The notes below the pieces were generated by a model, which was not told where the DNA came from, did no database searches, and was given only the letters and a program-made list of their open reading frames with translations. From Agromyces atrinae (lineage in GTDB: Bacteria; Actinomycetota; Actinomycetes; Actinomycetales; Microbacteriaceae): 64,000 nt of DNA. The stretch spans positions 2,170,001 through 2,234,000 of the forward strand of contig NZ_JACCBI010000001.1 in the NCBI RefSeq assembly GCF_013407835.1, written 5' to 3'. The number at the start of each line of letters is the position of its first letter. The stretch's first letter is position 1. Position numbers and translations under genes: made by a program. Below are positions 1-64,000 of this stretch, in pieces.

Positions 1-747
1 GATGTCGGACGCCAGTACCAGGCAGCCACCGGCAAGGCCTGGATGGACCACTCCGGGTTCGTCTGGAACGCTATGGTCAACCAGCTCCCCGAGGGGTACT
101 ACACCTCGGACGGCGAGCTGAACGTCGAGGGCAACACCGAACTGCAGGGTCGCTTCGAGCTGCTCGGCTCGGCCGTGGGCGACGGCCTCTCGGCTGCTCA
201 GACGGCCTGGGACTGGAACGGTGGAAAGTCGTTCCTCGACGGCACCTTCGCGACGCTCGTCTGCCCGGGCTGGATGCTCGGTGTGGCCAAGGGCCAGATC
301 GAAGCCGGCGGCGGCGACGCTGACAACGGTTGGGACTTCGCAGATGTCTTCCCCGGCGGACCGACCAACTGGGGTGGAGCGTTCCTCTCGATCCCCGAGA
401 CGTCGCAGCACAAGGAAGCAGCGGCGAAGCTCGCCGACTGGCTGACGCAGCCCGAGCAGCAGGTCAAGCAGTCCGCTGCGGCCGGTAACTTCCCGAGCAC
501 CCTCAACGCGCAGGAGACCCTCGCCGCCGAGGCCACGCCGAACGAGTTCTTCAACGACGCTCCGACCGGCGCCATCCTCGCCGAGCGTGCCGTCGGCATC
601 AAGGCTCAGTACAAGGGCGCCGACGACTCGGTCATCCAGGAGAACGTCTTCGGACCGCCCCTCCAGAAGCTCGACCGCGGCGAAGCCACCACGCAGCAGG
701 CCTGGGACGAAGCGATCTCGCTTCTGAACTCGCTCGTCAAGCAGTAG
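1..747 (+). CDS. Sugar ABC transporter substrate-binding protein, C-terminal part (5' end outside window)
   Basis: The reading frame is open from base 1, so the start and signal peptide lie upstream. The visible 248 residues look like the C-terminal lobe of a CUT1 (family 1) solute-binding protein. They have Trp-rich sugar-contact segments (WNAMVNQLPEGYY, WDWNGG) and the usual ending where bound ligand and helices alternate. It should be an exported lipoprotein that delivers an oligosaccharide to the two permeases just downstream. The adjacent GH1 beta-glucosidase and LacI gene suggest cellobiose or another beta-glucoside as ligand, by analogy with CebEFG systems. The 89-bp gap before the permeases holds a strong hairpin. 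Confidence 0.9.
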   Translation, partial: DVGRQYQAATGKAWMDHSGFVWNAMVNQLPEGYYTSDGELNVEGNTELQGRFELLGSAVGDGLSAAQTAWDWNGGKSFLDGTFATLVCPGWMLGVAKGQIEAGGGDADNGWDFADVFPGGPTNWGGAFLSIPETSQHKEAAAKLADWLTQPEQQVKQSAAAGNFPSTLNAQETLAAEATPNEFFNDAPTGAILAERAVGIKAQYKGADDSVIQENVFGPPLQKLDRGEATTQQAWDEAISLLNSLVKQ

Positions 748-763
748 TCACCCTGCATCACCC

Positions 764-804
764 GTCGGCCGGCCGAGGAGCCCCGCGCTCCTCGGCCGGT
801 CGAC
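764..804 (+). terminator. Hairpin between binding protein and permease genes
   Basis: A perfect 13-bp stem (769-781 with 787-799, loop CCCGC) is extended by four more pairs after one mismatch. There is no T-tract. Its position between a binding-protein gene and its permeases fits partial termination or 3'-end protection, which would keep binding-protein mRNA in excess. That role is inferred. Confidence 0.6.
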
Positions 805-836
805 ACCCCTGAACACACCCCCACGTAGGGAACGCC

Positions 837-1883
837 ATGACCTCCACACTCCAGCCGTCGCCGAAGCGCGACGCGCCGACCGACGGCTCCGCGCAGAAGC
901 CGCGCCCCGCGGCATCCTCTCGCCTGAACTTCCGGCAGCGGCTCTCGCGCTTCGATGTGAAGGCATCGCCGTACTTCTACATCTCCCCCTTCTTCCTGCT
1001 CTTCGGCCTCATCGGCCTCTTCCCCCTCGTGTACACGCTCGTCGTGTCGATGCACGACTGGGACCTCCTCAAGGGCCAGGGCGACTTCGTCGGCATCGAG
1101 AACTTCACGAAGATCCTCGGCGACAGCATGTTCTGGAACTCGATCGGCAACACGATCTCGATCTTCCTGCTGTCGGCCATCCCCCAGCTCATCGTCGCGA
1201 TCGTGATCGCGTACCTGCTCGACCAGGGCCTGCGGGCCAAGACCTTCTGGCGCATGAGCGTTCTGCTGCCGTTCGTCGTGACCCCCGTCGCCGTCGCCCT
1301 CATCTTCTCGAGCATCTTCAACGAGGCCGATGGTCTCGCGAACAACCTGCTCAACCTCATCGGCATCCCCGACCAGGCGTGGAAGCACGACACGTTCCTC
1401 AGCCACGTCGCCATCGCGACGATGGTGAACTTCCGCTGGACGGGATACAACGCCCTCATCCTGCTCGCCGCCATGCAGTCGGTGCCGCGCGACCTCTACG
1501 AGTCGGCCGCCATCGACGGCGCCAACGCCGTGCGCCGCTTCTTCTCGATCACGATCCCGTCGATCCGCCCGACCCTCATCTTCGTCATCATCACGTCGAC
1601 GATCGGCGGCCTGCAGATCTTCGCCGAGCCGCGTCTCTTCGACGTGTCGACCGCGGGCGGCATCGGCGGCAGCGACCGCCAGTTCCAGACGACGGTGCTC
1701 TTCATGTGGGAGCTCGCCTTCTTCCGCCGCGACTTCGGTGAGGCGGCCGCCGTCGCGTGGCTCCTCTTCCTCCTCATCGTGGTCTTCGGCCTCGTCAACT
1801 TCCTCATCTCCCGGCGCATCGCGACGGGTGAGGGCAGACCCAGCAACCGTGCCCGGCGCCGTGCCCGAGGAGAGAACCGATGA
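837..1883 (+). CDS. CUT1 sugar ABC transporter permease (MalF/CebF-like)
   Basis: This 348-residue integral membrane protein has about six hydrophobic segments, beginning with YFYISPFFLLFGLIGLFPLV near residue 50. It carries the cytoplasmic EAA loop (ESAAIDGAN) that docks on the ATPase. It should form the import pore with the next gene. No ATPase gene is present here, which is usual for actinobacterial CUT1 systems that share one MsiK-type ATPase. The N-terminal 45 residues are a polar, charged extension. The ATG is preceded by a weak purine stretch, and the stop overlaps the next start as ATGA. Confidence 0.93.
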   Translation: MTSTLQPSPKRDAPTDGSAQKPRPAASSRLNFRQRLSRFDVKASPYFYISPFFLLFGLIGLFPLVYTLVVSMHDWDLLKGQGDFVGIENFTKILGDSMFWNSIGNTISIFLLSAIPQLIVAIVIAYLLDQGLRAKTFWRMSVLLPFVVTPVAVALIFSSIFNEADGLANNLLNLIGIPDQAWKHDTFLSHVAIATMVNFRWTGYNALILLAAMQSVPRDLYESAAIDGANAVRRFFSITIPSIRPTLIFVIITSTIGGLQIFAEPRLFDVSTAGGIGGSDRQFQTTVLFMWELAFFRRDFGEAAAVAWLLFLLIVVFGLVNFLISRRIATGEGRPSNRARRRARGENR

Positions 1884-2796
1884 GCACCCTGACCCCCGAA
1901 CCGATTCCCGCCGAGCGCATCGACGTGCTCCCCGAGGAGCGGAAGTCCCCGCGCCGCCGCGGCGCCATGGGCGTCGCCGGCATCGGCAGCCGCCCAGGCT
2001 TCCTCACCTACGGCCTCCTCACCGCCTTCGTCATCGGCAGCGCCTACCCGCTGTGGTGGTCGGTCGTCGTCGGCAGCGGCACGAACGCGACACGCGGCGA
2101 GACGCTGCCCCTCCTCCCGGGCGGCAACTTCTTCGCGAACGCCGCGAAGGTGCTCGACGCCATCCCGTTCTGGCTCGCCCTCGCGAACTCGCTCATCGTC
2201 TCGAGCGTCATCACGGTCTCGGTCGTGACGTTCGCGACCCTCGCCGGCTACGCCTTCGCGAAGCTGCGCTTCAAGGGTCGCGACGGCCTCATGGTCTTCG
2301 TCATCGCGACGATGGCGATCCCCACGCAGCTCGGCATCATCCCGCTCTTCATGGTCATGCGCGAACTCGGCTGGACGGGCACCCTCGGCGCCGTCATCGT
2401 GCCGACCCTCGTCACGGCCTTCGGTGTCTTCTTCATGCGCCAGTACCTCGTCGACGTCATCCCCGACGAGCTCATCGAGGCGGCGCGCATGGACGGCGCG
2501 AACCAGTTCCGCACCTTCCTCACGGTGGGCTTGCCCGCGGCCCGCCCCGCGATGGCGATCCTCGGCCTCTTCACGTTCATGATGGCGTGGACCGACTACC
2601 TGTGGCCGCTCATCGTGCTCGGCCCGACCAACCCGACCCTGCAGACGGCGCTCAGCCAGCTGCAGTCGGGGTACTACATCGACTACCCGGTGGTCCTCAC
2701 CGGTGCGGTCTTGGCGACACTTCCCCTGCTCGTGCTGTTCGTCATCGCCGGCAAGCAGCTCATCTCGGGAATCATGGCAGGAGCAGTGAAAGGCTG

Positions 2797-2797
<1 letters not shown>
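1880..2797 (+). CDS. CUT1 sugar ABC transporter permease (MalG/CebG-like)
   Basis: This 305-residue protein has six predicted membrane spans and the EAA loop (EAARMDGAN) followed by the conserved LP. It ends with the MalG-type tail GIMAGAVKG. It pairs with the preceding permease and overlaps it by four bases, indicating translational coupling. Its stop in turn overlaps the ATG of the beta-glucosidase, so binding protein, permeases and glycosidase form one transcription unit. The charged N-terminal 35 residues are typical of actinobacterial members. Confidence 0.93.
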
Positions 2798-4263
<1,466 letters not shown>

Positions 4264-4311
4264 GGGCGGCGCAGGGCTAATGTAAGTAGGCAGACGAGAG
4301 GGGATGACGCA

Positions 4312-5325
4312 GTGCGGAAGTCCCCGACGGGTGTGCCCACTCTCGAGATGGTCGCGGCTCGCGCCGGGGTGTCGCGCGCGACCGTCTCGCGCGTCGTCAA
4401 CGGATCGCCGAAGGTCACCCCCGATGTCGCGCACGCCGTGCAAGAGGCCATCGAGGCGATGGGGTACGTGCCGAACCGCGCGGCCCGATCGCTCGCGAGC
4501 CGCCGCACCCAGTCGGTCGCCCTCGTCGTTCCCGAGTCAGCCGCGCGCGTCTTCGCCGACCCGTTCTTCGCGTCGGTCGTGCAGGGCGTCGCCCTCTCGC
4601 TCGGCGAGACCGACTACACCCTGACGATGCTCATCGAGTCGGAGCTGCAGCCCGGCAAGACGCGGCGCTACCTGCTCGGCGGCAACGTCGACGGCGCGCT
4701 CGTCGTCTCGCACCACACCGGCGACCACTCGTACGCGTCGCTCACCGACTCGCTGCCCGTCGTCTTCGGTGGCCGGCCGATCGAGGGCAACGCCCCCGAG
4801 AACCACTTCGTCGACGTCGACAACGTGCACGCCGCCGAGATCGCCGTCGAGCACCTCATCGAGCGCGGCCGGCGCCGCATCGCGACGATCGCGGGCCCGC
4901 AGGACATGCCGCCCGGCGTCGACCGGCTCGCGGGGTGGCGCCGAGCGCTCGAACGCCACGGGCTCGACGACTCGCTCATCGAGGTCGGCGACTTCACGCC
5001 CGCGTCGGGCGCCTCGGCGATGCGACGCCTGCTCGAACGCGGCGAGGGCGTCGACGGCGTCTTCGTCGCGAACGACCAGATGGCGATCGGCGCGTACTCG
5101 TCGATCCGCGCCGCGGGGCTCTCGATTCCCGGTGACGTCGCCGTCGTGGGCTTCGACGACGACAACTATGCGGCCTCGGCGACGCCGCCGCTCACGACGG
5201 TGCACCAGCCGTCGATCGAGATGGGTGCGACCATGGCGCGCGTGCTCGTCGACCTCATCGAGGGGCGCCCGGTCGAATCGGTGACGTTCCTGCCGACGAA
5301 CCTCGTCGTGCGCGCCTCCGCCTGA
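4312..5325 (+). CDS. LacI-family transcriptional regulator of the beta-glucoside operon
   Basis: The 337-residue protein has an N-terminal helix-turn-helix (TLEMVAARAGVSRATVSRVV) with the hinge helix near residue 50, then a periplasmic-binding-protein-like sugar domain ending in the TTVHQPSIEMG element. The start is GTG at 4312. The nearby ATG at 4304 is out of frame. It follows the GH1 gene after 48 bases and very likely represses the upstream operon, as CebR-type regulators do. The operator would lie upstream of the binding protein, outside the window. Confidence 0.93.
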   Translation: MRKSPTGVPTLEMVAARAGVSRATVSRVVNGSPKVTPDVAHAVQEAIEAMGYVPNRAARSLASRRTQSVALVVPESAARVFADPFFASVVQGVALSLGETDYTLTMLIESELQPGKTRRYLLGGNVDGALVVSHHTGDHSYASLTDSLPVVFGGRPIEGNAPENHFVDVDNVHAAEIAVEHLIERGRRRIATIAGPQDMPPGVDRLAGWRRALERHGLDDSLIEVGDFTPASGASAMRRLLERGEGVDGVFVANDQMAIGAYSSIRAAGLSIPGDVAVVGFDDDNYAASATPPLTTVHQPSIEMGATMARVLVDLIEGRPVESVTFLPTNLVVRASA

Positions 5326-5391
5326 GCGCGCTGCGCCCGCCCGCGTCATCCGCCCGCCTCGCTCCGCCTCTCGCGCGCGCCCACTCTTCCC

Positions 5392-5518
5392 GTCTCGGCG
5401 TCACGACACGCTGGAATTCGCGCGCATAGCCAGCGTGTCGTGACGCCGAGACCCAGGGTTTCGGCGTCACGTTTGTGCTGTTCGAGCGGGGTGAAGAGCG
5501 CAAACGTGACGCCGAGAC
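5392..5518. repeat. A+B hairpin module pair, locus 1
   Basis: Module A (5392-5452) is a perfect 23-bp inverted repeat starting GTCTCGGCGTCACGACACGC with a 15-base loop. Module B (about 5459-5518) has the same CGGCGTCACG end but a different interior (TTTGTGCTGTTC). The same pair recurs in five other gaps of this window. It lies 66 bases after the LacI gene. Confidence 0.9.
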
Positions 5519-5624
5519 GCCGGGGCGCGCGCGAGTAGGGGGCGAGACACGCCCGGGGCGGGGGCGGGAGGCCCCCGAGGGCGGGTCAGGGTGCGTGGTG
5601 AACGGGCGGCGAAGGGATGACGCG

Positions 5625-5646
5625 CGCGGGCGAACTCTCGGCGAAC
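5625..5646 (-). promoter_or_regulatory. PHO-box-like direct repeat (minus orientation) before phosphatase genes
   Basis: Read on the minus strand, GTTCGCC occurs twice with an exact 11-base period (GTTCGCCGAGA then GTTCGCCCGCG). This is the architecture of actinobacterial PhoP boxes. It lies about 170 bases before a secreted phosphatase gene, but in inverted orientation, so it may be chance. The rest of 5519-5817 shows only a short inverted repeat (GGCCGAT at 5649 and ATCGGCC at 5664) and a GAGGAG ribosome-binding site. Confidence 0.35.
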
Positions 5647-5817
5647 TCGGCCGATCCGCGCACATCGGCCTGATTCACTGACAGAGGTCGCCCGCGGGCC
5701 GAGCGCTTCGATGCGCCGCCTGCTGCGCCGCGACCACCCACCGAATCCGTGCAGCATCCCTCGTCGACCCCGGCGATGTCTCGTGCTGCCCGGAAACACA
5801 CGAGGAGTACGTGATCG

Positions 5818-7773
5818 ATGAGCTGGTTCAGACGACGTCCTGAGGCCGACGGGGGCGCGACGCGCTCTCGCCTGGGCCGATCGACCGCGGGACTCGTGGG
5901 GGCGGGCGGCGTGCTCGTCGTCGCGGGCACCCTCGCCCTCGGCGGGTCGATCGCCGCGGTCGCCAACGGCGGCGGCCTCGCACCCCCGCCCGTGAGCCCC
6001 GCGCTCGTGCACGTGCCGACCGCGATGCCCGACCGCGTCACGCTCACGCCGTCGGGCGACCCGGCGACGACGCAGGCGATCAGCTGGCGGACGTCGGCCG
6101 CGGTGACGGCTCCGCAGGTGCAGCTCGCCTCGGTCGGCCCCACGACGCCGACGGATGTCGTGACGATCGCCGCGGCGACGACCGACGAGTTCACGACCGA
6201 TCTGGGCTACCCGATCAAGTACCACTCCACGACGCTCTCGGGTCTGACACCCGACTCGCGTTACCTCTACCGCGTCGGCGACGGCGAGACGTGGGGCGCG
6301 TGGAGCGAGTTCGCGACGGCGACCGAGGGTGCGAGCGACTTCTCGTTCATCATCCAGGGCGACGCCCAGAACGACGTCAAGTCGTACGCCTCGCGTGCGT
6401 TCCGTGCGGCGACCGAGGCCCGGCCCTTCGCCGACCTCGTCGTGCACCTCGGCGACCTCATCGACACCGACAACTCCGACGCCGAATGGGGCGAGTGGAA
6501 CTACGCCGGCGGATACTCGCAGACGAGCATCAACCAGCTCGCGACGATCGGCAACCACGAGTACTACCCGGGCCCCGGTCTCTCGAAGTACTGGCCGGCC
6601 CAGTTCGACTTCCCGAACAACGGACCCGTGAGCGACGCCGCCGTCGCCGAGCTCACCGAGTCGACCTACTACGTCGATTACCAGGGCGTGCGCTTCATCT
6701 CGCTCAACACGATGCGAGCGAGCGGCGCCCTCATGGACGAGCAGACCGCGTGGCTCGAAGAGACGCTCGCGTCGAACCCGCACCAGTGGACCGTCGTGAC
6801 GTTCCACCACCCCGTCTTCGCCGTGACGTCGGGCCGCGACAACGCACACGTGCGTAACGCGTGGCTTCCCCTCCTCGAGCAGTACAACGTCGACCTCGTA
6901 CTGAACGGCCATGACCACGCCTACGGGCGCGGCAACCTGTTCGCCAACGAGCAGAACCTCCCCGAGGGAGCGGATGCCGCGACGAGCCAGACGGGCCCCG
7001 TCTACCTCGTCTCGGTGAGCGGTCCGAAGATGTACGTCGTCGACCCGCCCGAGTCGAACAACTGGGTGAAGAACGGCGCGAACCTGCGCTCGGTGATCGG
7101 TGATACGCAGCTCTACCAGCTCGTCGACGTCGTCGGCAACGAGATGCACGTCGAGTCGTGGACGGTCGCGGGCGACCTGCAGGACGCCTTCACGATCACG
7201 AAGACGCCCGCCGAGACGCGTGCCGCATCGACGAAGCTCGTGACCGACACCGACGAGCCGCGCTCGTCGGGACCGGGTTCCGCACGCTCGGGCGTCGCCG
7301 CTCCGACGCTGCCCGACCCGACCGTGCCGGGTGCCGAGCCGGTCGAGCCGACCACTCCGCCGACCACGCCGCCCACGACGCCGCCGACCACCCCGCCGAC
7401 GACGCCCCCGACGACGCCTCCCACCACCCCGCCGACGACCGAGCCGACCCCCGGCCCGACCACGCCGCCGACGACAGAGCCCACGCCCGAGCCCACCGAC
7501 CCCGCGACGCCGCCCACCGGGCAGCCCACGGAGCCGACCGGCGCACCCACCGAGCCGACGACCGCGCCGACCGACCCGACGACCCCGCCGGTCGCCGGTG
7601 GCCTCAGCCCGACGAACGGCGGCGCACTGAGCTCCACTGGTGCCGACGTGATGCCGTGGATCACGGGCGGTTCGCTCGTGCTCGCCGCGGGAGCCGGACT
7701 CCTCCTCGTCGCCCGTCGTCGCCACCGCGCCGAGCAAGGTGACGCACAGAATCGCGCGGAGGGATCCGCGTGA
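5818..7773 (+). CDS. Secreted, wall-anchored purple-acid-phosphatase-like metallophosphoesterase
   Basis: This 651-residue exported protein has a basic N-terminus and hydrophobic signal segment (residues 20-48), then a fibronectin-III-like purple-acid-phosphatase N domain with FTTDLGYPIKYHSTTL. The metallophosphoesterase domain has metal motifs GDAQND, GDLIDTDN, GNHEYY, FHHPVF and GHDHAYGRG. A Thr-Pro-rich stalk follows (about residues 505-590), then a sortase-type tail: LSSTG at 604-608, a membrane span and RRRHR. The signal is a non-canonical LPXTG. It probably releases phosphate from organic esters at the cell wall. A GAGGAG site precedes the ATG. It is the first of two related phosphoesterases in tandem. 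Confidence 0.92.
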   Translation: MSWFRRRPEADGGATRSRLGRSTAGLVGAGGVLVVAGTLALGGSIAAVANGGGLAPPPVSPALVHVPTAMPDRVTLTPSGDPATTQAISWRTSAAVTAPQVQLASVGPTTPTDVVTIAAATTDEFTTDLGYPIKYHSTTLSGLTPDSRYLYRVGDGETWGAWSEFATATEGASDFSFIIQGDAQNDVKSYASRAFRAATEARPFADLVVHLGDLIDTDNSDAEWGEWNYAGGYSQTSINQLATIGNHEYYPGPGLSKYWPAQFDFPNNGPVSDAAVAELTESTYYVDYQGVRFISLNTMRASGALMDEQTAWLEETLASNPHQWTVVTFHHPVFAVTSGRDNAHVRNAWLPLLEQYNVDLVLNGHDHAYGRGNLFANEQNLPEGADAATSQTGPVYLVSVSGPKMYVVDPPESNNWVKNGANLRSVIGDTQLYQLVDVVGNEMHVESWTVAGDLQDAFTITKTPAETRAASTKLVTDTDEPRSSGPGSARSGVAAPTLPDPTVPGAEPVEPTTPPTTPPTTPPTTPPTTPPTTPPTTPPTTEPTPGPTTPPTTEPTPEPTDPATPPTGQPTEPTGAPTEPTTAPTDPTTPPVAGGLSPTNGGALSSTGADVMPWITGGSLVLAAGAGLLLVARRRHRAEQGDAQNRAEGSA

Positions 7774-7823
7774 GCATCCACCGAACCGACCGTTCCTCCT
7801 CTCGAACGAAGGACTCCCCCACC

Positions 7824-10800
7824 ATGACCCGCACGTTCTTCGGCCGGCGCTCCGGTCGAACGCTCGCCCTGGGTGCCGTCGCGGCACTCTCGGCCGGCCT
7901 GCTGCTCCCCCTCGCCGGAGCCCCCGCAGCCTTCGCTGCCGGGACCTCGGCGGAAGAGCAGTGGACGCCGACGCGCATCCCCGAACGGATCGCGCTCACA
8001 CCGACATCCACCCCCGCGACGAGCCAGAAGATCACCTGGCAGACGTCGGCGTCGGTCACGAGCCCGCAGGCGCAGTTCCGCACCGTGACGGCGACGCCGT
8101 ACACGGCTGCGACGGTCGTCGCGGCCGAGAGCTCCGACACGGTCTCGACCGACCTCGGCTACGGCGCCCGCTTCCACACCGTGCTGCTCGACGGCCTCAC
8201 CGCCGACACGACCTACCAGTACCGCGTCGGCGACGGCACGAACTTCAGCGAGTGGCAGCACTTCACGACGGCGACCGCCGGGGCGAGCGACTTCTCGTTC
8301 ATCTACCTCGGTGACGTGCAGAACGGTATCCTCTCCGACAGCTCGCGCGTCATGCGCGCCGCGTTCAACGACCGCCCGAACGCCGACCTCGTCGTGCAGG
8401 GCGGCGACTTCATCGACGACGCCAACTCGCACGCGCAGTGGGGCGAGGCGTTCGCGGCGAGCGACTACGTGCTCGGCACGAAGAACATCCTCGCGACGCC
8501 CGGCAACCACGAGTACGAGTCAGGCCTGTCGGACTACTGGCGCACCCAGTTCGACTTCCCGGCGAACGGACCCGTCGCGGGCGACCCGTCGACGGTCGCC
8601 GGGCAGACGGCGACCGCCGAGATCGCCGCGGCCCTCGCGGGCACGGTGTACTCGACCGACTACCAGGGCGTGCGCTTCATCTCGCTCAACAGCAACCTGT
8701 CCGACCCGGCATCCCTCGGCGTCCAGACGGCGTGGCTCGAGAAGCAGCTCGCCGACAACCCGCAGAAGTGGACGGTCGTCTTCTTCCACCACCCCGTGTT
8801 CTCGCTCGACGAAGGCCGCAACAACCTCGGCATCCGTCTCGCGTGGCTGCCGGTGTTCGAGAAGTACGGCGTCGACCTCGTTCTCCAGGGTCACGACCAC
8901 GCCTACGGTCGAGGAAACACGGATGCCGCGGAGGCGGGTAACCCCGAATGGTGGAACCCCGAACTCAACTACGACGGCCCCGTCTACGTGGGCTCGAGCG
9001 TCGGCACGAAGTTCTACCAGCCGGGCCCGCGTCACTGGAACGAGAACGACGCGCACCTGCGCCGCCTCGTGACGAGCACGCAGATGTACCAGGTCATCGA
9101 CCTCTCGGGCGACACGCTGCGCTTCGAAGCCCGCAGTGCCGACGGCGTCTACGTCGACGGATTCACGATCACCAAGAACGACGCGGGCAAGGCCGTCACC
9201 GACGACCAGGCGCCGCAGGAGATCGACCCCGGCACCCCGTCCCCCTGCCTCGGCTGCGAGCCCGGCGGCCCGGAGGAGCCCGAGCCGCCCGTCGACCCGA
9301 TCGGCAGCGTCGCCTACGAGCACGTCAAGGAACTCGACTCGGTCAACCCGTCGAACGCCGCGCTGCCCGCCGGCGTGACGTTCTCGGAGTCGCGCGACCT
9401 GCTCTACCTCGGCGACCAGAACGGCCGGAAGATCTTCGAGATCGACCCCGACACCGACACCGTGCTCCGCGAGATGAGCCTGCCCGAGAACATCCGCGAC
9501 CTCGGTATCGACGACGAGCGCGAGCTGCTCTACGTCGGCCAGCAGAACCGCAACTGGGTGGTCGTCTCGATCGCCGACGAGTCGTTCGGTGAGATCGTGC
9601 GGGGGCCCTTCCCCTTCATCGAGTCGAACCGCTCGATCGACGTCGACCCCGAGCGCGGCTTCGTCTACGGCGCGGTCCCCTCGCGCGGTGTCGAGGTGCT
9701 GAACGCCGAGACCGGCGAATCGATCGGCGTCATCAACGGAACGGCCGACGCGTACTACGTCGCCGCCGACCCCGAGAACGGCCTCGTCGCGACGACGTAC
9801 TTCCACGACATCGCCGACAAGACCAACGTGCAGGCGTTCGACGTCGACAACGGCTTCGCGCAGACGTGGGCGATCACGACCCGCGCGAACCCGCGTCAGC
9901 TCGACTTCGACGGCGCCAACGGTCTCGTCTACGTCGGCTACACGGGCGTCCAGACGGCGGGCTTCTCGGTGCACGATTCGCGCACCGGTGAGGAGCTCGG
10001 CGACTTCGCCGACCCGAAGTACGGCCAGAACCTCTACGGCATCACGGTCGACGAGGAGAAGCAGCGCGTCTTCGGCGCGAACCGCAACTTCCGTCAGGAT
10101 GTGCCGGGCGACGGTCAGGCGGCCTCGGCCGTCACCGTGTCGCAGCGTGTGCTCGAGCCGGGTGCCGAGACGTTCGACTACACCCCGTCGGGCGACCTCG
10201 ACTCGGTCAACCCGGGCAACGCCGCGCTTCCCGCCGGCGTCGCGTTCGACAACACGAGCGGCCTGCTCTACCTCGGCGACCAGAACGGCCGGAAGATCTT
10301 CGAGATCGACCCCGACACCGACACGGTGCTGCGCGAGACGAGCCTGCCGGAGAACATCCGCGACATCGGCATCGACGAGGCCGGCGAGCTGCTCTACGTG
10401 GGCCAGCAGAACCGCAACTGGGTCGTCGTCTCGATCGCGGACGCCACGTTCGGCCAGATCGTGCGCGGACCGTTCCCCTTCATCGAGTCGAACCGCTCGA
10501 TCGACGTCGACCCGAAGCTCGGGTACGTCTACGGCGCGGTTCCCTCGCGAGGAGTCGAGGTGCTCGACGCCGTCACGGGCGAGTCGATCGGTGTCGTCAA
10601 CAACACGGCCGGCGCGTACTACGTCGCCGCCGATGAGGTCAACGGCCGAGTCGGAGTCGCGCACTTCAACGATGTTCCGGATGTCACGAACGTCGAGGTG
10701 TTCTCGGCAGCGAGCGGTTTCTCACGCCTGTGGGCCATCCCGACCCGAGCGAACCCGCGTCAGCTCGACTTCGACTCGACCCACGGTCTCGTCTACGTCG

Positions 10801-12020
10801 GCTACACGGGCGTCGCGACGGCGGGCTTCTCGGTCCACGACGCCGCGACCGGTGAGATGAAGGGCGACTTCCCCGACCCGAAGTACGGACAGAACCTCTA
10901 CGGCATCACCGTCGACGAGAAGAACCAGCGCGTCTTCGCCGCCAACCGCAACTTCCGTCAGGATGTTCCGGGCGACGGCCAGGCCCCGGCTGCGGTCACG
11001 ATGTCGACGCGTGTCGGCGCCGGCGTGCCGGTCGATCCGACGGATCCGACGGACCCCACGGAGCCCACGGACCCCACGGACCCGACCGACCCGACGGACC
11101 CGACCGACCCGACGGACCCGACCGACCCGACGGACCCGACCGACCCGGGCACTCCTCCGATGGGTCTCGACTACACGGCGACGCCCCTCAGCGTCATCCC
11201 CTCGGCCCTCGCGGTCGAAGAGCTCGACGCCCGCCCCGTCGGATCGGTCGTCGACCCGGCGACCGGCCACGTGTTCGTCGCCAACGAGATGCGCCCCGCG
11301 CGCGTCTGGGAGATGGACCCGGCGACCGACACGATCGTGCGCGTCATCGACATGCCCGTGCCGAACGCGGCAGACGAGGGGCTCCGCGATGTCGCCCTCG
11401 ATGCCGAGAAGCGCGAGCTCTACGTCGCCTACGGTGCGTCGTGGTTCGTGCTGAACCTCGACGACTCGTCGCTCGTGCGTGGCCCGTTCGCCTTCCCGGC
11501 GAACGTGCGCGGCATGGATGTCGATGTCGCGGGCAACCGCGTCTTCGGAGCCGTGCGCGGCACCGGATTCGACGTGATGGATGCCGTCACGGGTGAGCGC
11601 ATCACGACCGTCGAGACGCCGGGCGAGAACTGGTCGTCGCACGGCATCGCCTACGACGCGGTCGCGAACCTCGTCTACGTGTCGAACGAGAACGGCGCGG
11701 GCACCGAGGGCCTCCGGGTCTACGACGGAACGACGTTCGAACTCGTGCGCACGCTCGCCGCCGTGGCACCCGACATGCGCTCGGTGGCGGTCGACCCCGT
11801 CGCCGGTCGCGTCTACATCGGTCACGCGTCGACGGTGTTCAACGCGAGCGGCGTGACGGTGCTGAACACCGCCGACCTCTCGCTCGTGACGCGTCTCTCG
11901 GCGCACGCGAACGGCAACAAGGTCTACGGCGTCTCGGTCGACTCCGAGAAGGGACGTGTCTACGTCTCGGCTCGCGACCGTCACCCGGTCGGCTTCGTGA
12001 TGCTGCAGCGTTCGAACTAG
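7824..12020 (+). CDS. Secreted metallophosphoesterase with three beta-propeller-like C-terminal domains
   Basis: This 1398-residue exported protein starts with a signal peptide ending AFAAG (about residue 39). A purple-acid-phosphatase N domain and a metallophosphoesterase domain follow, with motifs GDVQN, GGDFIDDANS, GNHEYE, FFHHPVF and GHDHAYGRG. After a Cys-containing linker come two nearly identical 288-residue YncE-like beta-propeller units (from residues 505 and 793), an Asp-Pro-Thr stalk, and a third, diverged propeller to the end. No sortase tail is present. ATG 7824 has GAAGGA ten bases upstream. GTG 7770, which overlaps the previous stop and has GGAGGGA five bases upstream, would add 18 residues and is a real alternative. 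The propellers probably bind a wall polymer or protein; the substrate is unknown. Confidence 0.88.
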   Translation: MTRTFFGRRSGRTLALGAVAALSAGLLLPLAGAPAAFAAGTSAEEQWTPTRIPERIALTPTSTPATSQKITWQTSASVTSPQAQFRTVTATPYTAATVVAAESSDTVSTDLGYGARFHTVLLDGLTADTTYQYRVGDGTNFSEWQHFTTATAGASDFSFIYLGDVQNGILSDSSRVMRAAFNDRPNADLVVQGGDFIDDANSHAQWGEAFAASDYVLGTKNILATPGNHEYESGLSDYWRTQFDFPANGPVAGDPSTVAGQTATAEIAAALAGTVYSTDYQGVRFISLNSNLSDPASLGVQTAWLEKQLADNPQKWTVVFFHHPVFSLDEGRNNLGIRLAWLPVFEKYGVDLVLQGHDHAYGRGNTDAAEAGNPEWWNPELNYDGPVYVGSSVGTKFYQPGPRHWNENDAHLRRLVTSTQMYQVIDLSGDTLRFEARSADGVYVDGFTITKNDAGKAVTDDQAPQEIDPGTPSPCLGCEPGGPEEPEPPVDPIGSVAYEHVKELDSVNPSNAALPAGVTFSESRDLLYLGDQNGRKIFEIDPDTDTVLREMSLPENIRDLGIDDERELLYVGQQNRNWVVVSIADESFGEIVRGPFPFIESNRSIDVDPERGFVYGAVPSRGVEVLNAETGESIGVINGTADAYYVAADPENGLVATTYFHDIADKTNVQAFDVDNGFAQTWAITTRANPRQLDFDGANGLVYVGYTGVQTAGFSVHDSRTGEELGDFADPKYGQNLYGITVDEEKQRVFGANRNFRQDVPGDGQAASAVTVSQRVLEPGAETFDYTPSGDLDSVNPGNAALPAGVAFDNTSGLLYLGDQNGRKIFEIDPDTDTVLRETSLPENIRDIGIDEAGELLYVGQQNRNWVVVSIADATFGQIVRGPFPFIESNRSIDVDPKLGYVYGAVPSRGVEVLDAVTGESIGVVNNTAGAYYVAADEVNGRVGVAHFNDVPDVTNVEVFSAASGFSRLWAIPTRANPRQLDFDSTHGLVYVGYTGVATAGFSVHDAATGEMKGDFPDPKYGQNLYGITVDEKNQRVFAANRNFRQDVPGDGQAPAAVTMSTRVGAGVPVDPTDPTDPTEPTDPTDPTDPTDPTDPTDPTDPTDPTDPGTPPMGLDYTATPLSVIPSALAVEELDARPVGSVVDPATGHVFVANEMRPARVWEMDPATDTIVRVIDMPVPNAADEGLRDVALDAEKRELYVAYGASWFVLNLDDSSLVRGPFAFPANVRGMDVDVAGNRVFGAVRGTGFDVMDAVTGERITTVETPGENWSSHGIAYDAVANLVYVSNENGAGTEGLRVYDGTTFELVRTLAAVAPDMRSVAVDPVAGRVYIGHASTVFNASGVTVLNTADLSLVTRLSAHANGNKVYGVSVDSEKGRVYVSARDRHPVGFVMLQRSN
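9336..11014 (+). repeat. In-gene tandem duplication of an 864-bp propeller unit
   Basis: Unit 1 (9336-10199) and unit 2 (10200-11014) encode nearly the same sequence. Shared blocks include LYLGDQNGRKIFEIDPDTDT, QQNRNWVVVSIAD and KYGQNLYGITVDE. The high identity at DNA level implies a recent duplication or ongoing gene conversion. Confidence 0.9.
11032..11151 (+). repeat. Asp-Pro-Thr stalk, short tandem DNA repeat
   Basis: About 120 bases of 9-bp units (variants of GACCCGACC / GACGGACCC) encode repeated Pro-Thr-Asp. This forms an extended spacer between the second and third propellers and is prone to slippage. Confidence 0.85.
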
Positions 12021-12035
12021 TCATCCGCTCCACCC

Positions 12036-12083
12036 GAGGGGGTCCGTGCGCACGCGCGGGCCCCCTCTCTTCTCTTCTGTCTG
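12036..12083 (+). terminator. Rho-independent-type terminator after the phosphoesterase gene
   Basis: The stem GAGGGGGTCC (12036-12045) pairs with GGGCCCCCTC (12058-12067), with one G-T pair and a 12-base loop. A pyrimidine tract TCTTCTCTTCTGTC follows. It begins 16 bases after the stop codon. Confidence 0.75.
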
Positions 12084-12206
12084 GGCGTCACGACACGCTG
12101 GCTAAAACAGGTTTAGCCAGCGTGTCGTGACGCCGAAACCCTTCCGTCTCGGCGTCACGTTTGTGCTGTTCGGTGCGCGCGAGCAGCACATTCGTGACGC
12201 CGAGAC
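12079..12206. repeat. A+B hairpin module pair, locus 2
   Basis: Module A spans about 12079-12139, with the stem extended to CGCTGGCTAAA/TTTAGCCAGCG. Module B spans 12146-12206. B shows the family clearly: 14 perfect outer pairs, then TTTGTGCTGTTC facing GAGCAGCACATT. It lies between the phosphoesterase terminator and corA. Confidence 0.9.
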
Positions 12207-12288
12207 GTGGGGTGGGTGAGGCGAGCGGATGACGGAGTAGCATCGATCGGCCCCGGAACGCCGCGGCCGCGAACGAGGAGCGTGAACC

Positions 12289-13287
12289 ATGCCCGTCATC
12301 GACATCGGCGTGTACGTCGCCGGCACCCGCATCCAGGACCCGACGAGCCTCGACGAGACCTTCGAGGTCATGCAGGCCTGCGGCGGAATCGCCTGGATCG
12401 GCCTCTACCGTCCGTCGCCCGACGAGATCCATGCCGTCGCCGACGAATTCGACCTGCATCCGCTCGCTGTCGAAGACGCCCTCACCGGACACCAGCGCTC
12501 GAAGCTCGAACGTTACGGCGACACGCTCTTCGCCGTGCTGCGCCCCGCCCGCTACCTCGACGCCGACGAGACCGTCGAGTTCGGCGAAGTGCACGTCTTC
12601 ATCGGCACCGACTTCGTCGTGACCATCCGGCACGCCGAGTCGCCCGATCTGGCCCGAGTGCGCCGCCGCCTCGAAGACTCGCCCGAGCTGCTCGCGAAGG
12701 GTCCGGAGGCGATCTTCTACGCCATCCTCGACGAGGTCGTCGACGAGTACGCACCCGTCGCGGCGGGCATCGAGAACGACATCGACGAGATCGAGGACCA
12801 GCTCTTCGGCGACGCGGGCGACGACCTCTCGCGCCGCATCTACGAGCTCTCGCGCGAGGTCATCAACCTGCAGCGCGCGGTGCATCCGCTGCGCACGATG
12901 CTCGAGGCGCTGCAGAGCGGGTTCGAGAAGTACGACGTCGACCTCGAGCTGCGGCGGTCTCTCCGCGACGTGCTCGACCACGCGATCCGAGTCGGCGAGC
13001 GCGTCGACTCGTTCCGCGCCCTCCTCGAGAACGCGCTCACCGTGCACTCGACCCTCGTGACGCAGCGCCAGACCGAGACGGCGCTCGCCCAGAACGAAGA
13101 GGTCAAGAAGATCTCGAGCTGGGCGGCCATCCTCTTCGCCCCGACGCTCGTCGGCACGATCTACGGCATGAACTTCGAGAACATGCCCGAGCTCTCATGG
13201 GAGTTCGGCTACCCCCTCGCGATCGGCGCGATGGTGCTCATGGGCGTCGGCCTCTACGCGGTCTTCAAGCGCCGCAAGTGGCTCTGA
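12289..13287 (+). CDS. corA: CorA-family divalent metal ion channel
   Basis: This 332-residue protein has the CorA layout: an alpha/beta cytoplasmic funnel, long acidic and coiled helices (IENDIDEIEDQLFG), and two C-terminal membrane helices joined by the pore signature YGMNFENMPEL, where GMN is the selectivity motif. It ends in the basic tail FKRRKWL. As a homopentamer it should conduct Mg2+ (or Co2+/Ni2+) inward. The ATG has GAGGAG nine bases upstream. Module pairs of the A/B repeat flank it on both sides, so it is probably transcribed alone. Confidence 0.93.
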   Translation: MPVIDIGVYVAGTRIQDPTSLDETFEVMQACGGIAWIGLYRPSPDEIHAVADEFDLHPLAVEDALTGHQRSKLERYGDTLFAVLRPARYLDADETVEFGEVHVFIGTDFVVTIRHAESPDLARVRRRLEDSPELLAKGPEAIFYAILDEVVDEYAPVAAGIENDIDEIEDQLFGDAGDDLSRRIYELSREVINLQRAVHPLRTMLEALQSGFEKYDVDLELRRSLRDVLDHAIRVGERVDSFRALLENALTVHSTLVTQRQTETALAQNEEVKKISSWAAILFAPTLVGTIYGMNFENMPELSWEFGYPLAIGAMVLMGVGLYAVFKRRKWL

Positions 13288-13303
13288 CCCCCTCACCCCC
13301 CTC

Positions 13304-13431
13304 GTCTCGGCGTCACGACACGCTGGCTCAACCCGGTGTGGCCAGCGTGTCGTGACGCCGAAACCCTGGAGTCTCGGCGTCACGTTGGTGCTGTTCGGCG
13401 CGCGCGAACAGCACATTCGTGACGCCGAGAC
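13304..13431. repeat. A+B hairpin module pair, locus 3
   Basis: Module A (13304-13363) and module B (13371-13431) occupy the gap between the convergent corA and LLM oxidoreductase genes. They could act as a two-way terminator there. Confidence 0.9.
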
Positions 13432-13474
13432 CGTGGGGTGGGGGTGGGGTGGGGCGGGATGACGCGCGCGGGGG

Positions 13475-14392
13475 CTACGCGAAGGCGGGGAGCACCTCGG
13501 CGGCGATGAGCTCGAGGTGGTCGAGGTCGTGCAGGTCCATGATCTGCACGTACAGAGTGTCGACACCGTCGTCGGCGAGACGCCCGATCGTGTCGATGAC
13601 CTGCTGCGGGGTTCCGCCGAGCGAGTTCTCGCGGAACGTCTCGGGCTCGCGGCCGATCGCTCGCACGCGGCGGGCGTACTCCGCGTCATCCGCCCCGACC
13701 GCGGTCGTGAGGGCCGACGAATAGTGGAGCGACTCGGGGTCGCGACCGATCTCGTCGCACGCGGCGCGCACGCGATCGAAGGCGGGCTTCGGGTCGAGCG
13801 TGAAGCCGATGTTGAACTCGCTCGCGAAGCGTGCGGCGACGCGCGGCGTGCGCTTCGGTCCGCCACCGCCGACGACGACGGGCACGGGCGACTGCACGGG
13901 CTTCGGCAGGGCCGGCGAGTCGACGAGCGTGTAGTGCTCGCCCGCGAACGAGTACCGCTCGCCGACAGGCGTCGACCAGAGGCCGGTGATGACCTCGAGC
14001 TGCTCCTCGAGGATGCCGAAGCGCTTCTCGGGGAACGGGATGCCGTACGCCGCGTGCTCCTCGGCGAACCAGCCCGTGCCGAGTCCGAGTTCGGCACGGC
14101 CGCCCGACATCGCATCGACCTGCGCGACCTGGATCGCGAGCAGGCCCGGGTGACGGAACGTCGCCGAGCTCACGAGCGTGCCGAGGCGGATCGTCGACGT
14201 CTCACGCGCGATCGCGCCGAGCGTGACCCACGAGTCGGTCGGGCCGGGCAGCCCGTCGCCCTCGCCCATCGAGAGGAAGTGGTCGGAGCGGAAGAACGCG
14301 TCGAAGCCGAGGCGTTCGGCCGTCTGCGCGACGACGACCTGATCGTCGTAGCTCGCGCCCTGCTGGGGTTCGGTGAAGATCCGGAATCGCAT
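13475..14392 (-). CDS. LLM-class F420-dependent oxidoreductase
   Basis: The 305-residue protein has a luciferase-like TIM barrel. It includes the N-terminal FRIFTEPQQ strand, SDHFLSMG, VSSATFRHPGLLAIQVAQVD and the cofactor-site segment LGLGTGWFAEEHAAYG, all typical of the TIGR03560-like F420 group. It should transfer hydride with coenzyme F420; the substrate is unknown. It sits 12 bases after the methyltransferase stop, in the same minus-strand operon, with no obvious functional link. F420 use is inferred from the family and is common in Actinobacteria. Confidence 0.88.
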   Translation of the reverse strand: MRFRIFTEPQQGASYDDQVVVAQTAERLGFDAFFRSDHFLSMGEGDGLPGPTDSWVTLGAIARETSTIRLGTLVSSATFRHPGLLAIQVAQVDAMSGGRAELGLGTGWFAEEHAAYGIPFPEKRFGILEEQLEVITGLWSTPVGERYSFAGEHYTLVDSPALPKPVQSPVPVVVGGGGPKRTPRVAARFASEFNIGFTLDPKPAFDRVRAACDEIGRDPESLHYSSALTTAVGADDAEYARRVRAIGREPETFRENSLGGTPQQVIDTIGRLADDGVDTLYVQIMDLHDLDHLELIAAEVLPAFA

Positions 14393-14404
14393 GATTCGAG
14401 TCTG

Positions 14405-15361
14405 TCAGAGAGCGCGAACGGTCGATTCGACGGGGTCTTCGCGCGAAACACCCCGAGCGATCGACCTTTCGGCGATGGAGGGGGCGGCGACGGATGACGC
14501 GGGCGACGCGACCTCGACACCCGGAACCTCGAACTCGATGCCCGGGATGCCGTCGAACCGCGCCTTCATGACCGCGATCGCCTCGGGGTTCTGGTCGACG
14601 AGCACGAACCGGCGGCCGAGCGCCGCGGCGACCGCACCCGTCGTGCCGGAGCCCGCGAAGAAGTCGAGCACCCAATCACCTTCGCGACTCGACGCCTGGA
14701 TGATGCGCCGGAGGATCCCCTCGGGCTTCTGCGTCGGGTACCCCGTCTTCTCGCGGCCTGTCGGCGACACGATCGTGTGCCACCAGACATCCGTCGGCAG
14801 TTTGCCGAGTTCGGCCTTCTCGGGCGTGACGAGTCCGGGCGCCATGTACGGCTCGCGGTCGACGGCCGTCGAGTCGAAGTGGTAGCCGGTCGGGTTCTTC
14901 ACGTACACGAGGATCGTGTCGTGCTTCGTCGGCCACCGCTTCTTCGTGCGGGCTCCGTAGTCGTACGCCCAGATGATCTCGTTGAGGAACGACTCCCGTC
15001 CGAAGAGCGCGTCGAGCAGCACCTTCGCGTAGTGCGCCTCACGGTAGTCGAGGTGCAGGTACAGGGTGCCGTCGTCGGCGAGCAGGCGCCACGCCTCGAC
15101 GAGTCGCGGCTCGAGGAAGCCCCAGTAGTCGTCGAAGCGGTCGTCGTAGCGCAGCAGATCACCGCGGATGCGCTCGTAGCGCTGCCCCTTGAAACCGGTG
15201 ATCGGCCCCGTCTCGGAGCGCACGCTCTTGCTCGACGCACGCACCTGCTGGCGGCCCGTGTTGAACGGTGGGTCGAGGTAGACGATGGTGAACGAACCGT
15301 CGGCGAGGGTCGGCAGCACCGACAGGTTGTCGGCATGGATGACGCGGCCGGGCGCGCTCAC
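14405..15361 (-). CDS. Orphan N6-adenine DNA methyltransferase (beta class)
   Basis: The 318-residue protein has the catalytic motif IV DPPF (residues 30-33) before the S-adenosylmethionine motif FAGSGT (235-240). That order and motif mark the beta class, and DPPF is typical of adenine-N6 methylation. RRWPTKHDTILVYVK and TQKPEGILRRI are family segments. The C-terminal 50 residues are low-complexity and probably unstructured. The GTG start overlaps the upstream gene's TGA. No restriction endonuclease gene is adjacent, so it may be a regulatory or solitary methylase. The target sequence cannot be read. Confidence 0.9.
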   Translation of the reverse strand: MSAPGRVIHADNLSVLPTLADGSFTIVYLDPPFNTGRQQVRASSKSVRSETGPITGFKGQRYERIRGDLLRYDDRFDDYWGFLEPRLVEAWRLLADDGTLYLHLDYREAHYAKVLLDALFGRESFLNEIIWAYDYGARTKKRWPTKHDTILVYVKNPTGYHFDSTAVDREPYMAPGLVTPEKAELGKLPTDVWWHTIVSPTGREKTGYPTQKPEGILRRIIQASSREGDWVLDFFAGSGTTGAVAAALGRRFVLVDQNPEAIAVMKARFDGIPGIEFEVPGVEVASPASSVAAPSIAERSIARGVSREDPVESTVRAL

Positions 15362-15765
15362 TCGAGATCGAGACGGATGCGTCCGTCGAAGCGGGCGGCC
15401 GCCGGGGTCGAACCGGACTCACGAGGCGCGGCGACGGGAACACGTCGCATCGACGGCACCTTCACGGGGTCGGCGACGGGCTCGGGAAGAGCGTCGTCCG
15501 AGACATCCGTCGTGTCGGCGAAGGCGATGCCTTTGTCGCCGTCGCCCGGGAGCGGTGCCGGGGCGGGCAGCAGGGTCTGCCGGTCGAGCTCGACCTGCGC
15601 CTCGTGCTTGCGCGGCGCGAAGACCTCATCGCCGATGAGGAGCGCGCCGCCGCCTCCTCCGCCTCGGCGGGTCTTGTCGGAGAAGTCGACCCAGCCGCGG
15701 TTCACCGCGAGCGCGATCGCCACGACGACGATCGCGGCGATGCCGAGCCAGATCCACCAGTCCAC
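15358..15765 (-). CDS. Small single-pass membrane protein, function unknown
   Basis: This 135-residue protein begins with an N-terminal membrane helix (DWWIWLGIAAIVVVAIALAV). A short basic stretch, a six-glycine linker and an acidic, Pro/Ala-rich tail that is probably disordered follow. GTG at 15765 puts the helix at the N-terminus, as expected for an N-in or secreted-out anchor. ATG at 15813 would add 16 polar residues and is less likely. It overlaps the methyltransferase start (GTGA), so the two are co-translated. I do not recognise a family. Confidence 0.75.
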   Translation of the reverse strand: MDWWIWLGIAAIVVVAIALAVNRGWVDFSDKTRRGGGGGGALLIGDEVFAPRKHEAQVELDRQTLLPAPAPLPGDGDKGIAFADTTDVSDDALPEPVADPVKVPSMRRVPVAAPRESGSTPAAARFDGRIRLDLE

Positions 15766-15840
15766 CCGGCAGATTCTACCGGGGCGGCGAGACGGGTCGG
15801 CCGACGGCGTCATACGAACGCATCGCGGCCGTCGTTGCGT

Positions 15841-15908
15841 CGAGTGTCGCCGTTTGTGTCGAGTGTCGCCGGTCTAGTGGCGAGACTCGACACAAACGGC
15901 GACACTCG
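15841..15908. repeat. Perfect 24-bp inverted repeat
   Basis: Arms 15841-15864 and 15885-15908 are perfectly complementary, starting CGAGTGTCGCCGTTTGTGTC, with a 20-base centre. It lies between lplA and the small membrane protein gene, both on the minus strand. It is unlike the A/B modules and no second copy was seen here. Confidence 0.9.
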
Positions 15909-15934
15909 GCGACGGGGCCGGGGCCGGGCCGGCG

Positions 15935-16984
15935 TCAGGGAACGCGGTTCGTCCACTCGGGGGTCGAGAACTTCGTCGCGATGAGCTCTTCGGCGGCGGC
16001 ACGCTCCTCGTCGGTGACGCGGCCGGGTGTGGCGTTGTGGAGCTTGGTGAAGGTCGCGGCGAGGCTGTCGATGATGGCCTCTCGGCTGAGGCCCGTCTGC
16101 GAGCGCAGCGGGTCGACGCGCTTGGCCGCGCTCGCGATGCCCTTGTCGGAGAGCTTCTCGCGGCCGATGCGCAGCACCTCGAGCATCGTCTGGTTGTCCA
16201 TGTCGTAGGCCATCGTGACGTGGTGCAGCACGCCGCCCGAGCCGAGGCGCTTCTGCGCGGCGCCGCCGATCTTGCCCTGCGGGCTCGCGATGTCGTTGAG
16301 CGGCTGGTACGTCGCGTCGATGCCAAGAGCGCGGAGGCCCTGCAGCACCCAGTCGTCGAGGAACGCGTACGAGTCGGCGAAGCTCAGGCCCTGCACGAGC
16401 TCGGCGGGAACGTAGAGCGAGTAGGTGACGGCGCTGCCCTTCGCGACCATCATCGCGCCGCCGCCCGAGATGCGGCGCACGACCTGGAAGCCGTGCTTCG
16501 CGGCGCCCTCGGGGTCGACCTCGTTCTTGATCGACTGGAAGCTGCCGATGATGACGGCCGAGTCGGCCCACTCCCAGAAGCGCAGCGTGGGCTTCCGCGC
16601 GCCCTCGCCGACACGCGTCGCGAGAACCTCGTCGAGTGCGAGGTGCATGAGGGGCGATTCGGCGGGCTCGTGGATGACCTCCCACTCGAAGTCATCCCAC
16701 CCGCGGGCCTCGGTGAGCGCGCGGCGCACGGTCACGGCGACGGCGTCGGCCGAGAAGCCGAGCAGCACCGTTCCGGCGGGAAGGGCCTCGGTCACGGCCT
16801 TCGAGATCGTCTTCGCGTCGGTCGCCGCGGGCAGCCCGTTGATCGCGCCGTTGATCGCGTCGAGCGCCTCGTCGGGTTCGAGGAAGAAGTCGCCCGCGAC
16901 ACGCGCGTTCGCGATCACTCCGTCGACCACGTCGACATCGACGACGACGAGCTTGCCGCCCGGGACCTTGTATTCACCGTGCAT
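15935..16984 (-). CDS. lplA: Lipoate-protein ligase with N-terminal accessory domain
   Basis: The 349-residue protein activates lipoate with ATP and attaches it to lysines of E2 and GcvH proteins. Residues 1-90 resemble the lipoate-ligase accessory domain (GEYKVPGGKLVVVDVDV). The catalytic BPL/LplA domain follows, with RRISGGGAMMVAKGSAVTYS and the nucleotide-site lysine motif GKIGGAAQKR. In E. coli LplA the accessory domain is at the C-terminus, so the order here is swapped. The ATG at 16984 is the only good start. It is a single gene, bounded by repeat regions on both sides. Confidence 0.88.
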   Translation of the reverse strand: MHGEYKVPGGKLVVVDVDVVDGVIANARVAGDFFLEPDEALDAINGAINGLPAATDAKTISKAVTEALPAGTVLLGFSADAVAVTVRRALTEARGWDDFEWEVIHEPAESPLMHLALDEVLATRVGEGARKPTLRFWEWADSAVIIGSFQSIKNEVDPEGAAKHGFQVVRRISGGGAMMVAKGSAVTYSLYVPAELVQGLSFADSYAFLDDWVLQGLRALGIDATYQPLNDIASPQGKIGGAAQKRLGSGGVLHHVTMAYDMDNQTMLEVLRIGREKLSDKGIASAAKRVDPLRSQTGLSREAIIDSLAATFTKLHNATPGRVTDEERAAAEELIATKFSTPEWTNRVP

Positions 16985-17033
16985 GCATCCAGCCTACGGC
17001 GGCCGCACCCGGGGTGGGGCGGATGTCGCGCGC

Positions 17034-17112
17034 ACCCGTCATCCGCCCGCCCCGCGCCCGTCATCCGCCCGCCCCGCGCCCGTCATCCGCCCGCCCCGCG
17101 CCCGTCATCCGC
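17034..17112. repeat. Four tandem copies of a 22-bp unit
   Basis: GTCATCC recurs at 17038, 17060, 17082 and 17104 inside the unit CGTCATCCGCCCGCCCCGCG. The rest of the 289-base gap 16985-17273 shows no ORF or RNA that I can recognise, apart from a run of nine or more G near 17208. Confidence 0.85.
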
Positions 17113-17273
17113 CGCCGTTGGTAGGGGATCGAGCGGAGTGTAGGGAAAATCCGGCCGCTCGCGCCTACTTTCGACCGAAAAGCCTACGGACGCATCGCGT
17201 GGGGCCGGGGGGGGGCGGGAACGAGGGCGCGGGAGCGAGGAGGCGGCAGCGCGCGGCCCCGCGCACGCACGGC

Positions 17274-18119
17274 TCAGCCGCGCGACGGCACCCGCGCGTC
17301 GAGCCACGCGAGCAGATCGGCGCGCACCTCGGCCTGGTTCGTCTCGTTGAAGATCTCGTGGCGGGCATCCGCGTAGACGATGAGCGTGACGTCGGTGAGG
17401 TGCGAGCGCGACTCGAAGGAGCGCACGAGCTTGAGCGCCGACGCCTCGCCGCCGACCGTGTCGTCGTCGCCGACCATGATGAGCACGGGCACGTCGGGCA
17501 GGTCGCGCGCGGGGCGTCCGAGCAGGGCGAGCGCTCCCCCGATGCCGAAGAGCTTCGCGAGCGGCGTGAGGGTCGTGTACGGGTCGGCGACGAACGCCTC
17601 GGCGACCGCCGGGTCGCGCGAGAGCCACTCCGCGCCCGTCGTTCCGAGCGTCTTGTACTTGCGATTGAGGTCGCCCGAGTCGAGCGAGCCCGGCATCCGG
17701 TACGCGGTGCCCGACAGCACGACGGCCGAGTAGGCGAGCGGATGACGGTTGAGCAGGATCTGCGCGATGAACGAACCCCACGAGTGCCCGACGAGCACGA
17801 TCGGCAGGTCGGGGTTCTCGTCGCGGATGACGGTCGTGAACCTGTCGACGGCGTCGATCGCCGCGCGCATTCCGCCCGGCCCGGGCCGCCCCATCTTGGT
17901 GAGGTCGCCGCCGTGCTGCTCGAAGCCCGTCTGCCCGTGACCGCGGTGGTCGTCGGCCCACACCGAGAAACCGTCGGCGACGAGCGCATCGATCAGGGCG
18001 CCGTAGCGGCCGACGTGTTCGCCCACACCGTGCACGAGCTGCACGATCGCGCGCGGGTTCTCGGCCTCACGAACGATGTAGTGGATGCGGACCCCGTGGT
18101 CATCGATGAAAACCGGCAT
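17274..18119 (-). CDS. Alpha/beta hydrolase, monoacylglycerol-lipase-like
   Basis: The 281-residue cytoplasmic protein has the oxyanion-loop motif QLVHGVGEHVGRY, the nucleophile elbow GHSWGS, an acid residue in MVGDDDTVGG, and the catalytic His in ADARHEIFNE. This set is characteristic of the Serine aminopeptidase S33 / monoacylglycerol lipase family. ATG 18119 (MPVFIDDHG) is chosen because it has a GAGG site and starts at the family N-terminus. Longer in-frame starts run into the palindromic repeat upstream. The substrate is probably a lipid monoester; it could be another carboxylester. Confidence 0.85.
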   Translation of the reverse strand: MPVFIDDHGVRIHYIVREAENPRAIVQLVHGVGEHVGRYGALIDALVADGFSVWADDHRGHGQTGFEQHGGDLTKMGRPGPGGMRAAIDAVDRFTTVIRDENPDLPIVLVGHSWGSFIAQILLNRHPLAYSAVVLSGTAYRMPGSLDSGDLNRKYKTLGTTGAEWLSRDPAVAEAFVADPYTTLTPLAKLFGIGGALALLGRPARDLPDVPVLIMVGDDDTVGGEASALKLVRSFESRSHLTDVTLIVYADARHEIFNETNQAEVRADLLAWLDARVPSRG

Positions 18120-18173
18120 GCCGACATCCTCTACCCTCGGCGTCCCTCCCGCTTCCCGCCGCTCCTGCCGTGC

Positions 18174-18252
18174 GCAATTCAGGTCGGCAACCGTGTCGCG
18201 CCCCACTCTGCGCAGTCGCGACGCGCGACACGCCTGTGCGCACCTGAATTGC
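18174..18252. repeat. Nested inverted repeat
   Basis: The outer arms GCAATTCAGGT / ACCTGAATTGC (18174-18184, 18242-18252) are perfect. Inner arms CGTGTCGCG / CGCGACACG (18192-18200, 18224-18232) are also perfect. It sits in the gap between the transglutaminase stop and the lipase start on the minus strand. Confidence 0.85.
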
Positions 18253-18284
18253 GAACAGGGAAAGAGAGTGGGGAGGTGAGAGCG

Positions 18285-19130
18285 TCAGGCCTCGCGGGTG
18301 ATCTCGACGGTGACGAAGAGGGTCGAGCCGCTCTGGCCCGCGTACACGCCGCGGAGCGGTGAGACGTCGGAGTAGTCGCGGCCGCGGGCGACGAGCACGT
18401 GGTTCTCGCCGATCTCCTGCTGGTTCGTGGGGTCGTAACCGCGCCAGTCGCCCGAGAACCACTCCACCCACGCGTGCGATTCGCCGGTGACGGTCTCACC
18501 GATCGCCGCCGACGGTCGCGGGTGCAGGTAGCCCGAGACGTAGCGCGCCGGGATTCCGATGGCACGGAGCGCCCCGATCGACACGTGCGCGATGTCCTGG
18601 CAGACGCCGCGCTTCTCGGCCCACGCCTCGCGACTCGTCGTGTGCACGCCCGTCGATCCGGGCACGTACTGCATCGCCTCGCCGATCGTGCGGCACACCT
18701 CGAGGGCGACCTCCGCGACGCTGCCGCCGCGTGAGCGGATGTCGCGGGCGAGCGCCACGACGTCTTCATCGGGGTCGGTGGCTCGCGTCTGACGGGCCTG
18801 CTCGACGAAGATCGTGGCGCTCTCGCGCACGACGTCGAGGGTGTCCCACTCGATGTCGCCGATGGAACGGGGAATGGGCCGCACCTCGACGACGCTCGTC
18901 GCCGTGACCGAGAGCTCGCGGTGCGGGGTGAGCACCTCGAACGTCGACACGCGCGTGCCCCAGTAGTCGAGGTACGAGTGCTGCGTCGCGGTCGGGTGGA
19001 TCTCGAGGCTCGACGACAGCACGAACTGCTCGTCCTGGCTGTACGGCGACATGCGCGCCTCGTTGTACGACGCGGTCGCCGGTTCGGCGTAGCTGAATCC
19101 CGTGCGGTGCACGATGCGCAGGCGGCTCAC
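18285..19130 (-). CDS. Transglutaminase-like cysteine peptidase-fold protein
   Basis: The 281-residue protein has an N-terminal beta domain (RLRIVHRTGFSYAEPA) typical of the group, then a transglutaminase core. Catalytic Cys is in KRGVCQDIAH, His in GESHAWVEW and Asp in GYDPTNQ. It is the third gene of the ATP-grasp / alpha-E / transglutaminase operon. The family may hydrolyse or transfer amide or peptide bonds. The GTG start at 19130 overlaps the alpha-E stop by GTGA. A much longer upstream-open frame is only a shadow. Confidence 0.92.
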   Translation of the reverse strand: MSRLRIVHRTGFSYAEPATASYNEARMSPYSQDEQFVLSSSLEIHPTATQHSYLDYWGTRVSTFEVLTPHRELSVTATSVVEVRPIPRSIGDIEWDTLDVVRESATIFVEQARQTRATDPDEDVVALARDIRSRGGSVAEVALEVCRTIGEAMQYVPGSTGVHTTSREAWAEKRGVCQDIAHVSIGALRAIGIPARYVSGYLHPRPSAAIGETVTGESHAWVEWFSGDWRGYDPTNQQEIGENHVLVARGRDYSDVSPLRGVYAGQSGSTLFVTVEITREA

Positions 19131-20056
19131 GAGTTCTCTCCGATCCACACGGGCACGGCGCTCGTCGGGAAGTAGCGCTGACGGATCGCATTGCTCGCCG
19201 CGCTCGTCACCGCCTGCACGCTCTCCATGTGCGCGGGCAGGTCGTCGATGAGCTCGGCGATGGGCCGGAACTCGAGCTCCGAGCGGATCTGCCCGAGCAG
19301 GCGCTGCGCCTGATCGCCGACGCCGACGCGCCCCGAGCGGGGATCGATCTCGCGCAGGCACTCCTCGGCGCGCATGACCGCGTAGAGGATCGATCGCGGG
19401 AACAGTCGGTCGAGGATGAGGAACTCGGCGGCGTTCTGCGTCGACGGCAGGCCGCGGTACGTGCGGAGGTACGCCTCGTACGCGCCGCAGCTGCGGAGGA
19501 TCGTCGTCCAGCTCGCACCGCTCGCCTCGGTGAGGGAGCGCGTCGCGAGCAGTCGTGCGGTCATGTCGGCGCGTTCGATCGCGCGGCCGAGCGAGAAGAA
19601 GTGCCAGACCTCGTCGCGGCTCGTCGCCGACTCGACGACGCCCACGGCGAGGGCCGAGCGCTCGCGCACCCAGCGGAAGAACTCGTGGGTCTTGTCGGCG
19701 GCGACGCGGCGCGGCATGCGGGCGTTCGTCGCGTTCAGGCACTCCCACAGCTCGGTCGAGATGATCTCGCGCGCTCGGCGGGCGTTCTCACGTGCCGACA
19801 CGATCGAGTAGGCGATGGATGCCGCGTGGTGCCGGTCGACGGCGAGCAGGTCGATGACGTCGCTGCGGGTGAGTTGCACGTCGTCGTTGAGTTCGGAGCC
19901 CATGACCGAGAGCAGCGAGCGGCAGGCCGAGTCCTCGTCGATCCAGGGGTCTTCGAGCAGCAGCTGGAGGTGCACGTCGAGGATGCGGGCGGTGCCGTCG
20001 CTCCGCTCGACGTACCGGCCGATCCAGAAGAGCGATTCGGCGATGCGGCTCAGCAT
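19127..20056 (-). CDS. Alpha-E domain protein
   Basis: The 309-residue, almost all-helical protein has the alpha-E (DUF403) signature: LSRIAESLFWIGRYVERSDG at the N-terminus, plus HHAASIAYSIVSARENARRA, FFSLGRAIERADMTARLL and FLILDRLFPRSILYAV. The conserved Arg/Glu/Asp set suggests a catalytic or scaffold role beside the ATP-grasp enzyme. ATG 20056 overlaps the end of the ATP-grasp gene by seven bases. Biochemical function of the family is not established. Confidence 0.92.
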   Translation of the reverse strand: MLSRIAESLFWIGRYVERSDGTARILDVHLQLLLEDPWIDEDSACRSLLSVMGSELNDDVQLTRSDVIDLLAVDRHHAASIAYSIVSARENARRAREIISTELWECLNATNARMPRRVAADKTHEFFRWVRERSALAVGVVESATSRDEVWHFFSLGRAIERADMTARLLATRSLTEASGASWTTILRSCGAYEAYLRTYRGLPSTQNAAEFLILDRLFPRSILYAVMRAEECLREIDPRSGRVGVGDQAQRLLGQIRSELEFRPIAELIDDLPAHMESVQAVTSAASNAIRQRYFPTSAVPVWIGENS

Positions 20057-21759
20057 GCGCTGCCCCCTTCGAGCTCGGTGCTGCGGGTCTGTTGCTGCTG
20101 CTGCTCTTGCTGCTGCTGTCGGGCGTCGGCATCGAGATCGTGGGGGGATGACGCGGGCAGCGAGTTCGTGTCGTAGATGATGGCGTTCGCCGACGTCGTC
20201 ACAGGCACCTCGCCCGAGGCCGCGGCCTGATCGGCGACGAGACCGCTCACGTCGCGGGCCGCGGTCACCGCCGTCGTCGTGCCGAGCACCCACGTGTCCT
20301 TCGATCCGCCGCCCTGGCTCGAGTTGACGACGAGCTGGCCCTCGGGCAGCGCGACGCGCGTGAGCCCTCCGGGGAGCACCCAGACGTCGTCGCCGTCGTT
20401 CACCGCGAAGGGGCGCAGGTCGGCGTGACGCGGCCGCATGCCGTCATCCACGAGGGTCGGGATGGTCGAGAGCTGCACGACGGGCTGCGCGATCCACCCG
20501 CGCGGGTCGTGCTGCAGGCGGCGACGGAGCACGTCGAGTTCCTCGCGCGAGGCGTCGGGGCCGACGACGAGTCCCTTGCCGCCCGAGCCGTCGACAGGCT
20601 TCACGACGAGTTCGTCGAGGCGGTCGAGCACTTCGGCGAGCGCCTCGGGCTCCTCGAGTCGCCAGGTGTCGACGTTCGGCAGGATCGGCTCTTCGCCGAG
20701 GTAGTAGCGCATGAGGTCGGGCAGGTACGTGTAGACGAGCTTGTCGTCGGCGACGCCGTTGCCGACGGCGTTGGCGATCGTGACGTGTCCGAGGCGGGCG
20801 GCGAGCATGAGGCCGGGGGCGCCGAGCACCGAGTCGGGGCGGAAGTGCTGCGGGTCGAGGAACTCGTCGTCGACGCGGCGGTAGATGACGTCGACGCGGG
20901 TCGGGCCGGCGGTCGTGCGCATGAAGACGCGACCGCCCGAGCAGAACAGGTCGCGACCCTCGACGAGCTCGACGCCCATGAGGCGCGCGAGCAGCGTGTG
21001 CTCGAAGTAGGCCGAGTTGTGCACGCCGGGCGTGAGCACGACGACGGTGGGGTCGTCGATGCCCTCGGGGGCGCTCGAGCGCAGGGCCCGCAGCAGCTTG
21101 TGCGGGTAGTCGCCGACGGGGCGCACCCGCATCGAGACGAAGAGTTCGGGCAGCGTCTGCGCCATGACCCGGCGGTTCGAGACGACGTAGCTCACCCCGC
21201 TCGGCACGCGCACGTTGTCTTCGAGCACCCGCCACGCTCCGCGCTCGTCGCGGATGAGGTCGATGCCCGACACCTGGATGCGCACGCCGTTCGCGCTCGT
21301 GATGCCCGCCGCCTGGCGGTGATAGTGGCTCGACGACGAGATGAGGGCGGCGGGGATGACGCCGTCGCGCACGGCGTTCTGGGGTCCGTAGACGTCGGCG
21401 AGGAAGAGTTCGAGCGTCTTCACGCGCTGCTTCACGCCGGCTTCGACGTTCAGCCAGTCATCCGCTTCGATGACGCGCGGAACCGCGTCGAGCGGGAAGG
21501 GGCGCTCCTCGCCGGCGAAGTCGAACGTCACGCCCTGGGCGAGGTACGAGCTCGCGAGGGCGTCGGTGCGTCCGCGCAGCTCCTCTTGCGTCATCCGGGC
21601 GAGGGCGCGATGGATGTCGCGGTAGGCGCCGCGAACGGATGCCGCGGGCGGCGCATCGCTCGGAGCCGCTGCGATCACCGGGAACATCTCGTCCCAGGGC
21701 TGCGTGGTGGTGCGGCGCGTGGTGCGAGCGGCCGCATAGCCGTCGAAGAGCGTTGCCAT
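20050..21759 (-). CDS. Circularly permuted ATP-grasp protein with poly-Gln tail
   Basis: This 569-residue protein has the conserved blocks of circularly permuted type-2 ATP-grasp enzymes: RGAYRDIHRAL, FLADVYGPQ, GIDLIRDERGAWRVLEDN, ANAVGNGVADDKLVYTYLPD, VVKPVDGSGGKGLVVGP and PGGLTRVALP. By family it should couple ATP to amide or peptide-like bond formation. The last 40 residues are low-complexity and include ten Gln/Glu codons in a row (20089-20118), which is unusual. It is first in a coupled operon with the alpha-E and transglutaminase genes. Confidence 0.92.
   Translation of the reverse strand: MATLFDGYAAARTTRRTTTQPWDEMFPVIAAAPSDAPPAASVRGAYRDIHRALARMTQEELRGRTDALASSYLAQGVTFDFAGEERPFPLDAVPRVIEADDWLNVEAGVKQRVKTLELFLADVYGPQNAVRDGVIPAALISSSSHYHRQAAGITSANGVRIQVSGIDLIRDERGAWRVLEDNVRVPSGVSYVVSNRRVMAQTLPELFVSMRVRPVGDYPHKLLRALRSSAPEGIDDPTVVVLTPGVHNSAYFEHTLLARLMGVELVEGRDLFCSGGRVFMRTTAGPTRVDVIYRRVDDEFLDPQHFRPDSVLGAPGLMLAARLGHVTIANAVGNGVADDKLVYTYLPDLMRYYLGEEPILPNVDTWRLEEPEALAEVLDRLDELVVKPVDGSGGKGLVVGPDASREELDVLRRRLQHDPRGWIAQPVVQLSTIPTLVDDGMRPRHADLRPFAVNDGDDVWVLPGGLTRVALPEGQLVVNSSQGGGSKDTWVLGTTTAVTAARDVSGLVADQAAASGEVPVTTSANAIIYDTNSLPASSPHDLDADARQQQQEQQQQQTRSTELEGGSAC
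20089..20118 (-). repeat. CAG/CAA trinucleotide run encoding poly-Gln
   Basis: Ten consecutive codons read QQQQQEQQQQ or the equivalent at the C-terminus of the ATP-grasp protein. Nine are Gln and one is Glu. Such runs can slip during replication. Confidence 0.9.
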
Positions 21760-21839
21760 GACGTGAGCCTAGTCCGGGGCACGTTGCGGCGACGTTTCGG
21801 GGGTACGTCGCTCCCGCGTCGGGGGCCTCACCGAACCAT

Positions 21840-21894
21840 TTGTGACTGGTTGATGTCGTTCTGGCGCCGCGAAGACGACATCAACGAATCACAA
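21840..21894. repeat. Imperfect 20-bp inverted repeat with 15-base loop
   Basis: TTGTGACTGGTTGATGTCGT (21840-21859) matches the reverse complement of 21875-21894 at 18 of 20 positions. It lies in the divergent region between the ATP-grasp and MarR genes. It could be an operator or a mobile repeat. Confidence 0.8.
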
Positions 21895-21916
21895 GCCGCC
21901 CGGGCCGGACATTTAG

Positions 21917-21946
21917 TTAGCGTTGCTAATTTGCTAGGCTAAGCAA
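21917..21946 (+). promoter_or_regulatory. Candidate MarR operators over the marR-MFS promoter
   Basis: Two AT-richer palindromes lie directly before the ATG: TTAGC-GTT-GCTAA (21917-21929) and TTGCT-N6-AGCAA (21931-21946). MarR proteins often bind such sites at their own promoter. The ATG follows one base after the second site without a Shine-Dalgarno sequence, so the mRNA may be leaderless. Confidence 0.45.
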
Positions 21947-21947
21947 A

Positions 21948-22373
21948 ATGAGCGAGACGATCGGCGAGCAGAGTTCGGCCTTGCGCATGGCGACCTTCCG
22001 GCTGGCCCGGCGGCTGCGCGCGCAGAAGAGCGACGACACGATGAGCGACCCCCAGTTCGGCGCGCTCGCCGCGCTGCACGTGCACGGCCCTCACACCCTC
22101 ACCGCCCTCGCCGAGCGCGAGAAGGTCTCGGCTCCGTCGATGAACCGCACCGTCAACTGCCTCGAAGAGACCGGTTACGTCACGCGCGAGACCGATCCCG
22201 TCGACAAGCGCAAGATCTCGGTCGCCATCACCGAGTCGGGCACCGCCGTCGTCGGCGACACCGTCAAGAAGCGGGATGCCTGGCTCTCGGCCGAACTCGA
22301 GACGCTGAGCGCCGACGAGCGCGACGTGCTCGCGCGCGCCGCCGAGATCATGGCGGTGATCGCCACCCGATGA
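21948..22373 (+). CDS. MarR-family transcriptional regulator
   Basis: The 141-residue protein has a winged helix (TLTALAEREKVSAPSMNRTV) followed by the wing (RETDPVDKRKISVAITESG), which is the MarR signature with its conserved D-R pair. It overlaps the next gene, an MFS exporter, by ATGA and so probably represses its own exporter operon until an inducer binds. Inducer unknown. Confidence 0.93.
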   Translation: MSETIGEQSSALRMATFRLARRLRAQKSDDTMSDPQFGALAALHVHGPHTLTALAEREKVSAPSMNRTVNCLEETGYVTRETDPVDKRKISVAITESGTAVVGDTVKKRDAWLSAELETLSADERDVLARAAEIMAVIATR

Positions 22374-23740
22374 GTGCCATGTTCCGCTCGCTCGCGGGCT
22401 ACAACTATCGCGTCTGGTTCATCGGCGCGCTCGTGTCGAACATCGGCGCATGGATGCAGGCGACCACCCAGAACTGGGTCGTGCTCACCGAGCTCACCGA
22501 GAACGACGCCGTCGCCGTGGGCTTCACCGTCGCCCTGCAGTTCGGCCCGCAGCTGCTGCTCGTACCCATCACGGGCCTCATCGCCGACCGCTTCGACCGC
22601 CGCAAGATCCTCATGGTCACGCAGTCGCTCCTCATGGTGCTCGCCGTCGGCCTCGGGCTCCTGCTCGTGCTCGGGCACGCCGAGCTCTGGCACCTCTACG
22701 CCTTCGCGCTCGGCCTCGGAATCGTCAACGCGATCGACGCCCCCGCACGTCAGACCTTCGTCTCCGACCTCGTCGCCGAGAGCAACATGTCGAACGCCGT
22801 CGCGCTCAACTCGGCATCCTTCAACGCCGCCCGCCTCATCGGCCCCGCGTTCGCCGGATTCCTCATCGTGCTCGTCGGTTCGGGCTGGGTGTTCCTCATC
22901 AACGCCGTGACGTTCCTCGCCGTCATCGGCGCGCTGCTGATGCTGCGCACCTCGCAGCTGCAACGGATGCCGCGGGCCCCGCGCTCCCGCGGGCAGCTCG
23001 TCGCCGGCGTGCGCTACGTCGCCCGGCGCCCCGACCTCGTCGTCGTGTTCGTGATCGTGTTCCTCATCGGCGCGTTCGGCATGAACTTCCCGATCTTCTC
23101 GTCGACGATGGCGGTCGAGTTCGGCCGCGGCGCGGGTGAGTACGGCTTACTGTCGTCGATCCTCGCGATCGGCTCGCTCACGGGAGCGCTGCTCGCGGCG
23201 CGGCGCGAACGGGCGCGCATGCGCGTCATCATCGCGGCGGCCGGGTTCTTCGGGCTCGCTGCCCTCGTCGCAGCGCTCATGCCGACCTACTGGCTCTTCG
23301 CCGTGTCGACGATCTTCATCGGATTCGGCGCCGTGACGATGCTCACCACCGCCAACGGATACGTGCAGACGACGACCGAGCCCGCCGTGCGCGGCCGCGT
23401 CATGGCCCTCTACATGGCGATCCTCATGGGCGGCGCCCCGATCGGTGCGCCCATCGTCGGCTGGGTCGCGAACGAGGCCGGCCCGCGCTGGGCGCTCGGA
23501 GTCGCGGCCGTCGCCTCGGTCGTCGCGTTCGCGATCGGACTCACGTGGCTCGTCGTCTCGCGCGGCCTCCGCGTCGCGCGTCACCCCGAGTACCGCTGGC
23601 GGCTCGCCGTCACGTACGACGGCGTGCTCGCGAACGACACGCTCACGGCGAGCATGCCCGTCATCCGGTCGACGCCCGTGCCCTCCACGACATCCGCCAT
23701 CGCCGTCGTCTCGGAGAACCCCGCGCCCGTCCGCCCCTGA
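22370..23740 (+). CDS. MFS transporter (drug/enterobactin-exporter-like)
   Basis: The 456-residue protein has about twelve membrane spans. It has the MFS motif-A-like loop DRFDRRKILM after span 2 and DAPARQTFVSDLV between spans 4 and 5, as in ENTS/Tet(V)-type 12-span exporters. The last 50 residues are a polar cytoplasmic tail. Coupling to a MarR gene suggests an inducible efflux pump for a toxic small molecule. The substrate cannot be read from sequence. Confidence 0.9.
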   Translation: MSAMFRSLAGYNYRVWFIGALVSNIGAWMQATTQNWVVLTELTENDAVAVGFTVALQFGPQLLLVPITGLIADRFDRRKILMVTQSLLMVLAVGLGLLLVLGHAELWHLYAFALGLGIVNAIDAPARQTFVSDLVAESNMSNAVALNSASFNAARLIGPAFAGFLIVLVGSGWVFLINAVTFLAVIGALLMLRTSQLQRMPRAPRSRGQLVAGVRYVARRPDLVVVFVIVFLIGAFGMNFPIFSSTMAVEFGRGAGEYGLLSSILAIGSLTGALLAARRERARMRVIIAAAGFFGLAALVAALMPTYWLFAVSTIFIGFGAVTMLTTANGYVQTTTEPAVRGRVMALYMAILMGGAPIGAPIVGWVANEAGPRWALGVAAVASVVAFAIGLTWLVVSRGLRVARHPEYRWRLAVTYDGVLANDTLTASMPVIRSTPVPSTTSAIAVVSENPAPVRP

Positions 23741-23790
23741 CGCTGCGTCTCTCCCTACTTCTCGTCTCGTCTCGTCGTCACGGTCTTCTC

Positions 23791-23917
23791 GTCTCGGCGT
23801 CACGACACGCTGGTTATCGCGCGCATAGCCAGCGTGTCGTGACGCCGAAACCACCTGTCTCGGCGTCACGGATGTGCTGTTCGGAGCGCCCGAGCAGCAC
23901 ATTCGTGACGCCGAGAC
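23791..23917. repeat. A+B hairpin module pair, locus 4
   Basis: Module A spans 23791-23851 and module B 23857-23917. They lie after the MFS stop and before the ABC-importer promoter. The interior of B differs slightly (GGATGTGCTGTTC), as expected for diverged copies. Confidence 0.9.
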
Positions 23918-23988
23918 GGAAGGCCCCGGGGGCGCGGGAGGCGCGCGGGGCGGGCGGATGACGCAGGCGGGGCTCACGGACGCCCGGC

Positions 23989-24010
23989 GTTCGCCCGGTG
24001 TTTACCGACG
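23989..24010 (+). promoter_or_regulatory. PHO-box-like direct repeat upstream of the ABC importer
   Basis: Two 11-base units, GTTCGCCCGGT and GTTTACCGACG, match the GTTCACC-type direct repeats bound by PhoP in Actinobacteria. A TACGGT hexamer at 24038 could be the -10. The site lies about 110 bases before the first gene. A match at this level can occur by chance in GC-rich DNA. Confidence 0.4.
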
Positions 24011-24117
24011 CGCGCCCGATGATTCACGGCCCGCGCCTACGGTCGACTCCGGCCACGGGCGGTCTCAGCGCGGGTCACCGATCCGCTCCGCCGTGCGCCG
24101 TCGAGAGAGGACCCCCC

Positions 24118-25254
24118 ATGCCCCGCACCGCGATCGTGAAGCGCGCATCCGCAGCGCTCGCACTCGCCGCAGCCGCGTCGCTCGTTCTGAGCTCGTGCGC
24201 CGGAACCGAAGCCGAAGCCGGCGACGCACCCGCGACCGACGCCGCCACCGCGACGAGCATCGCCGACTTCGGCACGTTCGCCGACCTCGAGGCCGCGGCC
24301 AAGGCCGAAGGCGCACTGAACGTCATCGCCCTCCCCCGCGACTGGGCGAACTACGGCGAGATCCTCGACCTGTTCGCCGAGCGCTACCCCGAGATCTCGA
24401 TCACCGAGCAGTCGCCCGACGTGTCGAGCGCCGAGGAGATTCAGGCCGCGAAGACCAACGCGGGCCTCGACACCGCCCCCGACGTCTTCGACCTCGGCCT
24501 CACCGTCGCCCTGCAGTCGACCGACTACTTCGCTCCCTACAAGGTCGAGACGTGGGATGACATCCCCGACGCCCTCAAGGAGTCGAACGGCCTCTTCGTC
24601 GGCGACTACGGCGGATACATGTCGATCGGCTACGACTCGTCGAAGTACGACGCCCCGACCGCCCTCGACGACCTCCTCGGGGCCGACTATAAGGGCGCCG
24701 TTGCGATCAACGGCGACCCGACGCAGGCGGGCGCGGCGTTCGCCGCCGTCGGTCTCGCGACCGTGCAGTCGGGCGGCGACCTCGACGACTTCCAGCCCGG
24801 AATCGACTTCTTCCAGAAGCTCAACCAGGCCGGCAACATGCTGAAGGTCGACGTCACCACCGCGACCGTCACGAGCGGCGAGACCCCCGTCGTCTTCGAC
24901 TGGGACTACCTGAACGCCGCCCACACCGCGTCGAACCCCGCGTGGGAGGTCGTGATCCTCGATGGAACCGGCTACGCCGGTTACTACAACCAGGCCATCA
25001 ACAAGGACGCCCCGCACCCCGCGGCCGCGCGCCTCTGGCAGGAGTTCCTCTACAGCGACGACGTGCAGAACCTGTGGCTCAAGGGCGGCGCCCGCCCCGT
25101 GCGCATGGAGGCCATGATCGACGCCGGAACCATCGACCAGGCGCTCGCCGACGCTCTCCCCGAGGCCCCTGACGAGACGGTCGTCCCGACCGAGGCTCAG
25201 TCGACGGATGCCGGTACGCTCCTCGGCGCGAACTGGGCCGCAGCGGTCAACTAG
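24118..25254 (+). CDS. ABC transporter substrate-binding lipoprotein (PotD/AfuA-type)
   Basis: The 378-residue lipoprotein has a signal peptide with lipobox LSSCAG (Cys about residue 25), then a type-2 periplasmic binding fold (DLGLTVALQSTDYFAPYKV, MSIGYDSSKYDAPTALDDLL). The group binds polyamines, iron, thiamine or phosphonates. I cannot choose between these, but the PHO-box-like repeat upstream favours a phosphorus compound such as 2-aminoethylphosphonate. GAGAGAGG lies seven bases before the ATG. A longer upstream frame lacks a signal peptide start. It heads a four-gene operon with 2-bp or overlapping junctions. Confidence 0.88.
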   Translation: MPRTAIVKRASAALALAAAASLVLSSCAGTEAEAGDAPATDAATATSIADFGTFADLEAAAKAEGALNVIALPRDWANYGEILDLFAERYPEISITEQSPDVSSAEEIQAAKTNAGLDTAPDVFDLGLTVALQSTDYFAPYKVETWDDIPDALKESNGLFVGDYGGYMSIGYDSSKYDAPTALDDLLGADYKGAVAINGDPTQAGAAFAAVGLATVQSGGDLDDFQPGIDFFQKLNQAGNMLKVDVTTATVTSGETPVVFDWDYLNAAHTASNPAWEVVILDGTGYAGYYNQAINKDAPHPAAARLWQEFLYSDDVQNLWLKGGARPVRMEAMIDAGTIDQALADALPEAPDETVVPTEAQSTDAGTLLGANWAAAVN

Positions 25255-25256
25255 TC

Positions 25257-26189
25257 ATGACGATCCTCGCCCCGATCGAATCCCCGCCCGGGGCGACGGA
25301 TGCCGGGACGGACGCCACCGCGCGTTCGTCCCGGCGCTCGGGCCACGCCGGGGTGCCCGCCGCGATCGGCCTCGTGCCGTTCGCCCTCTACCTCGCCCTC
25401 TTCCTCGCGCTGCCGACGATCTTCGCGGTCGGCAGCGGCTTCGCGAGCGACGACGGCTTCACGCTCGACAACGTGCTCGCCCTCGGCGACCCCGTCATCG
25501 TGTCGACGTTCGCGAACTCGATCGGTCTCTCGGCCCTCACGGCCGTCATCGGCGCGATCCTCGGCGCTCTCGCCTGCTACGCCATGCTCGGTCTCGGCGA
25601 GGGCAGCCGCTCGCGCGGTCTCGTCGAGGCTGCGAGCGGCGTGCTCGCCCAGTTCGGCGGCGTCATGCTCGCGTTCGCGTTCATCGCGACGATCGGCCTG
25701 CAGGGTCTCGTGACGCTGTGGCTGCGCGACACGTTCGGCATCGACATCTTCGCCGACGGCGCCTGGATCTACGGACTCCCCGGTCTCGTGCTGCCCTACA
25801 TCTATTTCCAGGTGCCGCTCATGATCATCACCTTCCTGCCGGCGATGAGCGCCCTCAAGCCGCAGTGGGCCGAGGCGAACCTCTCGCTCGGCGGCACCCG
25901 CGCGGGCTTCTGGCTGCACATCGGCATGCCCGTGCTCGCCCCGTCGTTCCTCGCGAGCCTCCTGCTGCTCTTCGCCAACGCCTTCTCGTCGTACGCGACG
26001 GCCGCGGCGCTCGCGAGCCAGGGCTCGCAGATCGTGCCCCTGCAGATCCGCACGGCGCTCACGAGCGAGACGATGCTCGGCCGCGAGAACCTCGCCGGCG
26101 CGCTCGCCCTCGGCATGGTCGTCGTCATGGCCATCACGATGGGCCTCTACGCCCTCGTCGAGCGCCGGGCTGCGCGGTGGCGTCGATGA
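25257..26189 (+). CDS. ABC transporter permease (PotB/ThiP-like half)
   Basis: The 310-residue protein has six membrane spans with an EAA-type loop (EANLSLGGTRAGFW) before the last two. It pairs with the next permease gene to form the membrane pore of the importer. Its ATG is two bases after the binding-protein stop, and its own stop overlaps the next start (ATGA). Confidence 0.9.
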   Translation: MTILAPIESPPGATDAGTDATARSSRRSGHAGVPAAIGLVPFALYLALFLALPTIFAVGSGFASDDGFTLDNVLALGDPVIVSTFANSIGLSALTAVIGAILGALACYAMLGLGEGSRSRGLVEAASGVLAQFGGVMLAFAFIATIGLQGLVTLWLRDTFGIDIFADGAWIYGLPGLVLPYIYFQVPLMIITFLPAMSALKPQWAEANLSLGGTRAGFWLHIGMPVLAPSFLASLLLLFANAFSSYATAAALASQGSQIVPLQIRTALTSETMLGRENLAGALALGMVVVMAITMGLYALVERRAARWRR

Positions 26190-26992
26190 GCGCGCGCGGC
26201 ATCGGCCCGAGCCGCGCGACCCGCTGGGTCGTCGCGGTCGTGCTCATCGGCCTCTTCCTCGTTCCGATCGTCTCGATGATCGAGTACACGACGAGGGATG
26301 GCTCGGGCGGCCACTCACTCGTCAACTGGCTCGCCCTGTTCGATCCGGCGAACGAGTCGAAGTATCGACCCATCTGGGTGGGCCTCGGCAACTCGCTCGT
26401 GCTCGCCCTCGTGAGCGTCGCGATCGTGCTGTTCCTGCTCGCGCCGACGATGGTGCTCATCAGCCTGCGCTTCCCCGGGCTCCGCCGCATCTTCGAGTTC
26501 CTCGTGCTGCTGCCGATCTCGATCCCCGCGATCGTGCTCGTCGTCGGGCTCGCGCCGATCTACCTCGTCATCGGCCGCACGTTCGGCACGGGCATCTGGA
26601 CCCTCGCGTTCGCCTACGGCATCACCGTGCTGCCGTTCGCCTACCGTGCGATCCAGGCGTCGATCGATGCGACCGACATGAAGACGCTCGCCGAAGCGGC
26701 CCGCACGCTCGGCGCCGGCTGGCCGACGATCCTCGGGCGCGTGCTGGCGCCGAACCTGCGACCCGGCCTGCTCGCGGCATCCCTCATCTCGGTCGCCGTC
26801 GTCCTCGGCGAGTTCACGATCGCGTCGCTCCTCAACAGGCAGAACCTGCAGACGGCTCTCGTGGTCGTCGGCAAGCAGGACCCGTACGCCTCCGTCATCC
26901 TCTCGCTCCTCGCCCTCGCCTTCGCGTTCGTCCTGCTCGTCGTGATCGGGCGAGCGGGCGCTGCACGTCGCACCTCGAAAGGCCGCTCATGA
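26186..26992 (+). CDS. ABC transporter permease (PotC-like half)
   Basis: The 268-residue protein has six spans and an EAA loop (AEAARTLGAGWPTIL) in the usual position. The ATG overlaps both the previous stop and, at the other end, the ATPase start, so the operon is fully coupled. No features separate its substrate from that of its partner. Confidence 0.9.
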   Translation: MSARGIGPSRATRWVVAVVLIGLFLVPIVSMIEYTTRDGSGGHSLVNWLALFDPANESKYRPIWVGLGNSLVLALVSVAIVLFLLAPTMVLISLRFPGLRRIFEFLVLLPISIPAIVLVVGLAPIYLVIGRTFGTGIWTLAFAYGITVLPFAYRAIQASIDATDMKTLAEAARTLGAGWPTILGRVLAPNLRPGLLAASLISVAVVLGEFTIASLLNRQNLQTALVVVGKQDPYASVILSLLALAFAFVLLVVIGRAGAARRTSKGRS

Positions 26993-28050
26993 CCATTGCC
27001 ACCGCCGACAACTCCCTGCTCGCCGCGCGCGGCACGGGCACGGCCGTCTCGTTCGAGGACGTCGTCAAGGACTACGGCTCGAACCGCGTGCTGCACGGCC
27101 TCGACCTGCACATCGAACCGGGCGAGTTCGTCTCGCTGCTCGGGCCGTCGGGTTGCGGCAAGACGACCGCGCTGCGGGTGCTGTCGGGCCTCGAGGTCGC
27201 GAACGGCGGCATCGTCCGCATTGGCGGGGATGACGTCTCGCGCGTTCCGACCAACCGGCGCGACCTCGGCATGGTGTTCCAGTCGTACTCGCTGTTCCCG
27301 CACCTGAGCGTCGCGGCGAACACGGCGTTCGGGCTGCGGCGACGCGGCGCCGACAAGCGCCTCGCGGCGAGCCGGGCGCACGACGCCCTCGCCCTCGTCG
27401 GCCTCGATCACCTCGCCGAGCGGTACCCGCACGAGCTCTCGGGCGGGCAGCAGCAGCGCGTCGCGCTCGCCCGCGCGCTCGTCACCGAGCCGCGCGTGCT
27501 CCTGCTCGACGAACCGCTCTCGGCACTCGACGCGAAGGTGCGCGTTCAGCTGCGAGACGAGATCCGCCGGCTGCAGCTGCGCCTCGGCATCACGACGGTG
27601 TTCGTCACGCACGACCAGGAGGAGGCCCTCGCCGTCTCCGACCGGATCGCCGTGATGGATGCCGGTCGCATCGACCAGATCGGCACGCCCGAGGAGCTCT
27701 ACCTGCGCCCGGCGACCGCCAACGTCGCCGCGTTCGTCGGGCTCTCGAGCGTCGTCTCGGCGGTCGTGTCGGGCGGGTTCGTGGATGTCTTCGGCGCACG
27801 TGTCGCCGTCATCGGGGAGCACGCCGACGGGCCGGCCGAGGTGTTCGTGCGGCCGGAGAACGTGCGGCTCGCGTCATCCGGCACCCCCGCGCTCGTGCAG
27901 GAGTCGACGTTCCTCGGGAGCGTGCGCCGCACCCTCGTGACGACGGATGCCGGCGAGCTCGTGCGCGTGCAGCACGCCGCGTCGGAGCGCCTCGAGTTCG
28001 GCGAGCGCGTGCACATCACGATCTCCGACGCCCCCGTGGCCGTCCGCTGA
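26989..28050 (+). CDS. ABC transporter ATP-binding protein (PotA/FbpC-type)
   Basis: The 353-residue ATPase has Walker A GPSGCGKTT, the Q-loop FQSYSLFPHL, signature LSGGQQQRVALARAL, Walker B LLLDEPLSALD, H-loop VTHDQEEAL, and a C-terminal TOBE domain (from about residue 270). It energises the import system encoded just upstream. Unlike the three CUT1 sugar systems in this window, this one carries its own ATPase. Confidence 0.95.
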   Translation: MTIATADNSLLAARGTGTAVSFEDVVKDYGSNRVLHGLDLHIEPGEFVSLLGPSGCGKTTALRVLSGLEVANGGIVRIGGDDVSRVPTNRRDLGMVFQSYSLFPHLSVAANTAFGLRRRGADKRLAASRAHDALALVGLDHLAERYPHELSGGQQQRVALARALVTEPRVLLLDEPLSALDAKVRVQLRDEIRRLQLRLGITTVFVTHDQEEALAVSDRIAVMDAGRIDQIGTPEELYLRPATANVAAFVGLSSVVSAVVSGGFVDVFGARVAVIGEHADGPAEVFVRPENVRLASSGTPALVQESTFLGSVRRTLVTTDAGELVRVQHAASERLEFGERVHITISDAPVAVR

Positions 28051-28064
28051 CCCTCTGCTTCTCC

Positions 28065-28192
28065 GTCTCGGCGTCACGACACGCTGGTTGTCGCGCGTTT
28101 GGCCAGCGTGTCGTGACGCCGAAACCCCGAGGTCTGGGCGTCACGGTTGTGCTGTTCGGGAGGGTCGAAGAGCACGTTCGTGACGCCGAGAC
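28065..28192. repeat. A+B hairpin module pair, locus 5
   Basis: Module A (28065-28125) and module B (28132-28192) lie between the convergent ATPase and FAD oxidoreductase genes. A G homopolymer directly abuts module B. Confidence 0.9.
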
Positions 28193-28207
28193 GGGGGGGG
28201 GGGGGGG
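28193..28207 (+). repeat. Run of 15 G
   Basis: Fifteen consecutive G bases follow module B of locus 5. The run is intergenic, 20 bases before the stop codon of the FAD oxidoreductase on the other strand. Its exact length is doubtful because such runs are hard to sequence. Confidence 0.85.
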
Positions 28208-28227
28208 AAGAGGGGAAGAGGGATGTC

Positions 28228-31107
28228 TCAGCGAGTGCGTTCTTCGAGGAGCTCGAGCACGTGTCGATACTCGGAGCCCGTGGCGCGCGTCATGCCGATC
28301 TCGCACGTGCGATTGCAGGACGCGTGCGCATCGTGCCCGCCGCCCGCGAGTTCCGCCGCCTCGGGCGCCGTCGCCGACGCCGTGAGCTCGGGGTGCAGCA
28401 TGCCGCGGTCGCCCGCGAACCCGCAGCATCCCCACGCGTCGGGCACGTCGACGGTCTCGGCGACGGCGTCGGCGAGCGCGCGCAGGTTGTCGTTCGAGCC
28501 GAGGCGAGTGCTCGCGCACGTGGGGTGCAGCGCGAGCGAGCCCAGACGGTCGGTGACCTGGATGCCCGGCAGCAGGCGCCGCGCGGCGAAGTCGACCGAG
28601 TCCTCGATGCGGAGGTCGACGGGGTCGGCGCCCGTGCGGTTGGCCTGACGGATCGCGAGCACGAGTCCCTCGGTGCACGACGAGTTGTCGGTGACGATCG
28701 TGAGCCGCCCGCGGTCGGACGCGGCGACGAGACTCGCGGCGACGCGCTCGACCATCGTCGCGTAGCCGCCCGCGAGGCCCTTCGACTTCCAGGGCGTTCC
28801 GCAGCAGAGCCCGTCGGCGTTCTCGGGCGTCACGATCGACACTCCGGCCCGTTCGCACAGACGCCGGAACGCCTCGGCCGCGCCGATGCCGTCGCCCGCG
28901 GCGCCGAACATCGATCCGACGCACGCCGCGAAGAGCACGATCGTGTCGTCGGTCGACTCGAGATCCGAAGCCGCGCCAACGCCACCCCGCACCGCGCGCT
29001 TCGGCCCACCACGCGGAAGGTCGCGGCCGTACCGGGGAACGATGTCGCTTCCGAGGAGCGCGCGACCGACATCCGTCGCCGCCGTCACGAGCGGAGCCGG
29101 AGCAGCCTTCGCGATCGTGAGCGCCGTCGCCGCTCCCCGGCTCACGGTCTTCCACTGCTTCGCCGCGATCGCTCCGCCGGCCTTCACGAGCGCAGGCTGC
29201 TCGTTCTCGCGCAGTCGCCGCACGAGGTCGCCGGTGTTGATGAGCACGGGGCACGCCGTCTGGCACATGCCGTCGACGGCGCACGTCTCGACCGAGGCGT
29301 ACTCCTCGGCGCGCGCGAGGTGGGCGTCGAGCCGCGCATCACCCGATGCCTGCGCGGCCGCCCGCGCGCGCCGCACGGCGATGCGTTGCCGCGGAGTGAG
29401 CGTCACGTCGCGGCTCGGGCACACCGGTTCGCAGTATCCGCAGTCGACGCAGCGGTCGACCTCCGACTCGACGGCGGGCGTGAGCTTCAGGTGCGTGAGG
29501 TGCGCCTCGGGGTCGTCGCCGATGAGCACCCCCGGGTTCAGGATGCCGCGGGGATCGCACAACCGCTTGACCTCGCGCATCACTCCGTAGAGTTCTGCAC
29601 CGAACTGGCGCTCGACGAACGGCGCCATGATGCGGCCCGTGCCGTGTTCGGCCTTGAGGGTTCCGCCGCGCGAGAGCACGAGGTCGACGAGGTCTTCGGT
29701 GAAGACGCGCTGCCGCTCGACGCCGCCGGGGCTCGTGAAGTCCTCCGTGAGGAGGAAGTGGATGTTGCCGTCCTTCGCGTGCCCGAAGATCACGGCGTCG
29801 GCGTATCCGTGACGGTCGAAGAGCTGCTGCAGGGCGACGCACGCCTCGGCGAGACTCTCGACCGGCACCGCGATGTCTTCGAGCAGCGCCGTCGTGCCCG
29901 AGGGGCGTGCGCCGGCGATCGCCGCGTAGAGGCCCTTCCGCACGTGCCACAGCTTCGCGCGCTCCCGGGCATCGGTCGTGGGTTCGAAAGCGGGAGCACC
30001 GGCCGCGGCGAGCGCGGCCTGCGCGGCCGCGACGAGGGCGGCGAGCCCCTCGTCATCCGTGCTCTGGTACTCGACGAGCAGCGCGGCGTGATCCTCGATC
30101 ACGAGGTCGTCGACGACGCCCGCCGCCGTGGGGTCGGCCTGCACGACACGCAGCGAACCGGCATCCATCAGCTCGATGGTCGCGGCTCCCGTCTCGACGA
30201 GCAGGGGCAGGATGCCGGTGGCCGAGGCGAGATCGGGGAAGATCACGAGCGCCGTCGCCGCGCGCCGGGCGACGACGATGGTGTCGAACTCGGCGCCGGC
30301 GACGAAACCGAGCGAGCCCTCACTGCCGACGAGCAGGTGCGCGAGCACCTCGACGGGCGTCTCGAAGTCGAGGAACGAGTTGAGGCCGTATCCCATGGTG
30401 TTCTTGCCGCGGTACTGGCGACGGATCTCGGCGACGTGCGCCGGATCGCTGAGGATGCGCTGCCGCAGCAGGAGGAGCCCCGCGTAGAGCTCGGGCTCGG
30501 CGACGGCGAGGCGCTCATCGGCGTCGGCGCGACCCGTATCGATGACCGTGCCGCTCGGCAGCACCGCGGTGAGCGAGCGGAGCGTCTGATAGCTGTTGTG
30601 CACCGTGCCGCACGCCATGCCGCTCGAGTTGTTGGCGATGACGCCGCCGATCGTCGCGGCGCTCTCGCTCGCGGGGTCGGGGCCGAGCTTCCGTCCGTAC
30701 CGGGCGAGGCGGGCGTTCACAGCACGAACGGTCGCGCCGGGCCCGACGCGCACGACGCTGCCGTCGGCGTTCGGTTCGATGTCGCGGAATCCGCGTCGGG
30801 TGTCGAGAAGGATGTCGTCGGCCGAGGCCTGTCCTGAGAGGCTCGTGCCTCCCGAGCGCAGGGTGACGTGGCGCCCCTCGGCATGCGCGAGGCGGAAGAC
30901 CGACACGACGTCCTCGGTCGAGGCGGCGGTGACGACGGCGTTCGGCGTATAGAGGAAGTGCGAGGCGTCGACGGCTGCGACGATACGGTCGAAGGCGTCG
31001 ACGCTCACCGCGTCATCCGTTCGCGGGCCGAGCGCGGTGCGGAGGCGGTCGCCGAACGCCGTGTCCGACGGGGCGACGCCCGCGCGCGAGGCGGTCGCGA
31101 CGCTCAT
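28228..31107 (-). CDS. FAD-linked oxidase / Fe-S oxidoreductase fusion (GlcD-GlcF or D-lactate dehydrogenase type)
   Basis: This 959-residue fusion has an FAD-binding PCMH domain (VTLRSGGTSLSGQA, VHNSYQTLRSL, YGLNSFLD), an FAD-oxidase C domain (GHAKDGNIHFL, KAEHGTGRIMAPF), two 4Fe-4S motifs (CVDCGYCEPVCP, CAVDGMCQTACPV), and a CCG-type quinone/haem-linked domain (GLCCGTPWKSKG, WGCCGFAGDRG). Such proteins oxidise D-lactate, glycolate, D-2-hydroxyglutarate or related 2-hydroxy acids into the respiratory chain. ATG 31107 is used; GTG 31116 is an alternative. It is divergent from the SorC regulator, which may control it. Confidence 0.9.
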   Translation of the reverse strand: MSVATASRAGVAPSDTAFGDRLRTALGPRTDDAVSVDAFDRIVAAVDASHFLYTPNAVVTAASTEDVVSVFRLAHAEGRHVTLRSGGTSLSGQASADDILLDTRRGFRDIEPNADGSVVRVGPGATVRAVNARLARYGRKLGPDPASESAATIGGVIANNSSGMACGTVHNSYQTLRSLTAVLPSGTVIDTGRADADERLAVAEPELYAGLLLLRQRILSDPAHVAEIRRQYRGKNTMGYGLNSFLDFETPVEVLAHLLVGSEGSLGFVAGAEFDTIVVARRAATALVIFPDLASATGILPLLVETGAATIELMDAGSLRVVQADPTAAGVVDDLVIEDHAALLVEYQSTDDEGLAALVAAAQAALAAAGAPAFEPTTDARERAKLWHVRKGLYAAIAGARPSGTTALLEDIAVPVESLAEACVALQQLFDRHGYADAVIFGHAKDGNIHFLLTEDFTSPGGVERQRVFTEDLVDLVLSRGGTLKAEHGTGRIMAPFVERQFGAELYGVMREVKRLCDPRGILNPGVLIGDDPEAHLTHLKLTPAVESEVDRCVDCGYCEPVCPSRDVTLTPRQRIAVRRARAAAQASGDARLDAHLARAEEYASVETCAVDGMCQTACPVLINTGDLVRRLRENEQPALVKAGGAIAAKQWKTVSRGAATALTIAKAAPAPLVTAATDVGRALLGSDIVPRYGRDLPRGGPKRAVRGGVGAASDLESTDDTIVLFAACVGSMFGAAGDGIGAAEAFRRLCERAGVSIVTPENADGLCCGTPWKSKGLAGGYATMVERVAASLVAASDRGRLTIVTDNSSCTEGLVLAIRQANRTGADPVDLRIEDSVDFAARRLLPGIQVTDRLGSLALHPTCASTRLGSNDNLRALADAVAETVDVPDAWGCCGFAGDRGMLHPELTASATAPEAAELAGGGHDAHASCNRTCEIGMTRATGSEYRHVLELLEERTR

Positions 31108-31177
31108 CGGGCGCACCGGGTGGCGAGTGGGGCGGCATCCACGATGATTCCTTGCTCACGACGTCGTCATCGCGTCG

Positions 31178-31206
31178 TGCATATTTTTGCATTGACGAAT
31201 GTACAT
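31178..31206. promoter_or_regulatory. Palindromes between the oxidoreductase and SorC genes
   Basis: TGCA-N6-TGCA (31178-31191) and the perfect 8-mer ATGTACAT (31199-31206) sit in an AT-rich patch unlike its surroundings. They are good candidates for the SorC-family regulator's operator, controlling both divergent genes. Confidence 0.4.
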
Positions 31207-31221
31207 ACTCTTGCGTAGCCT
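31192..31221 (+). promoter_or_regulatory. Candidate promoter of the SorC gene
   Basis: TTGACG (31192-31197) and TAGCCT (31216-31221) are spaced by 18 bases. The ATGTACAT palindrome falls within the spacer, so binding there would block RNA polymerase. The leader to GTG 31315 would be about 87 bases. Confidence 0.45.
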
Positions 31222-31314
31222 TCAACCGGTGTCAAGACGAGCAATGTCGCCTCTTGCCCCGCTGCCGTGCGGTAACGTTCGGCCAGCGCTGTACCTGAAC
31301 GATCGGAGAACTTC

Positions 31315-32292
31315 GTGCCCAACGGACGATTCGCCCCGCCCGTCGACGGACACGTCCGGCTGCTGACGAAAGTCGCCCGCATGTACCACGAACGCGGCAT
31401 CCGGCAGGCCGAGATCGCCGTCGCCCTGAACATCTCGCAGGCCAAGGTCTCGCGGTTGCTCAAGCGGGCCGCAGCTCTCGGAATCGTGCGCACGACCGTC
31501 ACCGTCGCCCCCGGCGTCTACGCCGACCTCGAAGAGGCGCTCGAGCAGCGCTTCGGCCTCATGGAAGCCGTCGTCGTCGACATCGACACCGACGCGGATG
31601 ACCGAGAGACGATGTCGGCCCTCGGCGCGGGCGCCGCGAGCTACGTCGAGGCCTCGCTCTCGGGCAGCGACCGCATCGGCATCTCGTCGTGGAGCCAGAC
31701 CCTCCTCGCGATGGTCGAGCGTCTCCGCCCCCTCTCGGTGCGCGGCGCGACCGAAGTCGTGCAGCTCCTCGGCGGCATCGGCGCGCAAGAGGTGCAGAAC
31801 CAGGCACAGCGCCTGCTCGGCGACCTCGCACGCCTGCTCGGCGCCGAACCCGTCTACGTGCAGGCGCCCGGCATCGTCGCCGACCGCCAGGTGCGTGACG
31901 GGCTCCTCCGCGACTCGTCGATGACCGAGGTCACGCGGCGCTGGCAGGAGCTCACGATGGCGCTCGTCGGCATCGGCACGATCGAACCGTCGGACGCCCT
32001 CGCCGGATCGGGCAACGCATTCTCGGCCGCCGACCGCGAGCGCCTCATCGCCGACGGCGCCGTCGGCAACGTCTGCCACCACTATTTCGACGCCACGGGC
32101 ACTTCCGTCGCCGCCGACCTCGACAGTCGCACGATCTCGATCCCCGTCGACGAGTTCCTCGCGATCCCCCGCCGCATCGGCGTCGCGGGCGGAGCCTCGA
32201 AGCACCGCACCGTGCGCGCCGCCGTCACGGGCGGCTGGGTCAACGTGCTCGTCACCGACCTGCGCACGGCCGAGGCACTGCTCGAGGGATGA
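31315..32292 (+). CDS. SorC/DeoR-type sugar-binding transcriptional regulator
   Basis: The 325-residue protein has an N-terminal helix-turn-helix (IRQAEIAVALNISQAKVSRL) and a C-terminal SorC effector domain related to sugar-phosphate isomerases (GASYVEASLSGSDRIGIS, LLGGIGAQEVQNQ, VGIGTIEPSD). Effectors of this family are usually phosphorylated sugars. GTG 31315 has GGAGAA six bases upstream. It overlaps the DUF1801 gene by ATGA and is divergent from the FAD oxidoreductase. Confidence 0.9.
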   Translation: MPNGRFAPPVDGHVRLLTKVARMYHERGIRQAEIAVALNISQAKVSRLLKRAAALGIVRTTVTVAPGVYADLEEALEQRFGLMEAVVVDIDTDADDRETMSALGAGAASYVEASLSGSDRIGISSWSQTLLAMVERLRPLSVRGATEVVQLLGGIGAQEVQNQAQRLLGDLARLLGAEPVYVQAPGIVADRQVRDGLLRDSSMTEVTRRWQELTMALVGIGTIEPSDALAGSGNAFSAADRERLIADGAVGNVCHHYFDATGTSVAADLDSRTISIPVDEFLAIPRRIGVAGGASKHRTVRAAVTGGWVNVLVTDLRTAEALLEG

Positions 32293-32660
32293 CGTCCGTC
32301 GACGTACTCCTCACCGAACGGGCTCACCCGCTCGAGGAGTCGCTCACGAGCATCGTCACCGTGCTGCGCGGGGTTCCGGGCGTCACCGAGAGCGTCAAGT
32401 GGAACTCACCCAACTACGCGCTCACCGACGACTTCGCGACGCTGCAGCTGCGCCGTGATGACGCGATCCAGGTCGTGCTGCACACGGGCGCGAAGGCGAA
32501 GCCCGAGCACCCTGCGATCGTCGTCGATGCGCTGCCCGCCGGCGCTCGGTGGGCCGGACACAACCGCCTCGTCCTGACCTATCGAGAGGCTGCGCTGTCT
32601 CCTGACGATCGCGCGCTTCTCGCCGCCGTCGTCAGGGCATGGACGAGCCAGCTCGTCTGA
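32289..32660 (+). CDS. DUF1801 (YdhG-like) protein
   Basis: The 123-residue protein has the DUF1801 core: ESVKWNSPNYAL near residue 36, a central beta sheet, and a C-terminal helix (SPDDRALLAAVVRAW). Its function is unknown. It is coupled to the SorC gene by a four-base overlap, but no functional link is apparent. Confidence 0.8.
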   Translation: MTSVDVLLTERAHPLEESLTSIVTVLRGVPGVTESVKWNSPNYALTDDFATLQLRRDDAIQVVLHTGAKAKPEHPAIVVDALPAGARWAGHNRLVLTYREAALSPDDRALLAAVVRAWTSQLV

Positions 32661-32714
32661 CGCGCGCTCGCGTCATCCGTCGGCGCTGGCTCACACGCGC
32701 GCCGCGACCAGCGA

Positions 32715-32777
32715 TTGCGCCAGTTGGTGCGCGTTTGCGCCAGCTCATGTGGCGCAAACCATGCCGAGGTGGCGCAA
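32715..32777. repeat. Nested TTGCGCCA / TGGCGCAA inverted repeats
   Basis: A perfect 10-bp hairpin, GTTTGCGCCA (32733-32742) with TGGCGCAAAC (32750-32759), is flanked by another TTGCGCCA (32715-32722) and TGGCGCAA (32770-32777). It lies between the convergent DUF1801 and racemase-family genes. The rest of 32661-32884 shows nothing else. Confidence 0.85.
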
Positions 32778-32884
32778 AGCCCGGAGGGAGGCATAGGCAG
32801 GCGCGTGAAGTGGCGCGGACGGGCGCGTGCAGGGCGCAGGCGCAGAGGCGCGCGCCGACGCGAACGGATGACGCGGAGCGCGCC

Positions 32885-33541
32885 TTACAGCGCGGCGACG
32901 AGGTCGCGCAGGCGGGCGACGCCCGAGGCGAGGCTCGAGAGCACGGGCACGCCGGCGTCACCGGTCGCAGCGCTCGCCATCGAGGCCTGAGCGAGCACGA
33001 CGACATCCGATCGCTCGGCGGCCTCGGCGATCGCGGCGGCGACGAGACGGTCGTGCTCGGGGCGGTCTCCCCCGGCGACGGCCGCGAACGCACCCTCGAT
33101 GACGACGCCCTCGATCTCCGGCGAGCGACCCGCGAGCGCGGCGCGCTCACGGATGAGACCCGTCGTCGGTCGGAGCGTCGTCGGCAGGGTCGCGAGCACG
33201 GTGATGCGCTGGCCCGTCGCGACGGCCTCGTCGGCCATGGCCTCGTCGATGCGCAGCACGGGGATTCCGACAGCCTCGGCCGTGGGGGCCGCGAGCTCAG
33301 AGATCGACGAGCACGTGAGCATGAGGGCCGAGGCACCCGCCTCCTTCGCAGCCCGGGCGAGGTCGAGGATGCGCTCGGGCACCGACTCGGCGCGCTCGGC
33401 GTCGGAGAGGTCGGCGACGATGCGGTCGTCGAGGTAGTTGATCGCCGTGACATCCGGGAGGTCGCGCTTGACGAGCTCGCCCACGGGGGCGATGACGACG
33501 GCTCCGGTGTGGAGGAGGGCGACGCGGGGGCTGCCGGTCAT
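32885..33541 (-). CDS. Asp/Glu racemase superfamily protein with a single cysteine
   Basis: The 218-residue protein has the fold signature of the Asp/Glu/hydantoin racemase family (VALLHTGAVVIAPV, ALMLTCSSISELA, VVVLAQASMAS, VPVLSSL). True racemases use two cysteines. Here Cys77 is the only cysteine in the protein, and the second site reads LAQAS. So a racemase is unlikely; a lyase, isomerase or decarboxylase-like activity is possible. It lies eight bases after a CUT1 permease gene, as the last gene of a sugar-uptake operon, suggesting it acts on the imported compound or its breakdown product. Confidence 0.85.
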   Translation of the reverse strand: MTGSPRVALLHTGAVVIAPVGELVKRDLPDVTAINYLDDRIVADLSDAERAESVPERILDLARAAKEAGASALMLTCSSISELAAPTAEAVGIPVLRIDEAMADEAVATGQRITVLATLPTTLRPTTGLIRERAALAGRSPEIEGVVIEGAFAAVAGGDRPEHDRLVAAAIAEAAERSDVVVLAQASMASAATGDAGVPVLSSLASGVARLRDLVAAL

Positions 33542-33549
33542 GGGGGCAC

Positions 33550-34461
33550 CTAGCCTTTCACGGAGCCGGCGGCGAGTCCGGCCATGATCTTCTTGTTGAG
33601 GAAGACGAACACGATGAGCAGCACGATGATGTTGATGCTGATCGCCGCGAAGAGCGGCCCGTACTGCGTCGATCCATACTCGTCGCTCAAGCTCAGCAGT
33701 CCGACCTGGATCGTCGCAAGCTCCGACCGTGTCGTAAACGTGAGGGCGATGAGCAGGTCGTTCCAGACGCTGAAGAACTGCACGAGGCCGACCGTCAGGA
33801 TCGCGTTCTTCATCATGGGCAGGCCGATGATGAAGAAGGAGCGCAGCGGTCCCGAGCCGTCGACCGTCGCGGCCTCGAACATCTCGCGCGGCACCGCACG
33901 GAAGTACGCGGCCATGAGGAACGTCGTGAGGGGGATGCCCATGACGACGTACGTGATGATGAGCGGCCACAGGGTGTCGGTGAGGTTCGCGCGGAAGTAG
34001 ACCGTGAAGAGCGGCACGAGGATCATCTGACCGGGCACCATGATGCCCGCGAGGATGAAGAGGAGCACGCCGTGGCGGCCCTTCCAGATCATGACCTCGA
34101 GCGCGTAACCTGCGGCGACGCCGAGCAGCACGATCGCCGCGACCGACGGAATCGTCACGAGCAGGCTGTTCCAGTAGTTCACGGCGACGTTGCCGCGGGT
34201 GAACGCCTGGATGTAGTTGTCGAAGTTGAGCGCCTCGGGCAGCGCCCACGTCGGGTTCGAGAGGAACTCGGCCTGCGTCTTGAAGGAGCCGAGCACCATC
34301 CACAGCTGCGGGTAGAGCACGACGATGAGCAGGAGCGCGACGAGGATCCACACGGGCAGACGGCGGACGGCGCGCATCACGCGGCGGCCCATCGGCTGAC
34401 GGTTGCGGCGCGGCGGCTGAGGCGTCTCTGTCGCGGTCGGAGAGATCGTGAGGGCGGTCAT
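33550..34461 (-). CDS. CUT1 sugar ABC transporter permease (MalG-like)
   Basis: The 303-residue protein has six spans, an EAA loop (EAATVDGSG) and the MalG-type end KIMAGLAAGSVKG. The ATG at 34461 directly abuts the stop of the preceding permease. A polar Pro/Arg-rich N-terminus of 35 residues precedes the first span. No ATPase is encoded nearby. Confidence 0.93.
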   Translation of the reverse strand: MTALTISPTATETPQPPRRNRQPMGRRVMRAVRRLPVWILVALLLIVVLYPQLWMVLGSFKTQAEFLSNPTWALPEALNFDNYIQAFTRGNVAVNYWNSLLVTIPSVAAIVLLGVAAGYALEVMIWKGRHGVLLFILAGIMVPGQMILVPLFTVYFRANLTDTLWPLIITYVVMGIPLTTFLMAAYFRAVPREMFEAATVDGSGPLRSFFIIGLPMMKNAILTVGLVQFFSVWNDLLIALTFTTRSELATIQVGLLSLSDEYGSTQYGPLFAAISINIIVLLIVFVFLNKKIMAGLAAGSVKG

Positions 34462-34462
34462 G

Positions 34463-35344
34463 TCAGTCCTCCACCTTCGTTCGAGACGATCGGAAGATCG
34501 CGAGAGTGAACACGAGGCACAGCACCGTGAGGATGACGGCGATGGTCGAACCGTAGCCGTACTCGGCGTACTCGAACGCCGTGCGGTACATGTACAGCGT
34601 GAGCGGAGCGGTCTGCGTTCCGGGGCCGCCACCGTTCAGGGCGAGCAGGCTGTCGAACACCTTGAGCGTCGAGTTGAAGCTGAAGATGAGCGACGAGAGC
34701 AGGATCGGCAGCGAGAGCGGGATGACGATGTGGCGCACGAGCTTGAGGCCGTTGGCACCGTCGAGGCGGGCCGACTCGATGACCTCCTCGGGAATGTCGA
34801 GGAGACCGGTGAAGAGCAGGACGGCGTAGAAGCCCATCGAGCCCCACCACGTCATGACGAGCGCGACGGCCATGGTGCCCGCGCCCGAGGCGAGGAACTC
34901 GACGCTGTCGAATCCGAAGAAGTTGATGAGGTCGTTGACGGGGCCCTGATTGGCGCCGACCGAGACGAAGCTCTTGAAGAGGAGTGCGACGGCGACCGTC
35001 GGCAGCACCATGGGGAAGAACACCGCGGTGCGGACGAATGCGGAGCCGCGACGCAGCACGAAGACATAGAGGAGTGCGAGCAGGTAGCCGATGGTGACCT
35101 GGCCGGCCGTCGCGAGGACGGCGAAGACGACGCTCACGCCGACCGACTGGAGGGCGGCTCCATCGTTGAAGAACTTCACGAAGTTGTCGACGCCGACGAA
35201 CTCGAAGCCGCGCAGCGAGTTGCCCTCGAAGAACGAGAGCCCGAGCGACCACGCGACGGGGACGATCTTCAGGAGTACGTAGAGGAGGAGCGCTGGCCCC
35301 AGGAGGATGATGATCGTCTTGCGATCACCGAAGACTGACTTCAT
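34463..35344 (-). CDS. CUT1 sugar ABC transporter permease (MalF-like)
   Basis: The 293-residue protein has six spans, starting with IIILLGPALLLYVLLKIVPV, and the EAA loop ESARLDGAN. It forms a heterodimer with the next permease. A 62-base gap with a strong hairpin separates it from the binding-protein gene. Confidence 0.93.
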   Translation of the reverse strand: MKSVFGDRKTIIILLGPALLLYVLLKIVPVAWSLGLSFFEGNSLRGFEFVGVDNFVKFFNDGAALQSVGVSVVFAVLATAGQVTIGYLLALLYVFVLRRGSAFVRTAVFFPMVLPTVAVALLFKSFVSVGANQGPVNDLINFFGFDSVEFLASGAGTMAVALVMTWWGSMGFYAVLLFTGLLDIPEEVIESARLDGANGLKLVRHIVIPLSLPILLSSLIFSFNSTLKVFDSLLALNGGGPGTQTAPLTLYMYRTAFEYAEYGYGSTIAVILTVLCLVFTLAIFRSSRTKVED

Positions 35345-35365
35345 GTCGGTTCTCTCCGTCGTGGC

Positions 35366-35397
35366 GCGGCCCGGCCTCCGTCAGGAGACCGGGCCGC
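35366..35397 (-). terminator. Hairpin between binding protein and permease genes
   Basis: A 14-bp stem with one mismatch (35366-35379 with 35384-35397, loop GTCA) lies between the binding-protein stop and the permease start. It has no T-tract on the minus strand. It matches the position of similar hairpins in the other two CUT1 operons. Confidence 0.65.
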
Positions 35398-35406
35398 GAG
35401 GGTTCA

Positions 35407-36726
35407 CTACTTGTTGGCGTCGATGCTGGCCTGGAGGTCCTTCATGTAATCCTCCGGGCTCATCTGTCCGGTGACGAGGAGCGAAACGTTCGTCGACGCG
35501 AGCGAGTTGCTCTTCGGGTCGAAGAGCGCCTCGAACCAGAGGACTGTCTCGTCGATGTTGGCGATCGTGTCCTGAACGAGAGCGGTCGTCTCGGGCACGT
35601 CGGTGACCTCACCGTTGACCTTGAAGCCCGAGATGACACCCGCGTCCTGCAGTGCCTGCTGGCCGTAGTTCTCGGAGATGCAGGTGAGCCAGTCGGAGAC
35701 GAGCGGGCCGAACTGCTCGGCCGAGGTGGCCGTCGCGGTTCCGGCGTTGGCCGCCCACTGGTCGATCGAGCCCTTGCCGCCCGACACCGCGGGGAACGGC
35801 ATGAAGCCGACGTTCTCGGTGCCGATCGTGTTCTGGCCCTCGTCGTTGATGTTCGAGAGCAGCCAGCTGCCGTCGTACTTCATGGCCGACGTTCCCGTGA
35901 GGAACGCGTTCGTCGAGGCATCCGGCTCCATGGTCGTGAAGCCCTCACCGAAGTATCCGGCCGAGGCCATGTCGGCGAGCGCCTGCGCACCGGCGAGGTA
36001 CTCGGGGTCGGTGAGCTTCGCGTCGCCGTCGCGAATGGCCTGCATGGCCTCGGGTCCGACGTTGCGCTGGATGTACATGCCCATGATGCGCGTGAGGGGC
36101 CAGCCGGCGGCGCCGGGCTGAGCCATCGGGGTGATGCCCGCGGCCTGCAGCTTGGCACTGGCATCCATCAGCTCGTCCCAGGTCTGGGGCTCCTCGATGC
36201 CGTTGTCGGCAAAGATCTGCTTGTTGTACCAGATGCCCTCGACGTTGTACTGGTAGGGCAGCGAGACCATGCCGCCGTAGACGTTCTCGACGGTCGACTT
36301 CGCGGCCGGGAGGATGTTGTCGAGAGCGGCGGGCTCGAGCACCTCGTTGTAGTCGACGATGAGGCCGCTCGCGCCGAGGTCGCCGTCGGGGCGGACCTGG
36401 GCGGTGCCGGCGACGAAGTGCACGGGGAGCGCACCCTGGCTGGCGAGAAGGGTCATCTTCTGCACGACGTCGGCCTGCGCGACCGACTGGTGCTCGAGGG
36501 GAAGGGCTTCGTTCTCAGCGGCACACTGGTTCTCGGCCAGTGCGTCGAGCTGAGCCTTGAGCGTCGGGTTCTCGTTCGGAAGCAGAACGGTGAACGCCTT
36601 GGGGTCCTTACCCTCGCCACCACCCGATCCTCCGTCGGAGCCTCCGGCGCATGCAGCGAGCGAGCCGATACTCAGGATGGCGATCCCGGTGGCCAGCAAC
36701 GTGCGGCGGCTTCGGCGTGAATTCAT
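35407..36726 (-). CDS. Sugar ABC transporter substrate-binding lipoprotein
   Basis: The 439-residue family-1 binding protein has a twin-Arg-like, basic signal peptide (NSRRSRRTLLATG) and lipobox LAACAG. The type-1 CUT1 fold follows, with MVSLPYQYNVEGIWYNKQIF, GTSAMKYDGSWLLS and a Trp-containing binding cleft. It heads the operon binding protein-permease-permease-racemase-like gene and is divergent from the GH78-GH127 operon. That suggests a rhamnose- or arabinose-containing oligosaccharide as ligand (inferred). Confidence 0.93.
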   Translation of the reverse strand: MNSRRSRRTLLATGIAILSIGSLAACAGGSDGGSGGGEGKDPKAFTVLLPNENPTLKAQLDALAENQCAAENEALPLEHQSVAQADVVQKMTLLASQGALPVHFVAGTAQVRPDGDLGASGLIVDYNEVLEPAALDNILPAAKSTVENVYGGMVSLPYQYNVEGIWYNKQIFADNGIEEPQTWDELMDASAKLQAAGITPMAQPGAAGWPLTRIMGMYIQRNVGPEAMQAIRDGDAKLTDPEYLAGAQALADMASAGYFGEGFTTMEPDASTNAFLTGTSAMKYDGSWLLSNINDEGQNTIGTENVGFMPFPAVSGGKGSIDQWAANAGTATATSAEQFGPLVSDWLTCISENYGQQALQDAGVISGFKVNGEVTDVPETTALVQDTIANIDETVLWFEALFDPKSNSLASTNVSLLVTGQMSPEDYMKDLQASIDANK

Positions 36727-36761
36727 GGCGTCCTCCTTGACGACTACCGTTTGGTGGTGAA

Positions 36762-36781
36762 CCTACTGGAGTGACAGTAGG
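36762..36781 (-). promoter_or_regulatory. Operator-like palindrome over the -10 of the binding-protein promoter
   Basis: CCTACTG-N6-CAGTAGG is a perfect 7-bp inverted repeat. It covers the -10 hexamer and start region of the minus-strand promoter, where a repressor would block transcription. Confidence 0.5.
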
Positions 36782-36802
36782 CATCCTGGGCTCGTGTGTC
36801 AA
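36774..36802 (-). promoter_or_regulatory. Sigma-70-type promoter of the binding-protein operon
   Basis: Read on the minus strand, TTGACA (36797-36802) is followed after exactly 17 bases by TACTGT (36774-36779). This is one of the best consensus promoters in the window and lies about 48 bases before the ATG. Confidence 0.65.
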
Positions 36803-36811
36803 CAGTCAGTA

Positions 36812-36827
36812 GTGAAATTATATTCAC
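36812..36827. promoter_or_regulatory. TGAA-N6-TTCA site 1 in divergent region
   Basis: GTGAA-N6-TTCAC is a perfect inverted repeat with an AT-only centre (ATTATA), ten bases upstream of the TTGACA element. Its spacing matches site 2 at 36929. Confidence 0.5.
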
Positions 36828-36928
36828 TCGTGACGTTCTGGCCCGGAATTCCGCGCATCTGCACCCCGAAAACGGGTCAAGAATGCGACGCTGATTGAGA
36901 GATCGAGCTCGGTGCGACACCCGATGAC

Positions 36929-36942
36929 TGAATCTTCATTCA
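36929..36942. promoter_or_regulatory. TGAA-N6-TTCA site 2 in divergent region
   Basis: TGAA-TCTTCA-TTCA repeats the half-sites and spacing of the site at 36812. It lies just upstream of the candidate GH78 promoter, so one dimeric regulator could control both divergent operons. Confidence 0.45.
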
Positions 36943-36945
36943 AGG

Positions 36946-36975
36946 TTGCGAGATTACTCACCGACCGCTTAGCAT
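36946..36975 (+). promoter_or_regulatory. Candidate promoter of the GH78-GH127 operon
   Basis: TTGCGA (36946-36951) and TAGCAT (36970-36975) are spaced by 18 bases, about 45 bases before ATG 37021. GAGGAGAG serves as ribosome-binding site. Confidence 0.45.
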
Positions 36976-37020
36976 GAGGACTCGTTCCGACGACGAAGAC
37001 GCAGCGAGGAGAGAACGCGC

Positions 37021-39807
37021 ATGAATGCACCGGCCGCACCGGACCGCGTGGGCTTCGAGCACCTCGGCTCGCCCGCCGTCGGCATCGGCACGGCCGCCCC
37101 GCGTCTGTCGTGGATCGTTCCCGCAGCCCCGGCCGGGTGGGTGCAGCACGCGTATCGGATCGAACTGACGGATGCCGCGGGCGAGCGTCACGAGTACACG
37201 ATCGATTCGACCGAATCGGTGCTCGTGCCCTGGCCGGCCACTCCGCTCGCGTCTCGCGACCGTGCCGTGCTGCGCGTCGCGGTCAGCGGCGGCGGCGGCG
37301 TGTGGAGCGAGTGGAGCGAGCCCGCGGTCGTCGAGGCCGGCCTCCTGAACACCGAGGACTGGGTCGCGACGGGCATCGCCGCGGCGACCGACGACGAGCG
37401 CGCACCGCGCCTCGGCACGACGTTCCACGTCGACGGCGAGGTGCTCGCCGCTCGCCTCTACATCACGGCGCACGGTCTCTACCGGGCCCGCGTCAACGGC
37501 GCACCCGTCGATCAGGACGAACTCGCCCCCGGCTGGACCGCCTACGAGGAACGTCTCGCCTACCAGACCATCGACGTCACCGATCTCGTGCACCCGGGCC
37601 GAAACACGATCGACGCGACGCTCGGCAACGGCTGGTGGCGCGGTCGCGTCGGCTACGAGGGCCGCCGCGCCGTCTACGGGAACGACCGCTCGCTTCTCGC
37701 CCAGCTCGAGGTGCAGACCTCGACGGGCACCCACATCATCGCGACGGGCGACGACTGGCGGAGCGCGCCGAGCGCCATCCTCGCCGACGACCTCTTCGAC
37801 GGGCAGACGACGGATCTCACGATCGACGTCGCCGAGCCGAGCGCCCCGGTCGCCGCGAGCTCGTTCGACCTCGACACGCTCGTCGCGCAGCAGGGGCCGG
37901 GCATCCGCGCCACCGAGATGCTCGCCCCCGTCTCGATCTCGTATCCGCGCCCCGGCGTCACGCGTCTCGACTTCGGCCAGAACCTCGTGGGTCGCCTCCG
38001 TCTGACGGTCGCCGAGGCCCACGGCGAAGAGATCGAGCTGCGGCACGCCGAGGTCATCGAGCACGGCGAACTCGGCGTGCGGCCGCTCCGCACGGCGCGC
38101 GCGACCGATCGTTTCGTCCTTCCCGACGACGGCGGCCGGCACGTGCTCGAGCCCGAGTTCACCTTCCACGGGTTCCGCTACGCCGAGATCACGGGCCTCA
38201 CCGATCTCACCGCCGCCGACATCCGTGCCGTCGTCATCCACACCGCGCTCCGCCGCACCGGGTGGTTCTCATCGTCAGACCCGCTGCTCGACCGGCTGCA
38301 CGAGAACGTGGTGTGGGGCATGCGCGGCAACTTCGTCGGTGTTCCCACCGATTGCCCGCAGCGCGACGAACGTCTCGGCTGGACGGGCGACCTGCAGGTC
38401 TTCTCGCCGACCGCGGCCTTCCTCTTCGACAGCACGGGGTTCCTCTCGGGATGGCTCGACGACCTCGCCGCCGAGCAGGCCGATGACGGCACCGTCCCGT
38501 GGGTCGTGCCCGACATACTGAAGAACCCGTCGCCGCCGACCGCCGCGTGGGGCGATGCCGCCGTGCTCGTGCCGTGGGCGCTCTACCGGGCGAGCGGCGA
38601 CACCGAGGTGCTGCGCCGCGCGTTCGCGAGCATGCGCGGCTGGGTCGATCGCGTCGCCGCCGACACGACGCCGGCCGGACTCTGGACGGGCGGCTTCCAG
38701 TTCGGCGACTGGCTCGACCCCGACGCCCCGCCGAACGATCCGTTCGCCGCGAAGACCGACGCCGATCTCGTCGCCACCGCGTGCTTCTTCCGCTCCGCCG
38801 ACGTGCTCGCGCAGTCGGCCGCGCTCATCGGCGAGACCGATGCCGCCACCCGATATGCCGAACTCGCCGAGCGAACCCGACTCGCATTCCTCTCGGAGTA
38901 TGTGACGGCCTCGGGCCGCATGGTCTCCGACACCGTCGCCGCGTATTCGCTCGCCCTCGTCTGGGACATCGCGACGGATGACGGTCTGCGCGCCGCACTC
39001 GGCGACCGCCTCGCCGACCTCGTGCGGGCCCGCGACTTCCGCGTCTCGACCGGATTCGTCGGCACACCGCTCGTCACCGACGCCCTCACCCTCGCCGGTC
39101 ACATCGACGTCGCCTACCGCCTGCTGCTGCAGACCGAGAACCCGTCGTGGCTCTACTCGGTCACCATGGGGGCGACAACGATCTGGGAGCGCTGGGACTC
39201 GATGCTGCCCGACGGCACCATCAACCCGGGTCAGATGACGTCGTTCAACCACTACGCCTTCGGCGCGATCGCCGACTGGCTGCACCGCGTCGTCGCCGGT
39301 CTCGCGATCGAGGACGCCGGTTACGAGCGCGTTCTCGTCGAGCCCCGCCCCACGTCGCACCTCGATCACGCCGAGGCACGCCTCGACGGGCCGCGCGGCC
39401 TCATCGCCACGGGCTGGGCCCGCGAGCAGGATGGGCGTGTGCGCGTGCACGCGGAGATTCCCGTCGGCTCGGCCGCGACCGTCATCCTGCCCGACGGCCG
39501 TCGCTTCGACGTCGGCCACGGTCGGCACGACTGGGTGAGCGCGGACCCCTCCGCCCCCGCGGAGCCCGCGACGATCGCCGACGTGCTCGACGACCCCGAG
39601 CTCTGGGCCGCGGTCGTCGACGTCGTCGTGACCGCGGGAGCCGTCGCCGACGCGGCCGCTCTCGCCGCTCGACTCGGCCGCCACCTCAGCGCTCCCATCG
39701 CCGATCTCGCGATCGAATCCGCTCCTCCCTTCAAGATTCACATCGCCGACGACCTGCGCCCCGGTCTCGATGCGATCCCCCGACTCCCGGCCCAGCGCGG
39801 CCGGTGA
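37021..39807 (+). CDS. GH78 alpha-L-rhamnosidase
   Basis: This 928-residue protein has the GH78 domain order: N-terminal beta domains, a concanavalin-like rhamnosidase N domain (HGLYRARVNG, TAYEERLAYQTIDVTDLV), and an (alpha/alpha)6 barrel with the catalytic acidic cluster DCPQRDERLGWTGD (residues 444-457). The conserved WERWDS (Glu723) and a C-terminal beta domain follow. It cleaves terminal alpha-L-rhamnose from glycosides or pectin side chains. There is no signal peptide, so it acts inside on imported oligosaccharides. About 50 C-terminal residues are extra. First gene of the operon GH78-GH127-RuBisCO-like-DUF1537. Confidence 0.95.
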   Translation: MNAPAAPDRVGFEHLGSPAVGIGTAAPRLSWIVPAAPAGWVQHAYRIELTDAAGERHEYTIDSTESVLVPWPATPLASRDRAVLRVAVSGGGGVWSEWSEPAVVEAGLLNTEDWVATGIAAATDDERAPRLGTTFHVDGEVLAARLYITAHGLYRARVNGAPVDQDELAPGWTAYEERLAYQTIDVTDLVHPGRNTIDATLGNGWWRGRVGYEGRRAVYGNDRSLLAQLEVQTSTGTHIIATGDDWRSAPSAILADDLFDGQTTDLTIDVAEPSAPVAASSFDLDTLVAQQGPGIRATEMLAPVSISYPRPGVTRLDFGQNLVGRLRLTVAEAHGEEIELRHAEVIEHGELGVRPLRTARATDRFVLPDDGGRHVLEPEFTFHGFRYAEITGLTDLTAADIRAVVIHTALRRTGWFSSSDPLLDRLHENVVWGMRGNFVGVPTDCPQRDERLGWTGDLQVFSPTAAFLFDSTGFLSGWLDDLAAEQADDGTVPWVVPDILKNPSPPTAAWGDAAVLVPWALYRASGDTEVLRRAFASMRGWVDRVAADTTPAGLWTGGFQFGDWLDPDAPPNDPFAAKTDADLVATACFFRSADVLAQSAALIGETDAATRYAELAERTRLAFLSEYVTASGRMVSDTVAAYSLALVWDIATDDGLRAALGDRLADLVRARDFRVSTGFVGTPLVTDALTLAGHIDVAYRLLLQTENPSWLYSVTMGATTIWERWDSMLPDGTINPGQMTSFNHYAFGAIADWLHRVVAGLAIEDAGYERVLVEPRPTSHLDHAEARLDGPRGLIATGWAREQDGRVRVHAEIPVGSAATVILPDGRRFDVGHGRHDWVSADPSAPAEPATIADVLDDPELWAAVVDVVVTAGAVADAAALAARLGRHLSAPIADLAIESAPPFKIHIADDLRPGLDAIPRLPAQRGR

Positions 39808-39836
39808 ACCGCCACTCCCGGAAGGAGTCCCGATCG

Positions 39837-41819
39837 ATGACCACCACGACGACTGCGAGGCCGCACGCGAGTCTCGCGCCGCTCGGCGCCACCGAGGTGC
39901 GCTGGGCGGGAGGCTTCTGGGGCGACACCCTCGAGCGCACCCGCGCGACGACCGTTCCGAGCATCTGGGCGTCGCTCGCCGACCCCGCCGTGAGCCCGGG
40001 ATGGCGGAACTTCCGCATCGCCGCAGGCGAGGAGGAGGGCACGCACGCAGGCCCGCCGTTCCTCGACGGCGACCTGTACAAGTGGCTCGAGGCCGCGATC
40101 AGTCTGCTCGCGACGCAGCCCGATGCGGCCCTCGAGGCCCGCATCGACGAGATCATCGCGCTCCTCGCCTCCATCCAGCGCGAGGACGGCTACCTCCACA
40201 CCGCCGTGCTCATCGACGCGCGCAACGGCGTCCCCGCGAACCCGCTGCAGGACCGCTTCAACTTCGAGACGTACAACCTCGGCCACCTCATCACGGCCGG
40301 TGTGCGCCACTTCCGCGTGACCGGCCGCACCGACCTGCTCGACGTCGCCGAGCGCGCCGCAGGCTTCCTGCAGGGCCTCGCCGACGACCACCCCGTGCAG
40401 CTCGCGGCGAGCGCCATCTGCCCCTCGCACTACATGGGCGTCGTCGACCTCTACCGCGCGACCGGCAACGAATCGTACCTGCGTCTCTCGGAGGCGTTCC
40501 TGCGGGTGCGCGACGAGTTCGACGGCGGAGACGACAACCAGGACCGCATCCCCGTGCGCGAGCAGCGCGTCGCCGCGGGCCACGCCGTGCGCGCCAACTA
40601 CCTCTACGCGGGCCTCGCCGACCTCGTCGCCGAGACGGGCGACGCCGAACTCGGTGCCGTGCTCGGCGGCCTGTGGGACGACGTCGTCGACACGAAGCTC
40701 TACCTCACGGGCGGCTGCGGCGCCCTCTACGACGGAGCCTCCCCCGACGGATACCCCTGGCAGGGCGAGCTCAGCCGCGTGCACCAGGCCTACGGCCGTG
40801 CGTACCAGCTGCCCAACACGACCGCCCACAACGAGACGTGCGCGAACATCGGCATGATCCTCTGGAGCGAGCGCATGCTCGCGCTCACGGGCGACGCGAA
40901 GTACGCCGACGTCATCGAGCGCATCGCGTTCAACAGCTTCCTGTCGGGCATCGACCTCGACGGCGACGCGTACTTCTACACGAACCCGCTCCGTCAGGTG
41001 CGCGACCTCCCCTACCCCCTGCGTATGCCGGGCGAGACAGCCCTCGATCCCGTGCCCGCTCCGCCGCCCTCCGACGAGCGCCTCCGCACCGAGTACCTCT
41101 CGGTCTTCTGCTGCCCGCCGAACGTCGCGCGCACGCTCGCGCAGTTCCACGAGCGCGCGATGGCCGTCACCGAGGGAACGCTCTGGGTGCACCAGTACGG
41201 CAGCGCCGAGGCATCCGTCGATCTCGGCGCAGGCCGAACGCTCCGGGTGCGCGAGACGACCGACTACCCGTGGGACGAGACGATCGCGTTCGAGGTCCTC
41301 GAAGCGACGGGCGTCGCGGCGATCCGTCTGCGCATCCCGGGCTGGAGCTCGGGCGCGACCATCACGGTCAACGGCGAGCCCGTCGAGGTCTCGGAGCCCG
41401 GCACGTACACGTCGGTCGAGCGGGAGTGGAGCGCGGGCGACCGCCTCAACCTCACCCTGCCGATGCCGGTACGGATGCTCCGTGCGAACCGTCTCGCCGA
41501 AGAGGTGACGAACCAGGTCGCCCTGCAGCGCGGACCCCTCGTCTACGCCCTCGAGAGCCACGACGCCCCGGGTGCGGCCCTCGAGAACATCGCGCTCCGC
41601 CGCGGCACCGCCTTCTCGCCCGTCGACATCGAACAGGGCGGCCGCCGCCTCGTCGCGATCGACGCCGAGGCGGTCGTGCTGCCGGATGCCGGTGACGACC
41701 TCTACTCCGACATCGACGACGCTGCCGTGCAGACGACCCCCATCCGACTCATCCCCTACTTCGCGTGGGGCAACCGTGGAGCCTCGGAGATGTCCGTGTG
41801 GCTTCCCGTGGTCTGGTGA
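39837..41819 (+). CDS. GH127 beta-L-arabinofuranosidase-like glycosidase
   Basis: The 660-residue protein has the GH127 (formerly DUF1680) signatures. It keeps the zinc/nucleophile set: Glu333 and Cys335 in HNETCANIG, and Cys425-Cys426 in SVFCCPPN. These correspond to the metal ligands and nucleophilic cysteine of characterised enzymes. It also has FNFETYNLGH and SHYMGVVDLYR. GH127 members remove beta-L-arabinofuranose from hydroxyproline-linked or pectic chains; some relatives act on other furanosides such as apiose-containing ones. No signal peptide. GAAGGAG precedes ATG 39837. Confidence 0.93.
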   Translation: MTTTTTARPHASLAPLGATEVRWAGGFWGDTLERTRATTVPSIWASLADPAVSPGWRNFRIAAGEEEGTHAGPPFLDGDLYKWLEAAISLLATQPDAALEARIDEIIALLASIQREDGYLHTAVLIDARNGVPANPLQDRFNFETYNLGHLITAGVRHFRVTGRTDLLDVAERAAGFLQGLADDHPVQLAASAICPSHYMGVVDLYRATGNESYLRLSEAFLRVRDEFDGGDDNQDRIPVREQRVAAGHAVRANYLYAGLADLVAETGDAELGAVLGGLWDDVVDTKLYLTGGCGALYDGASPDGYPWQGELSRVHQAYGRAYQLPNTTAHNETCANIGMILWSERMLALTGDAKYADVIERIAFNSFLSGIDLDGDAYFYTNPLRQVRDLPYPLRMPGETALDPVPAPPPSDERLRTEYLSVFCCPPNVARTLAQFHERAMAVTEGTLWVHQYGSAEASVDLGAGRTLRVRETTDYPWDETIAFEVLEATGVAAIRLRIPGWSSGATITVNGEPVEVSEPGTYTSVEREWSAGDRLNLTLPMPVRMLRANRLAEEVTNQVALQRGPLVYALESHDAPGAALENIALRRGTAFSPVDIEQGGRRLVAIDAEAVVLPDAGDDLYSDIDDAAVQTTPIRLIPYFAWGNRGASEMSVWLPVVW

Positions 41820-41824
41820 CGAAC

Positions 41825-43084
41825 ATGACGACTCCCTCCTACGTCACAGCGACGTACATCGTCGAGAGCCAACTCGACATCCACGCCGCCGCCGAGGTGC
41901 TCGCGGGCGAGCAGTCGACGGGCACGTTCGTGCGCGTCGCGCGCGAGTCCGACGAGCTGCGCGAGCGGTCGGCGGCGCGCATCGTGAGCATCGAGGAACT
42001 CGCGCCGTCGGGCCTCTCGCCGCTGCCCGGTGCGCTCGGCGACCCCGCGCTGTTGAAGCGCGCGCGCATCATGCTGCGCTTCCCGCTCGCGAACTTCGGG
42101 CCGTCGCTGCCGAACCTGCTCGCGGCCGTCGCCGGCAACCTCTTCGAACTCAAGGAGTTCGCGGCGGTCAAGCTCGTCGACCTCGACCTTCCGTACGAGT
42201 TCGCCGAGCGCTACCCCGGCCCCGCGTTCGGCGTCGAGGGCACGCGTCGCCTCATGTCGCGGCCCACGGGCGCCATGGTCGGCACGATCGTCAAGCCGAG
42301 CATCGGACTCTCGCCCGCAGAGCTCGCGGAGCTCGTCGGCGAGCTCGTCGAGGCCGGCATCGACTTCATCAAGGATGACGAGCTGCAGGCCAACGGCCCC
42401 GGAGCGCCCCTCGCCGAACGCGTGCGCGCGGTCATGCCCGTCATCGAGCGCTACGCCGACAAGACCGGCCGGAAGCCGATGTACGCTTTCAACATCACCG
42501 ACGACATCGGCCGCCTCGAGGCCAACCACGACCTCGTCGTCGGTGCGGGAGGCACGTGCGTCATGGCGTGCATCAACATGGTCGGCCTCGCGGGTGTCGA
42601 GTTCCTCCGCCGCCACTCGACCGTGCCGATCCACGGCCACCGCGCGATGTTCGGAGCGATCAGTCGCTCGTCGCAGGTCGGCTTCACGTTCCGCGCGTGG
42701 CAGAAGCTCGCCCGCCTGTCGGGCGTCGACCACCTCCACACCAACGGCATCTCGAACAAGTTCTACGAGAGCGACGCCGAGGTGCTCGACTCGATCGCCG
42801 CCGTGCGTGAACCGCTGCTCGGGCTCGGCACGACCGTGCCCGTGCTGTCGTCGGGCCAGTGGGCGGGGCTCGCGCACGCGACGTACAACGAGATCCACAC
42901 GACCGACGTGCTCGTGCTCGCCGGCGGCGGCATCCACGGTCACCCCGACGGGTCGGCCGCGGGAGTTCGCAGCATGCGCGACGCGTGGGAATCGGCTGCG
43001 GCCGGCGACTCGCTCGCGACGGCCGAAGACCGCTCACCGGCGCTCCGCCGCGCGATCGAGACCTTCGGACCGGCGCGTGTCTGA
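41825..43084 (+). CDS. RuBisCO-like protein (form IV; possible sugar-acid decarboxylase or transcarboxylase)
   Basis: The 419-residue protein is RuBisCO large-subunit-like. It keeps Lys157 (TIVKPSIGLS), the metal-binding KDDE (183-186, the carbamylated-lysine region), GHRAM (His272) and SSGQWAG. The N-terminal domain is short. True RuBisCO loop-6 features are not evident, so carbon fixation is unlikely. Related RuBisCO-like proteins decarboxylate or split 3-oxo-isoapionate 4-phosphate after phosphorylation by a DUF1537 kinase, and such a kinase gene overlaps here by eight bases. It starts at ATG 41825, five bases after the GH127 stop, with no clear ribosome site, so it probably relies on coupling. 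Confidence 0.9.
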   Translation: MTTPSYVTATYIVESQLDIHAAAEVLAGEQSTGTFVRVARESDELRERSAARIVSIEELAPSGLSPLPGALGDPALLKRARIMLRFPLANFGPSLPNLLAAVAGNLFELKEFAAVKLVDLDLPYEFAERYPGPAFGVEGTRRLMSRPTGAMVGTIVKPSIGLSPAELAELVGELVEAGIDFIKDDELQANGPGAPLAERVRAVMPVIERYADKTGRKPMYAFNITDDIGRLEANHDLVVGAGGTCVMACINMVGLAGVEFLRRHSTVPIHGHRAMFGAISRSSQVGFTFRAWQKLARLSGVDHLHTNGISNKFYESDAEVLDSIAAVREPLLGLGTTVPVLSSGQWAGLAHATYNEIHTTDVLVLAGGGIHGHPDGSAAGVRSMRDAWESAAAGDSLATAEDRSPALRRAIETFGPARV

Positions 43085-44399
43085 CGTTTACGTCCCCGAC
43101 CTCAGGGTCGGGTTCTACGGCGACGACTTCACGGGAAGCGTCGACGTGCTGCTGCAATTCGCCCGCGCGGGCTGGAGCAGTCGCCTGTTCGTGACGCTTC
43201 CGCCTGCCGAGGTGCTCGCCGACGCGGCATCCGGTGTCGACGCCGTGGGGGTCGCGGGAATCGCGCGCTCGCTCGCGCCCGACGACCTCGACGCCGAGGT
43301 ACGGCCCGTGCTCGAGGCGCTGCGCGATCTCGGGCCCGCCGTCGTGCAGTACAAGGCGTGCTCGACGGCCGACTCGTCGCCGACCGTCGGCAGCCTGGGG
43401 CGCGTCATCGACATCGCCGGAGACGTGTTCGCGCGCGCCACCGTGCCCGTCGCGTTCGCGCAACCCGACTTCGGACGCTTCACGGCCTTCGGCCACCACT
43501 TCGCCGCCGAGGGCGGCACCGTGCACCGCCTCGACCGCCAGCCGACGATGGCGAACCACCCGTCGACGCCCATGACCGAGTCGGACCTCGCGCGGCACCT
43601 GTCGGCGCAGACCGCGCAGCCCGTCGGTGCGGTGCACCTCACCGAGTACACGGATGCCGCGGGCGTGGCCCACGCGATGACCGAGCGTTCGGCCGCGGCC
43701 GTCGTGCTCGACGCCCTCGACGACGCTCATCTCGAGCTCGTCGCTCGCGCGTCGCTCGAACTGTCGGGATCGGGCCCCGTCTTCGCGATCGGCTCCGGCG
43801 GCTTCAGCACCGGCTTCGCCCGCGCGCTCGGAGGTCGGGCCGGAGAGGTCGCCCTCGAGGTGCGCCCCGGCGGCGGCCCCGTGCTCGTCGTCTCGGGCAG
43901 TCGTTCACCCCAGACCGCGCGGCAGATCGATCACGTGCGCGGGTTGGGCTGGGAGGTGCTGTCGCTGCCGCTCGGTTCGAGTGTGGGCGCTCCTGGTGCC
44001 GCGGTCCCGGGTTCCGAGTCGCCGGCCGCCGTCATCCTGCCCGCCGTGCGCGAGGCTCTCGCCGCGGGACGCAGCGTCGTCGTCTCGACGGCCGATGCGG
44101 TCGCCGTCGATCGGGCCACCCTCGTCGAGGAGATCGCCGCGTCGCTCACCGAGATCGTGTCGGCAGTCGCCCACGACGGGCTCAGCTCTCGCGTCATCGT
44201 GTGCGGCGGAGACACGTCGAGCCGCCTCGTTCGTGCGATCGGCGCGGAATCGCTGCGCCTCGTCGCCAATCCATTCGGCAACGTCGTGATGTGCGCCCTC
44301 TCGTCGGACGACCCCGCGATCGACGGCCTCGAGATCGTGTTGAAGGGCGGACAGGTCGGCCCCGTCGACCTCTTCGAGACCGTCCACGCTCTCGGCTGA
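43077..44399 (+). CDS. DUF1537 (four-carbon acid sugar kinase family) protein
   Basis: The 440-residue kinase has the N-terminal substrate domain signature VGFYGDDFTGSVDVL, KACSTADSSPTVGSLG and FGRFTAFGHHF. The C-terminal nucleotide-binding domain has SGSRSPQTARQI, CGGDTSSRL and VLKGGQVG. The family phosphorylates 3- or 4-carbon acid sugars (erythronate, threonate, tetronates) and 3-oxo-isoapionate. It starts at GTG 43077 inside the RuBisCO-like gene. Pairing with that gene favours a 3-oxo-isoapionate-like substrate (inferred). Last gene of the operon; long repeats follow. Confidence 0.92.
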   Translation: MSDVYVPDLRVGFYGDDFTGSVDVLLQFARAGWSSRLFVTLPPAEVLADAASGVDAVGVAGIARSLAPDDLDAEVRPVLEALRDLGPAVVQYKACSTADSSPTVGSLGRVIDIAGDVFARATVPVAFAQPDFGRFTAFGHHFAAEGGTVHRLDRQPTMANHPSTPMTESDLARHLSAQTAQPVGAVHLTEYTDAAGVAHAMTERSAAAVVLDALDDAHLELVARASLELSGSGPVFAIGSGGFSTGFARALGGRAGEVALEVRPGGGPVLVVSGSRSPQTARQIDHVRGLGWEVLSLPLGSSVGAPGAAVPGSESPAAVILPAVREALAAGRSVVVSTADAVAVDRATLVEEIAASLTEIVSAVAHDGLSSRVIVCGGDTSSRLVRAIGAESLRLVANPFGNVVMCALSSDDPAIDGLEIVLKGGQVGPVDLFETVHALG

Positions 44400-44445
44400 C
44401 GCCCGGGCCGTCATCCCCCCTGCCTGCCTGCCTGCACGCTCCGCT

Positions 44446-44641
44446 CACGGATGCTGCGAAATCGTCATCCCCTCGCGTGTCGCGACGCCACGCGCGGCGT
44501 GTCGGGCCGATCTGCAGCATCCGTGCACACCCCACGCCCCACCCAACCCTGCCGCCGTCAGCGGATAAGGAGATCTCGGCCAGGCCCCGGCGTGTTGGGG
44601 GCCGCCGAGCGGCGTGCCGCCCGAGATCTCCTTATCCGTCG
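44446..44641. repeat. Two-hairpin repeat block, copy 1
   Basis: Hairpin I has arms CACGGATGCTGC (44446-44457) and GCAGCATCCGTG (44514-44525). Hairpin II has arms GCGGATAAGGAGATCTCGG (from 44561) and its complement ending near 44638. The whole block recurs 261 bases downstream. The gap 44400-44983 otherwise holds no gene. Confidence 0.9.
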
Positions 44642-44706
44642 CGGAACGCCCTCATTCATCTTCACCCCGCGTGCACGCCCACCCTCATCTTCCATCACGC
44701 CGCGTA

Positions 44707-44902
44707 CACGGATGCTGCGAAACCGTCATCCGTTCGCGTGTCGAGGCCCCGCGCGCGGCGTGTCGGGCCGATCTGCAGCATCCGTGCACACCTCACGCCC
44801 CACCCACCCCTGCCACCGTCAGCGGATAAGGAGATCTCGGCCACGCCCCGGCGTGTCGGGGGTCGCCGAGCGGCGTGCCGCCCGAGATCTCCTTATCCGT
44901 CG
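44707..44902. repeat. Two-hairpin repeat block, copy 2
   Basis: This is a near-exact direct repeat of 44446-44641, keeping both hairpins: arms at 44707 and 44775 for I, and from 44822 to about 44899 for II. Arms are better conserved between copies than loops, which suggests selection on structure. Confidence 0.9.
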
Positions 44903-44937
44903 CCGGACGCGAGGCATCGAGCGCGTGCGAGCGGGGC

Positions 44938-44961
44938 GGATGACGCGGGCGCGCGTCATCC
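44938..44961. terminator. Short hairpin after the GH2 gene
   Basis: GGATGACGC and GCGTCATCC form a perfect 9-bp stem with a six-base loop, 22 bases beyond the GH2 stop on the minus strand. It may terminate that operon. The same nonamer recurs singly in other gaps. Confidence 0.55.
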
Positions 44962-44983
44962 GCAGAGGCGGGTCAGACGCGGG

Positions 44984-47968
44984 TCAGACTCGGAAGCGCA
45001 GCGTCCAGCTCGTGGTCTCGCGGGGCACGCGGTAGCGGTCGGGCAGGGCCGGGCCGCACGAGGCCGAGCCGAGGCCCTGCTGACGCGCGTCGAGGTTGAG
45101 CCACACGCGTCCGGAGTCGCGGAGGTCGATGGGGCGTCGCGCGCGTTCGAGGTCCTGCGACGTCCACCGACGCACCGTGAAGTCGAACTCGTCGCCGTCG
45201 ACCGTGAGCGTCGGCAGCCCGTCGCCCGCGAGCGCGAGTGTGCGCGTGCCGACGTGGTTGCCGTTCTCCTGCGGCACCGGATACGGCGTCTGCAGGCCGT
45301 CGATCGACGCGGCGAAGCGGCCGAAGCGCGCGGCATCCCGCGAGTCGACGTACGACTCCTCGGGCCCGAAGCCGAGCCAGTCGACCTCGCGGTACGCGCC
45401 CGGCAGGGCGAGGCGCAGGCCCATGCGCGGCGGCAGGATGTCGCGCTGCATGTACGGCGTCTCGGTCCACGGTCCGACGAACTCGACCGTCGTCGTGAGC
45501 GAGACCTCGTCGGCCGAGGCGCTCCAGTCGAACGTGTACCGCACACCGTGCGGGTGCGTTGCGGGCGCCGATCGCCCGGTCACTCGCACGCCGAAATCGC
45601 CGAACTCGACCGAGTCGGTGCGGTGCTGCATGCGCTCGAGACCGACGGCCTGCCAGACGGCGGCGACGTTGTTGTTCGAGCCCTGGCCGCGGTCGTTCTC
45701 GGTCGGCGCCCGGTAGAGGTCGACCTCGGGCCCGTCGACGGCGACACCGCCGAGGCTCACGAGCCGACCCGATTCGGCGTCGAACTCCGCGGCACCGAGT
45801 GTGATGCGGTCGCCCGAGCGCGCGGCGCCGATGCGCGGCGCCACTGACGCTGCGACGCGCGACCCCGCGATGACGCCCTGCCCGAACGTGACCTCGTGGC
45901 CGGCATCCGCCCACGACGTCTCGGCCGCGAGGCGCGCGACGACGGTGAGCCACACCTCGCCGGCGGATACGGCGAGGCCGGCTGAACCGGCGACTCCGCC
46001 GGAAACCGCCGGCACCGAAACCGCCGGCACCGACACCGCCGGCACCGCGACCCGCACCGACTCGCCCGCAGCGACCGCAGGAACGTCGAGCACACCGCGC
46101 GCGACTTCCTCCCCCGACACCTCGGCGACCCAGTCGAACGCGAAGGCCTCAAGCCCCGCGACGTGCTGCTTGTTCGTGATCTCGATGTCGTCGCCCACGA
46201 CGATCGAGACGGGCTCCAGCGCCTTCTTCAACTCAGCGAGTCCGGGCGAGGGCGAGCGGTCAGAGAACACGAGCCCGTCGAGGCAATAGCGGCCGCCGTT
46301 GGGTCGGTATGCGACATCCCCGCCGTGCATGAAGAACTCGCGCCCGTCGTCGGTGTGCGCGCGGAAGCCGTGGTCGATCCACTCCCACACGAACGCACCG
46401 CAGAAGCGGTCGTAGCGCTCGAGGATGCGCTGGTAGTCGGCGAGCGATCCCGGGCCATTGCCCATCGCGTGCGCGTACTCGCAGAGGAGGAACGGCAGGG
46501 TGCGGCGACGTGCGTCCTCGTCATCCGTCACGCCCTCGGGGCGCGGATCGTCGCGCTGCCCGATCTGCTCGAGCAATTCTTGCGTCGGGTACATGAGCGA
46601 CGCGAAGTCGGAGTTCTTGTAGCTCGGGTCGCGCTCGTAGTGGATGGGTCGCGACGGGTCGCGGTCGCGGATCCACCGTTCGAGCTCGCCGAACGCGTCG
46701 CCCGTCCAGCTCTCGTTGGCGAGCGACCAGACGACGACGCTCGGCCGGTTCTTGTCGCGTTCGACCATGCGCCGCGTGCGGTCGAGCAGGGCGTCGCTCC
46801 ACTCGGGCGTCGCGGGCGGGTTGCCCTCCCACCCGGCGTAGATGAAGCCGTGCGTCTCGAGGTCGCCTTCTTCGACGACCCACAGGCCGTACTCGTCGCA
46901 GAGGCGCAGGAACTCGGGGTGCGGCGGGTAGTGACTGGTGCGCACCGCGTTGACGTTCGCCTGCTTCATCATGCGGATGTCGCGGATCATCGTCTCGCGG
47001 CTGAGAGTGCGGCCCGTGTCGGGGTCGTGCTCGTGCCGGTTGACGCCGCGGAAGAACACCTTCCGCCCGTTGACGGTGAGCACGCCGTCGACGATCGCGA
47101 CCGTACGGAAGCCGATCGACAGCTCGACGATCTCGCCCGCCGATTCGAGCGTTCCCCGGTAGAGACGCGGCTGCTCGGCCGACCACGGTTCGACCGGGAT
47201 GACGGCCGTCGACCCCGCGGGCATCTCGATGCCGAGCTCGGGAACACGCACGGTCGCGGCGACGTCGGCGGTCACGGTGAGAGTGCCCTCGCCGGTGACG
47301 TGGTCGTAGTCGGCGACGACGTGGTGGTCGTCGATCGAGCCCGCCGGGCGCTCGAGCAGCTCGACGTCGCGGAAGATGCCGGGCAGCCACCACATGTCCT
47401 GGTCTTCGACGTAGGTGCCGCTCGACCAGCGGTGCACGCGCACGAGCAGCACGTTCTCACCGGCGACGACGGGGGCATCGAACTCGAACGGCAGGCGGCT
47501 GCCCGTCGCGTAACCGAGCTCGCGGCCGTTGAGCCACACCTTCGCGGCCGAGTCGACGCCCTGGAAACGCAGTACCGCGGGGCCGAAGTCGGCGGGCACG
47601 TCGAAGACGAGTCGGTGGTCGCCCGTCGGGTTCTCGGTCGGCACGCGCGGGGGATCGATCGGGATCGGCAGCGCGGTGTTCGTGTAGAGCGGGCCTTCGT
47701 CGCTGCCGCGGAGCGACCGGGCCGGGCCACCCGCGAGCGGCGTGACGTCTTCGAGCACCCAGTGCGCGGGAACGCGCAGCGCGTCCCACGCGGAGTCGTC
47801 GAAACCGGGCGAGGAGATCTCGGCGCCGTCGCCCGCTCCCGCCGCGGTCGGGGCGAGCCGGAACCGCCACGTACCGCCGAGGTCGAGGCGGCGTGCGTTC
47901 GAGAGCGCGTCGGCGCGCGGAGCGCGGCGTCCGGCGCCGGGCGCGGTGGATTCCCAGTAGTTCGTCAC
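44984..47968 (-). CDS. GH2 beta-galactosidase (LacZ-type)
   Basis: This 994-residue protein has the five-domain LacZ layout: sugar-binding jelly roll (WENPTGDHR-like block), immunoglobulin-like domain, TIM barrel and C-terminal small-chain domain. Catalytic residues are visible: Glu419 in SLANESW and Glu497 in LLCEYAHAMGN, plus FVWEWIDHGF. A low-complexity VPAVSVPAVS stretch links the barrel to the C-terminal domains. GTG 47968, preceded by AGGGA, gives the usual N-terminus. The longer frame is a shadow of the aldo/keto reductase gene. Likely substrates are beta-galactosides from plant polymers. It is cytoplasmic, with no signal peptide. Confidence 0.93.
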   Translation of the reverse strand: MTNYWESTAPGAGRRAPRADALSNARRLDLGGTWRFRLAPTAAGAGDGAEISSPGFDDSAWDALRVPAHWVLEDVTPLAGGPARSLRGSDEGPLYTNTALPIPIDPPRVPTENPTGDHRLVFDVPADFGPAVLRFQGVDSAAKVWLNGRELGYATGSRLPFEFDAPVVAGENVLLVRVHRWSSGTYVEDQDMWWLPGIFRDVELLERPAGSIDDHHVVADYDHVTGEGTLTVTADVAATVRVPELGIEMPAGSTAVIPVEPWSAEQPRLYRGTLESAGEIVELSIGFRTVAIVDGVLTVNGRKVFFRGVNRHEHDPDTGRTLSRETMIRDIRMMKQANVNAVRTSHYPPHPEFLRLCDEYGLWVVEEGDLETHGFIYAGWEGNPPATPEWSDALLDRTRRMVERDKNRPSVVVWSLANESWTGDAFGELERWIRDRDPSRPIHYERDPSYKNSDFASLMYPTQELLEQIGQRDDPRPEGVTDDEDARRRTLPFLLCEYAHAMGNGPGSLADYQRILERYDRFCGAFVWEWIDHGFRAHTDDGREFFMHGGDVAYRPNGGRYCLDGLVFSDRSPSPGLAELKKALEPVSIVVGDDIEITNKQHVAGLEAFAFDWVAEVSGEEVARGVLDVPAVAAGESVRVAVPAVSVPAVSVPAVSGGVAGSAGLAVSAGEVWLTVVARLAAETSWADAGHEVTFGQGVIAGSRVAASVAPRIGAARSGDRITLGAAEFDAESGRLVSLGGVAVDGPEVDLYRAPTENDRGQGSNNNVAAVWQAVGLERMQHRTDSVEFGDFGVRVTGRSAPATHPHGVRYTFDWSASADEVSLTTTVEFVGPWTETPYMQRDILPPRMGLRLALPGAYREVDWLGFGPEESYVDSRDAARFGRFAASIDGLQTPYPVPQENGNHVGTRTLALAGDGLPTLTVDGDEFDFTVRRWTSQDLERARRPIDLRDSGRVWLNLDARQQGLGSASCGPALPDRYRVPRETTSWTLRFRV

Positions 47969-47979
47969 GGTGTTCCCTG

Positions 47980-48915
47980 TCAGTCGACGACGGTGGAGGG
48001 CGCGGGGCCGAGGTTCTCGAGGTCGCTCCAGAACGTCTCGGGCACGACGGCGACCCGGCGTTCCTCGAGCTGGGCGATGCGCGCGGTCGACGAGATGCCG
48101 ACGACGGTCGAGTCGATGAGCGGCGAGCGCAGCGAGAAGTGCAGTGCGGCGGTCGGCAGGTCGATGCCGTGGCGCGCGCACAATGCCTCGACGCGTTCGA
48201 CCCACGCGATGAGCGCGGGGGTCGACGGTGTGTAGGCGTAGGTTCCGCCCGAGGCCGAACCGCGTGCGAGCAGACTGCCGCCGAACGGCGCGGCGTTGAA
48301 GGTGCCCATGCCGCGCTCACGCGCGTCGTCGAGCAGCGCCCGTGCGCTCTGGTCGACGATCGTGAACCGGTTGTGGGTGAGCACGGCGTCGAAGAGCCCC
48401 GAGGCGACGTAGCGCGAGACGACGCTCACACGACCGGCCGCGATGCCGATCGCGTCGACGAGACCCTGCTCCTTGAGTTCGAGCATGCCGGCGACGGCAC
48501 CACCCGGGGCCATCGCCTCCTCGAACGTGATCGTGTACGGGTCGTGCAGGTGCAGCAGACCGATGCGGTCGACGCCGAGACGTGCGGTGCTCTCCTCGAA
48601 CGAACGCCACACGCGGTCACGGTCGAAGACGCCCGTCGCGGGGTCACGGTCGGTCTTCGTGACGATCGGGCGCGGGTCGGCGACCGCACGCCGGGCGAGC
48701 CCGAGCACCGCTTCGCTGCGACCCTCGGAGTACATGTTCGATGTGTCGACGACCGCGTACGGACCGCTCAGCATCGCTGTCGCGAGCTCGACGGCCGCGG
48801 CCTCCTCGGCGCTTCCGGGCTCGGTGCCCTGGCCGAGGCCCGAGGTACCGAGTGTGAGCGGGCTGACCTCGATGCCGGTCGCGCCGAGCGTGCGCGGGTC
48901 GATAGGTGTCGTCAT
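47980..48915 (-). CDS. Aldo/keto reductase (sugar dehydrogenase-like)
   Basis: The 311-residue (beta/alpha)8 enzyme has the AKR catalytic tetrad: Asp57 and Tyr62 (VDTSNMYSEGRSE), Lys87 (VTKTDR) and a His in LLHLHDPY. The sequence style is close to D-threo-aldose / L-fucose / L-galactose 1-dehydrogenases. It would oxidise or reduce a free sugar released by the flanking beta-galactosidases. It overlaps the GH42 stop by ATGA and is followed after 11 bases by the GH2 gene, so the three form one operon. Confidence 0.88.
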   Translation of the reverse strand: MTTPIDPRTLGATGIEVSPLTLGTSGLGQGTEPGSAEEAAAVELATAMLSGPYAVVDTSNMYSEGRSEAVLGLARRAVADPRPIVTKTDRDPATGVFDRDRVWRSFEESTARLGVDRIGLLHLHDPYTITFEEAMAPGGAVAGMLELKEQGLVDAIGIAAGRVSVVSRYVASGLFDAVLTHNRFTIVDQSARALLDDARERGMGTFNAAPFGGSLLARGSASGGTYAYTPSTPALIAWVERVEALCARHGIDLPTAALHFSLRSPLIDSTVVGISSTARIAQLEERRVAVVPETFWSDLENLGPAPSTVVD

Positions 48916-51059
48916 CGTTCCTCCTCGTGGGGGTCCTGCTGGATGTAGACGTGGGCGCCCCACGCGTCGATCGTGATCTCGGTGTGCGCAGGCGTCGGTG
49001 CGCCGAGCAGGTCGACGACGTCGACGGGCACGATCACGCGCACCGCCTCGCCCGACCAGTTGTGCACGAACCACAGACGTGCGCCGCTCGCGTTCCGTCC
49101 CGACGTCACCATGACCGGAGTCTCGACGCGCCAGACCGCGGCGACGCGATCGGGCACGAACGCCTCCGCGAGATCGCGCGCGAACACCCGGTCGGGCACG
49201 GTGCCGACGACGCTCACCCGACCGGCGCCGAAAGCGCGCGTCGTCACCGCCGCGAACGACCCGAAGAACGGATGACGGTAGCCGGCGAGAACCGCCGCCT
49301 CGTCGTCATCAGCCGGAACCAGCCCGTCGGCCCACAGCGTCGCGGCCGCACCCGTCGACACGGCGAGTGCCGCGGAACCCGTGACCTCGACCGGCCCGGC
49401 GAGGTTCGACCACTCGCTGTAACCGACGCCCGCGGCATCCGTCAGCTGTTCGGGCAGCCGACCCGAACGGGCGCGACCGAGCTCGTCGCCCGTCGCCGTG
49501 CGGGGGCCGAGCACGAGGTGCCCGCCCGCGTCAGCGTAGGCGCGGAGGAGCGCGAGCGTCGCGTCGTCGGCGACCCCGAGGCCTGCCGCGACGAGCACGG
49601 GGAAGGCGGCGACGAGCGCATCGGGCGTGTAACCGGCTAGATCGGTGTCGTGCACGAGGCGCACTTGCGCGCCCGCTTCGAGGAGCCCGCGATAGAAGGG
49701 AGCGATGATCTGGTCGTACGCGTCGGCGCGCGGCCCGGGCACTCGCGAGGGCACGGGCGGCTCGAACTCCATGAACCATCGGCTGTCGCCGGAGACGACG
49801 AAGCCGACATCCGCATCGGGCCGGAAGCCCGCCGTGAGCGGGCCGAGCGCGTCGAGATCGGAGCCGAGGGCGGCGACCTCGTCATAGATGCGACCCGGCT
49901 CGCCCGAGTGCGGCAGCACGCCGCCCCAGTTCATCTCGGTGCCGGTCGTGAGGGTGTTCCAGTGCCAGTACTCGATCATCGCGGCGCCGCGCGCGACGAG
50001 CGCGAGGGCGACCTGACGCAGCTGGCCGGGGTACGGCGGAAGGTTGAGGTCGCTGCCGCCGATCGACTGCGCGTTCGTCTCGGCGACGAGGAAGCGCCGC
50101 CCGCCGGATGCCGCGTACGAACGATCGGCCGAGAGCAGGAGCCCCCACACCCCGGTCGTCACCCACGTCGCGACGGGCGCGAGGTCGAGGCGCGCATCGA
50201 GGTGGTCCTGCGTGCCGTAGTAGAGGTTGACCGAGGCGACGTCGAGCTCGTTCGCGACGCGCACCTCGTCCATCGCGACGCGCGTCAGGGCGAGGCACGT
50301 CGTGACGAAACGGCCGCCCGTCGCGTACTCGCGTACGATCGCGGCCTGACGGCCGATGAAGCGCGCGACCTCGGCGCCCTGGAAGCGACGCCACGCGAGG
50401 TCGTACTGCGGGATCGTGTTGCCCGCGGGGCGCCACAGCTCGTCGAAATCGGTGAGGCGATGCGACCAGTACGTGAGACCCCAGGCCTCGTTGAGCGCGT
50501 CGACGTCGCCGAACTCGTCGCGCAGGCTCTGCACGAACCGGGCGAAGACGGCGTCGTTGTGCAGCAGGTGCAGGCCCGGCTCGTTGTCGACCTGGAAACC
50601 GATGATCGCGGGGTGCTCGGCCCAGCGCCCGAGGATCGCCCGGATGACGCGCTCGCAGTACCCGAAGAACTCGTCATTCGTGAGGTCGATCTCTTGGCGC
50701 CCGCCCCACGGGATGCGCGAACCGTCGGCCCGCTCGGCCGCGAACTCGGGGTGGGCGCGCTGCATCCACGGCGGGATGGCGTAGGTCGGCGTACCGAGGA
50801 TGACGCGGATGCCGCGCGCGTGGGCCGCATCGAGCGCGGGCCCGATCCACTCGAGGTCGAACTCGCCGTCGCGCGGCTCCCACGTCGACCAGACGGACTC
50901 CCCCATGCGGATGACGGTGACGGATGCCGCGCGCATGAGGTCGAGGTCACGCTCGAGACGATCGAACCCGACGTATTCGGGGTAGTACGCGGCGCCGAAG
51001 AGGATGCGGGTTTCGGGAAGGGTCACGTGTGCGGGTGCCTGGTCTCCCCGATGCGACAT
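48912..51059 (-). CDS. GH42 beta-galactosidase
   Basis: The 715-residue protein has the GH42 barrel start FGAAYYPEY, WSTWEPRDGEF, acid/base Glu160 in FQVDNEPG and nucleophile Glu327 in LVAETNAQS. A trimerisation-type domain and a C-terminal beta domain follow. It hydrolyses beta-galactosides, often galacto-oligosaccharides from pectic galactan, inside the cell. First gene of the GH42-AKR-GH2 operon. An operator-like palindrome lies immediately before the ATG. Confidence 0.93.
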   Translation of the reverse strand: MSHRGDQAPAHVTLPETRILFGAAYYPEYVGFDRLERDLDLMRAASVTVIRMGESVWSTWEPRDGEFDLEWIGPALDAAHARGIRVILGTPTYAIPPWMQRAHPEFAAERADGSRIPWGGRQEIDLTNDEFFGYCERVIRAILGRWAEHPAIIGFQVDNEPGLHLLHNDAVFARFVQSLRDEFGDVDALNEAWGLTYWSHRLTDFDELWRPAGNTIPQYDLAWRRFQGAEVARFIGRQAAIVREYATGGRFVTTCLALTRVAMDEVRVANELDVASVNLYYGTQDHLDARLDLAPVATWVTTGVWGLLLSADRSYAASGGRRFLVAETNAQSIGGSDLNLPPYPGQLRQVALALVARGAAMIEYWHWNTLTTGTEMNWGGVLPHSGEPGRIYDEVAALGSDLDALGPLTAGFRPDADVGFVVSGDSRWFMEFEPPVPSRVPGPRADAYDQIIAPFYRGLLEAGAQVRLVHDTDLAGYTPDALVAAFPVLVAAGLGVADDATLALLRAYADAGGHLVLGPRTATGDELGRARSGRLPEQLTDAAGVGYSEWSNLAGPVEVTGSAALAVSTGAAATLWADGLVPADDDEAAVLAGYRHPFFGSFAAVTTRAFGAGRVSVVGTVPDRVFARDLAEAFVPDRVAAVWRVETPVMVTSGRNASGARLWFVHNWSGEAVRVIVPVDVVDLLGAPTPAHTEITIDAWGAHVYIQQDPHEEER

Positions 51060-51091
51060 TGCATATCCATTCTGCTATGAATCTCATTGCA
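51060..51091 (-). promoter_or_regulatory. Symmetrical operator-like site at the GH42 operon start
   Basis: TGCA-N5-ATTC-N6-GAAT-N5-TGCA is symmetrical over 32 bases and much more AT-rich than its surroundings. It touches the start codon of the GH42 gene, so a bound protein would block transcription. No Shine-Dalgarno sequence is evident. Confidence 0.4.
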
Positions 51092-51157
51092 AAGCCTACC
51101 CGCGCGCTCGCCGCCCCCACAAGCGCCCGCCCCCGTCATCTCCTCGCCCGTCCCACC

Positions 51158-51352
51158 GTCTCGGCGTCACGTTTGTGCTCTTCAGGGCGCACGAACAGCA
51201 CATCCGTGACGCCGAGACTGTTTCGTTTGGGCGTCACGTTTGTGCCCTTCAGGGCGCGCGAAGAGCACATCCGTGACGCCGAGACTGTTTCGTTTGGGCG
51301 TCACGACACGCTGGTCATCGCGGACTTACCCAGCGTGTCGTGACGCCGAGAC
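51158..51352. repeat. B+B+A hairpin modules, locus 6
   Basis: Two B modules (51158-51218 and 51225-51285) are followed by one A module (51292-51352). The second and third begin GTTTGGGCGTCACG instead of GTCTCGGCGTCACG. This is the only locus with three modules. It lies between the GH42 operon start and the 3' end of the LacI gene. Confidence 0.9.
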
Positions 51353-51375
51353 GTGTAAGTACGCTCGGGCGGGGG

Positions 51376-52380
51376 TCAGCCGGCGGTGGAGGCTCGGATG
51401 ACGAGCTCGGGCTGGAAGACGATGTGCTCGTGCTCGGTCGACTCGCCCTCGGTCTCCTTGAGCAGCAACTGCACGGCGGTGTACCCGATGAGCGCGGCGG
51501 GCTGACGGATCGACGAGAGCGGCACCACGGCCGCCGACGCGAAGTCGATGTCGTCGTACCCGATGAGGGCGATGTCGCCCGGCACGCGCACGTCGCGCAT
51601 CATCGTGAGCGCCTGCAGCAGTCCCATCGCGAGCAGATCGTTCGCGGCGAACACGGCATCCGGTCGGTCGGCGGGGTCGCGCGCGATGATCGCCTCACCC
51701 GCGGCGCGGCCCTCGAGCACCGAGAGCGCGTCGGTGCCGATGCGTTCGAGGGCGGCATCCTCCACCTCGGCGACGGCCTTCGCCGCACCCTCGTACCGGT
51801 CGCTCACCTGCCGGATCGCCTCGGGCCCGCCGACGAACGCGAGGCGACGCCGGCCGATGTCGAGCAGGTGCTTCGCGGCGAGGTATCCGCCCACGACATC
51901 GTCGACCGAGACCGACGAGAAGCTCTGGTCGCCGGCCTCGCGGTCGACGAGCACGACGGGGATGCCGCGGGAGCGGATGCGTTCGAGCGCGGGGAGGTCG
52001 TCGTCGAGCGGCGAGATGAGCACGCCGCGCACGCGCTGCTCCTCGAAGTGATCGAGGTAGGAGCGCTCGCGCACCGAGTTCTGGTCGCTGTTGCCGAGCA
52101 GCACGGCGAGGTTGTCTTCGGCCGCGCGGTCTTCGGCTCCGCGCGCGACGTCGGTGAAGAACGGGTTGCGCACGTCGAGCACGACGAGCCCGATCGACCG
52201 GCTGCGACCGGCGCGCAGCTGTCGCGCGGCGTCGTTGCGCACGAAGCCGAGGTCTTCGATCGCCGCGAGAACTCGCGCGACGGTCGTCGGCGACACCTTC
52301 TCGGGTCTGTTCAACACATTGGAAACGGTTCCCACGGAAACGCCGGCCGCCGACGCGACATCGCGCACACTCATCGCCAT
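51376..52380 (-). CDS. LacI-family transcriptional regulator, candidate rhamnoside repressor
   Basis: The 334-residue protein has an N-terminal HTH (SVRDVASAAGVSVGTVSNVL) and hinge, then a sugar-binding domain. ATG 52380 is chosen because GGGGG lies eight bases upstream and the HTH then starts at residue 3-4. It is the last gene of the GH78-GH78-nucleoside hydrolase operon. The LacI-type operators TGAAnCGnTTCA at 58915, 59060 and 63329 are the natural targets, making it the likely repressor of rhamnoside uptake and breakdown (inferred). Confidence 0.92.
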   Translation of the reverse strand: MAMSVRDVASAAGVSVGTVSNVLNRPEKVSPTTVARVLAAIEDLGFVRNDAARQLRAGRSRSIGLVVLDVRNPFFTDVARGAEDRAAEDNLAVLLGNSDQNSVRERSYLDHFEEQRVRGVLISPLDDDLPALERIRSRGIPVVLVDREAGDQSFSSVSVDDVVGGYLAAKHLLDIGRRRLAFVGGPEAIRQVSDRYEGAAKAVAEVEDAALERIGTDALSVLEGRAAGEAIIARDPADRPDAVFAANDLLAMGLLQALTMMRDVRVPGDIALIGYDDIDFASAAVVPLSSIRQPAALIGYTAVQLLLKETEGESTEHEHIVFQPELVIRASTAG

Positions 52381-52449
52381 GCCCAGCACCCCCTGCTCGT
52401 TAGCGGCATGAGCGAGAGTGTAGGGCATCGGTTCACGAGCGCGTCTGCT

Positions 52450-53352
52450 TCATGACGCCCGCGCGATCTTCGCGAACATGTCTTCGAGCAGGAACCGCGT
52501 GTCGACCTGCTCGCAGACGAAGATCCGCTGCGGCTTCGACGACGGCTCGTAGTCGCCCGCGGCGGTGAATCGCACGGGCGTCTGCGGCCGGAACACTCCC
52601 GAGAACGGCTCGAGCATGAGTCCGATCGCGGGTGAGTCTCCGAGCGAGCGGCTCTCGATGGGGCGCGGATGCCAGCGCGCATTCCACGCGATGAGCTGGT
52701 CGACGAGGTAGCGGCCGAGTGCGCCGTGCGGGCCGACGCGAGCCTCGAGCTCGGCGTACGACACGTTGACGAGCCGGTAGATCGAGGCGGGCACCTGCCA
52801 CACGGTGACACCCGAGTCGAAGACGACGTTCGCGGCATGGATGTCGTTGCCGAGGTTGTACTCGGGCGAGGCGCCGACGTGCACGAGGTCGCCGTAGGCG
52901 GGCCCGCCGATCCAGATGACGACGATGCTGCGATCCGCGATCGACGGGTCGAGGAGCAGCGCCGACGCCATGTCGGTGAGCGGCCCGAGGAACGCGATGT
53001 AGAGCGGCTCCTCGGTGCGGGATCCCGCCGGCACGTCGGGCGTCGCGTGGGCCTCCTCGATGATGAGGCGGGCGCCGGGCGAGTCGACGGGCATCGTCTC
53101 GTCGGGCAGCGCGTGCGGCGCGCCGTCGGCGACCGTGACGTCCGACCCGCCGAGCAGGTCGATGAGCTTGTCGATCTCGAGGCGCGAGTCCTTCTGGCTC
53201 TGAGCGCTCCGCCCCTCGCCGAAGTGCGCTCCGATGAGGCCGCGCACGTCGAGCGTCGGCGACAGCAGGGCGTGCACGATCGCGAACTGGTCGTCGGCCT
53301 CGTTCGCGGCATCCGTGTTGACGATGACGCGACGGCGGTTCTCGGCGCTCAT
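52450..53352 (-). CDS. Nucleoside hydrolase-like protein
   Basis: The 300-residue protein has the Ca-binding start of inosine-uridine nucleoside hydrolases in a variant form, VNTDAANEADDQFA instead of DTDPGxDD. It also has FLGPLTDMASALLLDP and VIWIGGPAYGD. Such enzymes cleave N-ribosides. The variant metal site and placement in a rhamnosidase operon suggest another glycoside may be the substrate. It overlaps the GH78 gene upstream by four bases. The GTG/ATG choice is settled by the ATGA overlap at 53352. Confidence 0.85.
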   Translation of the reverse strand: MSAENRRRVIVNTDAANEADDQFAIVHALLSPTLDVRGLIGAHFGEGRSAQSQKDSRLEIDKLIDLLGGSDVTVADGAPHALPDETMPVDSPGARLIIEEAHATPDVPAGSRTEEPLYIAFLGPLTDMASALLLDPSIADRSIVVIWIGGPAYGDLVHVGASPEYNLGNDIHAANVVFDSGVTVWQVPASIYRLVNVSYAELEARVGPHGALGRYLVDQLIAWNARWHPRPIESRSLGDSPAIGLMLEPFSGVFRPQTPVRFTAAGDYEPSSKPQRIFVCEQVDTRFLLEDMFAKIARAS

Positions 53353-56165
53353 CGGGCGACGCCCCGCTCGGCGTCGAGGGCTGCGAGGGCGTCGGCGACC
53401 GCCTCCTGCACGTCGGTGCCGGTGCGGTTCGAGAGCGTCTCGCCGAGCTCGCGATCGGGCAGCCACGGTGTGCGGAGCCGCAGCGCCTCGGCGGCCTCGG
53501 GCTTCCTGGCCTCGAGCACGTCGAGCACCGCCCGGTAGGCTGCGGGGTCGTCGACGATCTGGGCGAGGCTCGACTGCAGGCTGACGGATGCCGGCGGCGC
53601 GGTCACGACCGTGTCATCCACCGTCCACTCGTGCTCGCCCGAACCCACCTCGAGCTCCTCGCCGCCCGGCAGCACGACGCGAGCCGACGTGTTCGGCGGC
53701 ACGATCGCCTCGATGCGGATGCGTCCGCCCTCGCGCTGCCACCCGACGCGCGCGGTGCCGTAGGGCGTGTGGTGCTCGGCGGCGGCGTGGTCGAAGCCCG
53801 GCAACGGGGTCGGGGCGATGCGGATGACGCGGTAGCCCGCTTCATCGGGGGCGAGACCGGCGACGACGCGGTGCAGCCAGTCGGCGACGGCCCCGAGCGC
53901 GTAGTGGTTGAACGACGTCATCTGACCCGGGTTGATGGTGCCGTCGGGCAGCATCGAGTCCCAGCGCTCCCAGATCGTCGTCGCACCCATCGTGACGGGG
54001 TAGAGCCACGACGGGTTCTCGGTCTGGGTCAGCAGTCGCGTCGCGGTGTCGACGTGGCCGGTCTCGGTGAGGGCGTCCTGGATGATCGGCGTGCCGACGA
54101 AGCCCGTCGAGATGCGGTAGCCCGAGCGTCGCGTGAGCTCGGCGAGGCGCGCACCGAGGGCGGCGTGCTGCTCCACGGGCGCGATGCCGAAGCGGATCGC
54201 CATCGCGTAGGCCGTCTGCGCGTCGGAGACCATGCGGCCCGACGGTGTGACGTACTCGTCGAGGAACGCGCGGCGCACCTCCTCGGCGAGCGCCCGGTAC
54301 GTCACCGCGTCGTCCTCGTGGCCGAGCAGTTCGGCCGCGCGGGCGACGAGGTCGGTCGAGAGGAAGAGGTGTGCGGTCGCGACGATGTCGGCATCGGTCT
54401 TCGCATCGGCGGGCTGCTCGGGCGGCGCGTCGGGGTCGAGCCAGTCGCCGAACTGGAAGCGGCCCTCCCAGAGGCGCCGCTCGCCGGCGATGTCGAGCAG
54501 CGCGTCGGCCCAGCTCGTCATGCTCGGGTACTGGCGTGCGATCGTGTCGACGTCGCCGAAGCGTTCGGTGAGCACCCACGGCACGACGGTCGCGGCGTCG
54601 CCCCACGCGGCGGCGGGCCGGGCCGGGCCGAGCACGTTCGGAACGATGAACGGCACGATGCCGTCGGCGTTCTCCTGCTCGCGCGCGAGGTCGTCGAGCC
54701 ACGAGTCGAGGAAGCCGCGCACGTCGTAGAGGAAGCTCGCGGTCGGCGCGAAGACCTGGATGTCGCCCGTCCACCCGAGGCGCTCGTCGCGCTGCGGGCA
54801 GTCGGTCGGCAGGTACAGGAAGTTGCCGCGAAGGCCCCACACGACGTTCTCGTGCAGCTGCGAGACGAGCGGGTCGCTCGTCTCGAACCATCCCGTGCGC
54901 TCCATGTCGCTGTGGATGACGATCGCCGTGACATCCGCGGGGTCGAACTCACCCGGCCAGCCCGAGATCTCGGCGTAGCGGAAGCCGTGGAAGGTGAACT
55001 CGGGCTCCCACTCCTCGACGCCGCCGCCCGCGAGCGTGTACGAGTCGGTCGCCGCGGCGGCGCGCAGCGGGCGCGTGCCGAGCTCGCCGTGCTCGAGCAC
55101 TTCGGCGTGACGCAGCGTGATGACGGTGCCCGCGGGGCCCGAGACGCGGAGGTGCAGCCACCCGACGAGGTTCTGGCCGAAGTCGAGCAGGGTCGCGCCA
55201 CTCGGCGACGTCGTGACCTCGACCACGGGGCGCTCCTCGATGCGGCGCACGAACGGGGAGGTGCGCGCTTCGGGCGTGACGATCGCATCGCCGGCCGCGG
55301 CCCGGGCCCAGCCCGAGTCGTCGAAGCCGACGCGCGCGAAGCCGTCGATCGCGAGGCGGGCGTCGTAGTGCTCGCCCTGGTAGAGGCTGCTCGAGACGAG
55401 CGGCCCCGTCGCCGCACGCCAGTCCGTGCCCGTCACGATCGTCTCGCTCGACCCGTCGGCGTACTCGACGACGAGCTGGGCGGCGAACGACGGCTGCTCG
55501 GCGTAGAACGTGCGGGCGTTCTCGCGGAAGCCGAACTCCTCGGTCGCCCACCCGCCCGCGAGTCGCACGCCGAGCGCGTTGCGTCCGCCGACGAGCAGGT
55601 CGGTGACGTCGGTCGTCTCGTGGATCTGGCGGAACTGGTACGGCGTCCAGCCCGGCTTCATGACCTGGTCGTCGACGTCGTCACCGTTGAGGGCGACCTG
55701 GTAGACACCGAGCGCCGTCGCGTAGAGCGTCGCCCGGCGCACGCCATCGCCGAGTTCGAACTCGGTGCGGAGGTACGCGGGCTGCGCGGCCGCGGCGGGT
55801 TCGGCGAGGCCGATGGATGCCGCGATCCATTCGCCCTCGGCGAGGAAGCCGCCGCGCAGTGCACGCGGTTCGCTCCAGTCGCCCGCGACACCGTCGAGTC
55901 CCGAGACGCGCACGCGCACCGCGACCTCTTCGCGCGGGGCGAGGGGCGCGAACGGCCACGCGACGCGCACCGAGGCGTCGCCGTCGATGCGGGCCTCCTC
56001 GGCGCCGCTCTCACGCTCGACGACGATCTCGGCGCTCGACTGCCGCCAGGACGGCGTCTCGACCTCGGTGATCCAGCTGAGGACCGGGGTCGGCGAGGCG
56101 ACGACGTCGCTTCCGTAGGGGGCATCGGTGTCGATGCGGATGACGCGGGGCGATGCATGGCTCAC
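53349..56165 (-). CDS. GH78 alpha-L-rhamnosidase (second copy)
   Basis: The 938-residue GH78 protein has TPYQFRQIHETTDVTDLL in the N-terminal domain, the catalytic cluster DCPQRDERLGWTGD (from residue 455) and WERWDS (Glu733). It resembles the copy at 37021 most closely, including SWLYPVTMGATTIWERWD and TINPGQMTSFNHYA. The GTG start at 56165 has AAGGAG eleven bases upstream. No signal peptide. It is followed by the nucleoside hydrolase gene with overlap and preceded by another GH78 after 39 bases. Confidence 0.95.
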   Translation of the reverse strand: MSHASPRVIRIDTDAPYGSDVVASPTPVLSWITEVETPSWRQSSAEIVVERESGAEEARIDGDASVRVAWPFAPLAPREEVAVRVRVSGLDGVAGDWSEPRALRGGFLAEGEWIAASIGLAEPAAAAQPAYLRTEFELGDGVRRATLYATALGVYQVALNGDDVDDQVMKPGWTPYQFRQIHETTDVTDLLVGGRNALGVRLAGGWATEEFGFRENARTFYAEQPSFAAQLVVEYADGSSETIVTGTDWRAATGPLVSSSLYQGEHYDARLAIDGFARVGFDDSGWARAAAGDAIVTPEARTSPFVRRIEERPVVEVTTSPSGATLLDFGQNLVGWLHLRVSGPAGTVITLRHAEVLEHGELGTRPLRAAAATDSYTLAGGGVEEWEPEFTFHGFRYAEISGWPGEFDPADVTAIVIHSDMERTGWFETSDPLVSQLHENVVWGLRGNFLYLPTDCPQRDERLGWTGDIQVFAPTASFLYDVRGFLDSWLDDLAREQENADGIVPFIVPNVLGPARPAAAWGDAATVVPWVLTERFGDVDTIARQYPSMTSWADALLDIAGERRLWEGRFQFGDWLDPDAPPEQPADAKTDADIVATAHLFLSTDLVARAAELLGHEDDAVTYRALAEEVRRAFLDEYVTPSGRMVSDAQTAYAMAIRFGIAPVEQHAALGARLAELTRRSGYRISTGFVGTPIIQDALTETGHVDTATRLLTQTENPSWLYPVTMGATTIWERWDSMLPDGTINPGQMTSFNHYALGAVADWLHRVVAGLAPDEAGYRVIRIAPTPLPGFDHAAAEHHTPYGTARVGWQREGGRIRIEAIVPPNTSARVVLPGGEELEVGSGEHEWTVDDTVVTAPPASVSLQSSLAQIVDDPAAYRAVLDVLEARKPEAAEALRLRTPWLPDRELGETLSNRTGTDVQEAVADALAALDAERGVAR

Positions 56166-56204
56166 GAGAGAAGGGCTCCTTGGAGTCGGTATCGGTGGGA
56201 TGGA

Positions 56205-58871
56205 TCAGGATTCGACGACGACGGGCGCCGTGACGACGATCTGGTGGATGCCGTGGCCGACCTCGCCCGCGGCATCCGTCGCGCCGTCGATCGTCACGGT
56301 CGACTCGGGCGAGACCGGAAGGTCGAGGGCGGCGCGCGAGCCGAAGGGCACGGTGAGATCGATGACGAGCGAGCCGTTCTCGACGGTCCACTCGATCGCG
56401 AGGCGACCGAGACGCGTGTCGATCGATGCGGCGGCGTGCTCGAGACCGGTGGCCGGGCGCGGGGCGACGTGCACGAGTCGGTAGCCGGGTTCGTCGGCGT
56501 CGGGCGCGAGGCCCGCGACCGTGCGGTAGACCCAGTCGATCATCGCGCCGTAGGCGTAGTGGTTGAACGAGAGCATGCTTCCCCCGCCGCCGTCGCCCGA
56601 ACCGGCATCCATCGCTCCGCCGTGGATCGAGCCGTCGGGCAGGATCGCGTCCCAGCGCTCCCACACCGTCGTCGCTCCACGGTCGACCTGGTAGAGCCAC
56701 GAGGGGGCGTCGCGCCGCAGCAGCATGAGGTACGCCTCGGCGAGGTGGCCCGAGTTCGAGAGCGCGAAGAGCACGAGCGGCGTGCCGAGGAAGCCCGTCG
56801 CGATGCGGCCGTTCTCGGCGCGCACGTTCGCGGCGAGCGCGTCGGCGATCTCGGCGCGGCGCTCAGCCGGAGCGAGGTCGAACTCGAGGGCGAGCGCGGC
56901 ACCCGTCTGCGTCGTGATCGCCTCGTCGCCCCACGCTGTCCAGGTCGCGGCGGCGACGCGATCGGCGAGCGCATCGGCGTCGGACGCCCGGTCGGCGTCG
57001 CCGACGAGTCGCTCGGCGCGGGCGAGCAGTCGTGCCGAGTGCGCGTAGAACGCGTTCGCGACGTAGTCGCTCGAGACCTTGGCCTCCCAGGGGCGCTCGC
57101 CCGGGGCATCCGGGTCGAGCCAGTCGCCGTACTGGAAGGGCTCGGTCGGCAGCACGACGCCGTCGCCCGCGCGGTTCCGCAGGTGCTCGACCCAGCGACG
57201 CATGCTGCCGAGCTGCTGCTCGAGCGCCTCGGTCGAGCCGTACGACTCGTAGACGGCGAGAGGCACGATCGTCGCCGCGTCGGCCCAGCCGGCGCGACCC
57301 ATGGGGTTCGTCGGAGTGCCGCCCATGAGCATGTCCTCGGGGCGGATGATGTCGGGCACGACCGACGCGACCCCGCCCTCGTCGGTCTGGTCGAGTTCGA
57401 GGTCGACGAGCCACGAGAGCCAGAACGACTCGGTGTCGAGGAGCGTGTTGGCGGTCGCGGCGAACGCCTGCGCGTCGCCCGTCCAGCCGAGCCGCTCGTC
57501 GCGCTGCGGGCAATCGGTCGGCACCGAGACGAAGTTGTCGCGCTGCGACCACAAGACGTTCGAGTGGAAGCGGTCGAGCGCCTCGTGCGACGACCGGAAC
57601 TCGCCGCGCGGCGCGAGGTCGCTCGAGATCGCGACGGCCTCGGCCGAGACGACGCGCGCGTCGCTCACGACGTCGGCGTATCGGAAGCCGTGAAACGTGA
57701 ACGTCGGTTCGAGCACCGTCTCGCCGTCGCGGGCGAGCGTGTAGACGTCGGTCGCGCGGGCCGAGCGGAGGGCCGCCGTGTGGAGCGCGCCCGAGGGCTC
57801 GAGAACCTCGGCGTGGCGCACGGTCACGGTGTCGCCCGCCGAGCCGTCGACGACGAGTCGCACCCAGCCGGAGACGTTCTGGCCCGAGTCGAGCACGACG
57901 CGGTCGCTCTGCTCGTCGACCGTCATCGGGCGGCGCTCGATGACGCGCACGGGCGGGGCGACGCGGGGGGCGAAGATCGCGCGATCGACGGGGACGACGG
58001 ATGCCGGCTGCCAGCCCGAATCGTCGAAGCCGGCGTCGTGCACGGCGGGGTCGTCGGCGCGGAGGTCGATCGTCGTGCCGTCGTAGATGCTCGCCGTCTG
58101 CACGGCGCCGAAGCCGCCGCGCCACGTGTCGTCGGTCACGAGGGCGACGTCGCCGTCGATCTCGAGCTGGGCGAGGGCGCCGATGCGGTCGCCGTAGATC
58201 GCGGTGCGCGACGCGAAGCCCATGCGGCCGCGGTACCAGCCGTCGTTGACCTCGAGCACGAGCACGTTCGGGCCGCTGCGGAGCAGGCCCGAGACATCGT
58301 ATGTATCGACGAGCACGCGCCCGTCGTAGCTCGTCCAGCCCGGCGTGAGCAGGGCGTCGGAGACGGGATGACCGTTGAGCCGCGCGTCGACGAGTCCGAG
58401 CGCGCTGAGGCGCAAGCGGGCCTCGCCGACGGGGCCGTCGATCGTGAACTCGCGGCGGAGGATCGGGTTGGGCCCGGCGATCTCGCTCGGGATGTCGATG
58501 ACCGACGCCACGAGGTCGCTGCCTCGGATTCCGGCCTCGATCGCGACGGGCTCGCTCCACGCACTCCATCCGGCACCGGCGTCGATGCGCACGGCGTACT
58601 CGCGGCGTTCGCGGGGCTCGAGGGCGCTCGCACCGCGGATGCCGGTCTGGTCGGCGCTCGAGACCGGTTCGGCGACGGCCCAGTCGCCCGAACAACTGCG
58701 CTCGGCCAGCTGGTAGGCGTGCTGACGGGCATCCGGGCGGTCGGACTCGACCTGCCACGAGAGGCGCGGAACGAGGAGGGGGACTCCGAGCTGGCCCGGC
58801 GCGAACTGCGATCGGATCGAGATGATCCGCGTCGACGAGTCGGGCTCGGACGCGTTCGGGAGGGCTGTCAT
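56205..58871 (-). CDS. GH78 alpha-L-rhamnosidase (third, diverged copy)
   Basis: The 888-residue GH78 protein has DCPQRDERLGWTGD (from residue 453) and WERWDA (Glu738), but a Gly/Ser-rich insert (AGSGDGGGG) before SMLSFNHYA that the other two copies lack. This suggests different substrate preference. ATG 58871 is preceded by AAAGGA. A longer start at 58904 has no ribosome site. First gene of its operon, with a LacI-type operator 44 bases upstream and a divergent sugar transporter operon. Confidence 0.94.
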   Translation of the reverse strand: MTALPNASEPDSSTRIISIRSQFAPGQLGVPLLVPRLSWQVESDRPDARQHAYQLAERSCSGDWAVAEPVSSADQTGIRGASALEPRERREYAVRIDAGAGWSAWSEPVAIEAGIRGSDLVASVIDIPSEIAGPNPILRREFTIDGPVGEARLRLSALGLVDARLNGHPVSDALLTPGWTSYDGRVLVDTYDVSGLLRSGPNVLVLEVNDGWYRGRMGFASRTAIYGDRIGALAQLEIDGDVALVTDDTWRGGFGAVQTASIYDGTTIDLRADDPAVHDAGFDDSGWQPASVVPVDRAIFAPRVAPPVRVIERRPMTVDEQSDRVVLDSGQNVSGWVRLVVDGSAGDTVTVRHAEVLEPSGALHTAALRSARATDVYTLARDGETVLEPTFTFHGFRYADVVSDARVVSAEAVAISSDLAPRGEFRSSHEALDRFHSNVLWSQRDNFVSVPTDCPQRDERLGWTGDAQAFAATANTLLDTESFWLSWLVDLELDQTDEGGVASVVPDIIRPEDMLMGGTPTNPMGRAGWADAATIVPLAVYESYGSTEALEQQLGSMRRWVEHLRNRAGDGVVLPTEPFQYGDWLDPDAPGERPWEAKVSSDYVANAFYAHSARLLARAERLVGDADRASDADALADRVAAATWTAWGDEAITTQTGAALALEFDLAPAERRAEIADALAANVRAENGRIATGFLGTPLVLFALSNSGHLAEAYLMLLRRDAPSWLYQVDRGATTVWERWDAILPDGSIHGGAMDAGSGDGGGGSMLSFNHYAYGAMIDWVYRTVAGLAPDADEPGYRLVHVAPRPATGLEHAAASIDTRLGRLAIEWTVENGSLVIDLTVPFGSRAALDLPVSPESTVTIDGATDAAGEVGHGIHQIVVTAPVVVES

Positions 58872-58914
58872 GGCCTGTCCTTTCGGTGGCGCACCATTGC
58901 GCACGGCTTAATCC

Positions 58915-58926
58915 TGAAACGATTCA
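58915..58926 (-). promoter_or_regulatory. LacI-type operator, site 1
   Basis: TGAAACGATTCA has TGAA/TTCA half-sites around a central CG, the hallmark of LacI-family operators. It lies upstream of the GH78-GH78-nucleoside hydrolase-LacI operon. The same 12-mer recurs at 63329. Confidence 0.7.
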
Positions 58927-59023
58927 AGGTCGAATGTCAACCGCCGCGCCGGGCCCCTCTTGCGTGCCTCGGATAAGGGGGAAGAACCGGTCGACCGCGT
59001 TACCCGATCGTTACATTTATCGA

Positions 59024-59052
59024 TTGACTGCATTCGCCGCCGGTCGTACCTT
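59024..59052 (+). promoter_or_regulatory. Promoter of the rhamnoside transporter operon
   Basis: TTGACT (59024-59029) is followed after 17 bases by TACCTT (59047-59052). Transcription would start near 59059, at the edge of the LacI-type operator. Between the two divergent genes there is nothing else but AT-richer DNA. Confidence 0.6.
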
Positions 59053-59059
59053 ACGAATG

Positions 59060-59073
59060 TTGAACCGTTTCAA
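59060..59073 (+). promoter_or_regulatory. LacI-type operator, site 2
   Basis: TTGAACCGTTTCAA keeps TGAA-nCGn-TTCA with one extra pair on each side. It lies directly downstream of the predicted -10, where a repressor would block initiation of the transporter operon. Confidence 0.7.
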
Positions 59074-59135
59074 TACGGCGCACAGCACAGCCCTGGCAAT
59101 GACGCCGGATCGCTGCTTTACAAGGAGGTAAAGGT

Positions 59136-60446
59136 ATGAACTCTCGGAGTTCGATGAAGAAGAGCGTCTTCGCCCTCGTCGGTGCCGCCGCCCTCGTTCT
59201 TCCCCTCGCTGCGTGCAGCGCGGGTGACGGCGGAGACGGTGGCACGACGATCTCATTCCTGACGCAGAACTCGGATCAGAACATCGCCTCGGCTGAGGCG
59301 CTCATCGCAGCGTTCGAAGCCGAGAACCCCGACATCTCGGTGAACCTGGAGACACAACCCGCCGGCACCGAGGGCGACAACCTCATGAAGACGAAACTAT
59401 CGACCGACGAGATGGACGATGTCTTCTACTACAACTCGGGTTCGCTGCTGCAAGCACTGAACCCCGATCAGTACCTCGTGAATCTGTCCGACGAGGCATG
59501 GGTCGCCGACCTCACCGACGACATGAAGACCGTCGTATCCACCGAGAACGGTCTCTACGGCGCTCCGTTCGGCACATCGCAGGCCGGGGCCGTGCTGTAC
59601 AACAAGCCCATCTACGAGCAACTGGGCCTCAGCGTGCCGACGTCATGGTCGGAATTCGCAGCGAACAATGATGCGATCTCTGCGGCAGGCATCCCCGCCA
59701 TCATCCAAACGTACGGCGACACCTGGACGAGTCAGCTCTTCGTGCTCGGCGATTTCGGGAACGTTCTCGCGCAAGACCCGGACTGGGCGGAGAAGTACAC
59801 GGCCGGCGAGCGTAAGTACGCCGACGAGCCGGGCCTCCAGGCGTTCGACAACCAGGAAGAGGCCGGCAAGGCGGGCTGGTTCAATCCGAACTTCGCCTCG
59901 GCGCTCTACGATGACGGCGTGCGAATGGTCGCCACCGGCGAAGGTGCGCAATACCCGATCCTGACCGGAGCCGTCTCCGCCATCGCGCAGAACTACGCGG
60001 ACAATGTCGACGACGTCGGCGTATTCGCCTTCCCCGCACAGGACGCGGCAGACACGAAGCTCACGGTGTGGCTCCCGAACGCGATGTACATTCCGAAGAC
60101 CACCGAGGGTGCCGAGCTCGAAGCGTCGAAGAAGTTCATCGCATTCGCCAACTCCGCAGAAGGATGCGAGATCCAGACCTCCGTCCTGTCCGTCAGCGGC
60201 CCCTTCGCGACATCGGCCTGCTCGCTGCCCGACGACGTGCCCGCGCTCGTGCAGGACCTGCAGGTCTACTTCGATGAGGGGAACACCAACCCCGCCCTCG
60301 AGTTCCTCTCCCCCATCAAGGGACCGAACCTCGAGAACATCACGGTGGAGGTCGGCTCGGGCATCCGCTCGGCGGCCGACGGCGCAGCTCTCTACGACGA
60401 CGACGTCAAGAAGCAGGCTCAGCAGCTCGGGCTCGACGGCTGGTAG
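59136..60446 (+). CDS. Sugar ABC transporter substrate-binding lipoprotein (rhamnoside candidate)
   Basis: The 436-residue CUT1 binding protein has signal peptide MNSRSSMKKSVFALVGAA and lipobox LAACSAG, then a typical family-1 fold (DVFYYNSGSLLQALNPDQYL, YGAPFGTSQAGAVLYNKPIY, WLPNAMYIPKTTEGAE). Strong AAGGAGG lies eight bases before the ATG. Shared operators with the GH78 operon and rhaMI make a rhamnose-containing oligosaccharide the likely ligand. A 90-base gap with a hairpin separates it from the permeases. Confidence 0.93.
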   Translation: MNSRSSMKKSVFALVGAAALVLPLAACSAGDGGDGGTTISFLTQNSDQNIASAEALIAAFEAENPDISVNLETQPAGTEGDNLMKTKLSTDEMDDVFYYNSGSLLQALNPDQYLVNLSDEAWVADLTDDMKTVVSTENGLYGAPFGTSQAGAVLYNKPIYEQLGLSVPTSWSEFAANNDAISAAGIPAIIQTYGDTWTSQLFVLGDFGNVLAQDPDWAEKYTAGERKYADEPGLQAFDNQEEAGKAGWFNPNFASALYDDGVRMVATGEGAQYPILTGAVSAIAQNYADNVDDVGVFAFPAQDAADTKLTVWLPNAMYIPKTTEGAELEASKKFIAFANSAEGCEIQTSVLSVSGPFATSACSLPDDVPALVQDLQVYFDEGNTNPALEFLSPIKGPNLENITVEVGSGIRSAADGAALYDDDVKKQAQQLGLDGW

Positions 60447-60472
60447 GCCGCCACTAGTCCCAGCTCACCCCG

Positions 60473-60510
60473 GAGGGGGTCGGCGCCGCCAGGCGCGGCC
60501 CGGCCCCCTC
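60473..60510 (+). terminator. Hairpin between binding protein and permease genes
   Basis: GAGGGGGTCGG (60473-60483) pairs with CCGGCCCCCTC (60500-60510), with one G-T pair and further inner pairing. It is the third example in this window of a hairpin at this operon position. Confidence 0.65.
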
Positions 60511-60536
60511 ACTCCCCCGACATCAATGGAGATGCG

Positions 60537-61457
60537 ATGACGACGACGACCGCGCCGAGAACACCGAGAGTCGCAGAGGCTCCCCCGCCCCAGCGGAAGC
60601 CCATGAAGAGCATCTATCCGACGTGGTTCTTCATTCCGTCGGGCGTGCTCTACGTCATCCTCTTCGCCGTTCCGACGTTCGCGTCGTTCTACTTCAGCCT
60701 CACCCGGTGGTCGCTGTTCGACATCGAGTTCATCGGCTTCGACAACTTCGTCACCTTCTTCTCCGAGCCGATGCTCGTGCAGGGCTTCACGAACACCTTC
60801 ATCTACGGCTTCATCACGTCGGCCCTGAAGGTCGTGCTCGGCCTCGGACTCGGCGTGCTGCTCACCTCGCAGATCGCCGCCCGCGGGTACCTGCGCTCGG
60901 TCATCTTCTTCCCCGTGCTCGTCTCGACGATCGGCATCGGCATCACCTTCAAGGTGCTGATGGACCCGTTCGACGGCCTCATCAACCAGACGCTCGCCAC
61001 CATCGGCATCCAGGGCCCCGGGTGGCTCACCGACCCGGCATGGGCGCTCTTCTCGGTCGCCCTCGTGGATGTCTGGAAGGGCGTCGGCATCGCGACGCTC
61101 ATCTACATCGCCGGAATCGCGGCGATCCCGCAGGAGTACTACGAGGCGGCGAAGGTCGACGGCGCGGGTGCATGGAAGAACTTCTGGCACATCACGCTTC
61201 CCCTCGTGCGCCCCGCGACCGCGACCGTCGTGCTGCTCTCGCTCATCGGCGGTCTGCGCTCGTTCGAGCTCATCTGGGCCATGACGAAGGGCGGGCCGGG
61301 CTTCACGAGCGACGTCATCGCCTCGGTCATCTACAAGCAGTACCAAGCCGGCTTCTACGGTCTCTCGACCGCCGGCAACGTCGTGCTGTTCCTCGTGGTG
61401 ACCGCGATCATCGTCCCCATCTCCTACTTCCTCAACCGCAGGCAGGTCGAGTCATGA
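60537..61457 (+). CDS. CUT1 sugar ABC transporter permease (MalF-like)
   Basis: The 306-residue protein has six spans, beginning TWFFIPSGVLYVILFAVPTF, and the EAA loop EAAKVDGAG. It overlaps the next permease by ATGA. With its partner it forms the pore for the ligand delivered by the preceding lipoprotein. No dedicated ATPase is present. Confidence 0.93.
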   Translation: MTTTTAPRTPRVAEAPPPQRKPMKSIYPTWFFIPSGVLYVILFAVPTFASFYFSLTRWSLFDIEFIGFDNFVTFFSEPMLVQGFTNTFIYGFITSALKVVLGLGLGVLLTSQIAARGYLRSVIFFPVLVSTIGIGITFKVLMDPFDGLINQTLATIGIQGPGWLTDPAWALFSVALVDVWKGVGIATLIYIAGIAAIPQEYYEAAKVDGAGAWKNFWHITLPLVRPATATVVLLSLIGGLRSFELIWAMTKGGPGFTSDVIASVIYKQYQAGFYGLSTAGNVVLFLVVTAIIVPISYFLNRRQVES

Positions 61458-62362
61458 GCGTCACGCGATCCATCACGACGGCGGAGCACGCCGACCTCAA
61501 GCCCCTCAAGCTGCCGCGGCAGCCGATGACGTTCGCGAAGTTCATGCGCAAGTACGCGCTCGGCATCGTCGCCGTCATCGCCTCGATTTTCGTCTTCCTC
61601 GTGCCCTTCGCCTTCATCTTCCTCACCGCGGCGAAGACGTCGCAGGAGTCGTCGCTCCTCGAGTTCTCGCTCCCCGCACAGTGGGCCATCGTCGAGAACT
61701 TCCAGGCGGTCATCGAGACGCGCAACTTCATGGTGCTCCGCGCATTCGTCAACTCGACGGTGCTGACCGTGACGAGCGTCGCGATCATGGTGATCTTCGC
61801 GGCGATGGTCGGCTACGTGCTGCAGCGGCGCTCCTCGAAGTGGAACCCGTGGATCAACTTCTTCGTGCTCGCGGGTCTCATCGTGCCGCCCGCGGTCGTG
61901 CCGACGATCTGGGTCATGCAGGCGCTCGGCATCTTCAAGACGATGCCCGGCATGATCCTCATCGAGGCGACGTTCGGCCTCTCGTTCTGCATCCTGCTGT
62001 TCCGCGCGTTCGTCTCGACGATCCCGCGCGAACTCGACGAGGCCGCGATCATCGACGGCGCCGGTCCCATGCGACTGTTCTTCACCGTCGTGCTGCCGCT
62101 CCTCAAGCCCGTCATCGTGACGGTCATCGTCGTGCAGGCCGTCGCGGTCTTCAACGACTTCACCGGGCCGCTGTACTTCCTGCCGGGTGATGCGAACGCG
62201 ACCGTGCAGCTGACGCTCTACAACTTCCAGAGTCAGACGCTCAACCAGTGGAACCTGCTGTTCATGAACATCCTGCTCATCACGATCCCGCCGCTCATCA
62301 TGTACATCTTCTTCAACCGGCAGATCGTCGCCGGTATGACGAGTGGCGCGGTCAAGGGCTGA
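61454..62362 (+). CDS. CUT1 sugar ABC transporter permease (MalG-like)
   Basis: The 302-residue protein has six spans, the EAA loop EAAIIDGAG and the MalG-type tail RQIVAGMTSGAVKG. It is the last gene of the transporter operon, ended by a strong hairpin 20 bases beyond the stop. Confidence 0.93.
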   Translation: MSVTRSITTAEHADLKPLKLPRQPMTFAKFMRKYALGIVAVIASIFVFLVPFAFIFLTAAKTSQESSLLEFSLPAQWAIVENFQAVIETRNFMVLRAFVNSTVLTVTSVAIMVIFAAMVGYVLQRRSSKWNPWINFFVLAGLIVPPAVVPTIWVMQALGIFKTMPGMILIEATFGLSFCILLFRAFVSTIPRELDEAAIIDGAGPMRLFFTVVLPLLKPVIVTVIVVQAVAVFNDFTGPLYFLPGDANATVQLTLYNFQSQTLNQWNLLFMNILLITIPPLIMYIFFNRQIVAGMTSGAVKG

Positions 62363-62382
62363 GGTCACCGTGAACACGACGA

Positions 62383-62408
62383 CGGCCCGCGGCGTGAGCC
62401 GCGGGCCG
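62383..62408. terminator. Perfect 11-bp hairpin with GTGA loop
   Basis: CGGCCCGCGGC and GCCGCGGGCCG flank the tetraloop GTGA, which in RNA is a stable GNRA-type loop. It lies between the convergent permease and nucleotidyltransferase genes and probably terminates both. Confidence 0.75.
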
Positions 62409-62450
62409 CTCGCCCCTCACCCGGTCGGCGGGCGCCGGGGCCGGGCCGGC

Positions 62451-63272
62451 TCAGAAGTACTCGGCCGGAACCGTGCCTCTCAGCCACGCGAGTTCGTTGT
62501 CGAAGATGAACGTCGACAGCGCGTTCTCACCCGGGGCCCGGTCGCCGAGCCACTCCTCGAGCATCGCGACGAGGGCTCGGCCGTTCGCGGCCGTCAGCTC
62601 GTCGACCGTGGAACGCTCGACGACGGCATCCCAGGCCTCGACGAATCCCGCGGGGGTCTCGACCGCGGCGAGCGTCGCCGAGACGTACTTCGGGCCCCGC
62701 AGCAGCGTGCGGTTCGCGGCGAAGGCGGCCCGCGCCGCCGCGAGCGCGAGGTGCGACGCGGCGTGCTGTGTGAGGAACGGATCGCCGAGCGCGACCGCCT
62801 GCCCGAGGAAGTAGCGCCCGTGCAGCCGGGCCTGCGCGACGTGCGAGCGGATGCGGCCGTCCCACGCGGATGCCGGCAGCGTCGCGATCTCGGCGATGAG
62901 CGCGGCGATGCCGACCGCTTCGGGCCGCTCGAAGACCACGCGCGCACCCTCGAACGACGCGCGCGTCGGATCGTCGGCGCGCTCGACGGCCGCGGCGAGA
63001 TAGGCGGGGCACGCGAGCTTGATGTCGATGTAGCCGCCGGGGTAGTCGACGTCGTGACGGTCGATCCAGGCGATGCGGTCGGCGGCGATCGCCTTCTCGA
63101 AGGCGTCGTCCGTCGTGATGAGGTACACGTCGACATCCGAGTCGATGCGGGCCGTGCCGCGCGCGTGCGAACCGACGGCGATCACGGCGAGCACATCCGG
63201 ATCGTCCGTCACCGATTCGAGGTAGGCGGCGAGCGCCCGATCCTGGGGGCTGTCAGGGGATTGTTCGGTCAT
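62451..63272 (-). CDS. Nucleotidyltransferase-domain protein
   Basis: The 273-residue protein has an N-terminal NTP-transferase fold with the metal motif VGSHARGTARIDSDVDVYLI, where the two Asp of DSDVD bind Mg. A helical C-terminal domain follows (QARLHGRYFLGQAVAL). The layout recalls aminoglycoside or MNT-type nucleotidyltransferases. The substrate is unknown. It is divergent from rhaM and convergent with the transporter operon, and looks like a guest in the rhamnose island rather than part of the pathway. Confidence 0.85.
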   Translation of the reverse strand: MTEQSPDSPQDRALAAYLESVTDDPDVLAVIAVGSHARGTARIDSDVDVYLITTDDAFEKAIAADRIAWIDRHDVDYPGGYIDIKLACPAYLAAAVERADDPTRASFEGARVVFERPEAVGIAALIAEIATLPASAWDGRIRSHVAQARLHGRYFLGQAVALGDPFLTQHAASHLALAAARAAFAANRTLLRGPKYVSATLAAVETPAGFVEAWDAVVERSTVDELTAANGRALVAMLEEWLGDRAPGENALSTFIFDNELAWLRGTVPAEYF

Positions 63273-63298
63273 GCGGCGCTCCTCGTTGAGTCGTCTGG

Positions 63299-63329
63299 TT
63301 GCCAGATCCCGGCACGCTCAGCCTATAAT
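63299..63329 (+). promoter_or_regulatory. Promoter of rhaM-rhaI
   Basis: A perfect TATAAT (63324-63329) is preceded by TTGCCA (63299-63304) at a 19-base distance. The LacI-type operator begins on the last base of the -10. The spacer is longer than ideal, so activity may be modest. Confidence 0.6.
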
Positions 63330-63340
63330 GAAACGATTCA
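63329..63340 (+). promoter_or_regulatory. LacI-type operator, site 3
   Basis: TGAAACGATTCA is identical to the site at 58915. It sits on the -10/start region of the rhaM promoter, in the position for repression. Confidence 0.7.
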
Positions 63341-63402
63341 CTTCTGTGTGGATTCCATCCTGGCGATCGACCCCGACCGCCCGAACAAGGAGACTCGACT
63401 CG

Positions 63403-63783
63403 ATGACGAGCCCACCGACACCTGAGCGTGTCTGTTTCCGCCTCCAGGTGAAGCCCGACCGGCTCGCCGAGTATCGCGAACGCCACGCCGCCGTGTGGCC
63501 CGAGATGCTCCGCGCGATCGCCGACTCCGGCCGCCGCAACTACTCGCTGTTCCTCGATGAGTCCGGCCTCCTCGTCGGCTACTACGAGACCGACTCCGAC
63601 GCGGAGTCGCAGCGGCGCCTCGCCGACGACCCGCGCACAGCGGCATGGGAGGCCGAGATGGGCGAGTTCTTCGTCGCCCCCGGCGGACGCCCCGACCAGT
63701 CGGCGATCACCCTCTCCGAAGTCTTCAACCTCGAACACCAGCTCGCCGGCCTCGGCGACACAGCAGAAAGCAGCGACTCGTGA
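63403..63783 (+). CDS. rhaM: L-rhamnose mutarotase
   Basis: The 126-residue protein has the RhaM signature: VCFRLQVKPDRLAEYRERH (His28 is the likely catalytic residue), VWPEMLRAI, NYSLFLDESGLLVGYYE and a C-terminal EVFNLEH. It interconverts alpha- and beta-L-rhamnose to feed the isomerase. AAGGAGA lies nine bases before ATG 63403. Its stop overlaps the GTG of rhaI, so the two are coupled. Confidence 0.95.
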   Translation: MTSPPTPERVCFRLQVKPDRLAEYRERHAAVWPEMLRAIADSGRRNYSLFLDESGLLVGYYETDSDAESQRRLADDPRTAAWEAEMGEFFVAPGGRPDQSAITLSEVFNLEHQLAGLGDTAESSDS

Positions 63784-64000
63784 CGACACTCAGCACCGAC
63801 ATCCTCGCCGAGCTCGAGAAGCAGGCCATCGAGCTGCCCTCGTGGGCGTTCGGCAACTCCGGCACGCGCTTCAAGGTCTACGGCACGCCGGGCACGCCCC
63901 GCGACCCCTTCGAGAAGATCGCGGATGCCGCGCAGGTGCAGAAGTACACGAAGCTCGCCCCGAGCGTCGCCCTGCACATCCCGTGGGACAAGGTCTCCGA
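63780..64000 (+). CDS. rhaI: L-rhamnose isomerase, N-terminal part (3' end outside window)
   Basis: The first 73 residues are visible, including ELPSWAFGNSGTRFKV and KLAPSVALHIPWDKV. These are the N-terminal block of actinobacterial/Pseudomonas-type L-rhamnose isomerases that make L-rhamnulose. GTG 63780 overlaps the rhaM stop. Kinase and aldolase or an oxidative branch would lie beyond the window. Confidence 0.93.
   Translation, partial: MTTLSTDILAELEKQAIELPSWAFGNSGTRFKVYGTPGTPRDPFEKIADAAQVQKYTKLAPSVALHIPWDKVS

What the first reader, a model, noticed from the sequence alone, without database searches (positions are those of the whole stretch)
41825..44399. RuBisCO-like protein and DUF1537 kinase inside a rhamnosidase/arabinofuranosidase operon
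The sequence shows an operon of GH78, GH127, a form-IV RuBisCO-like protein with intact KDDE and KPS motifs, and an overlapping DUF1537 kinase. Known biology: RuBisCO-like enzymes and DUF1537 kinases act in sequence in D-apionate breakdown (3-oxo-isoapionate kinase, then decarboxylase or transcarboxylase). Apiose, rhamnose and L-arabinofuranose occur together in rhamnogalacturonan II and flavonoid glycosides. Inference: this operon strips a plant glycoside and then degrades a branched or acidic sugar by a kinase/RuBisCO-like step. The dehydrogenase and lactonase steps expected for apiose are not in the operon, so the true substrate may be new.
Basis: partly seen in the sequence, partly recalled or inferred. 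Interest (0 to 1): 0.75.

Follow-up and report, generated by a model that had tools for sequence, protein, structure and literature searches.

The report
Likely aceric acid degradation gene cluster
An actinobacterium carries a conserved gene set, including a relative of the carbon-fixing enzyme RuBisCO, that looks built to break down aceric acid, a rare branched sugar of plant pectin for which I found no described degradation route.

Summary
GH78 (37021-39807), GH127 (39837-41819), a form-IV RuBisCO-like protein (RLP, 41825-43084) and a DUF1537 kinase (43077-44399) form one operon. The RLP is neither MtnW nor OiaX: it lies outside both clades and below both curated cut-offs, and keeps RuBisCO residues that OiaX lost, so it resembles the OiaT (transcarboxylase/hydrolase) side of the apionate enzymes.

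The key clue is the GH127. It matches PDB 5MQO (recalled as BT1003, an aceric acid hydrolase) far better than arabinofuranosidases, and 58 of 58 linked GH127s share 5MQO's altered active site. RLP, kinase, this GH127 and an Asp/Glu-racemase-fold protein (32885-33541) recur together (57 of 81 loci). A separate apionate-like cluster in the genome disfavours apiose.

Best explanation: release of aceric acid from pectin RG-II side chain B, isomerisation by the racemase-fold protein, 1-phosphorylation, RLP cleavage. Substrate, isomerase and products are inferred. The predicted L-lactate does not match the D-lactate-type flavoenzyme nearby, which is not specific to these genomes.

The parts
41825..43084 (+). 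RuBisCO-like protein (419 aa), form IV, outside the MtnW and OiaX clades
   Evidence: PF00016; NCBIfam OiaX 414 bits against a cut-off of 700; tree; residues
43077..44399 (+). DUF1537 acid-sugar kinase, OiaK-like (440 aa, GTG start)
   Evidence: PF07005/PF17042; OiaK 265.5 bits against a cut-off of 700; E<=1e-30 in 8 of 150 relatives, each of which also has an RLP hit
39837..41819 (+). GH127 of the 5MQO type, proposed aceric acid hydrolase (660 aa; GTG 39804 also possible)
   Evidence: PF07944; 5MQO 617.7 bits, HypBA1 248.1 bits; active-site residues
37021..39807 (+). GH78 alpha-L-rhamnosidase
   Evidence: PF17389 and companions
32885..33541 (-). Asp/Glu-racemase-fold protein (218 aa), proposed aldose-ketose isomerase of aceric acid
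   Evidence: PF01177 69.8 bits; in 62 of 81 RLP loci; model pLDDT 95.8 and fold matches
33550..34632 (-). ABC sugar permease (start may be 34392)
   Evidence: PF00528; gene call
34463..35344 (-). ABC sugar permease
   Evidence: PF00528
35407..36726 (-). ABC solute-binding protein
   Evidence: PF01547
31315..32292 (+). SorC/DeoR-type sugar-binding regulator
   Evidence: PF04198; in 39 of 81 RLP loci
28228..31107 (-). FAD/4Fe-4S 2-hydroxyacid dehydrogenase (GlcD/YdiJ-like); only loosely tied to the module
   Evidence: PF02913, PF01565 and Fe-S domains; 28 of 81 RLP loci but also 47 of 150 relatives
44984..47968 (-). GH2 beta-galactosidase, could remove the galactose that caps aceric acid in side chain B
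   Evidence: PF02836 and PF02929; in 38 of 81 RLP loci; nearest PDB 6etz
47980..48915 (-). aldo/keto reductase
   Evidence: PF00248
48912..51059 (-). GH42 beta-galactosidase
   Evidence: PF02449

Best explanation
The operon and its divergent partner genes take up and break down an aceric-acid-containing fragment of rhamnogalacturonan-II side chain B. Steps: (1) ABC import of the oligosaccharide; (2) GH78 and GH2 trim it and the 5MQO-type GH127 releases aceric acid (3-C-carboxy-5-deoxy-L-xylose); (3) the racemase-fold protein converts this aldose to its 2-ketose; (4) the DUF1537 kinase phosphorylates O-1, giving 3-oxo-isoapionate-4-phosphate with CH(OH)CH3 in place of one CH2OH, a close mimic of RuBisCO's six-carbon intermediate; (5) the RLP works like OiaT: it moves the carboxyl to the neighbouring carbon, hydrates and cleaves, giving 3-phosphoglycerate and lactate. 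Shown here: gene identities, conserved linkage, GH127 subtype, RLP clade and residues. Inferred: substrate, every reaction, and the products.
For: GH127: 5MQO 617.7 bits against 368.9, 303.5 and 248 for the next structures. In 58 of 58 linked GH127 rows, as in 5MQO, HypBA1 E322 is Gln, H142 is Phe and H194 is Cys, while the Zn/Cys residues are kept (H142 and H194 counted on the chain printed). H142 and H194 are named as HypBA1 substrate-site residues in PMC10850190 (passages). BT1003 is called an aceric acid hydrolase in PMC10850190 and PMC5698469 (passages). Linkage: racemase-fold gene and GH127 together in 57 of 81 RLP loci, in 9 named families of which 2 records look misnamed. Among 150 relatives, own genome included, RLP at >=65% identity, this GH127 at E<=1e-100 and the racemase-fold gene at >=59% identity occur in the same 5 genomes; the kinase at E<=1e-30 is in 8, each with an RLP. 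RLP: keeps Glu60, Asn123 and His327 equivalents that 2 of 2 OiaX lost, and Arg295 and Lys334 that 3 of 3 MtnW lost. Separate apionate-like, rhamnose and arabinose genes in the genome. In 4 of 6 fetched contexts, racemase-fold paralogues (42-47% identity) sit beside an FGGY kinase and a DeoC/LacD aldolase. In B. theta chain B loses Araf, Rha and MeFuc, then Gal by a GH2 (PMC12282258 passages).
Against: That 5MQO is BT1003 is recalled; no held paper mentions 5MQO. The FAD/FeS enzyme occurs in 47 of 150 relatives and twice in the own genome, and a 70% identical copy lies in a MurNAc-6-phosphate etherase cluster, pointing to D-lactate, whereas aceric acid should give L-lactate. Kribbella/Streptomyces RLP loci carry an alcohol dehydrogenase instead of the racemase-fold gene. 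Only 3 independent evolutionary pairs differ in the racemase-fold gene, too few for a significant test. Of six fetched contexts of racemase-fold paralogues, G101 shows no sugar kinase or aldolase (by eye) and G045 has a different set. The genome also has a xylose isomerase that could do the isomerisation. I recall no sugar isomerase in that superfamily. Leucobacter L090 and others have the racemase-fold gene without this GH127 (5 of 62).
Confidence: 0.5

Rival explanations
1. Apiose route: the RLP and kinase are an OiaT/OiaK pair acting on 3-oxo-isoapionate, with the missing oxidation steps encoded elsewhere in the genome.
For: NCBIfam's best models are OiaX and OiaK. An ApnO-like gene exists in the genome. 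GH140/apiosidase-like genes lie in 14 of 81 RLP loci. JGI names one 78% identical protein OiaT (P0064). A GlcD-type flavoenzyme would fit a glycolate product (L096).
Against: Both models fall far below cut-off (414 and 265.5 bits against 700). The ApnO-like gene lies in its own cluster with a TIM-barrel protein, Dak kinase, TPI-like and RpiB-like genes, which by recall of Carter 2018 is the RLP-free OiaC/LerK/LerI/DerI route. ApnO-like hits are in only 4 of 88 RLP loci. Nothing in this reading needs the 5MQO-type GH127 or the racemase-fold protein.
Confidence: 0.18
2. Same aceric acid substrate, but the RLP is a plain decarboxylase (OiaX-like) giving a 5-deoxy-pentulose 1-phosphate that an aldolase elsewhere splits into DHAP and acetaldehyde.
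For: The OiaX model is the best NCBIfam hit. Class II aldolases are present in the genome, three PF00596 hits.
Against: OiaX proteins over the cut-off form a distant clade and have lost Glu60, Asn123 and His327 equivalents that this RLP keeps. Among the neighbour clusters that I annotated the only aldolase was RhaD (10 of 88 loci by tblastn); small clusters were not annotated.
Confidence: 0.12
3. The module degrades another, unknown 2-C-carboxylated aldose released by GH127 from a plant or microbial glycan other than RG-II.
For: GH127 substrates are varied: a Zobellia carrageenan gene cluster holds GH127s (PMC5698469 passage). The GH78, GH2 and GH42 here are not RG-II-specific by sequence.
Against: The altered active site is shared with 5MQO specifically. 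Aceric acid is the only natural glycosidic sugar of this kind that I recall. Apiosidase-like genes accompany 14 of 81 loci; GH28 and sialidase-fold genes accompany mainly the Kribbella, Streptomyces and Occultella loci.
Confidence: 0.2

Closest known systems
D-apionate pathway RLPs OiaT and OiaX with kinase OiaK (Carter et al. 2018, not held; mentioned in PMC6302742, passages seen)
   Same: RLP plus overlapping DUF1537 kinase; RLP retains the non-OiaX residue set
   Different: Separate clade from OiaX, below the OiaX/OiaK cut-offs, coupled to a glycosidase and a racemase-fold protein, rarely to ApnO
BT1003-type GH127 aceric acid hydrolase of Bacteroides thetaiotaomicron (5MQO, recalled)
   Same: Best match among solved structures and the same active-site replacements
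   Different: In actinobacteria, in one operon with sugar-catabolism genes; no signal peptide seen by eye in the window sequence
Asp/Glu/hydantoin racemase superfamily, including arylmalonate decarboxylase
   Same: Fold and PF01177; first active-site Cys (C77) invariant in 62 of 62 rows
   Different: Second Cys position reads Gln (Q185, invariant in 62 of 62; placed by my reading of the motif), so the two-Cys mechanism is not available; genomic company is sugar kinases
MtnW, 2,3-diketo-5-methylthiopentyl-1-phosphate enolase
   Same: RuBisCO-superfamily fold by homology
   Different: Distinct clade; R295, H327 and K334 equivalents differ in 3 of 3

Membership tests
OiaX (3-oxo-isoapionate-4-phosphate decarboxylase) | NCBIfam NF042437 score at or above 700 bits | tested here: not met
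   414 bits; two proteins over the cut-off scored 787 and 783
OiaX (3-oxo-isoapionate-4-phosphate decarboxylase) | Same clade and same active-site letters as members over the cut-off | tested here: not met
   Separate clade; E60, N123, H327 equivalents kept here, D/G/Q in 2 of 2 OiaX
OiaT (transcarboxylase/hydrolase) | Retention of RuBisCO-type catalytic residues in the apionate RLP group | tested here: inconclusive
   Residues kept, but no verified OiaT sequence was available and ApnO-linked RLPs fall in other clades
OiaT (transcarboxylase/hydrolase) | Activity on 3-oxo-isoapionate-4-phosphate | not testable with these tools
   Needs enzyme assay
OiaK (3-oxo-isoapionate kinase) | NCBIfam NF042436 score at or above 700 bits | tested here: not met
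   265.5 bits
MtnW | TIGR03332 score at or above 513.6 bits and MtnW clade | tested here: not met
   158.6 bits; three MtnW over the cut-off form their own clade
Bona fide RuBisCO (forms I-III) | Complete catalytic residue set including Lys177 | tested here: not met
   Lys177 equivalent is Ser159
BT1003-type GH127 | Closest to 5MQO, with E322Q, H142F and H194C relative to HypBA1 | tested here: met
   identity of 5MQO as BT1003 recalled
BT1003-type GH127 | Release of aceric acid | not testable with these tools
   Needs enzyme assay on RG-II chain B
HypBA1-type beta-L-arabinofuranosidase | Glu322, His142, His194 | tested here: not met
   Q328, F154, C206 in the window protein (numbered from GTG 39804)
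Asp/Glu racemase | Racemase fold | tested here: met
   Foldseek E 4.7e-09 to 3ojc; PF01177
Asp/Glu racemase | Two catalytic cysteines | tested here: not met
   C77 invariant; the second position, by my reading of the motif, is Q185 in 62 of 62

The most novel reading that the evidence does not exclude
This is a complete bacterial pathway for aceric acid: an Asp/Glu-racemase-fold protein acts as a new kind of aldose-ketose isomerase, a DUF1537 kinase makes a natural analogue of RuBisCO's six-carbon intermediate, and a RuBisCO-like protein performs transcarboxylation and hydrolysis on it to give 3-phosphoglycerate and lactate.
Probability: 0.3. Interest if true: 0.87.

Novelty: new variant of a known kind. 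Interest (0 to 1): 0.72.

Why it matters
Aceric acid is a component of RG-II (PMC12168206 passages), a pectin domain said to be conserved across plants (its abstract). In the held literature I found the hydrolase that releases it, but the listings (20 of 11,790, 30 of 61 and 10 of 5,161 papers shown) name no route for its use. If the module does this, it closes a gap in pectin carbon turnover, adds a reaction to the RuBisCO superfamily that runs on a stable mimic of RuBisCO's own carboxylated intermediate, and assigns a sugar-isomerase role to part of the racemase superfamily. Because the genes are few and recur together (57 of 81 loci), the question can be tested directly.

Tried and rejected
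MtnW/methionine salvage: rejected by score and tree. OiaX: rejected by cut-off, tree and residues. Apiose as substrate: disfavoured. GH127 as ordinary beta-L-arabinofuranosidase: rejected by active-site letters. FAD/FeS enzyme as a module-specific partner proving a lactate product: weakened after the relatives search and the MurNAc cluster. A phylogenetically corrected test of co-occurrence had only 3-4 independent pairs on supported branches and is not significant, so the locus counts are not independent events. The near-exclusivity of racemase-fold gene and ApnO has an exception (L083) and also lacks power. Hamamelose/hamamelonate as a known RLP substrate: searched, no relevant paper listed (40 of 170 shown, 5 of 5). 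5MQO by name: no paper.

Alignment A1 held one wrong-strand row (L004) and was replaced by A2. Alignment A3 held a wrong stretch and was not used. The first gene caller dropped the kinase and was replaced; six low-GC loci were called again. One search was an empty script.
Full report
WHAT IS THERE. The window lies at G000:C1:2170001-2234000 of a 3.65 Mb genome with one RuBisCO-family gene. The genus is probably Agromyces: same-genus genome G051 holds its RLP on a 15,200-base contig, the length of the contig behind L050, a record titled Agromyces sp. MAG; this is inference. On the + strand GH78 (37021-39807), GH127 (39837-41819), RLP (41825-43084) and DUF1537 kinase (43077-44399) follow each other with gaps of 29 and 5 bases and an 8-base overlap. 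On the opposite strand upstream lie a solute-binding protein and two permeases, then a 218-aa Asp/Glu-racemase-fold protein (32885-33541); further up lie a SorC-type regulator (+ strand) and a FAD/4Fe-4S 2-hydroxyacid dehydrogenase. Downstream lie GH2, aldo/keto reductase, GH42, LacI, a nucleoside-hydrolase-like gene and two more GH78. L-rhamnose isomerase starts about at the window's end and RhaD lies beyond it.

CONSERVED MODULE. One scan of genome contigs with a profile of the RLP found 186 relatives, of which the best 80 were kept. In these 80 loci plus the window the kinase is present in 80 of 81, the racemase-fold gene in 62, this GH127 in 59, both of the last two in 57, SorC in 39, GH78 in 39, GH2 in 38 and the FAD/FeS enzyme in 28. 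Loci cut short by contig ends count as misses. The racemase-fold gene lies at a median 5.3 kb from the RLP, within 300 bp in 4 of 62, mostly across the divergent transporter genes; in Jiangella (for example L076, L083) and Microlunatus the order is RLP, kinase, GH127, racemase-fold gene on one strand. Among 150 relatives, own genome included, an RLP hit of any kind occurs in 10. The 5 with >=65% identity are exactly the 5 with this GH127 at E<=1e-100 and exactly the 5 with the racemase-fold gene at >=59% identity; 17 more genomes hold weaker racemase-fold hits (<=48%). The kinase at E<=1e-30 occurs in 8 genomes: these 5 plus 3 that hold RLPs of 47-50% identity. In G103 the RLP and GH127 lie on different contigs. 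These counts are not independent: on the RLP tree (47 rows scored) only 3 supported independent pairs differ in the racemase-fold gene, and the glycosidase (GH127 or its remote relative) goes the same way in about 2 of 3.

THE RLP. By NCBIfam it scores 414 bits for OiaX (cut-off 700), 239 for form III RuBisCO (cut-off 497) and 159 for MtnW (cut-off 514). In a 66-row tree (LG+G4) it lies in a 24-row GH127/racemase clade (98/85), away from the three MtnW over the cut-off (100/100) and from the two OiaX over the cut-off (100/100), which sit in another clade with plasmid-borne and ApnO-linked RLPs. Long branches were flagged for some rows. The Paenibacillus RLPs that have a racemase-fold gene beside a remote GH127 relative lie in a third place. 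Mapped to RuBisCO (spinach numbers recalled; 2cwx alignment, its N-terminus not aligned, so Glu60 and Thr65 are placed by motif), the clade keeps Glu60, Thr65, Asn123, Lys175, Lys201, Asp203, Glu204, His294, Arg295, His327 and Lys334 and has Ser for Lys177 (22 of 22 rows, 21 for the first two because one row has a gap there). The Ser379 column looks one off and is not used. OiaX (2 of 2) has Asp, Gly and Gln at 60, 123 and 327. ApnO-linked RLPs (5 of 5) and 12 of 12 other rows keep the set (Lys177 varies: Ser or Asn), so it marks the non-OiaX side of the family, which by literature includes a transcarboxylase/hydrolase (PMC6302742, passages; that its products are 3-phosphoglycerate and glycolate is recalled).

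THE GH127. Against solved structures the best hit is 5MQO at 617.7 bits; 4QJY, 6EX6 and HypBA1 follow at 368.9, 303.5 and 248.1. In 58 of 58 linked GH127 rows (window included; kept if the blast score was above 300 and the gene call longer than 520 residues) and in 5MQO the residue at HypBA1 Glu322 is Gln, at His142 Phe and at His194 Cys. 4QJY, 6EX6 and HypBA1 have Glu and His at the first two sites; at the third 4QJY and HypBA1 have His and 6EX6 Val. The Glu/Cys zinc ligands are kept in 58 of 58. PMC10850190 lists R273, H194, H142 and Y145 as the HypBA1 substrate site and BT1003 as an aceric acid hydrolase among arabinofuranosidases (passages); PMC5698469 says the same of BT1003 (passage). 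That 5MQO is BT1003 and Glu322 the acid/base are recalled. A Gln at that site would make sense if aceric acid's own carboxyl helps catalysis (inference).

WHY ACERIC ACID. The substrate must carry a tertiary carboxyl next to a ketone for RLP chemistry. Aceric acid has the carboxyl already; a single aldose-ketose isomerisation and a 1-phosphorylation give a homologue of 3-oxo-isoapionate-4-phosphate. Apiose would need a dehydrogenase, a lactonase and ApnO (recalled pathway). ApnO-like hits occur in 4 of 88 RLP loci (80 genome-contig loci, 7 plasmid loci, the window); L015 has one just outside its stretch, and L119, not among the 88, has one too. The own genome has an ApnO-like gene (PF16896, 206.6 bits; 45% identical to the one beside an annotated oiaK) in a cluster with a TIM-barrel protein, TPI-like, RpiB-like and Dak kinase genes, which I recall as the RLP-free apionate route. 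NCBIfam does not prove this: the ApnO-like and TIM-barrel proteins have no hit at E<=1e-15, the RpiB-like one passes the ribose-5-phosphate isomerase cut-off (198 bits against 168.2) and not that of DerI (132 against 240), and the TPI-like one passes none shown. Rhamnose genes and arabinose genes (by eye) are also present. In B. theta chain B digestion a GH2 removes the galactose exposed after MeFuc (PMC12282258 passages); that this galactose sits on aceric acid is recalled.

THE RACEMASE-FOLD PROTEIN. AlphaFold gives pLDDT 95.8; Foldseek matches Asp/Glu, hydantoin and allantoin racemases and arylmalonate decarboxylase. Cys77 and Gln185 are invariant in 62 of 62 rows; the second racemase Cys is missing. 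I fetched six contexts of weaker relatives. In four (G080, G060, G024, G082; 42-47% identity) the gene sits beside an FGGY kinase and a DeoC/LacD aldolase; Pfam was run on the L128 set, the other three were judged by sequence likeness. In G045 (40%) it sits beside a DUF1537 kinase, an SMP-30-like gene and an HpaI-type aldolase; in G101 (39%) no such neighbours were seen. No other aldose isomerase was recognised by eye next to the four, though L129 has a SIS-domain gene about 5 kb away. Isomerase, kinase, aldolase is the classic order, so an isomerase role is the simplest reading; it is untested, and the genome's xylose isomerase is an alternative.

WHAT DOES NOT FIT. The FAD/FeS enzyme is widespread (47 of 150) and the own genome has a second copy (59% identity). 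A 70% identical copy in a same-genus genome lies in a MurNAc-6-phosphate etherase/AnmK cluster, so D-lactate is its likely substrate, while aceric acid C4 would give L-lactate. Either it serves something else, or the scheme needs a change. Kribbella and Streptomyces loci (8 of 88 with alcohol dehydrogenase and a remote GH127-like protein) have no racemase-fold gene. Aquibacillus L096 has only a 29% identical racemase-like neighbour with TRAP-transporter-like and GlcD/GlcF-like genes (partly by eye), suggesting relatives of this pathway for free acid sugars.

LITERATURE. Searches (40 of 170 shown; 2 of 2; 5 of 5; 4 of 4; 20 of 11,790; 30 of 61; 0; 10 of 5,161) of the held library list no paper that by title or start of abstract describes aceric acid catabolism or an RLP acting on it. 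Carter 2018, Ndeh 2017 and Zhang 2016 are not held. Other papers were seen as passages only.

VERDICT. I file the locus as a new variant of the DUF1537-kinase/RLP pathways.

Noticed in passing
L094:7554-9218 (+), L013:6999-8720 (-), 13 RLP loci in all: A ~570-aa family, of which one member has no Pfam hit and another no PDB hit, carries HETC and CC motifs and is a remote GH127 relative (hhalign 79.6%, E 1.5e-5). It replaces GH127 beside the racemase-fold gene in Paenibacillus and beside an alcohol dehydrogenase in Kribbella/Streptomyces.
   Followed up: partly
L128, L129, L131, L132: Racemase-fold paralogues sit in DeoR-like / FGGY kinase / DeoC-LacD aldolase clusters, with an alpha-amylase-fold gene (L128) or a metallo-beta-lactamase-fold gene (L129), a sugar pathway I do not recognise.
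   Followed up: partly
L104 (G000:C1:1688000-1706000), 9545-14259: The own genome carries an ApnO-like, TIM-barrel, TPI-like, RpiB-like and Dak kinase cluster that looks like an RLP-free apionate route.
   Followed up: partly
L133 (G017) and L134 (G035): A 70% identical FAD/FeS 2-hydroxyacid dehydrogenase lies in a MurNAc-6-phosphate etherase / AnmK recycling cluster (names tested for L133 only), suggesting a D-lactate dehydrogenase.
   Followed up: partly
L060 (record titled Planococcus sp. APC 4015): The locus RLP is 73% identical to the window RLP and the locus is laid out like Microbacterium loci, so the record may be misnamed or contaminated.
   Followed up: no
L013, L068, L069, L070, L072, L075, L078, L081, L082, L088, L089: RLP/kinase pairs with an alcohol dehydrogenase family gene nearby and no racemase-fold gene; what the dehydrogenase does is unexplained.
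   Followed up: no
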